Translations under genes and position numbers: made by a program
Shown here: positions 1-64,000 of the stretch, one piece after another
How the letters are laid out: the number at the start of each line of letters is the position of its first letter
Position numbering within the stretch: position 1 is the first letter of the stretch
Source: Owenia fusiformis
Lineage: Eukaryota > Annelida > Polychaeta > Sabellida > Oweniidae
Direction: 5' to 3'
Length of the DNA stretch: 64,000 nt
Assembly (NCBI GenBank): GCA_903813345.2
Contig: CAIIXF020000005.1
Location: forward strand, 10,297,375 to 10,361,374
The notes under the pieces: generated by a model
What the model was told of the DNA's origin: nothing
The model's input: only the letters and a program-made list of their open reading frames with translations
The model's database searches: none

Positions 1-315
1 TGTCTTTAATTTAATCAGAGAGAAAATATTAACATGCGAAATTAACTTTACTAAAGGCGTGAAAATTTACCCTCACATGACATCTAAAATAGGTCTCTCA
101 AAAGCTTTAGACTCTGATGAATCAGAATGTAATCAATCTATTGTATTCAATAATAACTCCCTAAAATGAATACAATGTAATGTATATTGAACTATGACAT
201 AACAGAACATTTTATTTTTTATGTCATGTCACGCAATCAACCAATCAAATGTAATGGGTAATCACTGTGATCAACAAGATAATATTTCTTGGTATCGGTA
301 CATGTGGATACTCAC

Positions 316-934
316 AAATATTGAGCACTGTGGGGATGGACTCCTATTGGAGCATGATTGACATGACGAGTTGTATAGCAACAAAAGTGGCTCCTGACTA
401 CTGGCGTTCACTCCATTGTTGCTAACACGTATCTTAAAGCTTGAATACAACGTGGGGATATCACAGCGGATTGCTTGGAAATTTATATAAGTTGCCTGCC
501 TCGTTGTTACAGTGCCAGTCCTTGTAAAACCTTCGCCTGAAGGGGTGACCTGGAAAGAAAAGGGGGAATCAGAGTAAATGTAAAATTCAATAGACATTTT
601 AGCTCAGTTGTAGAGCATGACAATGGCGACTCAGAACACAAATAATCGGTAGTAAGCACTAAGGATCTGCCAATACATGAATTGGTTTGTTATTGCAAAA
701 TAGGAAACAACAACAAAATGTGCAAATGCCAGATAATACTTACTGTAACATACTCCATATGACAGGTCAGTTTTGGAGAGTCAACAAAGTTTTTTCCATA
801 GAGTTCTATGGTTGAGCAATTATCAATGGCATAATCACATATTCCACTGTACTGTATGACTGCTACTATAGGAGCTTGATATTCTGGCATACTACAGTCT
901 GCACCTATATATTCTGCCTCACATTCACACTGAC
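316..934 (-). CDS. VWDE-like exons 24-25: EGF end plus IPT/TIG-like segment
   Basis: Exon 744-934 completes an EGF repeat (GQCECEAEYIGADCS) and then starts a beta-sandwich-like segment with NCSTIELYGKNFVDSPKLTC. Exon 316-549 continues with RTGTVTTRQATYINFQAIRC and later IRVSNNG. The order G-x-N-F, a T-x-C, then an I-R-C-D-I-P and V-S-N-N-G is typical of IPT/TIG folds. Both exons are phase 0 at their junction and exon 25 ends at a GTGAGT donor. Bases 1-315 hold intron only, as far as I can see. Confidence 0.65.
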
Positions 935-3900
935 CTGGAATTGTAGATTAAGATGACATACAGTAATCACATACATCCACAGTGAAACTTGTTTATCCAA
1001 ATACCTACAGTATCTAATCTAAACACCTCACAATGTGAACACTTTTCTTGGTCCCAAATGCATTATCTCCCATTTACTCACTTGTTTAAAAAACCTTGAA
1101 ATGTGAACACCTGCTAATCTAAACACTTTATTGACTTAATGACTTGATTGACAAATGTTTTATTCATTTACCATTTGTACAGTTGCCCCGCCCACTACAT
1201 TGATTGACACATGTCATGCTGTCAATGTTCTCATTGATGGCTCTGCCCTCATCAGTGCTGGCGTATGTGATGTTCTTACTCAGCTGGTCCCTGCAGCTGG
1301 TCTGTATTGACTCTAGTGGAGAACTGGCCCAGCTTGTAGAATTGGTTAACTGATGGATGAAAATAGGAATTAATTTCTTTCAAATTTTATTTACGGTATT
1401 ATTTCTAAACCTGTATAAGTACTGTATAGTATACGTTTTATACACTGTATACCGGAAGGTGTCAAGCCAATAGCAAATTTTACGCAATTAATTAAGAAAT
1501 AAAGACCGAAGAGCAGGGCTACTAGTTTCGAATACACCCTGCAGGGTCTAGGCACAAACGTTTCCTGTACCCCGAACGACCGAAGGGAGTGAGGGGTTCG
1601 AAAGCTTTTGTGCCTAGACCTAAGGGGTGTATTCGGATCTAGTAGCCTTTCTCTGAGGGAAAAAAATATCAGAAAATTTTGGCTCCGGACAATTTCTCCC
1701 TGCCTTTTTTATTTTGCAGACAAGAGGGGGTCGCGAAAAGAGTGGAACGGCCTAAACTGACCAATGAGTGCACTGAACGAAACACTTAGTACAGAGCCAA
1801 GGATTTGATCTCGAATATAACCCAGCTGAAGCATTGACTTTGTTTACAGTTTATAGAAGGCGTGAATACAGTCATTTTCGAATCCCAATTTCAGCACTTA
1901 ACCAGCAATTGTTATTACGACATGGAAATGTTACATGAGAAATGACACTACATGACATTGTATATTGTTGCAGAATATCCTAGTAAATAGTAATTAAGCG
2001 ACATCATGGTCTACCGTGGCCAATCTCTTCATCTGGAGCTTTCTTTTCTAAGAAAGATCATGCAATGAGTATCAGAATTATGATTTTTCAACAAATGATT
2101 GTAAATTGTGCTAAAAAATAAGGTCCAAACCTTTATATCCTCTACACAAGTCTCAATGTCTCCCTCCATCTTGACATTTGGTACCCTGGTACATGCCTGA
2201 CCTATTGGGAATTTCCTGGTGAGATAATAATCACAGAATTCACGCGCCGTGGTCTCATTCCAGTCTCCTGACCAACCAATGCTCTGTAACATATGACATA
2301 CATATTGAGACAATCTGTCCCTCATCTGTCTTCATTCTTTAATATGGAATGGATATCAAAGGAATGTACTAGGTTTTATAAAAACTCAAACCCAGAAGTG
2401 GATATAAATCATGTAAATTATATTTTTCAAATAAAACATACTATATACGTAGGATCGGAGGGTAAATCAAAAGTAAAAATGGAATTGTCTCAAAAATGCA
2501 TGAAAAAATGATTAAAATATGAAAATTGAGATTTTTGAAAAGAAACACATTGAAGTGCATTTGATATCACATTTTCAAAAGGTAACCATGGTAACAGTTG
2601 ATATTTAATGCTGTGAGATAAAACTGAGACGTACTGATGGTGGCCTATAGTTCTCATCGACATCAATGCCATCTTCGGTGGTCTCTATGGCTTGCCTCCT
2701 GAACCTCTGTACACCATCCTCCTTGTGTAGGTCAACAATAGTAAGGTATTTGCCATAGTCCATATTAGCAGTCAGTTCACCATCTGTAATATATAGTGCA
2801 TCATCATTTTCATTATCCCCATGATTAAAAATGATGGAAGTCTCATTCCTGTTGCATGCCTTTCTCAGGGGATGCTCTTATTCTCAGTTCATAATTCATC
2901 ATGTATAAAATGCCTAGTGCTTGGAATCAATCAAGATGAAATTTTTATATACATGTAGTTTTATATAGAGTTGAGAACTTGACCCCATTCTATAAATTAG
3001 TGAATTCACATTTGAAAAGTTACAAGCTGATATTGGTACTATTGGAAAGCTTAGTATTTTTACGACATACATCCTACATACCTGTATCAATATCACACGT
3101 AGAGACGAGAACATCATATCCACATTTTCTAGCTCTAGGGTCATGGATGTCAGGTTTGGCACAATCGCAATATGACTCAGGCCTGTATCGATCCCTCTCT
3201 TTAGCACCGGAAAATATTCTATCAGTAGCATTCACTCTACAATACAGAATCAAACTTAAATCAAACTAAAAAAAATTAAAAGCATTTATCCTCCTAAAAC
3301 TGCAGTTTGTGAGGTATTAATTTAGAAAGCTAGAGTTTTTACATTTTGGGAGATTTTGAAGTCTAAACATGTGTTTGTAACGGTAAAGTATTTGTTGGAC
3401 CCTGTTCTTGTCAATCTCTCAACATTGTATAAGCAATAATATGATTTTAAACTTTTTTAAAATTCTCACTCACCTCCAAGATTCTAAAAATGGCATTGGC
3501 TGTTCTGTTGGTTGATCCCCCTCCCCTGAATATATTGTGCCATTAGGCAACATGAGATCATCAGCAGAATTCCCATTGTAAAGACCACAGAGACCTGAAG
3601 GAATAGTTAATTACATTAGCTTATTAGGGCATGATTTGGATTTTTATTAGGGCATGATTTGGATTTTTATTAGGGCATGATTTGGATATCCTCATGTTGC
3701 TTATTGTTCACTCTCTTTTATCTGTATGATACATTTTGAAATAAATTAGGGTTAAAGGTACTGTAGCGACACTTCGATAAAATTTGTAGTTTTCTCACCC
3801 ATTGTATTCTTCCAGTCAGCAGGGGAGGGTATTACCCAGACATTGATCAGCTGTTCATTCACAGCCACACGTACCTGGGTACCATGGGGGAACAGTACCT

Positions 3901-6900
3901 GCAGTGGACATAATGGAAAGGTGAAGGTGACTAATAATCCCCAATATGATTTAACATGGAGATTGACTAATACATGTGGTTAAAAGGTCTTCAAATGTTG
4001 TTTTTTGTAAAATTAGTGATGAAACATTTTGCAACTCATTTCAAAAACTCTCTACTAATGATCCAATTATCTGCTAATTATGCCTTCGTTTGTCTCTATT
4101 TAGAACAATAATTATATATTTTTGGAAAGTAAAATTTTCTTCATATAAAAACATCCAGAACATCTCTAAATTCACAATTTGTATTCTCCACCACTACTGT
4201 TAAGTATATCATTTCAACAAGACGAATATTCTATTCACCTCATATCTGAATCCATCAGCTCTCTGAAAGAACCTTGTAGCGGGAGTGAGATCTTTGTATA
4301 TGAATAGGGTGACATTCATTATGTTTATGTTGTATTCACGGCGCCAATCTGCAGTAGAAACATACACAAAAGAGCATCAATAAAACTAACAATATACAAG
4401 TATTTCATTATCATTTCTTTATTCATTCATAAAATTGGCACAACATGTGATATAGTCTAATCCTTCACATCATTTTACATTTACAGTAATTCAATAATGA
4501 ATGAATGGTTGGAATCCAAATTTATATCATAGGACAGAAGGAATGAATTATTTTTGTACTGACTAATACATCATGCTATGACATCTGAATGTACAAGAGA
4601 CCTTTAACTTTAATAGTTTAAAGCTAACCTGTGACATTGCGCCTACATCTATCTATGACTAGGACAGAGTCTCCTGAGCGTATGGCTACAGCACAGTTAC
4701 AAGTACCATCCTGCCCAGCTGTACAACGTTGGTAGATAACCTGTACCTGAAGAAACAATTAAATGCTTTCTAATATTTTAGATTAAGAGAGCATATAATA
4801 AAATCAATGATTACAGTGTATTTAAAATATCAGAGCAATGTATTTTCAATGCCAAGTCAGTGTTTGTACAATGTCAAGATATGTGTCAAGACAGGAATTT
4901 ACAATATCAAGGCCCTGTATTTACAATGTCAAGACATGTGACAAGGCAGTAACTGTACAATGTCAAGACATGTGTCATGACAATGTATGTACAATGTCAA
5001 GACATGGGTCAAGGCAATGACTGTACAATGTCAAGACATGTCCCAAGGCAGTATATGCACAATGTCAAGACATGTGTCATGACAATGTATGTACGATGTC
5101 AAGACATGTGTCAAGGCAGAAACTGTACAATGTCAAGGCATGTGTCAAGGCAGTATATGCAGAATGTCAAGACATGTGTCATGACAATGTATGTACAATG
5201 TCAAGACATGTGTCAAGGCAGTAACTGTACAATGTCAAGACATGTGCCAAGGCAGTATATGCACAATGTCAAGGCATGTCTCAAGGCTCTGTAGAATGTA
5301 AAGATGTGTGTCAAGGAAGAGAATTTACATTTAGGATAGCAACACAATGTATGTACAATGTCAAAGTATGGCACTCACCTCATAAGGCAGTTCCATGTGT
5401 TTGTAAAGTGTGAAATAGCCCTCTAAATGATTGTTGTAGTAACTGAAATGAGACAAAGATGAGGTCAACATGTAGTATGGTGTAATATTATTGAAGCATC
5501 TATTATGTTGAAATGGTTACATTATCTCTAAACCATTTCATGTAATGAACAATTATCTGAAGATCTTCAATCCTTTGAATGCAGGCCTCAGACATTATCC
5601 ATTTGCTTCTTCCTTCTAAAGTGGATGATGTCTAGACCCATGTATTCAAAAGTTGAGAATTCTTTATCTTTTCACAAAATCATCAATACTATTGCTATAA
5701 TATTTTTACTAGACTCAAAGAGCATTCATTATTAGCCAAAAATTGAGATAATAATGAGTATCACAAAAATTCTTGCCACCATCTGATTCCTTTTTAGCTT
5801 ATAGATTCTTTCAAAACATATTCATTTTATTTATGTCTTGTGTTACTTATGTTCCTTTTACTTATAATACTAATGTATGTTTCCTACTCACTGATTGTCA
5901 AATGTTGTTATGTGGGGGTCATTGATTGATTTGCACATAGCCTGTGTATCCATATCCCTGGCTATAACCTACAAAGAAATAAATTGTGTATGGTATTATA
6001 GTTGATATCACAATAGGTTGTTTTCTATCGTAATATACAAGTAATGTGCTGTATAGGAAGTAAATACTGCCATATACACTGTATTCCTAATTTCTGCATA
6101 ATATTCAATTTAGTTGAATGAGTGATAAAAGATTGGTTCATCAACTAACACAATGTAACCACCTGCCATTTGTAACAGATGCTGAACACCAACCACCAAC
6201 TGCAGAACACCAAACAATGCCACTTTGATGTCACCACTTGTGGTGATGACATAAAAATGCAAAATCAACTGTCTTGTTCCTATTTCCAAGAATTCACATT
6301 CTCAATAAGACGAGAATGAGGAGGTGGATCATCGACCAGTTTACAAATGCATCAAGTAGAATTAGTGCAAATATTTGAAGAGTTGACTCATTACCTTGAT
6401 TGTTAAACTCTCAAAGCGATGTTCACTTCCACCAAGGTTCACATTCAGATTTAAACTTAAGTTCCTCTCCTGGTCGCCATCATATTTCAAGTCTATGGTG
6501 GCCACAAGAGGGATCAAGTGTGGTTTGTTGTATGTGTGGTCATGGATACTGAGCACACAGGACGAATCAGGAAACTGGAAATCGTGCTTCCCGATGATCA
6601 CCTGAGAAATGGGATCACCTGATGTCATACATCTGTAAAAATTCAAAATATGCAACTTTTAAGGTATGTAGGCAATATAGGTATGCATGATTAAGAACAT
6701 TAGGCAACATTTAAAATCACATTTCAATCATTAAAAGAAGCACAGTTGGCAAGATTTGGTGAAACTGATCACATGTATGTATGTATTATTAAGAAATGAT
6801 ATGGCAGACTATATCCAATGATATCAAACTCATTTTTTATTTAATTTTTAAATTAAAACAATCATACAGGATGAACCAATAGAATGACAGAAGTCTATGA

Positions 6901-9900
6901 TAAAACTAGCGATAAAATAAATGAGCTGTCTAAATGGAATAATATTGTCCAAACAAAAATAGAATCCTGATTTCCCAATTTTTGAAAAAAATCAAAAAAT
7001 CAACGCTTGAAATTTAATTGTGATAAACAACAGTTCTGTCGATATTTGTACATGATCCATGAAAACAATACATACGCGGATTATAGTAATGAACAAGGCA
7101 TTAACATGCAAAATGTCACCATCTGTCATTTGTGACAGACACCAAACATTAACCACCGATTACCAACCACTGGATACCATACACCAACCACAAACACTGT
7201 TCACAAAAAAGTTTCAGGCTATAAAAAGATGTCACCACTTATGGACAAAACAAAGTTGGGGTCGTAAACTCACTTAGGAGATGCTGCGCCAGTTGGGTCC
7301 TCCACATTCATATTTAACATGACTTGACAGTCGGGATGGTCGTTGGCGATGGCTTGACATATCTGGGTGGGGGAACACTGGAATGTCATGTTCAGATACT
7401 CTGGAGGGCCACCTTCATCTAGTACAATTGAGCCGCTATTATTGTGTACCTGCAGAATTATATAAAGAGGTTAGGAGATCCTTTTTGATGAATTGGGACT
7501 TTCATGTACAATGTTTGAGATAATAAATAATCATTTGAGTTTTATTTCCTATCTTAATAATGCAGAAACTGAATTATACAATGGAATGAATTCTGAATGA
7601 GTTAATGATAGTTATATTCTAGTTTGGGAAAAAGGAATATATAATTAGTTAAATGAGAAAGAATTTAAAAATTTGATCCTTTGCAGCTTATATTATACCC
7701 CAAAAATCTGAACATATTTATGTAACTGTCCCTGATGACTGGTTGTTGCAGTAAAATCTGTAAAGTGGACCACCTATGTAAGTGGAACACAAGTCAAGTT
7801 ACCCATTAACTCAATGTAAAAAAATGAAACTCTGTAAGTGGAACACCTGTGTAAATGGAACACCCTAATAATTGGAACACTTTTCAAGATCCAGTTACCC
7901 ATTAACCTCTAAGTGGAACACCTATGTAAGTGGAACACATATGTAAGTGGAACACCCTAATAATTGAAACACTTTTCAAGATCCAGTTACCCAATAACTC
8001 AATGTAAAATGAACCTCTGTAAGTGGAACACCTGTGTAAGTGGAACACCCTAATAATTGAAACACTTTTCAAGATCCAGTTACCCATTAACTCAATGTAA
8101 AATGAAACTCTGTAAGTGGAACACCTGTGTAAGTGGAACACCCTAATAATTGGAACACTTTTCAAGATCCAGTTACCCATTAACCTCTAAGTGGAACACC
8201 TATGTAAGTGGAACACATATGTAAGTGGAACACCCTAATAATTGAAACACTTTTCAAGATCCAGTTACCCATTAACTCAATGTAAAATGAACCTCTGTAA
8301 GTGGAACACCTGTGTAAGTGGAACACCCTAATAATTGAAACACTTTTCAAGATCCAGTTACCCATTAACTCAATGTAAAATGAAACTCTGTAAGTGGAAC
8401 ACCTGTGTAAGTGGAACACCCTAATAATTGGAACACTTTTCAAGATCCAGTTACCCATTAACCTCTAAGTGGAACACCTATGTAAGTGGAACACATATGT
8501 AAGTGGAACACCCTAATAATTGAAACACTTTTCAAGATCCAGTTACCCATTAACTCAATGTAAAATGAACCTCTGTAAGTGGAACACCTCTGTAAGTGGA
8601 ACATTCTAATAATTGGAACACTTTTCAAGATCCAGTTACCCATTAACCTCTGTAAGTTGAACACCTTTCAAATGGAACATATCAAAGTGGTTCCACTTAC
8701 ACAGATTTTACTTCATCTCAAACCAGCATTTAAAATTGAGAATATTCCCTACTCCCCTCCCCTACCTCTACCCAACCACCCACCTTCCGACCCTGGTTGA
8801 GTACTCTCATCCAATAGCACTTATCAGGGCCAAGCTGCCTGCGTACAACGTTAAATGTGTTGTCAATGTGAGCAATCTGTCCACTGTTACACCCAACCTT
8901 ACTCTCCTCAATACATCTGGTTGTTTCAGGGAGCTTATCACTACAACCAAGCAAAGAAAAGGGGATTTACATAACATATAAAATGAAGAAAATACACAGG
9001 AAGAGAAAAGGGGATTTACATACAGTGTACAATATAAAAAGAAGAAAATAGACACAGGAAACAAACCAGACCTCATAGTGAGTTTGCTTGGTGGGATCAC
9101 ATCTATAGCATTGGGCTATTTGTATCAGCGGATTCAGTGGTATGATCAACTCATCGAGAATCCTAAAATGCTTGGTCAGGCCCATAGCCAGGGGGAGTTT
9201 GCCCCTCCCCCCACCCCAGCCAAGAATTCTTTCAAAATCATGCGGTTTCCACCATTATGAGCACTTTTCAAGTGATTTTGGCCAAAGTGACCCCCTGGAA
9301 TTTTTTAAAAAGTGACCCCCCCTTGGCAAATCCTGGCTATAGGCCTGTCAGAGTTTGTTGAGATCTGGTTAGCACCTGTGATATAGCGAAATAAAGAAGG
9401 GTTTGTTTCGTATAATTCTGTAATTCAGATCAATCTCCCATATCTGTATTCCTAATCACACAAAAATAGGGAGGGGTAAGATTGGAGGAAAATGAAAGAA
9501 GAAAAACAAGTTAAAATATTGTTAAAGCGAGCAAAATCATCATTAATATAATAAGAAATGTACAATAAAAAGCCATATACTCGTAAACTTAAGAAAACAT
9601 CAAAGCCCACCAAAGATACCTGAAAAAATATAGCAATACATATAGCAATACAGGCAGGGTGCATGATAAGCAATGGTCCATTTCCATTAGTCATTGATCA
9701 ATGCATTAACCATGGAACGACTGATACTCTTAACATAGTTACTCATAGATAGATGGCAGTATGGTCTGTCTATATGTATCTCAGTGTCAAACTACACTGC
9801 CATCTATTTATCAACCCCATATTAAACAACTGGTCCAGGCTAATCCAAAGACAACCTGATAAAAAATGTTTATCACCATAGGCCTGTGAATGTGAAAAAA

Positions 9901-12900
9901 TCTGAGTCCCTCAGAAAAAATCTCTTCTACTTAGGACTCCGAGATTTGACAAAGTTCTATTTTGCATTAATTATACACGTTCCTGGGCCTATGCTTATTA
10001 CACACCCTGATTGCAGTAAAATAGTCTTGCTTCAAGACAGTGGACCCCCTCCCTTAACTTCTCCAATACATTACATGGATGAAGAGAAGATGGGGGGGGG
10101 GGTCCAGGGTCTTGAAGCAAAACTAGCAGTAACAAACAATAATGAGCTAAAAGATGGGAATCCCAGCTGACCTCCAACAACAGGTACCTGAATGCCATGC
10201 TCGTTACACTTATCATCAGGAATCCGTCTTTCCACTTCGAAATGTTTTTCAAGCTGCACTCCTCTTACATGATGTTCACAGCCAGTTAGGTTAGACAGAA
10301 CACACTGTTGACTTACTCTGAGTGTTTCACTACAACATTACCTACTTTCATCAATACATTATGATTCATGAACATTACCTACTTTCATCAATACATTATG
10401 ATTCATGAACATTACCTACTTTCATCAATACATTATGATTTATGAACATTAACTTTCATCAATACATTATGATTTATGAACATTACCTACTTTCATCAAT
10501 ACATTATGATTTATGTAAAGTCCTAAAATAGTATTTTTTCATAAAATGCAAAATATCATAAAAGACTAAACATTGTATTTTCAAGTTTTCATAAAATACT
10601 GGGTGTCCAAAAAAAGGTTATCATCAACGTTCTCAACAAAATTCACAATGAATGAACTGAATAATTGTCATATTGTAAGGAGAATATGCAAGATTGACCG
10701 AGTCAATCAACTTTAAGGCAGTCCTGTTTTTGGACACCCTTCACCCTGTACCATGTTTTATAAAATATCGTATCTTCTATTCCAATTTCGAATTCCTTTC
10801 TATCCCATTGCAGTTTGTATTTGTACAATCTAAAATCCTAAATAATCCATTCTTTTTTGAACAACATGAATATATAGGAATTCATTTAGTCTAATATTCC
10901 TTAAGTTAGTCTTTCAAGTAGTAGACCCCATTTTTGTCCATTTCATCCATATATTTTTTCATCTCTCATCTCAACTTACCAGCAAAGGATATTCCATTCA
11001 TCTAGTCTATGGCCATATTCATCAATATCTTTGCTGAGTTGCTCAGTGCACTGTTGCGCCTTCTCTGCTCTGCAGGGCTGGTATCCACTCTCAGGCTCAT
11101 TGCACAACATTCCTTGACAACAGTGCTTGCAGTGAGGCCCCACACATTGTCCATGTGGGGGCCAACATGTACTGGGACTCGTGCAACCCTTAGTCAAACG
11201 TCCATTTTCATCAGCATCTACACTGGTATAGCAAAACTACAAAACAAGATGATAATGCAAAGATATATGTACAAGAAAAATATATGAAATGTATACTCCA
11301 AATTCAGAACCCGGCTCCAGGATTCATCCAGAAGTTCTATAAATAAAGAGATTTTGGAGTTTATTAGAGCCCTTCATTTATAGAGGTAGAATTTAAGGTT
11401 CTGACCCCTGGGAATTTTACAAGATTTTAAGTTTATAAGATACCCCTGGGGTGTCTTTATCACTGTTTTCTGACTAGGTTTTTGTGATCTCTATAGTGTC
11501 AAAGGGGGGGGGGTCACAAGGATTTGGTGCAAGATAGGTATGAATTCAATAATGACTCATTTTCACTGACCTGTCTATCAGGGACATAAGTGCACTGTTC
11601 TATGAAAATGTTGCACATTGTATTGTTCGCTGCCCCATCACACTTGTAACATCGCATACCTGCAAAAATATATTTGTTTATGGATAATTTAAATAAGATA
11701 CACAGTGAATATAATCTTCACATAGTTCTTAATTCACATTGTCACACGATTATACTTCAACATGTGGTCATGACAAGGTGATGTCATACAATTCCAAGTT
11801 TTATTTCATAAATTAAAACAAATGTAATTTGGTGTTACACAATTCCATCCTCATTTCAGATAGCATCCCCTTACAAGATGTCACATAAGTCCCCCATATA
11901 CTTTATAATAAAAGCATCGAATGCAAGCTCAAGTGATGTCATACAATGGCTGTTATACTTCACAAGGCTTCTAATACGTAGTGATGTCACATAATTCAAT
12001 CCTTGTTCCAAAAAGCTTTCCATCGACAAAACAGGGTCTTTATTTGGGGAAATCTTTGAAGCGGATTTCAGGGAATTTTAAAAGCTTCTACATACAATTT
12101 GGTGTCACACAATTCCATTCATACTCCGTAAAGCTAACATATTGTGGTGTCACACATTCTGATCCTTATGTCATAAAGGTTCAATGGTGGTGTCACACTG
12201 AACATTCAAACTTCAGAAAGTTTCAATCTTATACAAAAGGAGCCACCCATTTCCATTCATACTACAGAAAGCTTGAATCTTATACAAAAGGAGCCACCCA
12301 TTTTCATTCATACTACAGAAAGCTTGAATCTTATACAAAAGGAGCCACCCATTTCCATTCATACTACAGAAAGCTTGAATCTTATACAAAATGAGCCACC
12401 CATTTCCATTCATACTACAGAAAGTTTCAATCTTATACAAAAGGAGCCACCCATTTCCATTCATACTACAGAAAGCTTCAATCTATATACAAAAGGAGCC
12501 ACCCATTTCCATTCATACTACAGAAAGCTTCAATCTATATACAAAAGGAGTCACCAATTTCCATTCATACTACAGAAAGCTTCAATCTATATACAAAAGG
12601 AGCCACCCATTTCCATTCATACTACAGAAAGCTTCAATCTATATACAAAAGGAGTCACCAATTTCCATTCATACTACAGAAAGCTTCAATCTATATACAA
12701 AGGAGCCACCCATTTCCATTCATACTACAGAAAGCTTCAATCTATATACAAAAGGAGTCACCAATTTCCATTCATACTACAGAAAGCTTGAATCTTATAC
12801 AAAAGGAGCCACCCATTTTCATTCATACTACAGAAAGCTTGAATCTTATACAAAAAGAGCCACCCATTTCCATTCATACTACAGAAAGCTTGAATCTTAT

Positions 12901-15900
12901 ACAAAATGAGCCACCCATTTCCATTCATACTACAGAAAGTTTCAATCTTATACAAAAGGAGCCACCCATTTCCATTCATACTACAGAAAGCTTCAATCTA
13001 TATACAAAAGGAGCCACCCATTTCCATTCATACTACAGAAAGCTTCAATCTATATACAAAAGGAGTCACCAATTTCCATTCATACTACAGAAAGCTTCAA
13101 TCTATATACAAAAGGAGCCACCCATTTCCATTCATACTACAGAAAGCTTCAATCTATATACAAAAGGAGTCACCAATTTCCATTCATACTACAGAAAGCT
13201 TCAATCTATATACAAAAGGAGCCACCCATTTCCATGCATACTACAGAAAGCTTCAATCTTAACCATTGAATCTTCAATCTGAACAATTAAAAATTGTCAA
13301 GTGAAAAAGGCCATGTGTTCCTTCAACAACCCCCATACCAAAGATCTGCTGATGTATAATGCGAAAAAATTCCCAAAGGTTCTGATAACGCAATACAACA
13401 ACAATTTCCTGATGAGATAAGGGAACGTAGGAAGAAGTTAGTGCCGATTATGTTCAAATCCAGGAAAGCTGGGGTAAAAGCTGTCTTTAATGGTGACTAG
13501 CTGTTCATAAATAATGTCCTGTATAAAGGTCCACGTACATCACAGGGTGCAAATAAGGAAATTGCAACAAGTACAAGTGCAAGTACACTCATATTACCTG
13601 GCAAACTGCAGTAATATTTATTCTATCTGCAGAATACTAAATATACCTTTGTACTTTGTGACTACAAATGGTTCATCCCAAACATTCTTTTGCAACCAGA
13701 AACTTTTTGGCATTTGTCCATTGTCTGTAATCAAAAGTTGGACAATCCTACTCTGTGTTTAAGCTGTTTCAAATTACACACTAGCATACCACTTATACTG
13801 TAACTAGACTAGGGGCAACGCCAAGGGGGAGCAAATCCCATTGAACAGCAATGGCTGTCACTTTTACAAAAACCCTTCACTACTTGTAGTAAAAATCGTA
13901 AAATAAACTGCTCACTAGCTAAATTGTCATAAGAAAGTGTAATATGGATCTAAGTATATGCTTCTACTAGGCAAAGTATTATAAGACATTGTCCCATGCT
14001 TCTGAACAGGCCCCTGGGACACCCCCCCCCCCCTCTTATCCACCAATGCTATCCTAAACTGAAATAGAGTTACTTGTCACATAACATGTAATGTACATAT
14101 GTAACACACACATTAGCAACCTCGATCCACCACCACAAACCAAAAGTTAGATGCATACGAATGCTGACAAAATGCTCATTGAATTTTGATTATTTTTCAC
14201 CAAAACAACTTTATACACTTGTAAAAATGTATGTTTATATAAAATGAACATACTTTGAAAATAAAAGTATATGTTACTAACTAAAAATGAAATCGCCCAT
14301 TTCCATTCATACGACAGAAAGCTTCGTCCTAAAGCATACTAATGTAATAAAACTAATGCCATTAATCCTCGTATGTCTAAGGTTCTAATATCAGACATAT
14401 TTTAGAAAAGAAAAAGAATAAAAATTATAATAATTACCAATAGAACCTGAAAAAGCGATGAAAAATCATGAATCCATAAATCCCCGATTTCTTACCAAAT
14501 CTTGTGATGTACACACAAATATTACATGGTACTCTAATGAATTTGGATCCTAAAAACATGCATATTAATTTATTTATCATATTTAAAATGCTTTCTCGGC
14601 ATGACATTTTCACAATTGAAAATGCTGTGAAAACAGTAGCACATAAAATGAAATATCCCTTTTTGTAAATCATATTTGAATTCTAAACACTTTGATCTAT
14701 TATTAATGGGTCAATTTTACCAAAAACCAAATTTAAACTGAATTTTAGCCAGAAAGTTTTGACAACTTCCTAAATACCACACTAATAAAAGGATTTGTTT
14801 TTCCGATTTTGCCATTGAGCAATTTTACTGAAAAATACATCTAACCTTTTGGTCCCTAGAGCATTTTATTTGTGAAAAAAAAATTTGTTGTTTTGGGATT
14901 CAAAAGGTTAAAGCTCGAACTTGTGAACCTTTCTGAGTAGATGACACAACCTATGTTGACAAAGGAATTGTTTTTGAAGAGGAAAATGTTCACTCACCTC
15001 TGTAGGACAGGGTAGAATTTTCTGAAAAATAAAATGATACAATAAAAAATAAAACAGGAATTTAACTTTAATTTATGATTAATGGAGTTTATATATGTTT
15101 AAATGATATACATGTACATGTATATTACATGTATGTACAGTATATCAAAATATTTTCTCCAGTAATATAAATAGAGGTTATACCTATGGAGGGATTGTAT
15201 ATTGTGTATAGGATATCAATAAATATTAAGGCAGTTGTTTCCCTTCAAGAACAACTATTTAGGCATAGTTTCCCTTTAAGAGAACAACTATTTAGGCATA
15301 GTTTCCCTTTAAGAACAATTATTTACCAGGCATAGTAGTTTCCCTTTAAGAACAACTATTTGGGCAACTTCCTTTTCAGAATAACTATTTAGGAATAGTT
15401 TTCCTTAAGAAGTATTTGCATGAACAATAATAGTTTTTTTAAAATATTTATTTCACTTAAAGCATGGCCTGAATGCTCTCACCTGTTTCATTACAGAAGT
15501 CCATGATCTCAGCTATTTGCAGTTCAGCAGTAGTGTTTAAAACTTTGCTTAGGTTGCCTTGACAACCAGGTGTAGACTCCCTAATACAGGTACGCACATC
15601 ATCTATTGACCTACAAGGTAAAATGGTCATTCAAATTTTAAAGCTAATTTTGCTATTATAACATTTATTCATCAACATTTAAGTAATAAAAACAAACCCA
15701 CAGAATTACCTCGATGTAAATTAATCCGATGGATCCCCTGATCAAAATCATGCAGTTTTTCACCATTCAAGCACTTTTTAACTGGTCTTGGCCATTTTTG
15801 AACCAAAATTGTCAAAAGTGACCCCACTGGAATCTTTTGAAAAGTGAACCCCCCCCCCCCCCCTTGGCAAATCCTGGCTATGTGCCTGACCAGTGAATAT

Positions 15901-18900
15901 TAACAAGCGGATACAGCAGTGCAGTTATCTTGCTTACTGATGACGTAAAACAACCCATTTAATATATCTAAGTCTCAGATGAATATCCAGAAAATTAAAA
16001 CAAAGTAATGTCAATGACTACCAATGATCAAGGCAACCTTTCTCATAAACAATATATAATGTACATGTACAATACTTCAAACTGACAATGATCAACTGGC
16101 CATAGTTACCTTTGTCAAATTAAAATCATCAATAAACCAAGCAACAGGCTACATGTACAAATAGGATAAAGTATCAAGATGGTTTATAACTTGATTTTTA
16201 AAATTCAACTCTTTATGGTTTCACCTTGAGAGTGCTTGTATACTATACAATACAATACGCAAATAAACTTCAGACAATAAAGTGGTAATTCATTATTGTA
16301 AAACCTCATACAAAACATTAACCCAACAACAAAGAGTTCTTTTACAATAATAAACAAACTCCACCTCCACTTATATACGGCTATAGTGTTTTTATTTGCT
16401 TTATACAACTTACTTAGAAAAACTACTTCCTCTTGGTTTGAGCGAGACCAGTAGCACATACATTAAGATGTAACATCAAAATTATCTCCTGATCTTCATT
16501 AAAATTAAATATGAAATCTATTTTTTAATTCCTTAGTCCATAAGAAATAGAAAACTACATTTAAATCTAAAATCAAAAATGAATAATAAAATGAAATAAT
16601 GAATTAGGCCTACAAAATAAAGTCTGAAAATGGAAAAGGGTTTATAAGCATGATTTTCAAGCTGTCAAGCGATAAGGTATTTTTGTCATCAGAACTAAAA
16701 TGGTGTCTCTTTCATACCATAAAGGTAAATCTTTCAGGTCATACAGGTAAACCTCTCATGCCTTACAGGTAAACCTCTCATGTCATACAGGTAAACCTCT
16801 CATGCAATACAGGTAAACCTCTCATGTCATACAGGTAAACCTCTCATGCAATACAGGTAAACGTCTCATGTCATACAGGTAAACCTCTCATGCAATACAG
16901 GTAAACGTCTCATGTCATACAGGTAAACCTCTCATGCCTTACAGGTAAACCTCTCATGTCATACAGGTAAACCTCTCATGTCATACAGGTAAACCTCTCA
17001 TGCAATACAGGTAAACCTTTCATGTCATACAGGTAAACCTCTCATGCCATACAGGTAAACCTCTCATGTCATACAGGTAAACCTCTCATGCAATACAGGT
17101 AAACCTCTCATGTCCTCTAATGCATACAGGTAAATCTTCATGTCATACAGGTAAACCTCTCGCGTCATACAGGTAAACCTCTCCATACAGGTAAACCTCT
17201 CATGCCATACAGGTAAACCTTTCATCTCATACAGGTAAACCTCTCCATACAGTTAAACCTCTCATGCCCTCTCCATACAGGTTAACCTCTCATGCCTCAC
17301 AGGTAAACCTCTCATGCCTCACAGGTAAACCAATCATACCATACAGGTAAACCTCTAATGCCATACAGGTAAACCTCTCATGTTATACCGGTAAACCTCT
17401 CATGCCATATAGGTAAACCTCTCATGCCTCACAGGTAAACCGTTCATGCTTTACAGGTGAACCTCTATGTTTATTTCTTATTGCAAATCATTAGAAGAAT
17501 TAATTATACCAAAATGATTCGTTTAAATAGGTCTATTTTCGCTCAATCAAAAATATATTTCAATCGCCAAGATCGGTGAATCAAGAAAAATGCTTCAGAA
17601 TTAACCTACTTGCATGCACCATCAATCCAAGGGACAATCCCAAACATTTCAGAGGTGAAATTTTGTATACATCTCAATGCAGTCTCTGCCTCACACGGTG
17701 GGCATTGAGGCTGCAATTCAGCAAGCAGCATCTCAAGTGTTCTGTTGATTACAGTGGTTTGAAGAGGTCCACAGCCAGCCATGTTTACCTCCACGCAGTT
17801 GCGAGTGTAGGGTATTGTGCTATAGGAATATGGGAGATATGCATGGAGAGTGAATAAGGCTATCACCATGATAACTGTGCATAAGCGACAACAAAGAGAA
17901 ATTGAATCTAAATAAAATTACAAAATAAAATCAAAGACCACATTTCCCTTATACAACAATAATTTATACTTAATACAGATTTAATAAAATAGATTATCTT
18001 GCCTATCTATAGAATATAAATTAAACTACTCTGTAGATACATATGCATAGTCAATGGTTATATAGAGGTTAAATTTATCTTACAATCTTACATTTAATAT
18101 AAGATAAATAACCAGTATAGTTCAATTGTCTAAGATGCACCCAGCTTTATAAAGATAACTAAACTAGATTGAACCAAATTCCTCTTTAGACAAATAAATA
18201 AACTGACTATTTTATATATAATATATGTATAAAAGCAAAGCAAGGTATGAAGCTACATATATCAAGATACAGTAAAACCTGTAATGTGAACGCCTCTGGG
18301 AATGATAAATTTTCACATTCAATTGTGAGATGTTCATATTAAGGTGTTTTGATAACATGCCAGGCAATGGGACTGATTAAGGAATTCACATACACAGGTT
18401 TTGCTGTATATAATGAGACATCACTACAATATACTGTACTTACTGGCAAACTTTATTGATTGTCTTTTCTGTTGCATTGGCATACTCTACGGCTAAATCG
18501 AAAACACATCTCCATGCATTTGCTGATAATGAACATGGCCTCGTTGTTGACATTACAGTAGATGAGACTGTATTCTCAGCTGCTGCAATCGTTGACACAA
18601 TTGTGGAACTTCTGAATGAGGTAGATATTGGCCTAGATGTGGAACTGCTATCTCGAGTTGTAACGTCTGCTTCAGTGGTCATTCTTACCTCTCCATTTGA
18701 AGAGCTCGATGTGGTTTCAATGGGAGATGCTGTTGTGTAACATCCTAATTCAGTTGCATTTAGGATTAATTCTGCAAGGTCTTTCTCAATAATTGACTCA
18801 CCGATATTAGGACAGTCACGTGTAACTCGACGAACACATCCAGTTGCAAAGTTAAGCCCACTGAAAATAAAAAGAAATGTTAATATACAGAATCTCAAGA

Positions 18901-21900
18901 GATGACAAATAATAACTAATTCTGGTCTCATTTATCACTAAAAAAATAATTTCTCAGAAAACACAGGTTCAATGTGAATCCAAAGTTACTTCTCACAATA
19001 CTCAGTATAATCGCCATGCATGAAATAAATGTTGGACCTATTTTTGGAAAACTTGGATTCAAACAGTTCTGCACACTTCAAAATTCCACTCAGAGATATA
19101 CATACTTTTATTCTTCAAGTACATTCACACCCCTTGGGGTCAAGTACATGTACAAACAAAAATTATAACAATTATAAAGGAAGGAAAAAAGAAGACATTT
19201 ACATGTAAAAAACTACATAACTACGTATTAGTATTACCATTAATGATGATGATGCATTGGTGCACCAGAGATATAGCTATTGGTACTGGATGTAAATATA
19301 TATTTTGCTACATTTATACAGTTTTGATCTTTACCATATACATGGTATATATTTATGTATGTATTTTCCATGATTTTATTATCAACAATACTAACTTGCA
19401 AACATTGAATTGTCCCTGCTCTATTCGACTTTTTACTTGGGTGACACATTGATTTGCTAAGTGTATACTGCATACTGGGGTTGTCTCTTTGTTCTTATTA
19501 CACAGGGAGCCATTGCAGCACTCTGTGCATGTGGACCTCCCGCAACCTGTCCTGCATGACTGCTTCTTAGCGCAATCCTTACTTTTTACTTGGTATGTTG
19601 CGTCGTCATCTTTAGCACTTGCTTCAGTTCGCTCAAAGATTGTTACACATTGCTAAAAATTATGAAACAATGCTGATGTACATATAAATATTTATGTCAC
19701 ATTGCAAAAGGTACCTGTAAATATTCATAAGATTTTACCCATAGCTTAACATATAATAAGCAGGCCTGTCAACTTGGTAACACCTAAAATGAGTGACTTA
19801 CAAATGTTGAACACATTCCTTCAAATTGTGAACACCTTGGTCCAAATCTGAACACCTTGGTCCAAATTTTGAACACCATGGTTCAAATTTTATTGCATAC
19901 ATCTAAATTTTGGACAGCTCAAATACAAACTGTGTTCGTTATTTTCGGCATTCATTTTTTTATGTTTTGGGTTTTATTTTTTTATGTTCTTCGGATTGAC
20001 AATAATCCTAAAAATTGCGTACTTGTGTGACATATTCTGTCATGTAAAAAAACTGGGGTGACTTCAATTTCTTCAACAAATGTGTGACATACAGGGTGAT
20101 CAATAAATAAGGTAAAAGTATCTGGCATTTCTTCAGATTTTACCCAATCCTCATAAAATTTGCACAGAATAATGTTCAAACATTATTGAATTGATATATT
20201 AAGTTACAGATCAAAGTGATGTTATTGGTTGAAGTTATAGTTGCCATAGCAACAGAAAGCATGAAGACCCGGGGCAACTATCAAAATACTAAATTTTCAG
20301 TCGAAACACTTTTGATAATATATTTCAAATCACAATTAAAATGGCATATCATATTCTTATTTCATACTTCATAACTGCTACTTAATGTCCTTTGTTTTTA
20401 ACATATAGTTCATGTATTTTACTCCAGTCTTTGAACACCTTTTAAACCCATTTTCCCATAGCCTGCAAATTTTCAAGACAGCTGGCTTCAAGTCATCCCA
20501 TGAGAAACTCTCTCAACTCCCTCTTCAGCTCACCATGACGGTAAAATCATAAGGGGACAAGTCAGGAGAGTATAGTACATGACCAAACAGTAGGAAACCC
20601 AGTGCTTCAATGGTTTGTACCGTGAGAATAGCATTGTGAGACAGAGCATTATCCTAGTGCAATGTGAAACGTTTTGCAGGCCTCTTAGTCTTAGCTTCTT
20701 CCTCTTTTCTCTCATCAAATCTTTTCTGTGGGTATTGTTTTTCATCATTGACATGTGTCATAGACTTTCTATGATCACATCAGTATTCATTATATATTAA
20801 TCTTTTCCGTGACATCAAACATCAAATTTGCAAGAAAATATGTAACAATGTAAACAAAGTATTAAAACAATTAATGCTGGCACCCACGTTTATTTCTTTT
20901 CAGTTTGAAAAAGATGTGCTTTTTATCATTTTTGTTCAAATTGGACGTAATGAAATTGCCCCGGGTACCCTCGACTCCAGTTGTCATAGTAACTATAATA
21001 TTAACCAATCAGATGGCAGAAGTTACATATTTATATGTTTTAATTTAGAAATGTACAAGGTATATTCTGACCAAATTTCAGGATGTTTGGACCAATATTT
21101 ACAAAATGCCAGATACTTTTACCTTATTTATTGATCACCCTGTATACGCAAATTGCGGGACAGTTGACAGGCCTGTAATAAGAGGGGTGATCAAGAAGTA
21201 TATGTAATAGACACTTTTTACAGAGATACTTCATATGTGCCAATCCCACTGATCTTTTGTTTGCTAGTGATGCATCATTCATTCAATTATCTATTAGTAT
21301 TGTTCAGATATCTAACAGATTTTAAATTTTCAAATTGTAAGTGTTAAAGATATAGTCACAAACTACTGACATGTGAGTCAAAAGCACATTTACCTTTAAA
21401 GGAATATCAAATTTCCACTTCAATATTGACCTCAAATTAGCTTGAAATCGATAACTGTTATCTCCTTTACTTAAATGAATACTGAATATTGTGATAATAA
21501 ACTTACAGTTTCTGATACTTTACATGTCTTGGTGAGATTACAGTTCTTCTCAGGGCCTGCCTTACAGTGGTAGCATTCTAAACCTGGAATATATCAATTA
21601 TAAAGTGAAACAAGGCATTAACATGACAAAATGTCACTTACATACCACCTACCACTGTAATTTGTTACAGACACCGAACGCTAACCACCAAACACTGTCT
21701 ACAAAATGTATGTAATCCAAAATGTCACCACTTCGACTTCTGGTGGTGATGTAAAATGAAGTTAAAAATAAAGGGATGTTTTCAGACTATAGGCATTTAA
21801 ATATACAAGAACTATCTCAATACATCCCAGCAAAATTAATATTTAGTATTACAGTAAAACCTGTATATATCCAAAAACATCTTTAATTGGAACATTTCTC

Positions 21901-24900
21901 AAAGTCAACTATTTTTCTTGGTCCTAGATTTGTTATCTTCAATTGATTCACACATAAGAAACATCAAAAAATATTGAAATGCAATTCACTTTTTATTTTT
22001 AAATTCTATTTATTTATCATTTTCTTGTTTTTAAAGAATAAGAGGACAGGGCTTTTTTGGTTTCTAATTCAAAATTTTATAAGAAACTTTATAAATCATT
22101 ATATTTTGTCCTTTGACAAAAAGCGTAAATATCCTAAAATTGGGAATATATACATGTATATATGTACATGTACTTGCAAAAATATGCCAATGATAAATTC
22201 ACTCCAGAACATTTGTTGTATCTGAAGGCTGGAGCTACATTTTACCATTGAAGGGCGTGCATTAGTTAAATATAGTATTTCCAACCCTGGATTTTCATTT
22301 TCTGAATGAATACATGTATACACAATATGGAATTAATCCAGTATAGCTAAAATACAGATAACATCTTTTGAACCAATCAGTATCTTTAATTTTCTTCAAC
22401 CCCCAAATTAACACTAAATTATTTTTTTGCCATCTAACTTTTCATCATCAAATCAATAAAACAACTGACGTAAGTGTCGAAATCTAGCAGTTGATATATA
22501 GATAAATAAACATTAAACATGAGTCACACCTCTCATTGTAAAAATGTCAAGGACTACAAAATTGTTCCCGCTAACTAATCGACAATGCCTCTTGATGAAT
22601 CTTGAAGAGTTATATCATACGGGAGAATGTCCTTAAGGTCGAGAAGTGGCTGGACATTAAAACACTACAACATGATAACTATTGTAACACTACTCATCAA
22701 AGGTTCTTCAAATAAAAACACCTTAACATTATTGTTCATGAAAAGTTTCAAATAAAAAAAATAGTAAGTGACAAGTATGTAGTATGTGATAAATGGATGT
22801 TCTGTATATAAGTAGTGTACTCTGGAATACATGAAATGGTAAAAAATGAAGGTCTGTGTTTGTTTAACAATTCAGTGTGCACTTGAAAGGCGTCAATGTC
22901 AGGTACTAAGTACAGGGTACTCGTGTATTTAACCTTTAAAATAAATCTTCATAATTACTGTAATTTCATAGCCGTAGCCAGCGGGGGTTCGGTGGGTTCG
23001 AACGAACCCCCGGTCAGGATTTCCGAATATATCATTTTGCGGAAAAATACATGTAACCACAAACATTAAATTACTGTGCTATTTGAAAACTACATGTATT
23101 ATATGAGCAGTCAATGAATTGATATTTGTTATGGTGAACACGAGAGCCTTATTTTGTTAAAAACATGTCATAGTGAAGTTACACTTCCCTCAAAACGTTT
23201 AACAACCTTAGGCACGGGGTGAGATTCTATTTTGGGAAGACCCAAGAGCATGAGATTTTACATTTAAAAATATCAATCATTTCGCACAATTAACTTAAAA
23301 GATGCTTTTTCTCGTACAAAATAACCCATCTTGGGCAATGGAAACATTGCAGACGTCCCATACTCCGAATGATTTTTACAACATTGACGAATAAAAAATA
23401 TATCTGGAATAGTCGTAATATTGATGAAACACATGTTCTTTCAAATGTGTAAGGGAACATGGGGCAAAACGGCCCTAAAAAATATTTTTCGAGTGTTTTA
23501 TATTTGCCTAAGACTATCTTCTGTGATTTTTCAATTGCCAAAAATAATGTCGAGAGTGGGGTAAAACGGCCCATGGGTGGGGCAAAACGGCCCACCCTCT
23601 GTTACATGGGTTTTAAAACCAAAATTAATCAATTACAAGACTCGTCAACACACACATCTTTTCTCAGACGTTCAAACCTTTGACAGACACAGTATTCTTA
23701 ACCCCTACCATAATTCTAGTCATTCGATATGTGCCGGAAGGAAGTAAGGTTCAAACCAAATGTTCAAATTGTTTTATTTGAAAATCAATTGTTCTTGTAT
23801 TACGATTTTTGTATGTTATAACCTTTGAGGGCCGTTTTGCCCCAAAGACATGTGAATTTTCAAATAGACGTCATTTTAATTTGCCTAATATTTGAAGCTC
23901 GAAATGTTTACAAATAAAGAATAAATATGCATACCCTATGTAAAATGTTAAATCAAAACGATATTGTATTGCCGGATTTTTTAGAGATTTTAGAAGGAGG
24001 GGTAACTTGCAAAAAAAGAGAGTGAAAAGTAGAATTACCTCTTACGCTGCTTACGTATAGCGAAACGCTGCTAGGTTAAAATGGGCGGTCGAGAAGGTGG
24101 CGGAAATTTCTAAATTCGATTATGTGACTTTTGACGAACCATCTTTTTATAGTTCAAAAGATATTCCGATGGGCCATTTTGCCCTACAGGGCCGTTTTGC
24201 CCCATGTCCCCTTATATCTCTGTTTTGTATTATTTCAATTAAAATTCAAAATATTTCTTGGGACGTCCCTGAGGCTGGCAAGTCCCCGAAACTAATTTCG
24301 TTAAATATACAATTAAAAACGTTGTGAAATGAATTATTTAAAAGCGTATATCATTTATAAACACAAGCATTTGTTCAAATTTATTCATTCTTTCATTTTT
24401 TCGTATCTATTTATTTACCTATCACTTTTCCAAAGAAAAATCAATCATTGCAAAAAATGATTTTGTTTTTTTCAGATACACTCTACTCATCTAAGAGATT
24501 GTATAGAATTCAAATTGTTATCGTTCCAGTTTACTTGCTCTCCATTTTCATGTTAATGTCATGATATGTTTAGCGAATAAATTACATAATAAAAAAACAT
24601 TGGAAAATCATATGGTATTAATCTTCAAATAATGAAGGCCTAATTTGTTATCAAGCCGTCTGAACTTAACAAAATACGTTTTATATTCGAACAGTCGCTT
24701 GTATTTATACATGATTTATATCCACCAAAACATTTTTATTATCAATTGCAGTTGATCTGCTCCGGGAGACATACCACTGAGCTCCGGGGACGTCCAAAGA
24801 AATATTTTTAACTTTTTAAAACAAAGCATAACTGAGACCCACTTATTTGAATAATAGATATTTTCATCAGTAATACTATCCCGGATAGTTTAAAAAGCCT

Positions 24901-27900
24901 TCGTGTAAACGTTGTGAAAAGTTATCGTAGAAGAACGATCTTTCGGAGTATAGGGTGTTTGCACCAATTTCAATAACCTTGCATTTGATCCGAACTGGCT
25001 TCCAACAAAATTCCTGAAAAATAATGATATGATATGATATTCCTTGGAAACAAATCATGCTTCGGGGTATTCTAGAAATCCGACGAAATAATGGTGGATT
25101 CGGGGCAAATCAGATTTCAGGATATGTATTCAGTAAAAGATTCACCGAAATATATTTTGATGCAGACAATCAATTATAAGTTTTCTGACTTTTTTGCACG
25201 TTGCCTGTTTATTTTACTTGTGAACATTAAAGTTACAAAGCTACAAGGTCATTTTTGAAAATCATTTTTACGTCCTGTGTTATTTCAATGGGAGAGGTTT
25301 CTTGATAAAGCCTTTTCTCTCAGACTTTGCTTGACGTAAATAAAGGCATCATTTTTTATTAAATAAAATTCAGATTCAATTGTCTACTTAACTTAATGAA
25401 GGTATGAAAATGAATTATATTTCCCCTCTCAAAATAGTGTTTTCTTTACAATAAAGAATTCAAACTTAAAGATGCTTTCCAATGGGTTGGTTAGGATTGT
25501 CAAACTTTTGGAGGGGGTGTAATTGTACAAATTGCATTATTTGAGGAACCCTAATGAAGGAGGGGGGGGGGATTTGTGAATAACATAAAAATAGAACCCC
25601 CGGTCAACAAATCCTGGCTACGCCACTGAATTTATAATATCAGTTTTGTATTGCATATAGTTGTTCATATTTATACTCACAGGTGTGAGTTGAAAGAAAA
25701 ACTGAACTCATATAATTTTGAAGCCTAAAAGTTGTTTTGTGATGAATAAGAAACATTCAAGAAATGCATACCTTCAATGATGTTTAGTATTACAACATGT
25801 GTGGTGAATCAAATCTACCTGCTGGTTTAGTCCCCAAAGAATCAACTTTACGACTTTGGAGTACAAAATACTTGAAATTTGCATACTTGAAATATTATAA
25901 TCAAGTTCTTTTAGAATTGGCGATTTTTTATGAAAAAACTCTTGGCCTAATTAATAGAAAAAAAAATGTCTAAAGCTAGATAAAGACAAAAAAATGTTAA
26001 GTCCAGTTTATCTGAAGAGATTATCCCCTTTTCCTAAGATCTAAATGGGTTTTATATAAATGCTTTGAAATCTGGGTTAAGTTCATCTAATTGTGCATAC
26101 TTCACACACTTTGTACTTTGAATCAATTAATATTGTCTCTGATTGCCATGCACTTGTCTGGAGTGCTAGATTCGAGTTTGTCATAATGTATGTAATAATT
26201 ATTTCATATTTAACCTTCCATGTCTTGATCTATACCGGTAATTAATTTCCAAACTTTTAAATTACCATAATCATTTGCCCATATATGTTCATTTGTATGC
26301 TTATAGTTTATTTTTTCAAGGTAATGCCATCTGTGAGCATTAAAAGGCTCTTTTAATATTATATATAATCACTCCCCCTAGAATTCCATTTTTGTATAGC
26401 AGACAGTCCAGTACTGGCCTTCAGGCACACAATTGCAGAATAAGGAATTTTTATCAATTTCCACTGATTTTTTTTCAGAATCAACATATTTTCTGAAAGT
26501 ATGAATAATCAGCCTTACCTCGGACGTTAATTGTTTAATATTTTCTTTGGTCAAATTCCTTGTAGAAACCACTCACAAATGCCCCAAAAAGTACAAAAAA
26601 TCTTTTTTCACACATATATTTATTGTTATGCGATTACTAAAACAATAAGAACATGAGTTAAATTAATCTCTATAAGTTTTTTTACATTTTCTGAGATTTT
26701 CAGATAGTGCATGAAATCTGTAAGTTTGAATCATTATCTATTTATTTCTTACACCTTTAAAACGGTGGCACACCAATACTGGGTGCTCTTACAAAAATGT
26801 ACATAAAATACAAAACATATTCATTTTGTGGTATCATTGAGATAAGGGTGAAACAAATGCAGATAAAAATTGTTTGATACTTCTATCTACTAAAACTTCA
26901 ATCTTGTGCCCATAAACACTGTATATCATTGCCCAGTAGCTAATGTAATTTGCTCTGAATGGTAAGAGACATGAAATGGTTAAAAACATGTTCATTAAAA
27001 AAATTAAGAGATTTGGCTCATGACAAAAATACATTTCTATGTTTCTACAATTGTATGATACCCTTGATTATCTCAACTGGTCAGTTGCAGTGTGTTCCAT
27101 ATCGAGAGTGTCAGTTAACATGAATGGAAAAATATTTTGTGCTTTTGAAAACCATTTAGATTATCCCGTTCCCGGACTATGGTCCTGTGAACATCTCAAT
27201 CTTTTGCCTGTGCGATTACAACATGGGAGAATTTTTTACTGATCTTACACTTCAGATACCTACTTCAATAGATTCCTTGGTAATTTAGCATTCTTTTCTT
27301 GTAGTTGAATCCACAATTGTCTGGGTTTATCGGCAGAACGAAGACATTTTCGTTTTTGATCGCAATATTTGCGTGTAACATTTAACTTATTTCAACCGTC
27401 AAATTCCTCCATATTGGTACTTCCGGGCTACATCCGGGACAGCCAAACGGGGGATTCCCCTTTTAAATCCAACCACCATTTTGAAAAGTGATGGAATCTC
27501 TCTCAATGAAAAAGAGAAAATGTTCCCGTTCTGCCGATATACCCAGACAATCGGCGGTTCCAATATATTAGAAGTTACATCTTGAGTTCTATAATGCATT
27601 GAGGTAGGTATCTTAAGTGTAAGGGGCGTAGATAATTCTCCCAAGTTGTAATCGTACAGGCAAATGAATGCGATCAGTGCAGGACTATAGTCCGGGAACG
27701 GGATAACATTTAGACAGTTGGTCCAAAGGTGTTTCATCAGGCAGGTTTTACTGTTATTTGAAAGGGCATTATGAGATCAAATATGAAATATGTTTTCAGT
27801 GTAATTTTTGTAAAAAATCAACCTAGTATTGTCAAAATGTCAGTAATATAATCCTAATAGATTGAGCACCTGCGTCTTCACAACTAAACTTAGGTTGTTC

Positions 27901-30026
27901 CATATGTTCAGATTTAATAGCTTTTCGCCATAACTAGACTAGATGTCTATCATGATCACATTTTGATGACAAAAAATTCAAATTGGACACTTTATTTTCA
28001 AAAATTTACCACTATCATCACTGTACATTCGGGGAATTTTTCAAGAAACTAAATTGATACGTGGTGATAGAGGCCTCGTGTGGAGACTATAGAAAATAAA
28101 TGATTTACCTTCGGTCTCTGGTCCTGACCTCAAGATAATAATGATAATTCGGATGACTTTTTTAAAAATAAAACTTTCTAAAAATAGTTTCTACTCAGGA
28201 ACATACAACAATTTTTGAACTAAAGACCGCTGTAGCGAAATAAAAGCGCGGGAAAGGTACACGCGCTGTGATTGACCACCTAGAAAATGAGATGGCTAAT
28301 GACAAAGGCAACTGAAGACATGTCAATCATTCAGTGATATTCCGATCAATAGAGCAAACCAAGAGGGATGTGTCAACGTCGGGGCTGGCGGATCTCGGGG
28401 TCTTCTCTCATGGTGCGTTCCCTCTCTGAAATGGACCCAAAAGGCTTTTGAGAAAATGGTCATTTTTGTAGACAATCGTGTCCTGATCTATATCTGTCTT
28501 GAAATGACTAAAAAAACGTCGCTTATCCACCAACCAAGTGTTCCTCACCAATCCATTTCAAATTAAAACCCAGTTCTCAAAGAAGTGAATATAGGCGGTA
28601 ATAATGCAAAACCTGTAAATAATATGATTGCATTCCATATTCGTCAAATTCTTCAAAAAACGAGACATCCACCGGCTAATATAAGTAGGCTACTTATCCA
28701 GGTACAGGACTACTTTAGCTGTAGTGTACTCTAACAAGTTACATCATAGACAAGGCATTAACATGCAAAATGTCACCACCTGCCATTCGTTACAGACGCT
28801 GTCACCGTCCACAAGTTGGACAATATGTCACCCAGCTGATGTCACCACTATTTTGGTGGTGGCATAAAAGTCCACAAATCAACATCAAGTCCTGCCTCGA
28901 GCCCATGTGACCCCCATCCTATTTCTCCAAAACAGGCATTAGACCGTGAAATAGATAGGAGAGGGTGTTCACTGAGAAAATGCGTGCCATTAATGCGCAG
29001 TCGCAGGCCTATACATGTACGTTTTACAAATATTTTAGGTGGCGTTTGTTATTCTTTTCTATTAAATCAACATAAAAAATTTAATTGTTCTCATTTGATA
29101 AAATGTACGAGCGTTCTCTCCTTCAAAGTGAAGCAGATTTTTTAAGAATTGATATCATATCTAATACTTTAAGTATTGTTAAATACAGTTCATTGATCTC
29201 TTGAAAACAATTAAGTTTAATCTTTAATCTTTAATTTACTAATCTTTAATCACATTAAAGGCTTAATATTACTTCAATTACAGAAATAAAAATATCTTTT
29301 TCATTTTTTCACTTTATGATATCGACCCCGTTCAATTGGAAAATATTATATAGACTGTGTTAGATAACATTCTCTTTTACATGAGAAATTTATTACTAGT
29401 AATTTATGAATAAATTTACCCGGTGCATCATCTGGTCGATTAATTTCTTGAACGAGAATCTCTTTCCAAAATTGTAATTGTATTTCTAAGCAACTTATCA
29501 ATAACGTAAACGACATATGATTTATTTTATGTTTTATAATATTACTATGTAAACAATGTTCAATCTTCACAGTATGTTAATACTAAGCTTATGATGCTAT
29601 CGTATATATCCTTAGCCAGCCAATTTGATGAAACCAAGACAAACTGCACACCAAAATACCCTCAAGTTTGTAGATCTTGGATTACATTAGCTGAAAGTCA
29701 AATATGACTTCATCCACTTATGGTACCTTTATAGAATACAGATAACATCAACTTGGTTGTGCAAGTTTATTGGTAACGTTTATAGACGGAAATACTTTTT
29801 ACATTGCCAGCCTTCAATATTGAGTTAAGATCGGGATCTAATGACCTACACCGGGATTCCCTATATTAATTGAACTATCGTCTCCCCCATTCCCCTACTC
29901 CCTCACCCCCGGGACACATACTCAGGACTAGCACTAGGGGTGTTTGTACCAACCTGTTGCTCCCAATACCCCGTACACGATGATAAGAAGCAGCACGGTG
30001 AATCTGCCGTATCCCCTTAGGAACAT
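316..30026 (-). CDS. VWDE-like secreted multidomain protein, 3' end beyond window
   Basis: Large extracellular protein resembling von Willebrand factor D and EGF domain-containing protein. Exons read on the minus strand, 5' to 3': 29954-30026, 21507-21583, 19476-19652, 18444-18860, 17610-17819, 15483-15610, 14998-15021, 11571-11659, 10980-11236, 10172-about 10310, 8784-8940, 7274-7449, 6395-6632, 5892-5968, 5379-5442, 4629-4746, 4239-4348, 3799-3898, 3474-3594, 3082-3236, 2635-2783, 2131-2283, 1172-1349, 744-934, 316-549. The order is signal peptide, LU module, C-x7-C modules, second LU module, more C-x7-C modules, VWD domain, EGF, IPT/TIG-like segment. From exon 11 onward every phase closes. 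The joins 3 to 4, 9 to 10 and 10 to 11 do not close with the sites I chose, so an exon or splice site there is wrong or missing. The last visible exon ends in a normal donor (GTGAGT), so the gene continues to the left. VWDE kinship is inferred from VWD plus EGF; the LU-rich N-terminus is unlike vertebrate VWDE as I know it. Confidence 0.75.
985..1145. mobile_element. Pogo-like non-autonomous repeat copy
   Basis: Words AAACTTGTTTATCCAAATACC, CACCTCACAATGTGAACAC, TTTTCTTGGTCCC and ATCTCCCATTTACTCA match the copies near 21850 and 56850. The family begins CAGTAAAACCTGTA, a terminus type seen in pogo/Tigger-derived MITEs; that link is inference. Confidence 0.5.
1172..3236 (-). CDS. VWDE-like exons 20-23: post-VWD region into EGF
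   Basis: Exons 3082-3236 (CDCAKPDIHDPRARKCGYD), 2635-2783 (DGELTANMDYGKYLTIVDL, with a dibasic FRRQ segment), 2131-2283 (IGWSGDWNETTAREFCDYY) and 1172-1349 (ends CVNQCSGRGNCTNG) close in phase. The last piece is the first half of a tenascin-type EGF repeat (C-x3-GRGNC), completed by the next exon. All four have consensus splice sites. Confidence 0.7.
1500..1655. repeat. Imperfect palindrome, MITE-like
   Basis: Left arm from about 1508 (GGCTACTAGTTTCGAATACA, then GGGTCTAGGCACAAACG) is mirrored by the right arm ending about 1648 (TTGTGCCTAGACCTAAGGGG, then GGATCTAGTAGCC). The loop is short. This looks like a small foldback or MITE in an intron of the VWDE-like gene. Confidence 0.6.
3474..5968 (-). 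CDS. VWDE-like exons 14-19: von Willebrand type D domain
   Basis: Exons 5892-5968, 5379-5442, 4629-4746, 4239-4348, 3799-3898 and 3474-3594 join without phase conflict. They encode the VWD start SINDPHITTFDN (family form GDPH-x-x-TFD), a central part with CNCAVAIRSGDSVLVID, and the end GLCGLYNGNSADDLMLPNG, which matches the GLCG-x-NG-x-x-x-DD signature of VWD modules, followed by LESWR. VWD domains form large disulphide-rich extracellular modules, often with a calcium site near GLCG-x-x-DD. Confidence 0.85.
3627..3692. repeat. Three-copy 23-bp tandem repeat
   Basis: Three near-perfect copies of TTAGGGCATGATTTGGAT plus a short T-rich spacer lie next to the acceptor of the VWDE-like exon at 3474-3594. 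Confidence 0.7.
4838..5370. repeat. Minisatellite, about 35-bp unit with 105-bp higher-order period
   Basis: Repeats of TGTACAATGTCAAGACATGT followed by variants of GTCAAGGCAGTA or GTCATGACAATGTA. Every third unit is more alike, giving a 105-bp period. On the minus strand the array begins 8 bases inside the intron after the VWDE-like exon 5379-5442. The open frames through it are a by-product of a unit length divisible by three. Confidence 0.85.
6140..6260. mobile_element. TGTCACCAC-family short element
   Basis: Copy of a family of about 120-180 bp. It has ACCACCTGCCATTTGTAACA, CACCAACCACCAA and the end GATGTCACCACTTGTGGTG. It is partial at its left end. Confidence 0.55.
6395..7449 (-). CDS. 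VWDE-like exons 12-13: region preceding the VWD domain
   Basis: Exon 7274-7449 encodes VHNNSGSIVLDEGGPPEYLN and later SPTQICQAIANDHPDC; exon 6395-6632 encodes CMTSGDPISQVIIGKHDFQF and later a beta-rich stretch (LNLNVNLGGSEHRFESLTIK). Phases close (2 to 1, then 0). No named domain is visible. By position it matches the segment before VWD in VWDE-type proteins. Confidence 0.6.
7095..7245. mobile_element. TGTCACCAC-family short element
   Basis: Starts AACAAGGCATTAACATGCAA then AATGTCACCATC, with TTTGTGACAGACACC inside and TGTCACCACTTATGG at the right end. It is close to the VWDE-like exon 12 donor. Confidence 0.65.
7755..8705. repeat. Minisatellite of AAGTGGAACACC units with 278-bp higher-order repeat
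   Basis: Units of GTAAGTGGAACACCTGTG, CCTAATAATTGGAACAC and TTTTCAAGATCCAGTTACCC recur. Whole 278-bp blocks repeat nearly exactly (starts offset 7902, 8180, 8458). The words match the termini of the pogo-like family listed elsewhere, so the array probably grew from one such insertion. It fills the intron between VWDE-like exons 11 and 12. Confidence 0.85.
8784..10310 (-). CDS. VWDE-like exons 10-11: further C-x7-C modules
   Basis: Exon 10 (10172 to about 10310) encodes QQCVLSNLTGCEHH and continues to RRIPDDKCNEHGIQ. Exon 11 (8784-8940) encodes TRCIEESKVGC and continues to LGPDKCYWMRVLNQGRK. Both show C-x7-C followed 18-25 residues later by D-K-C, so they are clearly related to each other and to exons 4-6. 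Exon 11 ends at AAG with donor GTGGGT and joins exon 12 in phase 0. The 5' boundary of exon 10 and the 10 to 11 junction are uncertain because phases do not close; exon 10 may end at CAG before GTACCT or at GGAG before GTCAGC. Confidence 0.5.
9177..9352. mobile_element. Short element with TAGCCAGG / CCTGGCTA ends
   Basis: Left end CATAGCCAGGGGG and right end AATCCTGGCTATAGG are inverted. Inside are G-rich and C-rich tracts and the words TCAAAATCATGCGG and AAGTGACCCCC. Related copies lie at 15735-15892 and 63005-63195, and the 22967-25628 element has similar ends. Confidence 0.6.
10005..10135. repeat. Small inverted repeat around C/G tracts
   Basis: CTTGCTTCAAGAC-x5-GGACCCCC (10028-10050) is mirrored by GGGGGGGTCCAGGGTCTTGA (about 10093-10115) and AGCAAAACTAG. 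This resembles a short MITE beside VWDE-like exon 10. Confidence 0.5.
10330..10516. repeat. 37-bp tandem repeat, about 5 copies
   Basis: Copies of ACATTACCTACTTTCATCAA followed by TACATTATGATTCATGA, with one copy shortened by loss of CTAC. It abuts the presumed acceptor of VWDE-like exon 10. Confidence 0.8.
10980..11659 (-). CDS. VWDE-like exons 8-9: second LU module
   Basis: Exon 11571-11659 encodes GMRCYKCDGAANNTMC and continues to YVPDRQ. Exon 10980-11236 continues with FCYTSVDADENG, then KGCTSPSTCW, and CKHCCQGMLCN. This repeats the LU cysteine pattern of exons 2-3 (C-x2-C near the start, CC-x4-CN at the end). The remainder of exon 9 (PCRAEKAQQC and beyond) begins another cysteine module. 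The acceptor TTTTGTAG and donor GTAAGT of exon 9 are good. Confidence 0.7.
12225..13260. repeat. Minisatellite of 52-53 bp units with about 515-bp higher-order repeat
   Basis: About twenty copies of CATTTCCATTCATACTACAG followed by AAAGCTT(C/G)AATC and AAAAGGAG(C/T)CACC. Two unit types alternate (CTTATAC with GCCACCC; CTATATAC with GTCACCAA). The block from about 12273 is repeated from about 12788 with the same order of unit types. A lone diverged unit sits at 14290-14330. The long open frames in three phases are artefacts of the repeat. Confidence 0.9.
14998..15021 (-). CDS. VWDE-like exon 7: 24-nt micro-exon
   Basis: A 24-nt segment lies between TTTTTCAG and GTGAGT. It completes the phase-1 codon from exon 6 to give Glu, encodes NSTLSYR, and leaves one base that pairs with the start of exon 8 to give Gly. 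The consensus splice sites and matching phases on both sides support it. It contributes an N-glycosylation sequon just before the second LU module. Confidence 0.5.
15225..15415. repeat. About 33-bp tandem repeat, five degenerate copies
   Basis: Units read GTTTCCCTTTAAGAACAAC then TATTTAGGCATA. It lies in the VWDE-like intron between exons 6 and 7. Confidence 0.75.
15483..18860 (-). CDS. VWDE-like exons 4-6: C-x7-C modules and mucin-like linker
   Basis: Exons 18444-18860, 17610-17819 and 15483-15610 join in consistent phases. Each carries a C-x7-C pair: CVRRVTRDC, CVEVNMAGC and CIRESTPGC, followed by a stretch with helical character and further cysteines (for example LAELQPQC). I read these as diverged repeats of one small disulphide-rich module; I cannot name a Pfam family with confidence. 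Exon 4 also encodes a long Ser/Thr-rich stretch (many TT, SS and TST runs) between its Cys segments, consistent with an O-glycosylated linker. Several N-x-S/T sequons are present. The join from exon 3 to exon 4 does not close in phase. Confidence 0.6.
15735..15892. mobile_element. TAGCCAGG-family element, second copy
   Basis: Shares TCAAAATCATGCAG, GCACTTTTTA, AAAGTGACCCC, a long C tract and the end TTGGCAAATCCTGGCTAT with the 9177-9352 copy. The left terminus appears eroded. Confidence 0.55.
16735..17465. repeat. 22-bp minisatellite, over 30 copies
   Basis: Unit ACAGGTAAACCTCTCATG plus four variable bases (TCAT, CAAT, CCTT, CCAT). The array shows many one- or two-base variants and a few shortened units. 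It lies in the intron between VWDE-like exons 5 and 6. Confidence 0.9.
18268..18412. mobile_element. Pogo-like non-autonomous repeat copy
   Basis: Starts ACAGTAAAACCTGTAATGTG and ends ACACAGGTTTTGCTGTATA, which is inverted relative to the start, so both ends of the element are present. Internal words include GAACGCCTC and TTTCACATTC. Confidence 0.6.
19476..21583 (-). CDS. VWDE-like exons 2-3: first Ly6/uPAR (LU) module
   Basis: Exon 21507-21583 encodes GLECYHCKAGPEKNC and continues to TCKVSET. Exon 19476-19652 begins QCVTIFE and ends with KKQSCRTGC, then CTECCNGSLCN. The C-x2-C start, the spacing of later cysteines and the final CC-x4-CN are the signature of LU three-finger modules, which act outside the cell in protein binding. 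Both exons have clean acceptor and donor sites (TTCCAG, GTAAGT; TTTTTAG, GTATGC) and the join is phase 0. The 1.8-kb intron between them carries a hAT-like element with a nested mariner. Confidence 0.7.
19761..21175. mobile_element. hAT-like non-autonomous element with 7-bp target duplication
   Basis: The ends are CAGGCCTGTCAACT and its inverse AGTTGACAGGCCTG. The flanks are identical on both sides, TAATAAG at 19754-19760 and 21176-21182. CAG-starting short TIRs with a 7-8 bp duplication suggest a hAT-type MITE. It contains a mariner-like insertion (20092-21142) that makes up most of its length. Confidence 0.7.
20092..21142 (-). mobile_element. Degraded mariner-like element nested in the hAT-like element
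   Basis: Nearly perfect 39-bp terminal inverted repeats start CAGGGTGATCAATAAATAAG; each end is flanked by TA, as expected for Tc1/mariner. On the minus strand, around 20690-20500, conceptual translation across frames shows DNALSHNAIL, then YSPDLSPYDF, which match the mariner transposase catalytic block (DNA-x-x-H and PYSPDL-x-P-x-D). Stops and frameshifts interrupt it, so it is a dead copy. Confidence 0.75.
21608..21765. mobile_element. TGTCACCAC-family short element
   Basis: Starts AACAAGGCATTAACATG, then TTGTTACAGACACCGAACGC and AACCACCAAACACTG, and ends TGTCACCAC...TGGTGGTGATG. Confidence 0.65.
21850..21985. mobile_element. Pogo-like non-autonomous repeat copy
   Basis: Starts ACAGTAAAACCTGTATATATC and continues TTAATTGGAACATTTCTC and TTTTTCTTGGTCC. 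The 3' end is not clear. Confidence 0.55.
22967..25628. mobile_element. 2.66-kb TIR element with GTAGCCAG ends
   Basis: Left end CATAGCCGTAGCCAGCGGGG and right end ATCCTGGCTACGCCACTG are inverted, with GAACCCCCGGTC near both ends. AATTT flanks both sides (22962-22966, 25629-25633). No intact transposase is seen. Subterminal inverted copies of AAATATTTCTT then GGACGTCC occur near 24250 and 24795. It sits in the 8.4-kb first visible intron of the VWDE-like gene. Confidence 0.6.
23452..24212. mobile_element. 761-bp TIR element nested in the 2.66-kb element
   Basis: Ends AGGG(A/G)ACATGGGGCAAAA and its inverse are flanked by TA on both sides (23450-23451, 24213-24214). The core word GGGGCAAAACGGCCC recurs internally at about 23580 and inverted at about 23828 and 24170, giving a subterminal motif array. 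No coding capacity was recognised. Confidence 0.7.
27153..27715. mobile_element. Foldback element, two 250-bp arms
   Basis: From the outside in, the left arm reads TTATCCCGTTCCCGGACTAT, then GATTACAACATGGGAGAATT, ACCTACTTCAATA, and GTCTGGGTTTATCGGCAGAAC. The right arm has all four in inverse order and orientation (GTTCTGCCGATATACCCAGAC, then TTGAGGTAGGT and so on). Nearly the whole element is an imperfect inverted repeat. Confidence 0.75.
28748..28870. mobile_element. TGTCACCAC-family short element
   Basis: Starts GACAAGGCATTAACATGCAA, then TGTCACCACCTGCCATTCG and ends GATGTCACCAC...GGTGGTGGCAT. It is a compact copy of about 120 bp. Confidence 0.65.
29954..30026 (-). CDS. VWDE-like exon 1: start codon and signal peptide
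   Basis: ATG at 30026-30024 opens a 24-codon exon with a basic N-terminus (MFLRGYGR) followed by a hydrophobic core (FTVLLLIIVYGVLGA), a textbook secretory signal peptide. The exon ends in phase 1 at a GTTGGT donor. The next coding exon I recognise is 8.4 kb away (21507-21583) and begins with the two bases that complete a Gly codon in front of an LU-type LECYHC motif. Small unrecognised exons in this long intron cannot be excluded. Confidence 0.7.
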
Positions 30027-30834
30027 AATCCCTTGTCTTGCAGCATCGTACACAAGGTTAAGTTATTGCATCCATTTGTATTCACGGTCCACTTTTCATT
30101 CCACCCTACACGTAACGTCGTTGTTTGATAACAATGGAATCTATTACAGTGTCTTAAGACATTATCTCACCCTTATTGTGTATGTTTCAAACATTATTGA
30201 CATAGAAATGTTGAAAAAATCTAGTAATCCCAATTCCGTTAATCTGTAAATCCGTCGGGTCAAGTTAATCCAGTATGTTAATCCGAAATGGAGTTAGGCC
30301 TAATCTACACGTTGTATTGATCAGCTGTAACCATCGTAGCTGACATATTTCCTTTTGGTGGTTACTCACTATCTAAACAACCATGAATTAACTTCAATGT
30401 AAATTATGTTTCTTCAGTTAAAAAATCCTTTTATTTTTCAAGTCCAATAAAAATGGCATTCAAGAAGTTAGTATAAATCACAAAAAGCCTAAATTGAATA
30501 CAAACAGCCGCTTAAAGGGGGCTGTTATTATATATCGTGTAGGAAACTCAATCTATTCTTGATGTGGTTGGTCTTATGAGTATTGATTATTGCTAAACAT
30601 AGGCCATAGGCGTAGGTACACAGTTCATTCTCTTATCATTGATAAAATAGAGAACCACACCCGCATGTACAAATATAATGTCAATAACCCACACTCGATA
30701 CGATGAAAAACTATTATGTATGTTTAGTCTACCAGGAACTAGATCCCGGTACAATTAAAAATGTTTATAGGTAGGGAATGTTTAAAGAATATTGAAAATA
30801 AACGAGTTTTTCAATCAAACGTTTTCCAAGAAAC

Positions 30835-31045
30835 ATTTAAAGCAAAACCTGTCTTATCCGAACGCCAGTGGGACCGGCTAAAATGTTCGGACGGCAAGTT
30901 TTCACATTTCTTGGTTCCTCTTAACAAGGCCGGGGTCAATGTCGGAGGGTCATTGGGATATTACAAAACGAGGACTCAAAGAAAGTGTTCATATTGCGAG
31001 GTGTTAGGATGGCAGAGGTGTTCAGATTTATAGGTTTTACTTTAC
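30835..31045. mobile_element. Pogo-like non-autonomous repeat copy
   Basis: Starts AAAACCTGTCTTATCCGAAC, has GGACCGGCTAAAATGTTC and TTTCTTGGTTCCTC, and ends TGTTCAGATTTATAGGTTTTAC, the inverted terminus. It is in the intergenic region upstream of INTS4. Confidence 0.6.
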
Positions 31046-31884
31046 AAAGTGGTTTGCCTGCCTTCGTTTTTTATTTCTTTAAAAAAATACTGTATGCTAT
31101 AACAAATGCAAGTACAAATACTGAATTTGATATGTTGCACCACCCGTTAAAATGTTAAAGGTCTTTAAAAATGTTATTAATCAGGAAAATCAGTACTTGA
31201 AAACCTTTGCTAAGGGCCGAAAAAACTCCACCCCAGTACGGATCGAACCATGGATTTACTGAACCGAATCAACGTAATGAGATGCCGGCTCAGACTTTTA
31301 GTAATTACCCCGGAGTATTCCACATCCCTGAGCGTAGAGTGTATTTCCCAGCAAATGGAGCCGCAAACGAATGCAAACTAGGGATTGTAGTTTTTATGTG
31401 GATTCATAACATGACTTAAATATTTTAAATAAACGTATTACACTTAGCTATCTTTCTCAGATAAAAAGATTAGACTGAATTTCCTGAGAATCAAAATATT
31501 GATCATATTATGTCCCTCCTGAGGGAAAAATAGGAAATTCACCTGCACACATTTATCAATTTTAGGAAACTTCACTTCAAAAATGAGCATTATAACAATT
31601 CATATTAAGTAGTAAGTAACAATTAAATGCTATAAAAAAGTAACACAGCATATTGTCAAATGAAAATAAAGCAAGGGGAAGTAACAAATATGCAAATTAA
31701 TTTACCCAATCGGCCATTTTGAATGGCACTTCCTCTGGGTCTGTAAACAAATAATTTTCAATCTCAAATTTTAACATATGTGGGCCATATGAGTCTAAAT
31801 ATTTTCATTCCAAATTTCAAAATAATTTCAGACGAGAGGATATAGTCTAGATAAAAAGATGGCTAAAAACTTGAAATTCCTAAA

Positions 31885-32535
31885 TTAGTGCATGGGCTTT
31901 CAACTAGAAGGGTATGCAACTCTATGTAATAACATGAGACCTTCAAAATGAGCAATGACATGCTTCCCTTTTATGGCAATATTTCAAAAAGTATTTGATA
32001 CATGTATATGTTTAAGTATTATTTTGAATAAAAATCAATTTTTAATATGATTTAAGCATAAAATATATTCAATATCATATAAAAGTAAACAAAAGAGACC
32101 AATAAGAATAAGAGTTATCAAGATGTTCTCTTTGAGTATTGCATTGTGGGTAATTATTCAAGAACACATTCCAATAAAAACATAATTTGTGGGAGAATGT
32201 TCACTCTCTGTATTGTCATAATTATGATGAATTCCAATTTTTATTAAATTATCAAGATGTATGTAGAAGATCATGTTTTTATTTTTGAGTTATTTCTTTT
32301 AATCATCAATAAAAAGTACAAAATAAGATTTTCTTGGAATGTGTACATTCTCCAATTTTGAAAACCCATGGCAATCATTCTGATTTATCAGAGTCCCTCT
32401 TTACCTAACGTTTTTGAGAGAACTGAACTATTCCAAAAGGATAGTAAAGGCTGTGGATCCCACAATGCATGGCAATGTTTATGTATGAAATATGGGAAGT
32501 TGCCTACCCTTCTAGTTGAAAGCCCATGATTAGTG
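31885..32535. mobile_element. Inverted repeat of about 650 bp upstream of INTS4
   Basis: CATGGGCTTTCAACTAGAAG then GGTATGCAAC (about 31892) is mirrored by GTTGCCTACCCTTCTAGTTG then AAAGCCCATG (about 32500-32529). Inner parts also pair loosely (GCATTGTGGG near 32145 with CCCACAATGC near 32460; CATTCCAATAAAAACAT near 32170 with ATGTTTTTATTTTTGA near 32273). It is a foldback-type element about 240 bp from the INTS4 start. Confidence 0.65.
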
Positions 32536-32766
32536 GTTGCAGGCAGTGCAGTGGAATCGTATCTACCATGGGCATTCAATAGAAAGCCCATGTATCTACT
32601 TACTTCGCAAATAGTCCGATTTGGATTATTCTATAAATTAATTTTATTTAGCTCAACTAAATATACTTCATAATCAGGTTAAACAAATAAATCCGTAGAA
32701 AGGGGCGTGACTTTTATTGGGCTTTAAATTAAATACGAAACTTGTTTTATTTAGCGCTAGCTCAGC

Positions 32767-35700
32767 ATGGCCGCTGTCCTGAAAAAGCGAGCTCTCGCAG
32801 AGTTTAGTCAAGTTATTCAGGTATGTATTGTATATAAAGATATCTTTGGATATTTATCACTTTCAAAACAACACAGAGGTTAATTTGACATATAATCTAG
32901 GTATGTTGTAAACGAATAAATGAACGAAACTCAAAAACAAAAGTCCATAAATTGCATTACTCAATTATCGCCCATGTTATGAAGAAGTTATGTTGATTTA
33001 TCGAATCCTACCACTTTAGATTGTGGACCACAAACGTAGTGGGGGTCAGGGGTGGATCTGGGAACCAACAACGGGCGGGGGGTAAATTTCAGGTCAGAGA
33101 AAACAACCTAAAAATTTAGTGGGCCCAAATTTAGAAATTTGGCCTGAAATTAAAAAATAAGGCCTCAAAAGGCCCAGTAATGATCAAAAAGGCCCACTTT
33201 TCGGGGCCTTAAGTCCTTTTTTGCTGCCAATTTTTTTCTAGTCCACCCAAGGGGGGGGGGGGCGTGCCCTTTCAACGGCTCTAGTAATAACGAAATAATG
33301 AAATGTAACCATGCACAAAGGTAAGCAAGCGCAAAAATGAATTGACTTCCTTTCCATAATTCTTGATGGTTTTCTGTAATACATTCATTTATAACTACTA
33401 CTAGACTCTCACTGGTCTGTATCTTAGCAGATCAGACTCTCCGTCATCCATGTTATATCTGTGTAACGTCTATGTAATTGTTATTATAATATTATTGCAG
33501 GAACCTCCTAAACCGCCTCTAAAAAGACTACGCATAACACAGAAGCAAAAATCTATTGAGCCAGAAATCATTTTGAACAATGCATCTTCAAGCCAGGAAA
33601 CTTTAGAACAACTTCAAAATTTCTCCCAAAACCAGCTCCCAGTATCTTGTGAATATATAGATGGTATATTACGTGCCTTACTGGACCATTGCTGCAAGAG
33701 TAAACATGCCGCAGTTAGGGCAAAGATCGCTTCCCTCGTGGCTCAACTTGTCGCAACGGAGGGCTTCAACCCTGCAGCTGTACCGGATGATATTATACCT
33801 CTTCTCAAAAATGAAGGTAGCGTAGTAAAAATACCAATTGCAATTCTGACTAAGACCCATTAAAAACTTTATATCACAAATTTTCTTAATGAAGAGCAAC
33901 CATTGTTTTGCTTGGTGCAAATTCAAGAAATATGTTAGCAGTTGGGAAATTTCGTATTTAAAAAAATTCATTTTATTTCAGAGTCTCATGTAGTGAAGTC
34001 TCAGTATATCATGTGTTTGTTATCTATTGGAAAAGCTCTACCACAAGATACTAAGCTACACCAGGTTCTGGTACAATCTGCTAAACAGGTAACATACATG
34101 TATTATACAGGGTCCCGAAAGTATGCCCCCCCCCTAGGCAGACATACACCAATGTTCCCATAGTATGTGTCATATTTCATTTCAAAGCTCATCCAAAGTT
34201 ACATTGATTTGCCAAGTATCATCGTTCAACTTACAAATGGGAAAAAGGTACAGGCATTTCAAGGTGTTTGGCCATCCTGCAAACACCGCTAACCTGAATG
34301 TGAACAAAAAATGGGTGCTATCATTAAAAAAAGAGAGGATGGATATTAAGTTGTAAAAATAGGTCAGTAAGGGCAGATACTCCAAGGAAACTCTTCTAAA
34401 ATGGCTTAAAAAGGTTTTATGAGGATTATTAATTGCCATACCCCTATTTGCAGTGTATTCAAGGTCATATCTGTAAAGAATTGCTGCTGTTAACATGGCC
34501 AAGGGAGATGCGGCGACTATTAATTTTGTGTAAAACTAAACTTTAATTTTGGTAAAACACTACATTTTGAAATGTGTGTAACTTTTTCCCGTTTGTGAGT
34601 TGAACCATGTTACTTGGCAAATCAATGTAACTTTGGACAAGCTTTAAAATGATATATAATACATACGTCAGGAGTAGATAACTGGGCCAGACGGGTTTGG
34701 TTACACACGTGGTAACTTATTGTTATTGTCTCCAACTTTTTTGTGGACGGTGCTCTATGGGTGGTATTTGGAGTTCTGTATCTGTAACAAATGGCAGGTG
34801 TTGACATTTTGTATTTTAATCCCTTGTTTTAATTTTTTTATCAACAATTTTTATGGCCATTAATCCATATAAGTACAGGTCATATATGCATTTTACTTGG
34901 GAATAAAAGATGGACATCTTTCATCATTTGAAATTATTTTCTTTTAGAATCTGAACGATACCAGTCACCTTGTGAGATGCAAATGTCTTGATTTGATTGG
35001 CTGGCTTGGGTCACCTGACCAGCGTCTTGCTGAGGAGAGCCAATCAGGGAAGAGCACACAAAGAGTTCTGGGGGAGTTTACACATGACCAGGACCCGAGA
35101 GTTAGAACATGTGCTTTTCAGGCCATGGTAAAATATCTGCTTTCTCTATCATATATCTGACATAGGTTTTTCAAAAAATATTTGCCACACTGGATAAATC
35201 TTTTCAGGGGGCCTTAATATGTAATTTACTTTATACATACAGTTTAGATACTGATCAACATTTAAAGAATTATATACACTATGTAATCTGGGGGCCATTA
35301 ACAGAAACTTCGTAAAGTTAAGATTTCGTAAAGTCCATTGTTCTCTAACTGTGACGTCATTATATCCATGGTTACAACAGTTGATTTACAAATTCGTAAC
35401 TTTACGAAGTTTCTGTTAATGACCCCCTTGGTAACAACTTGTCTGATTATAAAGAAACAAACTGAGATAATATTTTGATATTATAAGCATTTATATATAT
35501 ATATGTTAATTTAAGGTATGTTCATGTATACTATGTACATGTACATATTGGTCTATCCCTCATAGTCACGATATTATGGCAATTTACAAAACATGCTCAA
35601 AATGATGAAATGTACCTCACTGACTGTACATAAATCCCTCCAGATTATTATCTTTGGGGCGTATCTTCTACACTAACTACCCTTGAAACTTTGAAACAAG

Positions 35701-36595
35701 AGATAAGAAGGAAGATGAGAGCCATAACACAAGATGTTTATACTCATGTTGTGAATAAATACGCCCAATACATTCAAGTTGGCCTCCAGATATGAGGTGC
35801 ATATTTTATAGCATGTTTTGTAAAATGGCCATAAAATTGTGATCACTAGAGATAGACCTTGGACACTTGGAAGAATGATAATGCATTGGACAAGGCATAA
35901 TTGTGCCAAATATGACACTACACCCATGCAGGATAATTGTTTGGTTCCCTTTTTTGGCTCACCTCTACAACAGAAAATATTGCAGAATTGATAATTTGCA
36001 GGCTTTGTTGCTTCCATTAGGATTAATTTTTACCCTTTGCATTCGTTTGACTTCACTTCTTAAAAGAGAGCTTCGTCTTCACTCTTTCAAACTAAAATAA
36101 AACTCACTGCGCCAATCAGTGTTCGTCAGCCAAATTTGACCGACGTTCTATATATGGTCATTCCTTCTGACGTCATAGTTGAGCCCAGAATTGACCAATG
36201 ACATGCGCATATTTAATTAGAACGCATTTGGCGTATGTTTCTTCAAGCTCACTGATTGGTGGAAGAAAGGTCAGTGCGTAGGTCAAAAGTGATTTATTAC
36301 CCAAACTGTCACCATTACCCGTCGTGGGGGCGAGGCTTCTAAACTGTAATATGGTCTCTACTAGGCAGAGTGTAGTTTAACTAGACTCTGCACGCAGGGT
36401 AATTAATTTTTAATTTTGTGATGACTAAATAAGTATTTTAATGGTCGCATTGCAGCTTCACTGGCACAATAGGGGCATCAAGTTGGACGCAGGGATATAC
36501 AATGCCGTGTGTGATGCACTCAGGGATGATTATGAAGGAGTGAGACTGGTCACTGTCAGCCTCATCTGGACTCTTAGTCAGCTCTACCCTGATAG
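32767..36595 (+). CDS. INTS4: INTS4 exons 1-5 (aa 1-265), N-terminal HEAT region
   Basis: Exon 1 encodes [18 protein letters not shown], matching the MAA-x-LKKR start of animal INTS4. Exon 2 adds the KRLR basic patch and HEAT-type helices ([14 protein letters not shown]). Exons 3-5 carry [13 protein letters not shown] and [15 protein letters not shown], the paired-helix repeats with conserved D and R typical of HEAT repeats. Introns 1-4 are short to medium. Intron 4 carries a palindromic MITE (35290-35427) and a transposase relic (about 35555-35800). Confidence 0.95.
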
Positions 36596-39500
36596 GTATT
36601 TATTATTTTCTATTACTTTATTTACACATCTATATTTATGCTTTGCATTGCATTGTTATTATCCCATCGAACAAAATTTTGAGGGATATAGGGAACGCCT
36701 CCATCCGTCTGTCCATCTGTACGTACGTACGTTTGTCCGGTTATGAACTCAAATACAGTTGACCCGATTTTGTTCATCTTTTGTACACATGTGCCCTATG
36801 GGGTAGAAGTTCTGCTCGATAGCCGATTTTCAAAATGGTTGCTTGTTAAAAAATGGCAGCCATCTTAGCGACGATTTTACAGTAACTTAGGTACTTTATA
36901 TAAGACTGTTTTAGCAATATGTTTTAAATGTACAAAAAGTTATATAGAACATTAATAAAGCTAGAAATGTATATATTTAAGAAATACATGGCAGTCATCT
37001 TGAAAAATATTTTACAATTTTTGTTGTAACTTGAAAAGTAGTATAGACTAGTAGAGCAATTTTGTTCATATTTTGTAGTTAATATATATACATGTAACTT
37101 ACATTATAGGTAAGGTGGCCATTTTCATCCCAAAATCTTGTCTGTAAAGTTTTGTCTATGCGTTTATACTTGTAGTAGAACCATTTGACAGATTGATTTT
37201 AAATCTTTAGAGAGGATTCTTTATATGAAAATCTGAGACTGATTTGTTTTCAGGCATTCTGGGTAAATTTTAAGGTGGCCATTTTGTATCTTTTGTCCTA
37301 AAATCTTGTCTCTTCAACTGATTAATTGTGCGCATTCAGGATGAAAAATCTATATAGGATCACCCATTGGTGGGGACATGTTATACACGTCTGTGTCCTT
37401 GTTGTTCAGTGTTAAATTCAGCATAACTAGAGAACAAATACATATACTTCTGGGACAACCCTCGTATGTTAGTAGTTTATGAGTGGTCCAACAAAGCGGT
37501 TGAGAGTATTTTCATCTGTGTTACTCATATAGTGAACAAATCCATTGGAAAATTCTTCTTTGCTTATGAATCCATCCCCGTCAGTATCCAAGAAGTCAAA
37601 CTGCATCCGTGCAAATCTTTTATCTGCGTCAATTGAATTCCAAAAAACCATGAAGCTGTCAAATGGCATGAGACCAGTAGAATCCAAGTTGCAAGCCTAT
37701 AATTAATATGTAATAATATCAGAATAATCAGATATTGTAATTACATGTATACAAATAATGGAGTACCTTTAAAGGACAAATGAAATAGGTTTTCTTAACT
37801 TGTAGCTAGAAAAATTCGGTTTTCTGCATTGTAAGCCCGACATGGATTTCTCCCGTAAATCATTTAAAAGTAAAAGATAAACACATGTAACTAATATTCT
37901 TAATAACGGTATAATAAAATAACAGATTAAACAGATTGGCCCCCACGTGATCAATGACGCCATAATTATTTCTAGTTTGATTTCTTAGAAATCATGGAAA
38001 TTGCGACGTCATAGCAACCACAGGATTGTTGTGTGAACAAATAGAGAACAAATGTTTTATATGTAAAAACAATGAAATAAAACTAAAAGCGTGTCTAGTT
38101 TATGTAATTTTTGCCTCTGGAGAGTACCTAAACCCCCCAAGTTTTTGCCCGAAATAAGCGAAAATTTACAAGCCTACAAAAGTAATTGCATACGGTTGAA
38201 TTTAAATGACCGCGAGGAAATGTTTACTCTATACATGTTCTTCCAATATGAATAAAAAAATGATACTATTTCTACATTTAATATTGCTGAAATGATGAAC
38301 AAGGGAGGTCCATTGCAATTTCACAATTTTGGGGAAAATATTCTATAATCGGTCCTTGTGCCGTGGAGTAGAAAGAAACGATATCTAGGACAAAATATGT
38401 CAGTAAATTTAAATTGCCGTATCGCCGTTCAAATGCAATATGATACAGCAATCGTACCCAACGCAACTGTAATAGGGGCACATTGTTCAATAGGCAACAT
38501 GGTCGTAGGATAATAAGGCTGTATGTTTACTGAGACTACATCGAAGTATGCATGGCTGCATTTTGTAAACATAAAGTGGCGGCAATAGAGTTGCTAAGAC
38601 GTTACTAAAACAAATGACGTCATATTCAGTGGACCAGAACAGGTCATGTGGGGACCAGTGAGAGATCACGTGGGGGCCAATAACGTCACAACCAATTCGA
38701 ATATTGCTTATTAAGCAGCTATAACGATCGTTAGAGTGAAATAATTTTCGCAATACTGATGAGAAAACATGTCCAAATACATTTATCAAAAAAATTATTT
38801 TGATTCCTTTAGGTCAAAAATACCATTTCATATCTGCTTTAATGTATTATGTTGTGTTTTACGAAAAATAAAGTGAGGTCTCGGGGCAATAACACACATG
38901 TATAAAGATTCCTAAATTATGTTCATGCTATTGCCCCGAACCGGTCCGTCTTCTCGCTGCAAGCAGGATGAAATTCTTTGTCACAAAGTTTGGCATTTTT
39001 TATAAAATCAAACGTGCGTCATTGAAACTCACAAGATGTAAATAGCATGTCATTTACATCATACCTTGATGGGGAAAAATAGATCTTATATGTTAGAAGT
39101 ACTAAATAAAAGTTATCGTGAAAATGAGACAGTCGTTCTCGAGAGAAAAGAGCATAAATGCGCATTTAGAGAGTTTTGGTCCGTTTAAAAATCTGTAAAA
39201 AATTGGGGTACTTAAAAGCATCGGGAGGCATCATATATTTCAAATTATATTTCAATATTGAGCAAGTTATGGCTGTTTTAAATTCAAATAAAACCGTTAA
39301 CCCGTACCGGTCCAGCTTTTGACCCGTACTGGTCAATTTTCGTTAGCTGCGTATACCAAGGGTGATAACATTATCGTCATAAAAGTAAAATAATTGCTGA
39401 TATTATAAAATAAGTTTCCATATGTTGTAGAAAAATAATGGGATGGCGAGGGGGAGTAATATTTCGGTAGCAATATTTCTACTAGTATATTGTGTACCTG

Positions 39501-42500
39501 AGTCACATTTGCTCTGATTCATCAGTGGGCGCCCGGCCAGCTGTTTGAGTTTTTGTTAAAAATTGCTACATTAAATGCCATTGTGAACCTTCCTGGTAGA
39601 TTATTCAGTCTAAATTCTGCATCTGTTGAAGACCAGCATAATTCAAAAATTCAACAGTAAACTCTCACTTGAAAAAATAAATATTCCAGATTTATTGAAT
39701 TATCTCGCAGAAATTGCCTGCTCCCTCTTGCCATACCATTTTTCCGATCACCAGGCGTGCTTCAGATAGGTGCAGAACCAAAATTTTCAGCCATTTTAAA
39801 TCAGGAGGATAAAGGTTTTTAGGGCCATGTGCCTATTTTTAAATACAACACAATTGAAAATAATTAAATTAACCTTATTTTCCACCATTAATAGACTTTG
39901 TTACAAACCTTCGTTTCTGTGATATTAGGGCTAAGTTTTAGAAACATGCTAAAAAAATATGTAAAAATATAAAAAAAGTTCTGCAAATCATGAATACAAT
40001 GTGAGCCCACCATTTCCCAATTGATGTCATATTTACCTCGAAAATCGTTAAGAACATTTTCAACCACCATTCAACTATTTCTGATACATCTTTGTATTTC
40101 CAAACTGATATAAGTTTCTCTGCCACTGAAGTTTTATTGTGAATATCTTGTGCAGCCTCAACATCAAAGTAATTTTGAAAGAACTTGTAGATGCCACAAC
40201 TTGCCTCATCTGTCAAGGTACCTGATAATCAAAATAATGAATGACTGGCATGGTTCTCATTTTTATGTCACTTCCAAAAAGTGGTGACTTATTGCTTTGG
40301 TCTCCATTTTTTGTGACGGCGGTTGGTGGTCGGCGGTTTGCTGTTGGCGATCAGAGTCTGTAACAATTTCTTACAACTTCCAATTACTTGACAAATACTG
40401 TTTAGACCGATTCCAATTTTTGTCAATATCAACTAAAAGTTTTCATATGTTCAAATCTGACTCTAGAATTAAGATTTCACCTTCGATGACCTTTCAAGGT
40501 AAAAAAGGATAAAAAGGTCTTCTTTCAACTTGCTTCAAATTGACCTTTCATTCAAAATCATCTACCAGTTTTCAGAAGTTCAAATCTGACTCTAGAATTA
40601 AGATTTGACCTTAGATGACCTTTTCAATGTCAAAAAAGATTAAAAAAGGTCTTTTTTCAAGTTGCTTTAAATTGACCAATTTTTTTTAAATCATCTACAA
40701 ATTCTCAAAAGTTGGTGATCTGAATATAGATTTGACCTTCAATGATATTTTCAAGGTAAAAAAAGACTTGATCTTCAATGACCTTCTCAAGGTCAAAAAG
40801 GTATTTTTTCAACTTGCTTCAAATTGACAAATTTTTTTCAAAATCAGAAGTTCAAATCTGACTTTAGATTTGAGACTTCACCTTCAATGACCTTCTCAGG
40901 GTCAAAAGTCTTGTTTCAAATTGACCATTTTTTCAAAACCATCTACAGAGTTCTCAGAAATTCAAATCTGACTTAAGCTTGGACTAATAATATTGTGAGC
41001 AACTAGGTGGTGACATTTTGTCATGTTAATGCCTTGTTAAAGCTGTAGTAGGAACAACATATCAAGCTGGTTGGTCAAAGGGTCAATTGGAAGCGGAAGG
41101 CCCAAACAAAGTGGGACTTGGGTAGTCCCTGTTAAAACTTACTTACATATTATTTACTTTCAATTACGAGTAATTTTTGGGAAATGCTAGTAAAAACTCA
41201 TGGTATAAATTTTTTCAAAAAAGGCTTGCCATGCATACTATTATTGAGCCTCTGATCATGATTAAAGCATATAATTTGTACACAAAAACAATAGAATGAA
41301 GTTTCAAAAAAAAAATACTGCATTGATTAAAGGATTTAAGCCAAGGACTCAATGAATTGTAGAACCGCGAAAATCAAAAAAACAGATCTCTGAGCACTGC
41401 AGTGCAAATTGTATAACATTATGGTCACTCAAGTGTATCGAAAAACAGGCCATTTTTACTCCCAAGCAAAGGTCTATTTATGTCGAAATCATGCTAAATT
41501 ATCTATATTTTCACTTTCAGCAAGTTTAACGTGACGCGGGAGTACACAGCAGATGTCAAATTTTTAAATGCGGGGAAGTTGAAAAACACAGTGTAAAATT
41601 GGGCCTATTACCATGATTAATTGCTGTTAAATCCTCACTTAATGGAACTCCTGTGGTGCACCAGTGACAAGCTATCACAAGTGCGCGGGACAAGCTTGAC
41701 ACAGCGGTATTCCGCAATCTAACCACAAAATTATATACATGTAGCTAATTTTTTGAATTAAATCTAGCTCGCGGTCAAAAAGCATGTACAAAAATGTAGC
41801 CTTAAATTGGACACGCTTTGCCCTGTTATGTGTGAATAATCAATTAACTAACTTGAGTTGAGTAATGAGTTTACCTTCTCTTATCACTTTGTCCGCATAT
41901 AGCAAAAGATCTTCACGCTTATTAACTCCATCTTTATCTCTGTCAAACCTTTCAAAAAGGGTAAGAATTTTTCTTATCCAGGTCAAGGGCAACTGTCCTA
42001 TCTGAAATAGAAACCCTTTATTAATCCGCGTAAAGTCTAGTTACAAACTACCCTTTGCCTAGTATAGACTATATTACAGTTTAGCAGGCCCGCCCCTGTG
42101 ACAGGCTTTGTCATAAATCATTTCCGACCTACCGTGATGACCTTTCCTCTACCGATCAGCGAGCGTGGAGGGGACTCATACTAAATGCATGCTCATTAAC
42201 TATACTGGGTTTGATGATGACATCAGAGCAAATGACTATATTTAGAGTTGACCATATTTTGATGATGAACTCTGATTATTATATGGTAGCAGTTATATAG
42301 ATTTAGAACAAAAACTGATGTTCCATCATTTCATCCAATACTGTTAGTGTGTCAATATAATGCTGAATGTGAATCAGGTTTGTTTTTGTTGGCATGAAAA
42401 AAAGATTTTGATGTAAAATGCTTACCTGTATATCAGAAGACATGTTTGCATTTTCAGTCATGTTTGATTCTGTGTTCTTTAATATTTGATAATGTTAACA

Positions 42501-45500
42501 TAAGTTGTGAGTGGGATTATTGATGTGCAACAGAATTCCATTAACTATCTGTCGAATGAATTTCTATGTCTCTTTGAAATGAATTCATCCATTCTACCAT
42601 ATTTTAACCTGAATGTCAAAGCCAGAGAAATAAATAAACTTGTTTGATGCTGATATTCCTATAGTAGCTGTCATGGCCTTTTGAAATAAATGGCAGATAT
42701 AAATGAAATTTATGAATGCTATTTTGATTGTGTCACTGGGGTTAGTACACAGGGTTCTCATCAGGAAAGGATTGGTATCGATATGGTGAACTGAATTTAA
42801 CAATGTTTTTCTCTTAACCAATTATTGAAAACATTTTGTAAAAAACATGTTTTTTTGTAATTTTGACTGATTGACAACAATTTAATGCGAAAATTATTTA
42901 AATTTATTTAATATAACTGTTTTTCTTAACACTTTTTGTTTTTTTAGTGCAATTGTTTTTTGTTCCTTTTTACCAAATCTTGAGAATGAAATAAAATATC
43001 TTTCCGAAGCTTGGAATAAAAAAGCATATACAACATTTTCTTAGACTTCTCAATATTATAGTTATACAAAGGACATTTTGGTTGATTCAACAAAAAGTAT
43101 CCAAAAAATTAAAACAAAAACCCCCCAAATGGATAAGAATTAAGATAAACCTTTTATTTCATTAAGAAGATTTTTTTAAATCAACTGAACTTTCCTTTGT
43201 ACTGTACCATTGCAATATTGAGAGAACAAAACACGTTGTGTTTGTCATTTTGTTCCAATTTGGTTCGAATAGATGTTTCGTTTCATTCCAAACATATGAT
43301 ACCAAGAACATAAGAAGTTTCAGATGTGTTTTCTAAAACAATATAGAGAAAAGTATATATATTTATTTCAAATTATATTGTTACCATTCAAAAGACAACC
43401 ATTAAATTGACGATGTGTAAAATTTTCAGAATTTTTTGATGACTGGTTTAAGATACCCATCCTTTATCACCTGCAGAATCTCCGAAGTCTTAAGACTTCT
43501 GAGAGAGAAAGCCTAGTGAGAACCCATTCAGATTGCCTTTACAACATTGGACTTCACACAGGAAGATATTTACATGGACATGTGTGCGGTTATGTTGAAA
43601 TTTTATATGTGCCTACACTGAACCATATTACACATTCTGATGACAATTTGGTTAGTGAGCAGCCATTTTGAAAATGGTGGCCATCTTTTGTGTGTTATTT
43701 TATGATTTTTGCTATATACTTCGTTTGTAAAAATGCCAGTCATGGCTGTTTGATGGGATTTGCTACGCTTTGGCATTGCTGTTGTCTAGCTGTCATAAAC
43801 ATATATCCATGTTAACTTCAAAGTAGCATTATTTCCAGGGAATCTTGTTATTTGACCTTGACAAGTATTGAATCTTAGGAGCTATCAGCTAAACGTATAG
43901 CATGCCATACATTAAAACATTTAAGGAAACTGTAGATGCAGAATGGTTGTTATGAAACACATTATGAAATGGCTTTATAGAACGCAGCCCCTGTGTTGGA
44001 CATCATAAAGATTCAAACAGAACCAAAATTGATTAGATTTGGGTTAAGTTATGGCCTCATGAAATAAGGTGTCGAATTTTCCTTGAACTGGTGTACGAAG
44101 AAATTGGGACTGTTTTTGTCACATTATTGCCCTATGTTACTTTTAGCATTTGTTATCTTTCCAGCTTAGTAAAGGTGAAGAACACTGAAGAAGTACGCTT
44201 AATTGATGATGCATTTGGCAAGATATGCAACATGGTAAATGACATATCCATGGTCATAAGGGTAAAAGCCTCAAGCCTGCTGGGTACAATGCATGATGTC
44301 AGTGTTAAGTTCTTGGAACAAACCTTGGACAAGAAACTTATGTCAAACATGAGAGTAAGTTGATTCATCAATATGATACAATGAATTTTTATTTATACTT
44401 TTTGATTACCCCTCGTATTACATAGGTCATGTTGCCATCATGATGCGCTGTAAATTCTGTCATGTTGAATATCTGTGTAAGTGGTTTTCATGTCATCACC
44501 ACAAGTGTTGTTATGGTTTCCAACTTTTTTGTTGACTGTGTTTGGTGGTAGGTGTTTTCCATTCAGTGTTTGGCAGTTGGCCTTCGATGTCTGTAACAAA
44601 TGGCAGGTGGTGACATTTTGCATGTTAATGCCTTGTTTACTTATTCACTTACTTGTAAATAAGTGCCAAAGCTTTTCTTAAAAATTGGACAAAACATTTA
44701 TAATCTTTATTTTAAAATTAATTTTAATATTTTTTCAAACTTTACTAAATACAATTTCATGTTCTTATAAAATTATTTGACAGAGAAAGACAAGTGCGCA
44801 TGACCGTGCCAAGGAGCATTTTGCAGCTGGGGAATGGGCTACAGGCAGTAAGTGGGCATCAGATGCCCCTAAGGACCTCATTCAGGAGAATGATGTCAGT
44901 GTGATAGACACAGGAGCTTGTGGTGCATTTGTACATGGACTGGAGGATGAATATCTGGGTATGTATCCAAAATCACAGAGTGAGCCAAAACAAATAATAG
45001 CCCCCTCGCAAGAAAATATGATAACTAAATAAACATACAATGTATGTTTGTTATGATTTTAAGAAACTCACCAAATGCAAAGCAAAATTAAATTCTAGGT
45101 TTGGTTTACAAAAATGCACCACTACAAAAAAAAATTATTTTAAATCTTTAAACTGAAAAATTAATTTTACAATGAGAGGAGCATATAACATACATTTGTA
45201 ATACTGATAGCCAAATGTCAACAATTAGTACAAATAATTTTATCATTGGTTTTCTTGACCTATAGAGGTGAGAACAGCAGCCATTGAATCTCTCTGTCAA
45301 CTTGCCACCCGATCACCCAGCTTTGCAGCCCTTTCTCAGGATTCCCTCGTGGATATGTTTAATGATGAAATTGAAGATGTGCGACTGAATGCTATCCGTA
45401 GCTTGAAGAGGATCGCAATTCATCTAACTCTGAGGGAGGATCAATTAGAGATTATAACTGGATGCTTAAAGGTTTGGAAATCTTCACTACAGTAAAAATA

Positions 45501-48500
45501 CAAAAGAGACAACTTCAGACACTATTTTAATTTATAATGGATCCTCATTCACTTAATTGATTTTAAGAGGTTCTGAGATCAATTTCTCCAAATTAGGTTA
45601 AATATCTTATATAAAATTCAAAACATGATTCCAATATTATGTTTTTCCAGGATTTCTCGTATGATATGCGTGAAGCGCTGCATGAGATGTTTGAATGCAT
45701 CCACATGGGTACCAAGACATGTCTGAATGAATGCATCATGGCTTTACTCGATAACCTCAAACGATACCCTCAAGATAGGCTCTCAATATGGAAGTGAGTG
45801 ACATACTAAAACATTCTCTGCAAGTCTATATGCTCTCTATTTTGGTAATTTACTTTATATGGGAAATGCCCACAGAGCTACTTTGTACATAACCATATTT
45901 TGTATATAGTTTGAGCAATAAATAAATGAGTAGTTGATTTTCCATCAACACTTCCCTGGTTTGGAAGCTCATTGTTTCCTATATTGTCTAGATACAAATC
46001 CCCTAAAATTTGTATATTTTACATTTTGTATACTCTCATCCACTGATGGATGGCCTCTTGAAAATCCTTTAATTTTTTACATGGAAAATCTTCACTCCAG
46101 CAAATCTACTACTCATTTATTAAATGCTCAGACTGCACTTTTTGATGTTTCAGGAGTTGTCAGTACATAGGAAAGAACCACCCTCACCTCACTCTAGCAC
46201 TGACCACAGAGTTACTGAGTACACATCCATATTTTGATACACCAGAACCAGATATGGATGACCCAGCATGTATCCTTTATTCTCGAGTATAGACAAATAT
46301 TTTGACTTACATTTCTGGTTGAGATTTCTACAGATGAAGATGTAAGTATTTTTCATGTAAGAAAATGTGAAAATATTTTTTTTACATCAAATGGGCATCT
46401 CACAAAGTCCTCATACTCCCATTCTATGTATATTACAGTTACACCATTCATCATTATATTATACTTTGTTTGTTGTGTGTTAGAAATAACAAAATTGAAA
46501 TTTTCAATCTTTGCCACATTTTTTTCTGATAACTGGAAATCTGTACCATGACGAGTCATTTTCCTTATTATCCCATCGAACGAAGTTCGGAGGGATATAG
46601 GGAACGCCTCAGTCCGTCCGTCCGTACGTACGTACGTACGTACGTACGTACGTCCGTCCGTACGTCCGTCCGTCTGGGCAATAACTCAAATACCGTTGGC
46701 CCGATTTTGTTCATATTTTGTACACATATACCTTATGGGGATAGAAGTTCTGCTCGAAAGCCGATTTTCAAAATGGCCGCTCATTTCAAAATGGCGGCCA
46801 TTTTAGTGCCGATTTTACAGTAATTTTGGTGCAATATGTAAAACTGTTATATCAGTATGTTTTAAATGTAAAAAATATTAAAGGACATTAATAATGCTAC
46901 AAATGTAGATATTAAAGAAGCACATGGCAGCCATCTTGAAAAATCGCGGCCTTTACTTGTCATTTTACGATTTTTGCTATAACTCAAAAAATAGTGGAGC
47001 GATTTTGTTCATATTTGGTATGTGAATACTATAAGCATTGTACACTGTCTTAAGACACTTTTGGTAGAAGGCGGCCATTTTGAAAAATGGCCGCCATTTT
47101 AACGTATTTTACTATAACTCGAAAAGTAGTGGAGCGATTTTGTTCATATTTGGTATGTGAATACTATAAGCATGGCACACTGTCCTATGACACTTTTGGT
47201 AGAAGGCGGCCATTTTGAAATTTTTTTTGAAAAATGGCCGCCATTTTAACGTATTTTACTATAACTCGAAAAGTAGTGGAGCAATTTTGTTCATATTTGA
47301 TATGTGAATACTTTAAGCATGGCACATTGTCTAATAAAACTTTGGGGAGTAGTCGGCCATTTTGAAAAATAGCCACCATTTTTATGTGTGTTATTTTACA
47401 AGTACGTGTGCGATTTTTCAAAAATTTTAGAGGTGGCTACTGAAAAGCATATTATTTCTTCTGATGACAACTTGGCTAGTGAGCAACCATTTTGAAAATG
47501 GTGGCCTTTCTGGTGTGTTGTTTTATGATATTTGCTATTCGTTTGTAAAAATGCCAGCCATTTCTGTTTGATGGGATTCGCTACGCTTTGGCGTTGCCGT
47601 TGTTCTGGTTTCCCCATGAATAAAAAACTATTGTTTTGAAAACCTTAACTGTGTGTTAGATATTGCAGTTCTGATTCTAGTGTTCAATGCTACTGTTGAC
47701 AATCCCACAATGGTCCCATTGTTCCCAGACCATACATTCAGACACTACCAATACCTCAGGGATAGTATTCCAGAGCATGTTCCTGGTCTCAATGTAAGCG
47801 TCTCTTCTTCCTGATTATGATGTCACGTGACGGTCATGTTACTGAACATTTGCAGAATTTGCATGAGAATTGGTTTTGGCTTTTTCAGAACTAAGTGCCT
47901 CATTAAAGGTAGCATCAGATCAAGAGAAGAACTTTTCCAAAAAATGATTTATGGTCTTATTTTTCATTATCACTCATTGTCATTCCTAATATAATCCGTT
48001 AATTTCATAGCTTATTCAGGGAAGATTTTAACATTTTTGTTCTCTCAATAACCACTTTGTCTTCTGCACATGTTCTGGCTTGCATGTTTGAATATGCCCC
48101 ACCATTTTTGGATCCTATATTTGCCCTGATCTCATGATCATATGTTGCAGCTGCCTGGAGTATGCAGCATGCACAAGGTGAAGAAAGATGCATCCCAAGA
48201 ACTGAGCAGGTTCCTGAACAATGCCCTGGAAAGACTCAGCAAAGTGGAAACTATGAATAGAAACTCTGCACAGCAGTTGATGGAGGTTACTATAAGGTGG
48301 GTAAGGCCAGAATTGTGTGGGTAGGTTGGTAGGCTATTATTACCTGGGTACGGCCAGAATTGTGTGGGTTAGGCCAGGAATAGGTTGGTAGGCCACTATT
48401 ATGTGGGTAAGGCCATGATTAGGTGGGTAGGCCACTATTATGTGGGTAAGGCCAGAATTGTGTGGGTAAGGCCATGATTAGGTGGACAGGCCACTATTAT

Positions 48501-51500
48501 GTGGGTAAGGCCAGAATTGTGTGGGTAAGGCCAGGATTAGGTTGGTAGGCCACTATTATGTGGGTAAGGCCATGATTAGGTTGTTAGGCCACTATTATGG
48601 GGGTAAGGCCAGAATTGTGTGGGTTAGGCCAGGAATAGGTTGGTAGGCCACTATTATGGGGGTAAGGCCAGAATTGTGTGGGTTAGGCCATGATTAGGTG
48701 GGTAGGCCACTATTATGTGAGTAAGGCCAGAATTGTGTGGGTTAGGCCAGGATTAGGTTGGTAGGCCACTATTATGGGGGTAAGGCCAGAATTGTGTGGG
48801 TTAGGCCAGGAATAGGTTGGTAGGCCACTAATATGTGGGTAACAGAAACTTCGTAAAGTTACAATTCGTAAATCAATTGTTGTAACCATGGATATAATGA
48901 CGTCATAGTAAGAGAACAATGGACTCTAAAAATTCTTAACTTTACGAAGTTTCTTTTAACGGTCCTCAGAATATTAATATCTTCAATACCTAGAACTGTG
49001 GTACATTGCCAGATACATACACTTCATAAATACATTTTATGATATTACAAATTGTGAGTTGAAGCTAGTAAATAGATGCTCTCCCTTTTGCAGACATTTT
49101 ATGATCATACTTAATATGGTAATATTTATTGCAGGGATCTATCACGTCTTTCTGAGTTGGAGCCCAAACTCTCTGCAACAACAGAAAGCATGTCCATCTA
49201 CATACAGTGCCATCTACTTGTTTCTAAGGTAATTACTTAGAGAAATAACCCTTATTAAACCCGAGATTATGCTGTTATGAGCTTTGTGTGTCCTTGAAAT
49301 ATTAGAACTAATGTGATAAAACCAGCCAAATATAAAACAAGAAATACAAAAATTAAACCTTTATCTGTGCTTCATTTTTCAGGCAGTAGCAGATCTTAAA
49401 ACCAGTGGGCGTGGTCATAAAGTATGCAATGTAACATCTACATCCATGAGTAAGGTAAGTGAGTGGGCTCTCGTATGGGCCAATGTCATAAGAGTGTGTT
49501 GTAATCACAATTTTTAATTTTATTTGTCTTTGGCAATAGAAGAGCCTACAAGTGAAACAAAAATGGAGAGTTTTTAGTTTGAGATTTGAATACTGACATT
49601 GTATTGAATCTGTTATACAGAATGACACAAAAATATAACCCTTTAATTTTGGAATAACTTTTTAGTTATAATGAAATGCATTGTATTGCTATTTCCATCT
49701 TGGTATACTGTCACACTAAATCCATAATGCAAGTTCAGAAATCTGTCTTTGTTAATATCTTCCAAAGAATCATGTCATTTTATCATAATTTACCAAGAAT
49801 TTTCCTTTTATAGCAATCCAATATGTAAAATGTTATCTCTCCAAATCACAGTCATTGATGTTCTAATGCATACCACAGTTTGATGCATTGAGCGCTGTCT
49901 ACGGAGAAGAATTAAAAAAGATTTCATCACATCAGAGAGTAGCATTTTCAGTGTTACCCTGTACAATGAGGGAGATTATCAATAAATAATAGATAATGAC
50001 ATTGGTCATTTGTGTTACCCTGTACAATGAGGGAGATTATCAATAAATAATAGATAAAGACATTGGTCATTTGTGTTACCCTGTACAATGAGGGAGATTA
50101 TCAATAAATAATAGATAATGACATTGGTCATTTGTGTTACCCTGTACAATGAGGGAGATTATCAATAAATAATAGATAATGACATTGGTCATGGCTTCAC
50201 TTTTATTGCAGTTTAATAAAGTATATTTATTCATCATATTCATGCAGGTAAAGAAGCTGACACAGAAGCTGGAGTCATTGTTTGTTGGTTTGACCATCTC
50301 TGATCTAGCGGTGATACGTCAGTTAGGTTTGAAAGCATATTGCCTCCAGTTGCTAGCAACCATACATGGCAACAGTCGGGATGCGGCTTGTTTACAGATG
50401 TGTGATGATGTGTATCAGAGAGTTACTGAACTTGAAAGGTATACTATGTCATTTGGAGTCTATTGCAATCATTGTTTTGTCTGTCTTTGTCTCTGTCTGA
50501 TCCTCAGTATATACACTTATTGTAAATCTTCCATGACAATTTAAATGGTGTCCATTCTACAATGTGTCTATATAAAGTCTTCAATCTTGAGCATTGGTCC
50601 AAAATTGAATGTTTTCAAAAAGCTTGCGTTTCCACAAAAGTTGCCATTCCTTATTTGTATACTTTCTATTGTGAGTAAAATCACATTTTAGTTAATAATA
50701 AAATCATTTAGGCTATTATTTAATCTCATGATAAAATGAACATAATTGCTTGATATGTTTCAGTTTTCTCTCAACACATAATATGCCGTTTGATCCATTT
50801 ACTGCGAGACTGGTGTCTGAGTTAGGAGAACTAGAGTCTCGGCAACCTGCCATATTTCTGCGTGTTCTACAATCAACTCTAGGTTTACATAAAATTGACA
50901 TTCATACATTATCAAATAATGTCCAAAAAGCACATGTGGTGATTCATGAACCTGTCAGCGAATCAGACAATCCAATTAGATTTACTGCGGGACTAACTGT
51001 TGGAGTGCAGTTCATTGCGATCATTGAAAATATTGATGACTCCCATAATCTCAGATTAAAGGTAAATAAGAGGATAAATTACCCTCTTGATATGTCCAGT
51101 GTTCATAAGTGTAATTTTTTTCAGGAAATAAAATTCTGTAGCTTGTTTTAACCTGGCACTGGTTTTAAATGGACATTTTTTAAGAATTCTAAAAATTAAG
51201 TAAACAATATTCAAAAAAATCCCCCTCTGTTAAAATTACAATTTATGTACTAAAATTGAAAATTTGTCACTTCTCAAAGCAGAAGGGAATAGAGACCGGA
51301 TTGAGGAGATTGCTTCCAACATCATACACTCTCTACTTTCTTTAACTAAGTCATTCAATCAAAAGTGTCCTTGGTCAGCCCTTCAGTGGGTGAGTCTTGA
51401 AAGAAAAGAAGCGCTTATCAAAATTAAACAAAAATAATTTGTAATTTCTGACAATGTTTCAGATTAAATACCCCGACCAAGAAGAGCAGTATGTTTCTAT

Positions 51501-52138
51501 AAAGCAAGCGGACTGCAAGGCTATGGGTGGGAATAAATACAGGGTGTCCACAGAAGTTATTCTATCCCATACTCTTTGGTCAGGTGAGTCCAAGCACATG
51601 TGTGTCATAATTAAGCTGTTTGGAAAATGAGAGGTAAAATCGAACAATAATTTTATTATAAATCCTAAAGCCATTTTATTTCATTTTAAAGTACATATTT
51701 GTGTCATGGTTATTTAAAGCTTTGAAATTTGAATTGGCCAACGTGTTTTAGGGTACACTAAAATTTTCCTGCATGAATGCATCTAATATAATAGATATGT
51801 ACTTCCTGTGAGGAAAATAATATCTGACTCCATCTGTAAAAAGATTATTATGTCAAGCGTAAAAAGTTAGACTTAGGAGATAACGATCTGCCCCTCCATG
51901 TTTTTTAGAAAAGAAAATCCAGACTGCTATACATGCATTATCATTGTATATTAACTAATTAACTAGCACTGTACTTTCCTCTCCAGATCCATGTTACATA
52001 GAACTGTCTCTAGCAAAAGCCTTTACATCTAACTACAACAGCAGTGACACTGAAATATCATCAACAAACAAATTGGAAACTGTGGACTTATGTACACCAG
52101 TAAAAGTTTATGTCTCACCAAGACCTGGGAAAAGGTGA
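32767..52138 (+). CDS. INTS4: Integrator complex subunit 4, complete 19-exon gene
   Basis: Integrator subunit 4 is a HEAT-repeat scaffold of the nuclear complex that cleaves snRNA 3' ends and attenuates RNA polymerase II; with INTS9 and INTS11 it forms the cleavage module. Exons: 32767-32820, 33501-33816, 33982-34088, 34948-35127, 36456-36595, 44165-44354, 44784-44958, 45266-45471, 45651-45793, 46154-46269, 47660-47793, 48151-48296, 49135-49228, 49383-49454, 49879-49950, 50248-50438, 50764-51061, 51463-51583, 51987-52138. All are GT-AG, all phases close, and the total is 2907 nt (968 aa), close to the human protein of about 963 aa. Recognised blocks include [69 protein letters not shown] and [14 protein letters not shown]. 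The start context is CAGCATGG. Intron 5 hosts a nested antisense gene. Confidence 0.95.
33030..33285. repeat. GGCCC-rich repeat in INTS4 intron 1
   Basis: Has GGGGTGGATCTGGGAACC at the left, repeated AAAAGGCCCA / GGGCCC words inside, and a long G tract followed by CGTGCCCTTTCAACGG at the right. It resembles other short non-autonomous elements with G/C tracts near their ends, but I cannot define its termini. Confidence 0.35.
34715..34838. mobile_element. TGTCACCAC-family short element, reverse orientation
   Basis: Reads GTCTCCAACTTTTTTGTGGA, TGTAACAAATGGCAGGTG, TTGACATTTTG...TTAATCCCTTGT, the reverse of the forward copies. It lies in INTS4 intron 3. Confidence 0.6.
35290..35427. mobile_element. 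Palindromic MITE, copy 1
   Basis: Arms GGGGGCCATTAACAGAAACT then TCGTAAAGTT and their inverse (AACTTTACGAAGTTTCTGTT, then AATGACCCCC). The centre has TGACGTCATTATATCCATGG. A second copy with the centre reversed lies at 48838-48966. Both are in INTS4 introns. Confidence 0.8.
35555..35800 (+). pseudogene. Tc1/mariner-type transposase C-terminal relic
   Basis: Within INTS4 intron 4, forward conceptual translation around 35645-35795 gives [26 protein letters not shown], then [16 protein letters not shown]. The D-x-x-LWG block, the L-x-x-LK-x-EI-x-x-x-x-x-x-IT stretch and the downstream V-x-x-x-x-x-x-x-x-I follow the C-terminal pattern of mariner-like transposases. It ends at a stop and has no intact upstream part. 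Confidence 0.55.
36655..37470. repeat. Interspersed element with ACGT run and AAAATGGC words, copy 1
   Basis: Starts TTATTATCCCATCGAACAAA, then GAGGGATATAGGGAACGCCT, a TCCGTC/ACGTACGT run, CCGATTTTGTTCATC, CGATTTTCAAAATGG and repeats of GGCAGCCATCTT. It lies in INTS4 intron 5. A fuller copy is at 46560-47620. Confidence 0.6.
37469..42461 (-). CDS. EF-hand protein, sarcoplasmic calcium-binding protein-like, nested in INTS4 intron 5
   Basis: Complete four-exon gene: 42426-42461, 41875-42001, 40037-40221, 37469-37696. Lengths 36, 127, 185 and 228 nt sum to 576, giving 191 aa plus stop (TAA at 37471-37469); all splice sites are GT-AG and phases close. EF loop 1 is [12 protein letters not shown] (about residues 32-43), preceded by [13 protein letters not shown] degenerate loop follows about residue 119 ([12 protein letters not shown]). 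A canonical loop, [12 protein letters not shown], is at about 153-164. Length, loop placement and aromatic-rich helices fit invertebrate sarcoplasmic calcium-binding proteins or calexcitin-like proteins, which buffer cytosolic calcium. There is no signal peptide. It lies wholly inside INTS4 intron 5 on the opposite strand, so its transcript would be antisense to INTS4 pre-mRNA. Confidence 0.88.
40264..41040. mobile_element. Long TGTCACCAC-family copy with internal tandem repeat
   Basis: Starts TTATGTCACTTCC...GTGGTGAC, has GGTTGGTGGTCGGCGG and ends AGGTGGTGACATTTTGTCAT then TTAATGCCTTGTT. Between these halves is a roughly 115-bp tandem array (TTCAAATCTGACTCTAGA, TTTGACCTTCAATGACC, CAAGGTCAAAAA). 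It lies between exons 3 and 2 of the nested EF-hand gene. Confidence 0.65.
43590..43800. repeat. AAAATGGC-family fragment
   Basis: Shares ATTCTGATGACAATTTGG, AGTGAGCAGCCATTTTGA, AAAATGGTGGCCATC, GGGATTTGCTACGCTTTGGC and ATTGCTGTTGTCT with the right end of the 46560-47620 copy. It is a 3' fragment in INTS4 intron 5. Confidence 0.6.
44165..48296 (+). CDS. INTS4: INTS4 exons 6-12 (aa 266-635), central HEAT region
   Basis: This is the best conserved part: [29 protein letters not shown], then [77 protein letters not shown], and [13 protein letters not shown]. Exon joins are phase 2/0/1/0/2/1/0. Exon 12 ends at 48296 with donor GTGGGT, which is also the first base of a 59-bp minisatellite. Intron 10 contains a 1-kb repeat element starting near 46560. 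Confidence 0.95.
44478..44642. mobile_element. TGTCACCAC-family short element, reverse orientation
   Basis: Contains CATGTCATCACCACAAGTG, TTTGGTGGTAGGTG and the conserved tail GGCAGGTGGTGACATTTTGC then ATGTTAATGCCTTGTTTA. It lies in INTS4 intron 6. Confidence 0.7.
46556..47610. repeat. Interspersed element with ACGT run and AAAATGGC words, fuller copy
   Basis: Starts TTATTATCCCATCGAACGAA, has a long ACGTACGT/CCGTCCGT tract (46610-46675), then three tandem blocks of about 140 bp each with AGTGGAGCGATTTTGTTCAT, GGTATGTGAATACTATAAGC and inverted GGCGGCCATTTTGAAAAATG, and ends GGGATTCGCTACGCTTTGGC. It occupies INTS4 intron 10. Confidence 0.7.
48297..48837. repeat. 59-bp minisatellite starting at the INTS4 exon 12 donor
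   Basis: Units GTGGGTAAGGCCAGAATTGT, GTGGGTTAGGCCAGGAATAG and GTTGGTAGGCCACTATTAT recur about nine times with shuffled sub-units. The first base of the array is the first base of intron 12. Confidence 0.9.
48838..48966. mobile_element. Palindromic MITE, copy 2
   Basis: Arms TAACAGAAACTTCGTAAAGT and ACTTTACGAAGTTTCTTTTA, with the centre CCATGGATATAATGACGTCA, the reverse of copy 1. It directly follows the minisatellite in INTS4 intron 12. Confidence 0.8.
49135..52138 (+). CDS. INTS4: INTS4 exons 13-19 (aa 636-968), C-terminal region
   Basis: These exons encode [19 protein letters not shown], the diverged middle part ([37 protein letters not shown]), and the conserved C-terminal beta-rich part: [36 protein letters not shown], and the end [12 protein letters not shown] with TGA at 52136-52138. 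Exon 15 (49879-49950) uses a weaker donor, GTGTTA, which is also the first base of a four-copy 61-bp tandem repeat. A partial duplicate of the last coding bases lies just after the stop. Confidence 0.93.
49951..50192. repeat. 61-bp tandem repeat, four copies, starting at the INTS4 exon 15 donor
   Basis: Copies start at 49951, 50012, 50073 and 50134 with GTGTTACCCTGTACAATGAG, then GGAGATTATCAATAAATAAT and AGATAATGACATTGGTCATT. Copies are nearly identical, so the expansion is recent. The array begins at the donor of exon 15. Confidence 0.93.
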
Positions 52139-52215
52139 CATGTCTCTTTAATGACATGTCACTTTAATGACATGTCACTTCAATGTTTATGTCACATCAA
52201 GATCTGGGAAAAGGA
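52108..52215. repeat. Duplicated INTS4 C-terminal coding segment
   Basis: GTTTATGTCTCACCAAGACC then TGGGAAAAGG (ending 52135, coding) recurs as GTTTATGTCACATCAAGATC then TGGGAAAAGG (ending about 52215). Between them are short repeats of CATGTCACTTTAATGA. The second copy is in the INTS4 3' UTR, close to the end of the oxidase gene. Confidence 0.75.
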
Positions 52216-52228
52216 TCAGTATTCGGTC

Positions 52229-52440
52229 TCAGAGCTCCGATTTTGCTGCTCCCTCTTCCTCAAGGAAATCCTGAAACAGTGTTTTCAGCATTGAGTTCAT
52301 AAAGATGTTGCTTGGATCAAGAGACTTCTTGTTTCGGATGGTGATAAACTCTCGAAAGCTGGATCCATAGACATTTCGAATGTGGTTGTATATGCCAGGA
52401 ATGGAGTCATATATCTTAGCCCATTGTGGCACAGCATTAT
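52229..52440 (-). CDS. Oxidase terminal exon, ALO-type C-terminus
   Basis: Encodes NAVPQWAKIYDSIPG, then FREFITIRNKKSLDPSNIF and ends LEEEGAAKSEL with TGA at 52231-52229. The tryptophan-x-lysine motif followed by a run to LDP-x-x-x-F is diagnostic of D-arabinono-1,4-lactone/L-gulonolactone oxidase C-termini. The acceptor is CAG just before 52440 and requires the preceding exon to end in phase 1. The strong donor of the preceding exon (GAA before GTAAGT) gives phase 0, and only a weaker GTACCA site four bases later would fit. Confidence 0.7.
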
Positions 52441-55400
52441 CTGACAGTAAACCAGTAGCAGCTTAGAAAATAATGTGCATTATGCATAAATTTTATGTGT
52501 TATCTCCAAAATTGAAACAAGCGAGGGTGCTGTGCTGCACTTAAAACCTTTTTGTATCCAGTCAATAATTAGAAAAGTTTGGACAGAAGTGTATAAATGA
52601 CACTTGACACCTAACGGGAAAAATAACTATGAAAGGACTCTTTGTAATGGTACTTACTTCAGTAAACTGTAGTTTATCTTGAATTAGTTCATCTGTTGAA
52701 TTGAATGGACAAATCTTACTTGAAAGCACCCATTCATAGTCTATGACCGTTTTAAAACTTCCAGCTACCTAAAATGAAAATGGCTCAACCTATATTTGAA
52801 TCTACTACTAAGTTATATGTACAAATATTTAGATATACAATCAAAAATTTGGGAGTTTTGACAGCTTTTAACATTTAACTACACACATACACAACAGATG
52901 ATGTTCAAGTTAGTAAAATTAGACGGCGGAGATCATTTCTAGACAATTTTTGTGTAAATTGGATAAAACTTGTTCAAATAAGAGCAATTTTAGTGAACAA
53001 TTTGTGACGGATTATCTCGTCACTCTGGGTTTCAGGGTCATTTCTGAGGTGACGAGAAATCTCGTCACTCTGGGTAGTCAAGAGGTTAACTACTTATCTA
53101 CTTACCAGTATGTTCTAAGTTCTCCCTCACTTGAGGTTAAAAAAAGATCATCTAAAATTGGATCTAGAAATGTGGTTTTAAAAAGGGTTCATCGACATTG
53201 AAAATGTGACTTCTAAGTTGGGGAGATTCCCCATAGACCCATGTTATAAAATCACAAAGAGTGAAATATATTTTCTTTTCTTGTATTGGACATATAATAA
53301 ATTTTTACCTACCAGCATCTGGGTTATTGTGGATGAACATATGTCTTTTATTAAGACTTTGAGGGCATTAGATTGAATGGAAAGATGGATTCAAGACATG
53401 AGTGCATTGAATCACCCACGAGTAATGGGCTTATATTCATAGTTAATGTGTTAATGATTATTTATATGTGTAAATGGTTTTTAATGGGAGGAATGACTGT
53501 AATGCCATCTATGTTTTTAAATTCTGATCAATTTCTGTTGAATCATTGCCAGTTGAACAAAGTTTTTGAAAGGTGAACACATATAAGTGAATTGAGCTAA
53601 GAACTGATCTAGTATTTTAAAGATTTAGGACATATTATAGTTACAACCATAAACAATGAGTGATTCTGATGAACAATCTCAGGATGAAGGTGGTACAGTC
53701 ATGAGATTTTGCACAAATTGCAAAAATCCAGTAAAAGGACATATTGGACCATGTGGTAAAAAATGTACCAATTCTATGGATAATAATACAGATGAAGAAT
53801 GTACCATATATAAGAATGTACCATATATAAAAACTCACCTTTGTATGACACAAGACACAGTCATCTTGATGGGTGATCCATTTGAACAAACCATAATAAG
53901 ACTCATATGTCATCCCATATTTCTTTAAACTCTCTTCTATAACTTGGAAGAAATTCTGGATATAAAGAGATATGTAAGTATATTTGATTGGATAGGCGAA
54001 TCATGGTTTTCAGCATGAGTAGAATATGAATTAGCTTTTTTGATAGCAAAACTTAATGAAAAGCGCAGTAATCATTCTCTTCCTACTGGTAAAAGGTCAT
54101 CTGAAATGTCAGAGTACAAATAGAGGTTTTTGGCTCATTTGCTGACAATGACTCATGATTAGGTGACCTGAGGTTTGACATTTCAAAGGATCAATATATA
54201 GATATTTACCATTTTATGGAGGCTGCTGTGACCTAAGTTGGTGACCCACTCAAACAGGTATATTGCTGGTATAAGAATGTCTCATGTTCAGACAAAAATA
54301 TGCTCATACCTTAATTGTCCTTTGGCTGTCAGAAAAGTCCTCAGATTCAGTTCCAATCCAGCCTGTGTTCCTCCTTAAATGTACACTATCAAGAAAAGCT
54401 GCTGGAAAGAATATTGTTTCTGAAAGAGTCCTATAGTCTGATGTGGCTTCATATTCAGTGTTGTCGTTAAGTGTCCATGTTTCAGGAAATTCCTCACCGA
54501 TATCATGAATAGTTGTTCCATTTTCCTGGTTGTAGATCCTTAATAAATATAAATAAAAAATAGTTTAAATTATGGTGTGATGCCCTAGTGTCTACTTTAT
54601 ATATTGAATATGGAATAAACCATAAGAAGTACTAGATGCATAATTGTTAACTTTTGAATATACTAGTAACATGTAATTTTTAGAATCAACACGTTATATG
54701 AAATAAGCACACATTCTAGTTTTCTGGTTCTAATTCAACCCTAGATTTGAAGAGATTTTTTCTTAAAAACAACTCTCAGAAACAGTCTTTTGTTATTTTT
54801 TTTTTTTTAAATCATGTATATGTTGTCTTTTGTTATTGACCTACCATACTTGCAAAAGATCATTCAAGGGAGTCCATGAATCTGGTGGTCTATGAAGTTC
54901 ATCTCCATCTCTTGCATTAACCTCCTCATCTGTAGCTCCATTGAAAGCATTATATAACAGGTATAAGCCATCGTTGTTCATCACAAGATCTTTAATATTT
55001 TCAGGATTAAACATCAGATCTTGCACTCGCACATTAAACTTGGTAAACTTGAATGTTGTGTCTGGAACTACCTTTGTGGAAAGAAAGACAGATGAAGACA
55101 GATACAATTGTCAGAATCAAACAAGACATATTATCAACAAATATATATATTGAGGGTCTGTAGCTTTGACTGTTGAAGCCCGCAATATAATTGAAGTATC
55201 GGAGATAATTGAGTAAATCTACCTTTTTGTAAGAGAGTTGAGTGTCCAAATACAATTGTCAGAATCAACATATATGTACATGAACTGAAACCTACTACTA
55301 GTATATGAAGTCACATGATTTCTTTCTTTTACTGTAGTTATCTGTCGATGACACACCACATTTTTTCAGGCTTCATGCTTGTATTGGGTAAAAATGAGGT

Positions 55401-58400
55401 AATATTGATTTGAAAATCTTGTTATTACTGGTAGGTAATCATGTGTTTTTTCTATTATTCTATTAAATGTAAGCTTTTGCATGAAGCTTTCATTTTACCT
55501 TAACAGTGGTGTTATATATGATCCCACACATACCTTAACAGTGGTGTTATATATAATCCCACACATATTAACAGTGGCGTTATATATGATCCCACACATA
55601 CCTTAACAGTGGTGTTATATATAATCCCAGACATATTTACAGTGGCGTTATATATAATCCCACACATATTCCCCGTTATATATGATCCCACACATACCTT
55701 AACAGTGGTGTTATATATAATCCCAGACATTCCTAGATGGACTTTGCATGCTGCGATAACATCTTTATCATCATCTTCATTGAAATGTCTCACATTGCCC
55801 TGGCCATCTACTAAGTCAATAGCATTTACATAGATTGCTGTTGGCCCATCTTTGATGAAACCACCCTTAAAATACCAACAAACTTAATTTGTTTGAAATA
55901 TCAATTCACGTATGAAACTTTAGATTTCAAAGCTAGGACTATTAATGCTGTAGGATGATTAATGCTGCTATTTAAATGAGCAATTTAATCAAATTCTCTT
56001 AAGTTTAAGTTTAGCACTAAGTCCTACAAATCCATTTTGATAACTACTAGGCCAACAACTTTTTATCATGTTAACAAAACTGTAAATGGTAACTTATGGC
56101 CCCTTAGTGCATTAACTTAGCTCAAGCCATAATTCTGTGTAATAAACTTTGTACAGAAAGTATGTGTCTTACTTGAGCAGCTGTTCCAATGACCCCTTGA
56201 AGGGTGGCATCTGGTACTGAAGGTGCTGAGGGTATCGTCACTCCATTTTCTCTTGTGAAATTAATGAACTCGGAAAGTAAAGCTGAGCCTAGCGAACTTG
56301 CCAACATTCTCTCCTAAAAGGGACAAAGTGCATAAATAAAGTCTCACTTTTGATCTTCATAGTATTTCCAATGGATTAATAAGTACATGAACTTTCATTT
56401 GACTCCAAAACTAGCTCAAACAGACCACATCAGAGTTCACACTAGATCATGAAAAAATATTTTTGATCTACCAATTTATAGATGTCAAGTTTTTAGCAAT
56501 GCCATAAAAAGATGGCATTGTTGTTTGCATTAATCGTCCATTCATTTTTGATAGGAATTTCAACCATACGCCATCTTTTAGTCCAAGAGTTATTAAGAAA
56601 CATACACTTTGTGAAAAGTGGTAATTCACTTCTTATGATCTCTGAACTTCAAATGCTGTTTTCTATGCGAGTAATTTTTTTTTCACTTCAGTATTGACCC
56701 AAATTAAAGTTTTTATCATATTTGATTGACTGTGTGAGTGGCATGTCTCAAATAATATTTTGTCCCTTTTCCTTCTAAAATAAGCACATTAATGTAGGCC
56801 TATATGATTGTGAAAAAGAAAATTGTCTAACTGTGATTGATACATGTACAGTGAAACCTTTATATCTGAACACCTCTCAATGTGAACACTTTATCTCTGT
56901 CCCAAAATTGTTATCTCCCATTGACTTACATGTTAATAAAACCTTAAAATGTGAACACAGGCTAATTGGAACACTTTTGGCTGGTCCCAGGCCTGTTCGG
57001 AATAGATAACTTTTATTGTTCATTGATTTATTCTAATAAACTTTTATCTGCATTAGTGCTTTCCATATACAGGGAAAGCATAATGAAAGAAAATATAGGG
57101 GAGCAAGGGGGCAAGAGACTTTCAATAGCCTGAATACCTCTCAATAATGGGACCAAAACCTATGGCAGGGTTCAAGGTCATCGAAGTATTAATGTTGTCA
57201 TGTAAGTACTGTCTAACGAAACCTATTTCTGAGTCTGCTACATACTTTTTTTTACTAGTGTGCAGCTAAGAAATGCTGCATCATTTAATCAGTGTATTAA
57301 TAAGCTTATGTTATTATTGCTTTTTCATACCTTGTCTAGGGTAAACCTACTACCCACAAGCAATGTCAGGTCAAGTCCAATATCTCCATTGTCAGCATAT
57401 AAGGGTGACCAAGAATGTTTGTGTCCAACTGGTCGAATGTTTAATCCAAACTCATTGGCTACTTTTACCAGCTTTATAATCTGTAATAAAGTTATCAAAA
57501 CTCTTTGTTGTCTTACATGTCACATCTTTTTCCTTTTATGGCAGTGCTCATAATTCATATGATGATTAGACAGACAAAGTATTTTGTACCAAAAAGTACA
57601 TATTGTACCAAAAGTATATTGTACCAAAAAGTACATATTGTACCAAAAGTATATTGTACCAAAAGTACATATTGTACCAAAAGTATATTGTACAAAAAGT
57701 ACATATTGCACCAAAAGTTTATTGTACAAAAAGTACATATTGTACCAAAAGTATATTGTACAAAAAGTACATATTGTACCAAAAGTATATTGTACCAAAA
57801 AGTACATATTGTACCAAAAGTATATTGCATCCTTTAACAAGTGGGATTCTAGGTAGATGACAGGCAGGGATATATTATATCTAAGGAGTGGGATGGATAT
57901 TTTCTGTATCAGTCCTTCTATCTAGGATCGGGGACATAGAAATATCCATCACAGTTTGACCTTCAAAAACAATTATTTTTCTCATTTTAATTAATGATAG
58001 TTAAATACCTTTCAAAAAGAATCCATAATATGAATATAGAGGGAAACAGTACAAAAGTACTGTATACAAGTTAAAAGGAGCTTAGAATTCATCCTCTTTA
58101 TGATCTTCAACATGAATGTGGTGATATATAACAGAAAACACACCAAAGGAATAAATCAAATTATCTTAGTTAACAACATGATGACCTAACCTTGGAATAT
58201 TATACTTCATGTTACTGCAGTTAGTTAATATTTTGGTTGTACTAAAAAAATGTATATACATGTAGTCATGTGTAATAGGCCTCTTCCCTTGAAATGGAAT
58301 TGGCCATGTATTGAAGTATTGACTTTTAGTTAGCACCTCCACAAATGTAATGAATTTAGGCCTTTATGTAATGTTTAGCCATGATAATGTCACTATCAGA

Positions 58401-59343
58401 AGTGGTGACATATTGTAGTCTTCAGCTTTTTGTGAGCATTGTTCGGCGGTGTTTTTTTGTGAACATTGTTCGATGGTGGGTGGCTGATATCTGTAACAAA
58501 TTTCAAGGTGGTGAAATTTTGTCATGTTTATGCCTTGTGTCAGTATTTTGAGAACCTCTTAGTCTTGCTTCAAGCCCCTGTGACCCTCCACCTCTGGAGG
58601 TGAAGCAGATTGGAGTCCAGAAACTTGATCCAAGACTAACATTCTAACATTGTTAAAACAAGGCATCAACGTGCAAAATGTCACCACCTACCAATTTAAC
58701 AGATGCCAAACACCAACTGCTGACCACCAACCACCAAACCCAAAAAGTTAATGTCACCACTTCTGGGGGGAGGGGGTGAGATAATAAAAGTTAAAATGTG
58801 CCCTTTTAACATTGGTTACCTGTTCTACTGTCTTGGGTTTTGCCCAGAACACATCAGCTGATTGTCTCTCAGCCAAGTCCCAGCTCGTGATGAACTCATT
58901 TCATAACCCAGGAAGTTGTTCATATCATCAAGAGTTAAGCAATTAGTACATATGGGAATGACCATCTTGAAACAAAACATAGTAAAGCGATTATCTTGAT
59001 TTTCATTATGTAGAATTTAATAATGCCTACCTATATTTACTCAGTGATGTAATCCTATGGTTTTTATGTTGCCACCAGAAGTGGTGACATATTGTTATAG
59101 TCTCCAACCTTTTTTGTGGCCCAGTGTCTGTAACAAATGGCAGGTGGTGGTGACATTTTGCATGTTAATGCCTTGTATTATTAAGTTTCGTGATTTGTCT
59201 GCAATTGACTTATACATTGCTTGAAATTAAGCATAAAGTCTGTCAAGTACTTAACAATATTTATATACATTTACTTGTAAAGACAGTGTTTCCTAGAATG
59301 TTTTGATACTTACAAGAATCATGCAAATCTTTGTAAAGTCCAT
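52229..59343 (-). CDS. Secreted FAD-linked oxidase, gulonolactone/aldonolactone oxidase-like, apparently damaged
   Basis: VAO-family flavoenzyme: FAD_binding_4 domain then an aldonolactone-oxidase-type C-terminus; family members oxidise sugar lactones or polyols. Exons: 59314-59343, 58820-58965, 57331-57480, 56173-56313, 55698-55865, 54845-55071, 54310-54538, 52658-52768 (or 52654-52768), 52229-52440. Exon 1 plus the start of exon 2 gives MDFTKICMIL-MVIPICTNC, a likely signal peptide. FAD-domain motifs are SWDLAERQSADVFWAKP, RPVGHKHSWSPLYADNGD, PDATLQGVIGTAAQ and HLGMSGIIYNTTVK. The C-terminus has AVPQWAK and FREFITIRNKKSLDPSNIF, matching the family's W-x-K and LDP-x-x-x-F end. Two defects: exon 2 is 146 nt with phase 0 at both ends, and the segment expected between IDYEWVL and PQWAK (some tens of residues in relatives) is missing. 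Pseudogene, assembly error or unrecognised exon remain open. Confidence 0.75.
53656..53928 (+). CDS. Short ORF with Cys/His knuckle, possible transposon-derived fragment
   Basis: A 90-codon ORF with ATG in a good context begins MSDSDEQSQDEGGTVM and then shows C-x2-C-x6-GH-x4-G-x2-C (CTNCKNPVKGHIGPCGKKC). This short zinc-ribbon-like motif is reminiscent of N-terminal fragments of retroelement or transposon proteins in invertebrates, though I cannot name the family. The C-terminal half has ordinary composition and stops at 53926-53928. It lies in an intron of the FAD oxidase, on the opposite strand, with no visible downstream partner. Confidence 0.3.
   Translation: MSDSDEQSQDEGGTVMRFCTNCKNPVKGHIGPCGKKCTNSMDNNTDEECTIYKNVPYIKTHLCMTQDTVILMGDPFEQTIIRLICHPIFL
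55500..55730. repeat. Tandem repeat duplicating an exon end and its donor
   Basis: On the plus strand, CACATACCTTAACAGTGGTG then TTATATATAATCCCA recurs about four times, with shorter variants. On the minus strand each full unit contains the last bases of oxidase exon 5 and its donor (GTTAAG before GTATGTG). The true exon end is at 55698. Confidence 0.85.
55698..58965 (-). CDS. FAD-binding domain exons 2-5 of the oxidase
   Basis: Four exons carry the FAD_binding_4 fold in order. Exon 2 (58820-58965) has TSWDLAERQSADVFWAKPKT. Exon 3 (57331-57480) has FGLNIRPVGHKHSWSPLYAD, where the His pair sits at the position used for covalent flavin in several relatives. Exon 4 (56173-56313) has ATLQGVIGTAAQ, the loop contacting the pyrophosphate. 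Exon 5 (55698-55865) has VRHFNEDDDKD, then VHLGMSGIIYNTTVK, the usual end of the domain. Exons 3-5 are each a multiple of three and joined in phase 0. Exon 2 reads in one frame at its start (NCLTLDDMNNFLGYEM) and another at its end, with a TGA blocking the second frame upstream at 58903-58901. Confidence 0.75.
56848..57005. mobile_element. Pogo-like non-autonomous repeat copy
   Basis: Starts ACAGTGAAACCTTTATATC, has TGAACACCTCTCAATGTGAA, TTGTTATCTCCCATTGAC and CTAATTGGAACACTTTTGG. It lies in an oxidase intron. Confidence 0.6.
57585..57832. repeat. About 36-bp minisatellite of TATTGTACCAAAAGTA
   Basis: Alternating TATTGTACCAAAAGTA and TATTGTACAAAAAGTACA units, about 13 sub-units, near oxidase exon 3. 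The open frames on both strands are repeat artefacts. Confidence 0.9.
58380..58545. mobile_element. TGTCACCAC-family short element, reverse orientation
   Basis: Has CAGAAGTGGTGACATATTG, GGCGGTG, TGTAACAAATTTCAAGGTGG and ends ATGTTTATGCCTTGTG. A forward copy follows within 120 bp. Confidence 0.65.
58655..58790. mobile_element. TGTCACCAC-family short element
   Basis: Starts AAACAAGGCATCAACGTGCA then AATGTCACCACC and ends AATGTCACCACTTCTGGGGG. It lies immediately 3' of oxidase exon 2 in the sense of that gene. Confidence 0.65.
59062..59180. mobile_element. TGTCACCAC-family short element, reverse orientation
   Basis: Starts TTATGTTGCCACCAGAAGTG and ends GCAGGTGGTGGTGACATTTTG then CATGTTAATGCCTTGT. 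It lies between oxidase exons 1 and 2. Confidence 0.65.
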
Positions 59344-59517
59344 GTTGCTAGATTTTTATGATTATGTTAATGTATGAGGGTTGTCCCAGAAGTTCTGAAC
59401 TAATTGCTCAATATGGGGATATACTATGGATTTTTATTCGCATACGTAGATATATATAAATTATTTGTGGTGTACACACTACCTGTATTTCTCAGTTGAT
59501 TTTTGTGCCACACACAC

Positions 59518-59680
59518 TCCCTGCCAAAGTGGAACACCTTTGGTACCTCTAAATGAAGGTGTTCCACTTATAGAGGTTCATTTAACATTAAGTCAGTTGG
59601 TATAGGGCCTCTGAAAAATGATACACTAACAGAGGTGTTCCATTTCTAGCGGTGTTTCACTTTACAGGTTTCACTACTAA
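59518..59680. mobile_element. Pogo-like non-autonomous repeat, partly palindromic
   Basis: AAAGTGGAACACCTTTGG is mirrored by AAGGTGTTCCACTTATAGAG, and the right end reads TTTCACTTTACAGGTTTCAC. The words match the 7755-8705 minisatellite. Confidence 0.55.
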
Positions 59681-60231
59681 AATGCACTATAATGTGTCTC
59701 TTGCAATGCACCTCCTAATTCAAGTTCCAAGATATTTAATCACTAATCGCTCAAGTCCTGAATAATAAAAGTCTAGAGTTATAGAGTAAATATTTTCAGA
59801 ACAACCCTCAAACATGTATGCTATTCAACTGTACTAAAATTGTTTGTGTTAAAATTTTTGGATAGTGCTTCTCCTAACCAAAAATATTGTTATTCTATAT
59901 TCTTTTTGTACCTTAGACATGATAATAATACACGATAAGTATAGTTTCAAAATCAGGAGTAAAATAAATGTGAGCCTGTCGTTTTGCTTGACATTTCATA
60001 TTCAAAAATTGAAAAGATTATACATTTATGGATAGACTTTTGACTTGAAGTAATTTTGTGCTGGCAATGTAAAGATTTATTTAACTTGTAGATTCAGAGT
60101 CATTTTGACCTTGGTCTCATAAATAAAAAACTTATGCTGTTCAGTTTTATGCTGGAGGATTTTTGGGCATTATTGTGCCTTATTTTTTAATTCTAGGCCA
60201 AAATATCAAGAAAATGGGCCTAGAATTGTAA

Positions 60232-60601
60232 AAAGGACGATTCTCGGTTTGGAGAACGAAGTTCATCAATCTAAATGAACATTATCCCTGCTTCGGACAA
60301 ATTTGATTTTTTTACAAAATATAGATTTGAATGTCTTCTTTTAAATAGTCATAATTTAATTTGGGTAATATTTCTAGATTTTTCGCAAAAAAATATTAGC
60401 GCAGTACACTAATGAACTTCTTTCCCCAAATCGAGACCTTGTATTTTATTGAATCGGTCAAAATGAGCGTTATCCCTGCTTCAGACCATTTTGTTATTTT
60501 TACATCTTGTAGACTTAAATGTCCTCTTTAATATTTCTATATTTTTCATGAAAAAAATTATTAGCCCAGGAGACTGTTCTCCAAACCGAGAATCGTCCTT
60601 T
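60232..60601. mobile_element. 370-bp element with perfect 26-bp TIRs
   Basis: The ends begin AAAGGACGATTCTCGG and are exact inverses over 26 bp (60232-60257 and 60576-60601). Inside, a roughly 65-bp segment is present twice in direct order (TTATCCCTGCTTC near 60283 and again near 60471). No ORF and no clear target duplication were seen. Confidence 0.8.
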
Positions 60602-63004
60602 GGCCCCAATTTTTGGCCCCTGGGACGTCATCATGATTCAAAGTCAAACTTCTACTCATGTTGCACTAGTTCCACTCAGTCTTAGTTGGAATCGTTAAAG
60701 CATTGACCACAAATGAAATCTTTAAAGCATTGGCCACAAATGACCAGAATGAGGGATATGTACAGTAGTTCTTGCGATTCTACAAAGCTATTGAAGCAAT
60801 ACACATAATCAATAACAAAATTGAGTATATTTTGAGTTATGTTTATTAAACTTGGCAATATCATTCATTATTGATGCAATTGCTTAATAAAGCAAAATGT
60901 AATTCACAATGTCCCTTCATTTATACTTAACAATCATTACATTACATGTACATCTACATACAATATTAGAAGATAACAGATTTTAGTTCTGGAAATATCT
61001 TTCAGTCTACGAACTTTGCACCTTTGTTACGAACCTTCATTTCTGTAAATGTCAGATGCAGAAAAGATTGCGCACATAGTTATGGGTTAATTAGTTGCAT
61101 TTTATGAAAGATAAAAGGTACATACACTCCTCTCTTATACCAGTAACTGAAATGTGCTTAGGTGCGATACTTTTACTTTCATTTCATATTCACAAACCTA
61201 CTGCAATTGATGTTCTTATTCTCATGTTATTCAATTCATTTACGTTACATGACTTAGTTGACTAACTTAAATATATGTAGCCGCAATACACACATTATAG
61301 ATCTCTTAGGGGTGGTGTCCAAATTATGATAATTGTTGAATAACAAAGTTAGTTTTGTTCTGGTTTAACCCCTCTGGATCCCATAGAACAAAATTGGAAA
61401 AACATGATTCCCAAATGGAATATTCGTTCCCACCCCCCTCCTAACAAATTTTGGCCAATGGACATTATCTCCTATACATTTATGTCATTTACATTTATAT
61501 TCAGTTTGCATGTAAAATTCAAAAATAAATAAATAGCATTTTACAACATGTGATGACAATTCTAAATATATAGTGTACATAATCAGTGACACATATACAG
61601 AAATTTCAGACTTAAGTGTAGACTCAGTCTAGCTTTAGCAATATAATAGATTTCCATGTCATTTCTGGGGATTGGATCTCACTGGTATATACATTTACAA
61701 ACAAAAAATATATTTCAAAGAATACTGTACAACAGATGTACAAGTTTGAATATGACATTCTCTGCTTTTCAGTACTAATTATATGATTCCAGAGTAAGAT
61801 ATCATACTGAACGATTACATAATGTCACATTTATTACGCCTGGCATTTGACACATAGCATAGATCAAGTACATTGCATAAAACATTCAGCTACATGAATT
61901 GATTCATATACAAATACAAGTTGAGAACATGTGTCAGCTAAGAAGTACATATTATATCATAATGGATACAATATTATAAAAAATTCCTGGAAATATAAAG
62001 GTAGGCAGAGTATAGCAATTTTGGGATCTGCTTATACATGACATTAGTATGCCTCTAATAGCATTTGGCCTACCTTAACTATGTAATTTACTTTCTCATT
62101 AGTTTTGGCAATTCCCATATTCGTCTAAAGATACACTGCATACACCGACATACACTTTTTTAATACTGTAAAACACATTGAGTTTGCAGGAGCAATTTTT
62201 GCAGTTTTCCAGTATTTGATCATGATTTCAAATTGAATAAGGATAATGAAAATGTAACACCAGGAAGATTATCCATCCTTCCATATCAGAAGGAAGAACG
62301 TACATAATAAGTACATAATGTTCACATGGTATACATGTAATAATGATAATATAACAGTACATAGACATTGATTATTTCTAAGCATTTTTAAACACTCTGT
62401 CTTACATGTCTGACTTTGTATACCGCAAATCTCAAGCATATATACAACTACGACATTATATCAAATTCTTATAATCATTTCTACATCCAGTCTGTTGTAA
62501 ATTTTAATATTGCATCAAAAAATAGTAAACACAAGTCCTTTGTGAACGCTTCTTCTATGTAATGAACACTTCTATATAGTGAACACCTTCCTTTGGTGAA
62601 CACATGAAATATTATTAAGTACAATGATTTCCCCTCAATTGGGAAAGTCTACTTACTACAATGCACAGGTGTCATTGAGTTGTTTTGATGTTAAAACCTC
62701 AGTCATGAAGTTCTACTGACCAATCGCAAGTAGACAATTTCCCTAGTCTACCTCTGGAGAATGAATAAGGTTTCATTTGTATTTATCAGTCTCCGAGTAT
62801 ATGTAACCGTATGTATCTTATTTATCATTAATGTGTTATGTAATAAAAGAAGTACTTAATATTTGCAATAGCGAACTACAATGTAATAAATACTGTACTG
62901 TTACAAATAATGTCTTTGCATCACTAACAAAGCACTGAGCTTTATGTCCATTCAGTGGATTGGATGTATTATACTACATGTATTATATTGATGTCTCGTA
63001 TTAT

Positions 63005-63195
63005 GTAGGCAGGTCTGTAGCAAAGGAGGGGGGGTTCAGGGGGTGCAAGCAAACCCCCATGGCCAAATATTCTTTCAAAGTCATGCATTCCTATACCATT
63101 CTGAGCATATTTCAAGGGATTTTGACCCAATGTGGGGAAATGTGAACCCCCTCTCAAATTTAAAAGGTGAGCAAAAGCTCGCTATAGGTCTGCAT
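63005..63195. mobile_element. TAGCCAGG-family element, third copy
   Basis: Contains GTCTGTAGCAAAGGAGGGGG, AAGCAAACCCCCATGGCCAA, TCTTTCAAAGTCATGCAT, TTTTGACCC, GTGAACCCCC and the end GCTCGCTATAGG, in the same order as the 9177-9352 copy but more diverged. Confidence 0.5.
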
Positions 63196-63600
63196 GTATT
63201 ACATTAATTTAACAAAGTGTACTTTAAAAATACCTCCATTGGAAATCTTGACTTCAATCTCAACCCTGAAGCAAGAAATTCATTCAACCATGACAATTTT
63301 AGAGCCATGATTTGTCCTCAAATGTGCGATAATACACCAATGAAGACAGAAATCCTTTAGTGAATTTTACTCAATTGGTTTCGTGTAATTTAATTCTGAA
63401 GGTAGATATCCATCTTCGGTTCCCACACTCAATCATAACGTTCTACGAGGACAGGTCCGAGGCTTGATGAAGCAAGATGGTGGATATCCTTATGTCAATC
63501 ACCCCTGCATCTCAAAATGAATCTGCCCAGTTCACTTCTATTATTATATCTATACAGTAAAGTATTTTTATATATAATTCAATATGATTTACATAGGGTA

Positions 63601-63787
63601 TCAAGTACAACAAAGAACTAGGTCAGAATATGGAGTTTCAGGTTGGGCCACTCTCTGGAATGTTTTTACGAACACTTGGATTTCTTCTTCATCTTTCAAC
63701 TGGGACCGGAAATCTAATGCTGCGATGCAAAATAATTTCCTGTCGACGATCTCTAGCTTTCCCATTCTTCCAATCACGTGGGGCAGG
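63601..63787 (-). CDS. Terminal exon of an unrecognised gene entering from the right
   Basis: After a pyrimidine-rich acceptor ending TTCAG, an open frame of 62 codons runs to TGA at 63603-63601: it begins LPHVIGRMGKLEIVDRKLFC, passes a charged LKDEEEIQVFV stretch and ends PYSDLVLCCT. Composition and splice context look coding, and it begins with one base completing an upstream codon. I do not recognise the protein. The 2.5 kb downstream (toward 61000) is AT-rich and free of genes, compatible with a long 3' UTR, but no poly(A) site is certain. Confidence 0.45.
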
Positions 63788-64000
63788 CTGAATTTAGTTA
63801 AGAAATATTACAAGAATAGTTGAAAATTATGTCGACATTAAATATTAAAAGATATTGTTGTGAGGTTGTTATGACAATTTTAAATGACTTGATAAAAAAA
63901 TACAGCCATATGATCACATTTATGAGGCTAATTTTATCATAGTTTCAAGACTTTTATATTCTGATCTAAGACAAAGGATACAGAGCTCGTAGCATAACAT

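Follow-up and report, generated by a model that had tools for sequence, protein, structure and literature searches.

Do tandem repeats in the annelid Owenia fusiformis tend to arise at the 5' splice sites of its genes? The question is raised by a 64,000-nucleotide stretch of contig CAIIXF020000005.1 (here called the window), in which a sequence-only reading had placed four donor-anchored arrays: two in INTS4, one in an oxidase gene, and one in a VWDE-like gene. Two of these placements are firm, one lies near a donor at best, and one is unsupported.

The oxidase array was said to copy the end of exon 5 together with its donor, and this is what we see on the minus strand. The FAD-oxidase-like exon 5 (55698-55865; exon and intron numbers for this gene and INTS4 are those of the sequence-only reading) is an open frame from acceptor to donor, and ends in ...GMSGIIYNTTVK|gtatgtgtg, with the intron starting at 55697. 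The array spans this donor (55496-55734, minus strand) and holds about seven copies (7.1) of a 35-bp unit of exon end and donor. By eye, the units include the final 33 bases of exon 5, and the junction TTAAG|GTA is repeated with its first intron base at 55601, 55533, and 55498. As in the amphioxus minisatellites discussed below, the unit combines an exon part with the adjoining intron and its splice signal. The protein assignment is tentative: a cytokinin-oxidase match across exon 5 is weak (E 0.11), a FAD_binding_4 match in another exon of the gene falls under its cut-off, and a query that spliced the last part of exon 5 to exon 6 had no match in Pfam.

The 59-bp array proposed to open at the first base of INTS4 intron 12 is likewise confirmed. 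The preceding exon (48151-48296, plus strand) has its acceptor AG at 48149-48150 and its donor GT at 48297, and this donor is supported by human INTS4, which is contiguous (TIRDLQRL) over the junction where the exon meets the intron, in agreement with the translation. The minisatellite (48297-48842, plus strand) starts at the donor and is made of ~20-bp subunits with periods of 59, 118, and 157 bp. Its unit, GTGGGTAAGGCC, begins at base 1 of the intron, the first copies being called by eye (Tandem Repeats Finder starts the array at 48322). Homology of this unit to the exon extends over only ~8 bp with two mismatches, a weak form of the exon-plus-intron anatomy.

The other two placements fared less well. 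A second INTS4 array, with 4.0 copies of a 61-bp unit (49951-50192, plus strand), had been assigned to the first base of intron 15, behind a proposed exon whose donor, TCA|GTGTTA, looks in our judgement like a poor, weak splice site. The Pfam domain INTS4_8HBD scores 139.4 bits without this exon (176 residues against 177 positions) and 128.3 bits with its 24 residues added. Since the proposed exon 15 reduces the domain score, we place the array in the middle of an intron that spans 49455-50247; the exon may be a lineage-specific one. In the putative VWDE-like gene, a 35-bp array had been described as starting 8 bases past a donor. The exon is plausible (5379-5442, minus strand; an open frame with an acceptor, and a GTGAGT donor at 5378), but the array proper, as called by Tandem Repeats Finder (34/102 bp; 4907-5287, minus strand), ends 91 bp from the donor. 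Nearer the donor there are only decayed copies, reaching to about +9, and no homology to the exon.

Arrays of this kind recur across the genome. We inspected 25 arrays with tandem AAGGTAAGT or CAGGTAAGT, and 19 of them directly follow, on the 3' side, an open exon-like frame, with a family or structure match for 10 of the 19 (UGDH, NCS-1, CRIPT, PSME4, and others). At array exons, Pfam identifies UGDH, FANCI (below its cut-off), Ig, CRIPT, UCH, NIF phosphatase, kringle (below its cut-off), and PF15874, and the PDB identifies NCS-1 and PSME4. The exons of loci L010, L012, L016, L101, and L102, which we take to be ABCC-like, Hv1-like, DIP2-like, SCYL2-like, and JIP-like, respectively, gave no match in a Pfam search, nor did those of L010 and L016 in a PDB search.

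At most of the pattern-found loci measured, the unit consists of an exon part and the adjoining intron, and at the 18 donor loci among them it is 31-54 bp long. The exonic part accounts for 39 of 44 bp at the NCS-1-like exon (L014), 26 of 31 at CRIPT (L018), 45 of 49 at the Ig exon (L013), 50 of 52 at L100, and 31 of 38 at L016. Some units have a long intronic part (29 of 45 bp in L007, 29 of 44 in L108), and at L017 an exonic part is absent in the script's measure. At many pattern-found loci the exon end lies inside the array, and the array does not start at the first intron base. L008, a two-copy case with, by eye, 32 exon bases followed by GTAAGT, shows the founder step of the duplication. 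In sequence unselected for arrays, L091 and L096 are donor-side arrays with decayed donor copies; a Pfam search of their frames gave no match.

Exon boundaries of the other kind are also involved. Repeats lie on the acceptor side, upstream of the UGDH and UCH exons (L007, L009), and sequence unselected for arrays contains one that ends at the transportin-1 acceptor with about 2 exonic bases in its unit (L092), together with acceptor-side arrays at L093 and L083 (a PDB search with one L083 frame gave no match). Units with exon ends and donors thus occur at conserved exons, and acceptor-side arrays are present too, so that both 5' boundaries (for example L007, L014, L018, and L100) and 3' boundaries are represented. 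Since arrays ending at or spanning acceptors exist, the process is not donor-specific, and we reject a donor-only process. The suggestion of a local duplication process seeded at 5' splice sites agrees with the genome-wide recurrence of donor arrays, but its limitation to donors is contradicted by the acceptor arrays (L092, L083, L007, L009).

We consider it probable that these arrays are boundary-spanning minisatellites of the amphioxus "mirage" kind, for which Canestro 2002 is said to be the founding paper. In the sections of the amphioxus reports drawn on here, mirages are described in Adh3, the globins BflGb6 and BflGb9, and troponin C; many units carry AG/GT signals, regular splicing is reportedly undisturbed, and the known cases come from a handful of lancelet genes (PMC3087553, PMC3902484). 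Duplication of the exon-intron boundary is common to both sets. Unit lengths are 10-72 bp for Adh3, 150-160 bp for the globins (PMC3087553), and 31-54 bp at our 18 donor loci. Mirages were described in cephalochordates and the present arrays belong to an annelid, a difference in range and not in any structural criterion. The genome has a match to an annelid erythrocruorin linker, which together with its 12 large contigs favours an annelid over amphioxus; GFP, COX1, and molluscan haemocyanin gave no match there, absences of little weight. Length instability, between haplotypes or in the soma, counts among the mirage traits, and length changes are reported for amphioxus Adh3; the analysis here covered one assembly. 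The phenomenon is thus already named in amphioxus, and what is new is its occurrence in another animal group.

That the arrays descend from a transposable element or other dispersed repeat, inserted by chance at donors, is hardly credible. A two-copy 26-bp repeat with CAGGTAAGT does occur at at least 13 places, yet the units at mirage loci consist of the local exon's own sequence. Moreover, a 191-bp query covering the INTS4 junction and array start matched its own locus and no other in the genome, in a search that skips very common words.

Under the mirage interpretation, a short tandem duplication (31-54 bp across the 18 loci) would copy an exon end with its donor, or an acceptor with the exon start. 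The original copy would remain beside the exon and continue as the splice site; with that copy still used, the protein would be unchanged and the duplication tolerated. The spare copies, now intronic, would grow, shrink, and decay via ordinary slippage or unequal exchange. Judging from sequence, the donor on the exon side is probably the one used. Splicing at the second donor instead is predicted, over 17 loci, to reach a stop first in eight, to shift the frame in five, and to leave it open in four (L011, L106, L110, L111); L017 and L091, whose frames were mis-set, were left out of this count. Given these open frames, three of them stop-free over the 50 codons read (L011, L106, and L111), coding repeats are possible. 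The predominance of stops (8/17) and frame shifts (5/17) argues against the idea that selection keeps repeated donors as splicing regulators, whether decoys or alternative 5' splice sites. The retention of AAGGTAAGT or CAGGTAAGT in many copies would suit such a role, though the search selected for these very words, and in L091 and L096, the two donor arrays from outside the pattern search, the donor copies have decayed. We regard a regulatory function as quite unlikely.

The position of the duplicated piece relative to the donor is informative about how the arrays may begin. Its intronic part is 9 bp or shorter in 7 of the 18 pattern-found donor arrays, against 2.0 expected at random placement (simulated p 0.002; Kolmogorov-Smirnov p 0.009). 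This test omits L012, where homology is unclear, and enters L008 and L011 with the script's 27 intronic bp each; with their values by eye (6 and ~9 bp), the count rises to 9 of 18. This post hoc pattern is suggestive of duplication ends clustering right behind the donor hexamer, and founder duplications may often have terminated just past it. Some founders may have arisen through microhomology between exon and donor: exon and surviving intron share AAGTGTT at L100, and slippage with microhomology would fit some junctions, this one included. We see no evident reason for selection to favour a short intronic part.

The short intronic parts favour seeding coupled to transcription or splicing, in which something at the donor (the end of an R-loop, U1-bound nascent RNA, or a nucleosome or GC step) would trigger breaks or slippage, and the copied segment would have its 3' boundary at about +6. 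That pattern was, however, spotted post hoc, in a small set, with a search pattern that requires a donor. Acceptor-side arrays, and the long intronic parts of L007 (29/45) and L108 (29/44), also speak against coupled seeding, which we find doubtful. The mirage reading itself is compatible with boundary seeding and with chance placement alike.

Chance placement is a sub-case of that reading: in a minisatellite-rich genome, some arrays would overlap exon boundaries by coincidence and be tolerated, with no seeding at splice sites required. The window has 11 arrays in its 64 kb and random windows have 6 in 120 kb, and at the window's density some overlap with boundaries is to be expected. The fraction of periods that are multiples of 3 (6/18) is at the level predicted by chance. 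In favour of the mirage reading, AAGGTAAGT forms 138 pairs per 7130 sites and its reversed word 115 per 11815, and pairs of CAGGTAAGT number 214 per 4020 sites, against 83 per 4455, but a few long arrays dominate these counts and part of the CAGGTAAGT pairs are the dispersed 26-bp repeat. Counted as arrays among the matches listed, the donor word is only about twofold over its reversed control (13 per 7130 sites against, by eye, ~11 per 11815; Fisher 0.07). A pattern allowing a 4-base gap, with 7 matches to the 18 of its control, is uninformative here. For the mirage reading, by one fixed rule, Pfam matches accompany 4 of 13 AAGGTAAGT arrays and 5 of 60 unselected AAGGTAAGT sites (one-sided Fisher 0.047), where the search took frames of 25 residues or more (9 of the 13 arrays, 32 of the 60 sites), shorter ones were scored as no match, and a reverse-transcriptase match among the control sites (L019) was set apart from the five.

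Against chance placement stand the counts of boundary overlap, all of which depend on expected rates that we assumed (0.11 for genes and 0.05 for random DNA). Genic windows unselected for arrays contain 7 arrays, of which 3 reach a boundary (binomial 0.033 at a rate of 0.11); adding L093, whose 87-bp period falls outside the preset rule, makes this 4 of 8 (0.007). With the window left out, the strict count is 5 of 14 arrays against 1.2 expected (Poisson 0.007), and 6 of 15 with L093 kept (0.002). The denominators of the unselected set retain L080 and L091:8090-8157, which by frame are coding repeats. Excluded from the count were L097 and L092:4553-4704, near acceptors, and the one rule-meeting array of the dynein stretches (L002-L005), which sits against the acceptor of a short intron and takes in no exon bases. 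Overall, there is moderate support, at these assumed rates, for boundary arrays being commoner than simple expectation. The earlier view that donor-anchored arrays exceed chance thus agrees with our rough estimates, subject to the same assumption, and pure coincidence, while a real possibility, seems to us the less probable account.

Related cases are known in other animals, as far as the published sections drawn on here describe them. In lancelet PGBD5, 60-bp and 108-bp tandem repeats coincide with or overlap 5' and 3' splice sites (PMC3902484); this is a single gene with imperfect repeats, in a different phylum. Human genes in segmental duplications have variable internal tandem repeats whose units average 30 bp, and some of these sit where an exon meets an intron (PMC2812944). 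Those repeats lie in young primate paralogs, about half are coding, and they are discussed as intron makers, whereas the copies here sit in introns that already exist in conserved genes. Intron gain through tandem duplication of AG/GT proto-splice sites has been proposed in Drosophila (PMC2891723; cited also in PMC3087553). Both processes copy a splice signal within a gene; the arrays here show no new intron position. Intronic repeats in abalone (PMC6905558), earthworm metallothionein (PMC12783039), and Conus (PMC3862624) are described without boundary duplication. Our literature search found no annelid report of boundary-duplicating arrays; the Owenia genome has been published with annotation and transcriptomes (PMC9977687).

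More speculatively, exon boundaries could be a general hotspot of short tandem duplication in some animals, annelids and cephalochordates among them. Coupled to transcription or splicing, it would yield pieces that end past the bases pairing with U1 snRNA and provide extra splice sites from which new introns and exons could form; we think this broader scheme unlikely as it stands. Repeated mirages in conserved annelid genes would make this a mutational pattern of wider reach, and one that generates duplicated splice sites, which are one proposed path to intron gain. In genomes of this kind, gene prediction and assembly have to deal with many near-identical donors in series, and boundary arrays may inform how genes mutate at their splice sites.

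The sequence-only reading had anchored four minisatellites at donor (5′ splice) sites, and this claim is half right. In INTS4, a 59-bp array (48297-48842, plus strand) does begin at the first base of intron 12, with the exon ending at 48296 and the first unit running from 48297. The residues across the junction, ...EVTIR/DLSRL, match human INTS4, whose sequence is continuous there, and a 191-bp query covering the junction and array start matched the genome solely at its own locus. The array of the FAD-oxidase-like gene (55496-55734, minus strand) likewise copies the exon end with its donor: the exon ends at 55698, its last 33 bases lie within the repeat by eye, and TTAAG/GTA recurs with first intron bases at 55697, 55601, 55533 and 55498. 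The 61-bp INTS4 array at 49951-50192 had been tied to the donor of a proposed exon 15, which the score of a Pfam helical-bundle domain disfavors: without this exon, 176 residues align to 177 positions at 139.4 bits, and adding it costs 11 bits. Because the score is better without exon 15, we place this array inside an intron (49455-50247), unless the exon is lineage-specific. For the VWDE-like gene (array 4907-5287, minus strand), said to carry its array 8 bases past a donor, decayed copies do reach to about +9, but the array proper ends at position 5287, which leaves 91 bp to the donor (5378), and there is no homology to the exon.

Other repeats occur in the window. A 135/147-bp tandem repeat with core TTTTACTATAACTCGAAAAGTAGTGGAGCGATTTTG lies at 46961-47382; its presence also in a random genome window on contig C3 (L081:950-1360) suggests a dispersed family. 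Three separate places share a 17-bp core resembling AAGTGGAACACC: 7790-8666, where it is nested within 93/185/278-bp units, and two fetched stretches (L004:3631-3675 and L096:1698-1742). Several short cysteine-rich exons, alike in layout and Ly6-like by eye, lie on the minus strand at 8730-19652 with repeat arrays between them, and a 52-bp array of 20.5 copies at 12203-13259 leaves at least two reading frames open, with as many as 295 plus-strand codons between stops.

We scanned a genome assembly of 498.3 Mb in 525 contigs, of which C1-C12 (31.9 to 62.2 Mb each) make up ~477 Mb; it contains an annelid erythrocruorin linker domain. For Owenia fusiformis, the published assembly is described as having 505.8 Mb and 12 scaffolds at chromosome scale (PMC9977687). 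A search for two copies of the donor word AAGGTAAGT spaced 15-45 bases apart yielded, in the best 100 of 138 places, at least 13 arrays by our own grouping, and all 13 were fetched. Among these listed matches, 11 of 13 show an open frame ending at the donor, followed by the array. Pfam identified the exons as UGDH (L007), Ig (L013), CRIPT (L018), UCH (L009, exon chosen by hand) and, under the curated cut-off, FANCI (L011), and PDB searches matched NCS-1 (L014) and PSME4 (L017). Three further exons presumably resemble ABCC (L010), Hv1 (L012) and DIP2 (L016), without confirmation in Pfam searches of all three or PDB searches of L010 and L016. The open frame of L008 is unnamed, its Pfam search giving no match, and no exon is visible beside the arrays of L006 and L015. 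The UGDH exon (C2:33703200-33704800) has acceptor-side (3′ splice site) repeats upstream and donor-side repeats downstream, and the UCH exon (C4:3646500-3648400) is also flanked by acceptor-side tandem duplications upstream and donor-side ones downstream.

A pair search with a second donor word, CAGGTAAGT, gave at least 15 arrays by our own count in the best 100 of 214 places, a dispersed 26-bp repeat apart; 12 of the 15 were fetched, the remaining three having short units. An open frame precedes the array in 8 of these 12. Pfam matched a NIF phosphatase (L100), PF15874 (L110) and, under the cut-off, a kringle (L108); L101 and L102 presumably resemble SCYL2 and JIP, with no Pfam match for either. 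Pfam searches of the L106 and L107 frames gave no match, L111 has a short open frame before its array, and the stretches fetched for L103, L104, L105 and L109 contain no exon. With both words pooled, 19 of 25 inspected arrays come straight after an exon-like frame and 10 of 25 have a family or structure match, among the matches listed. The dispersed sequence carries CAGGTAAGT twice, 26 bases apart, at at least 13 places (e.g., C2:19294719 and C8:4074264); because its spacer is identical at every listed place, it looks mobile or dispersed.

The 60 AAGGTAAGT sites listed first for C1 served as a control under a fixed rule: of the open frames that end at a site and lie within 300 bases, the longest was kept, with a Pfam search if it reached at least 25 residues (32 of 60 control sites, 9 of 13 AAGGTAAGT arrays). 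Under this rule, 4 of 13 arrays matched a gene family versus 5 of 60 control sites, with one reverse transcriptase set apart (one-sided Fisher 0.047); the further gene names came from closer inspection and are not comparable with the control. Pairs per site numbered 138 per 7130 for AAGGTAAGT versus 115 per 11815 for its reversed word, and 214 per 4020 for CAGGTAAGT versus 83 per 4455, a few long arrays supplying most pairs. Counted as arrays among the matches listed, in a similar part of the lists, AAGGTAAGT had 13 and the reversed word ~11, non-coding by eye. This result, weaker than the pair counts, stands against strong enrichment claims.

A further scan covered sequence that had not been picked for its arrays: random windows totalling 120 kb, dynein genes totalling 29.5 kb, and nine genic windows, 76.5 kb in all, that surround donors of genuine appearance among the 60 control sites. 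An array was to have a period of 20-70 and 2.8 copies or more, and seven genic arrays fit this rule. Two (L091:1078 and L096:5609) span a donor, recognized by frame and splice signal, their frames giving no Pfam match, and a third (L092:2162) terminates at an acceptor whose exon matches transportin-1 in the PDB. Outside the period rule, an 87-bp unit repeats ~40 times over more than 3 kb on C1 (L093:5001-8501), past the end of the stretch; it contains an acceptor-like stretch and the frame INGGSNGGLL (coding piece INGGSNGGLLVGACA), presumably the prolyl oligopeptidase active-site motif. In the random windows, 2 of 6 arrays, both in L083, pass through an acceptor-like site into open frame; a PDB search with one of the two frames gave no match. 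The single array of the dynein set adjoins an acceptor and was left out of the boundary count. Its 59-bp units (L004:882-1121, C9) fill a short intron almost wholly, from just past the donor to the acceptor.

Chance was estimated with assumed rates of 0.11 for genic sequence, 0.05 for random sequence and 0.08 for the window, derived from assumed splice-site spacing, with array edges set by eye. On these rates, the strict count, without the window and L093, has boundary contact in 5 of 14 arrays versus 1.2 expected (Poisson 0.007); the figure becomes 6 of 15 with L093 (0.002) and 8 of 26 versus 2.2 expected with the window's 2 of 11 added (0.002). The genic set by itself gives 3 of 7 (0.033), or 4 of 8 with L093 (0.007). 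An excess of boundary arrays over chance has moderate support. At array level, AAGGTAAGT exceeds its reversed word only about twofold per site (Fisher 0.07).

Exon sequence makes up most of the unit in many donor arrays (39 of 44 bp in L014, 31/38 in L016, 26/31 in L018, 45/49 in L013 and 50/52 in L100), with little intron beyond the donor hexamer; long intronic parts are also seen (29/45 in L007, 29/44 in L108). At most nine intronic bases occur in 7 of 18 measured pattern-found arrays versus 2.0 expected at random (simulated p 0.002, Kolmogorov-Smirnov 0.009), the test being post hoc and its arrays chosen by a donor pattern. At the far end of the L100 array, AAGTGTT is common to the exon and the surviving intron, and the exon at the unit start reads AAGT in L013, L096 and L111 and ATGT in the oxidase gene; these four matches may reflect microhomology or the requirement for a working donor.

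The most likely origin is a boundary duplication with the exon-side copy in use. A short tandem duplication across the exon-intron boundary would found the array, and L008, with two copies only, likely shows this step. The exon-side copy would stay a functional splice site, so that the coding product would be unchanged, and the remaining copies, now intronic, would be free to expand and decay. Using the second donor in place of the first at 17 pattern-found loci with a set frame would bring a stop first in 8, shift the frame in 5 and leave it open in 4 (L011, L106, L110 and L111). Because L011, L106 and L111 show no stop within the 50 codons read, these could instead be coding repeats.

The broader idea of duplication seeded at donors is partly supported, in that boundary arrays recur genome-wide; its donor specificity is not supported, as acceptor-side arrays also occur (L092, L083). 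In amphioxus (PMC3087553, PMC3902484), tandem repeats across exon-intron boundaries, termed mirages, are described in Adh3, globins and troponin C, with similar repeats in PGBD5; both exon boundaries are affected, as in the genome scanned here, and a connection with intron gain is proposed in the work on globins. Other reports describe variable minisatellite repeats in human segmental-duplication genes, some at an exon-intron boundary (PMC2812944), and attribute some new Drosophila introns to tandem duplication of proto-splice sites (PMC2891723). We recognized no description of boundary-duplicating arrays in annelids within the searched, largely open-access journal literature on splice-site repeats and intron gain, judged mostly by title and abstract opening. 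The structure is of a known kind, now found in another animal group and recurrent there.
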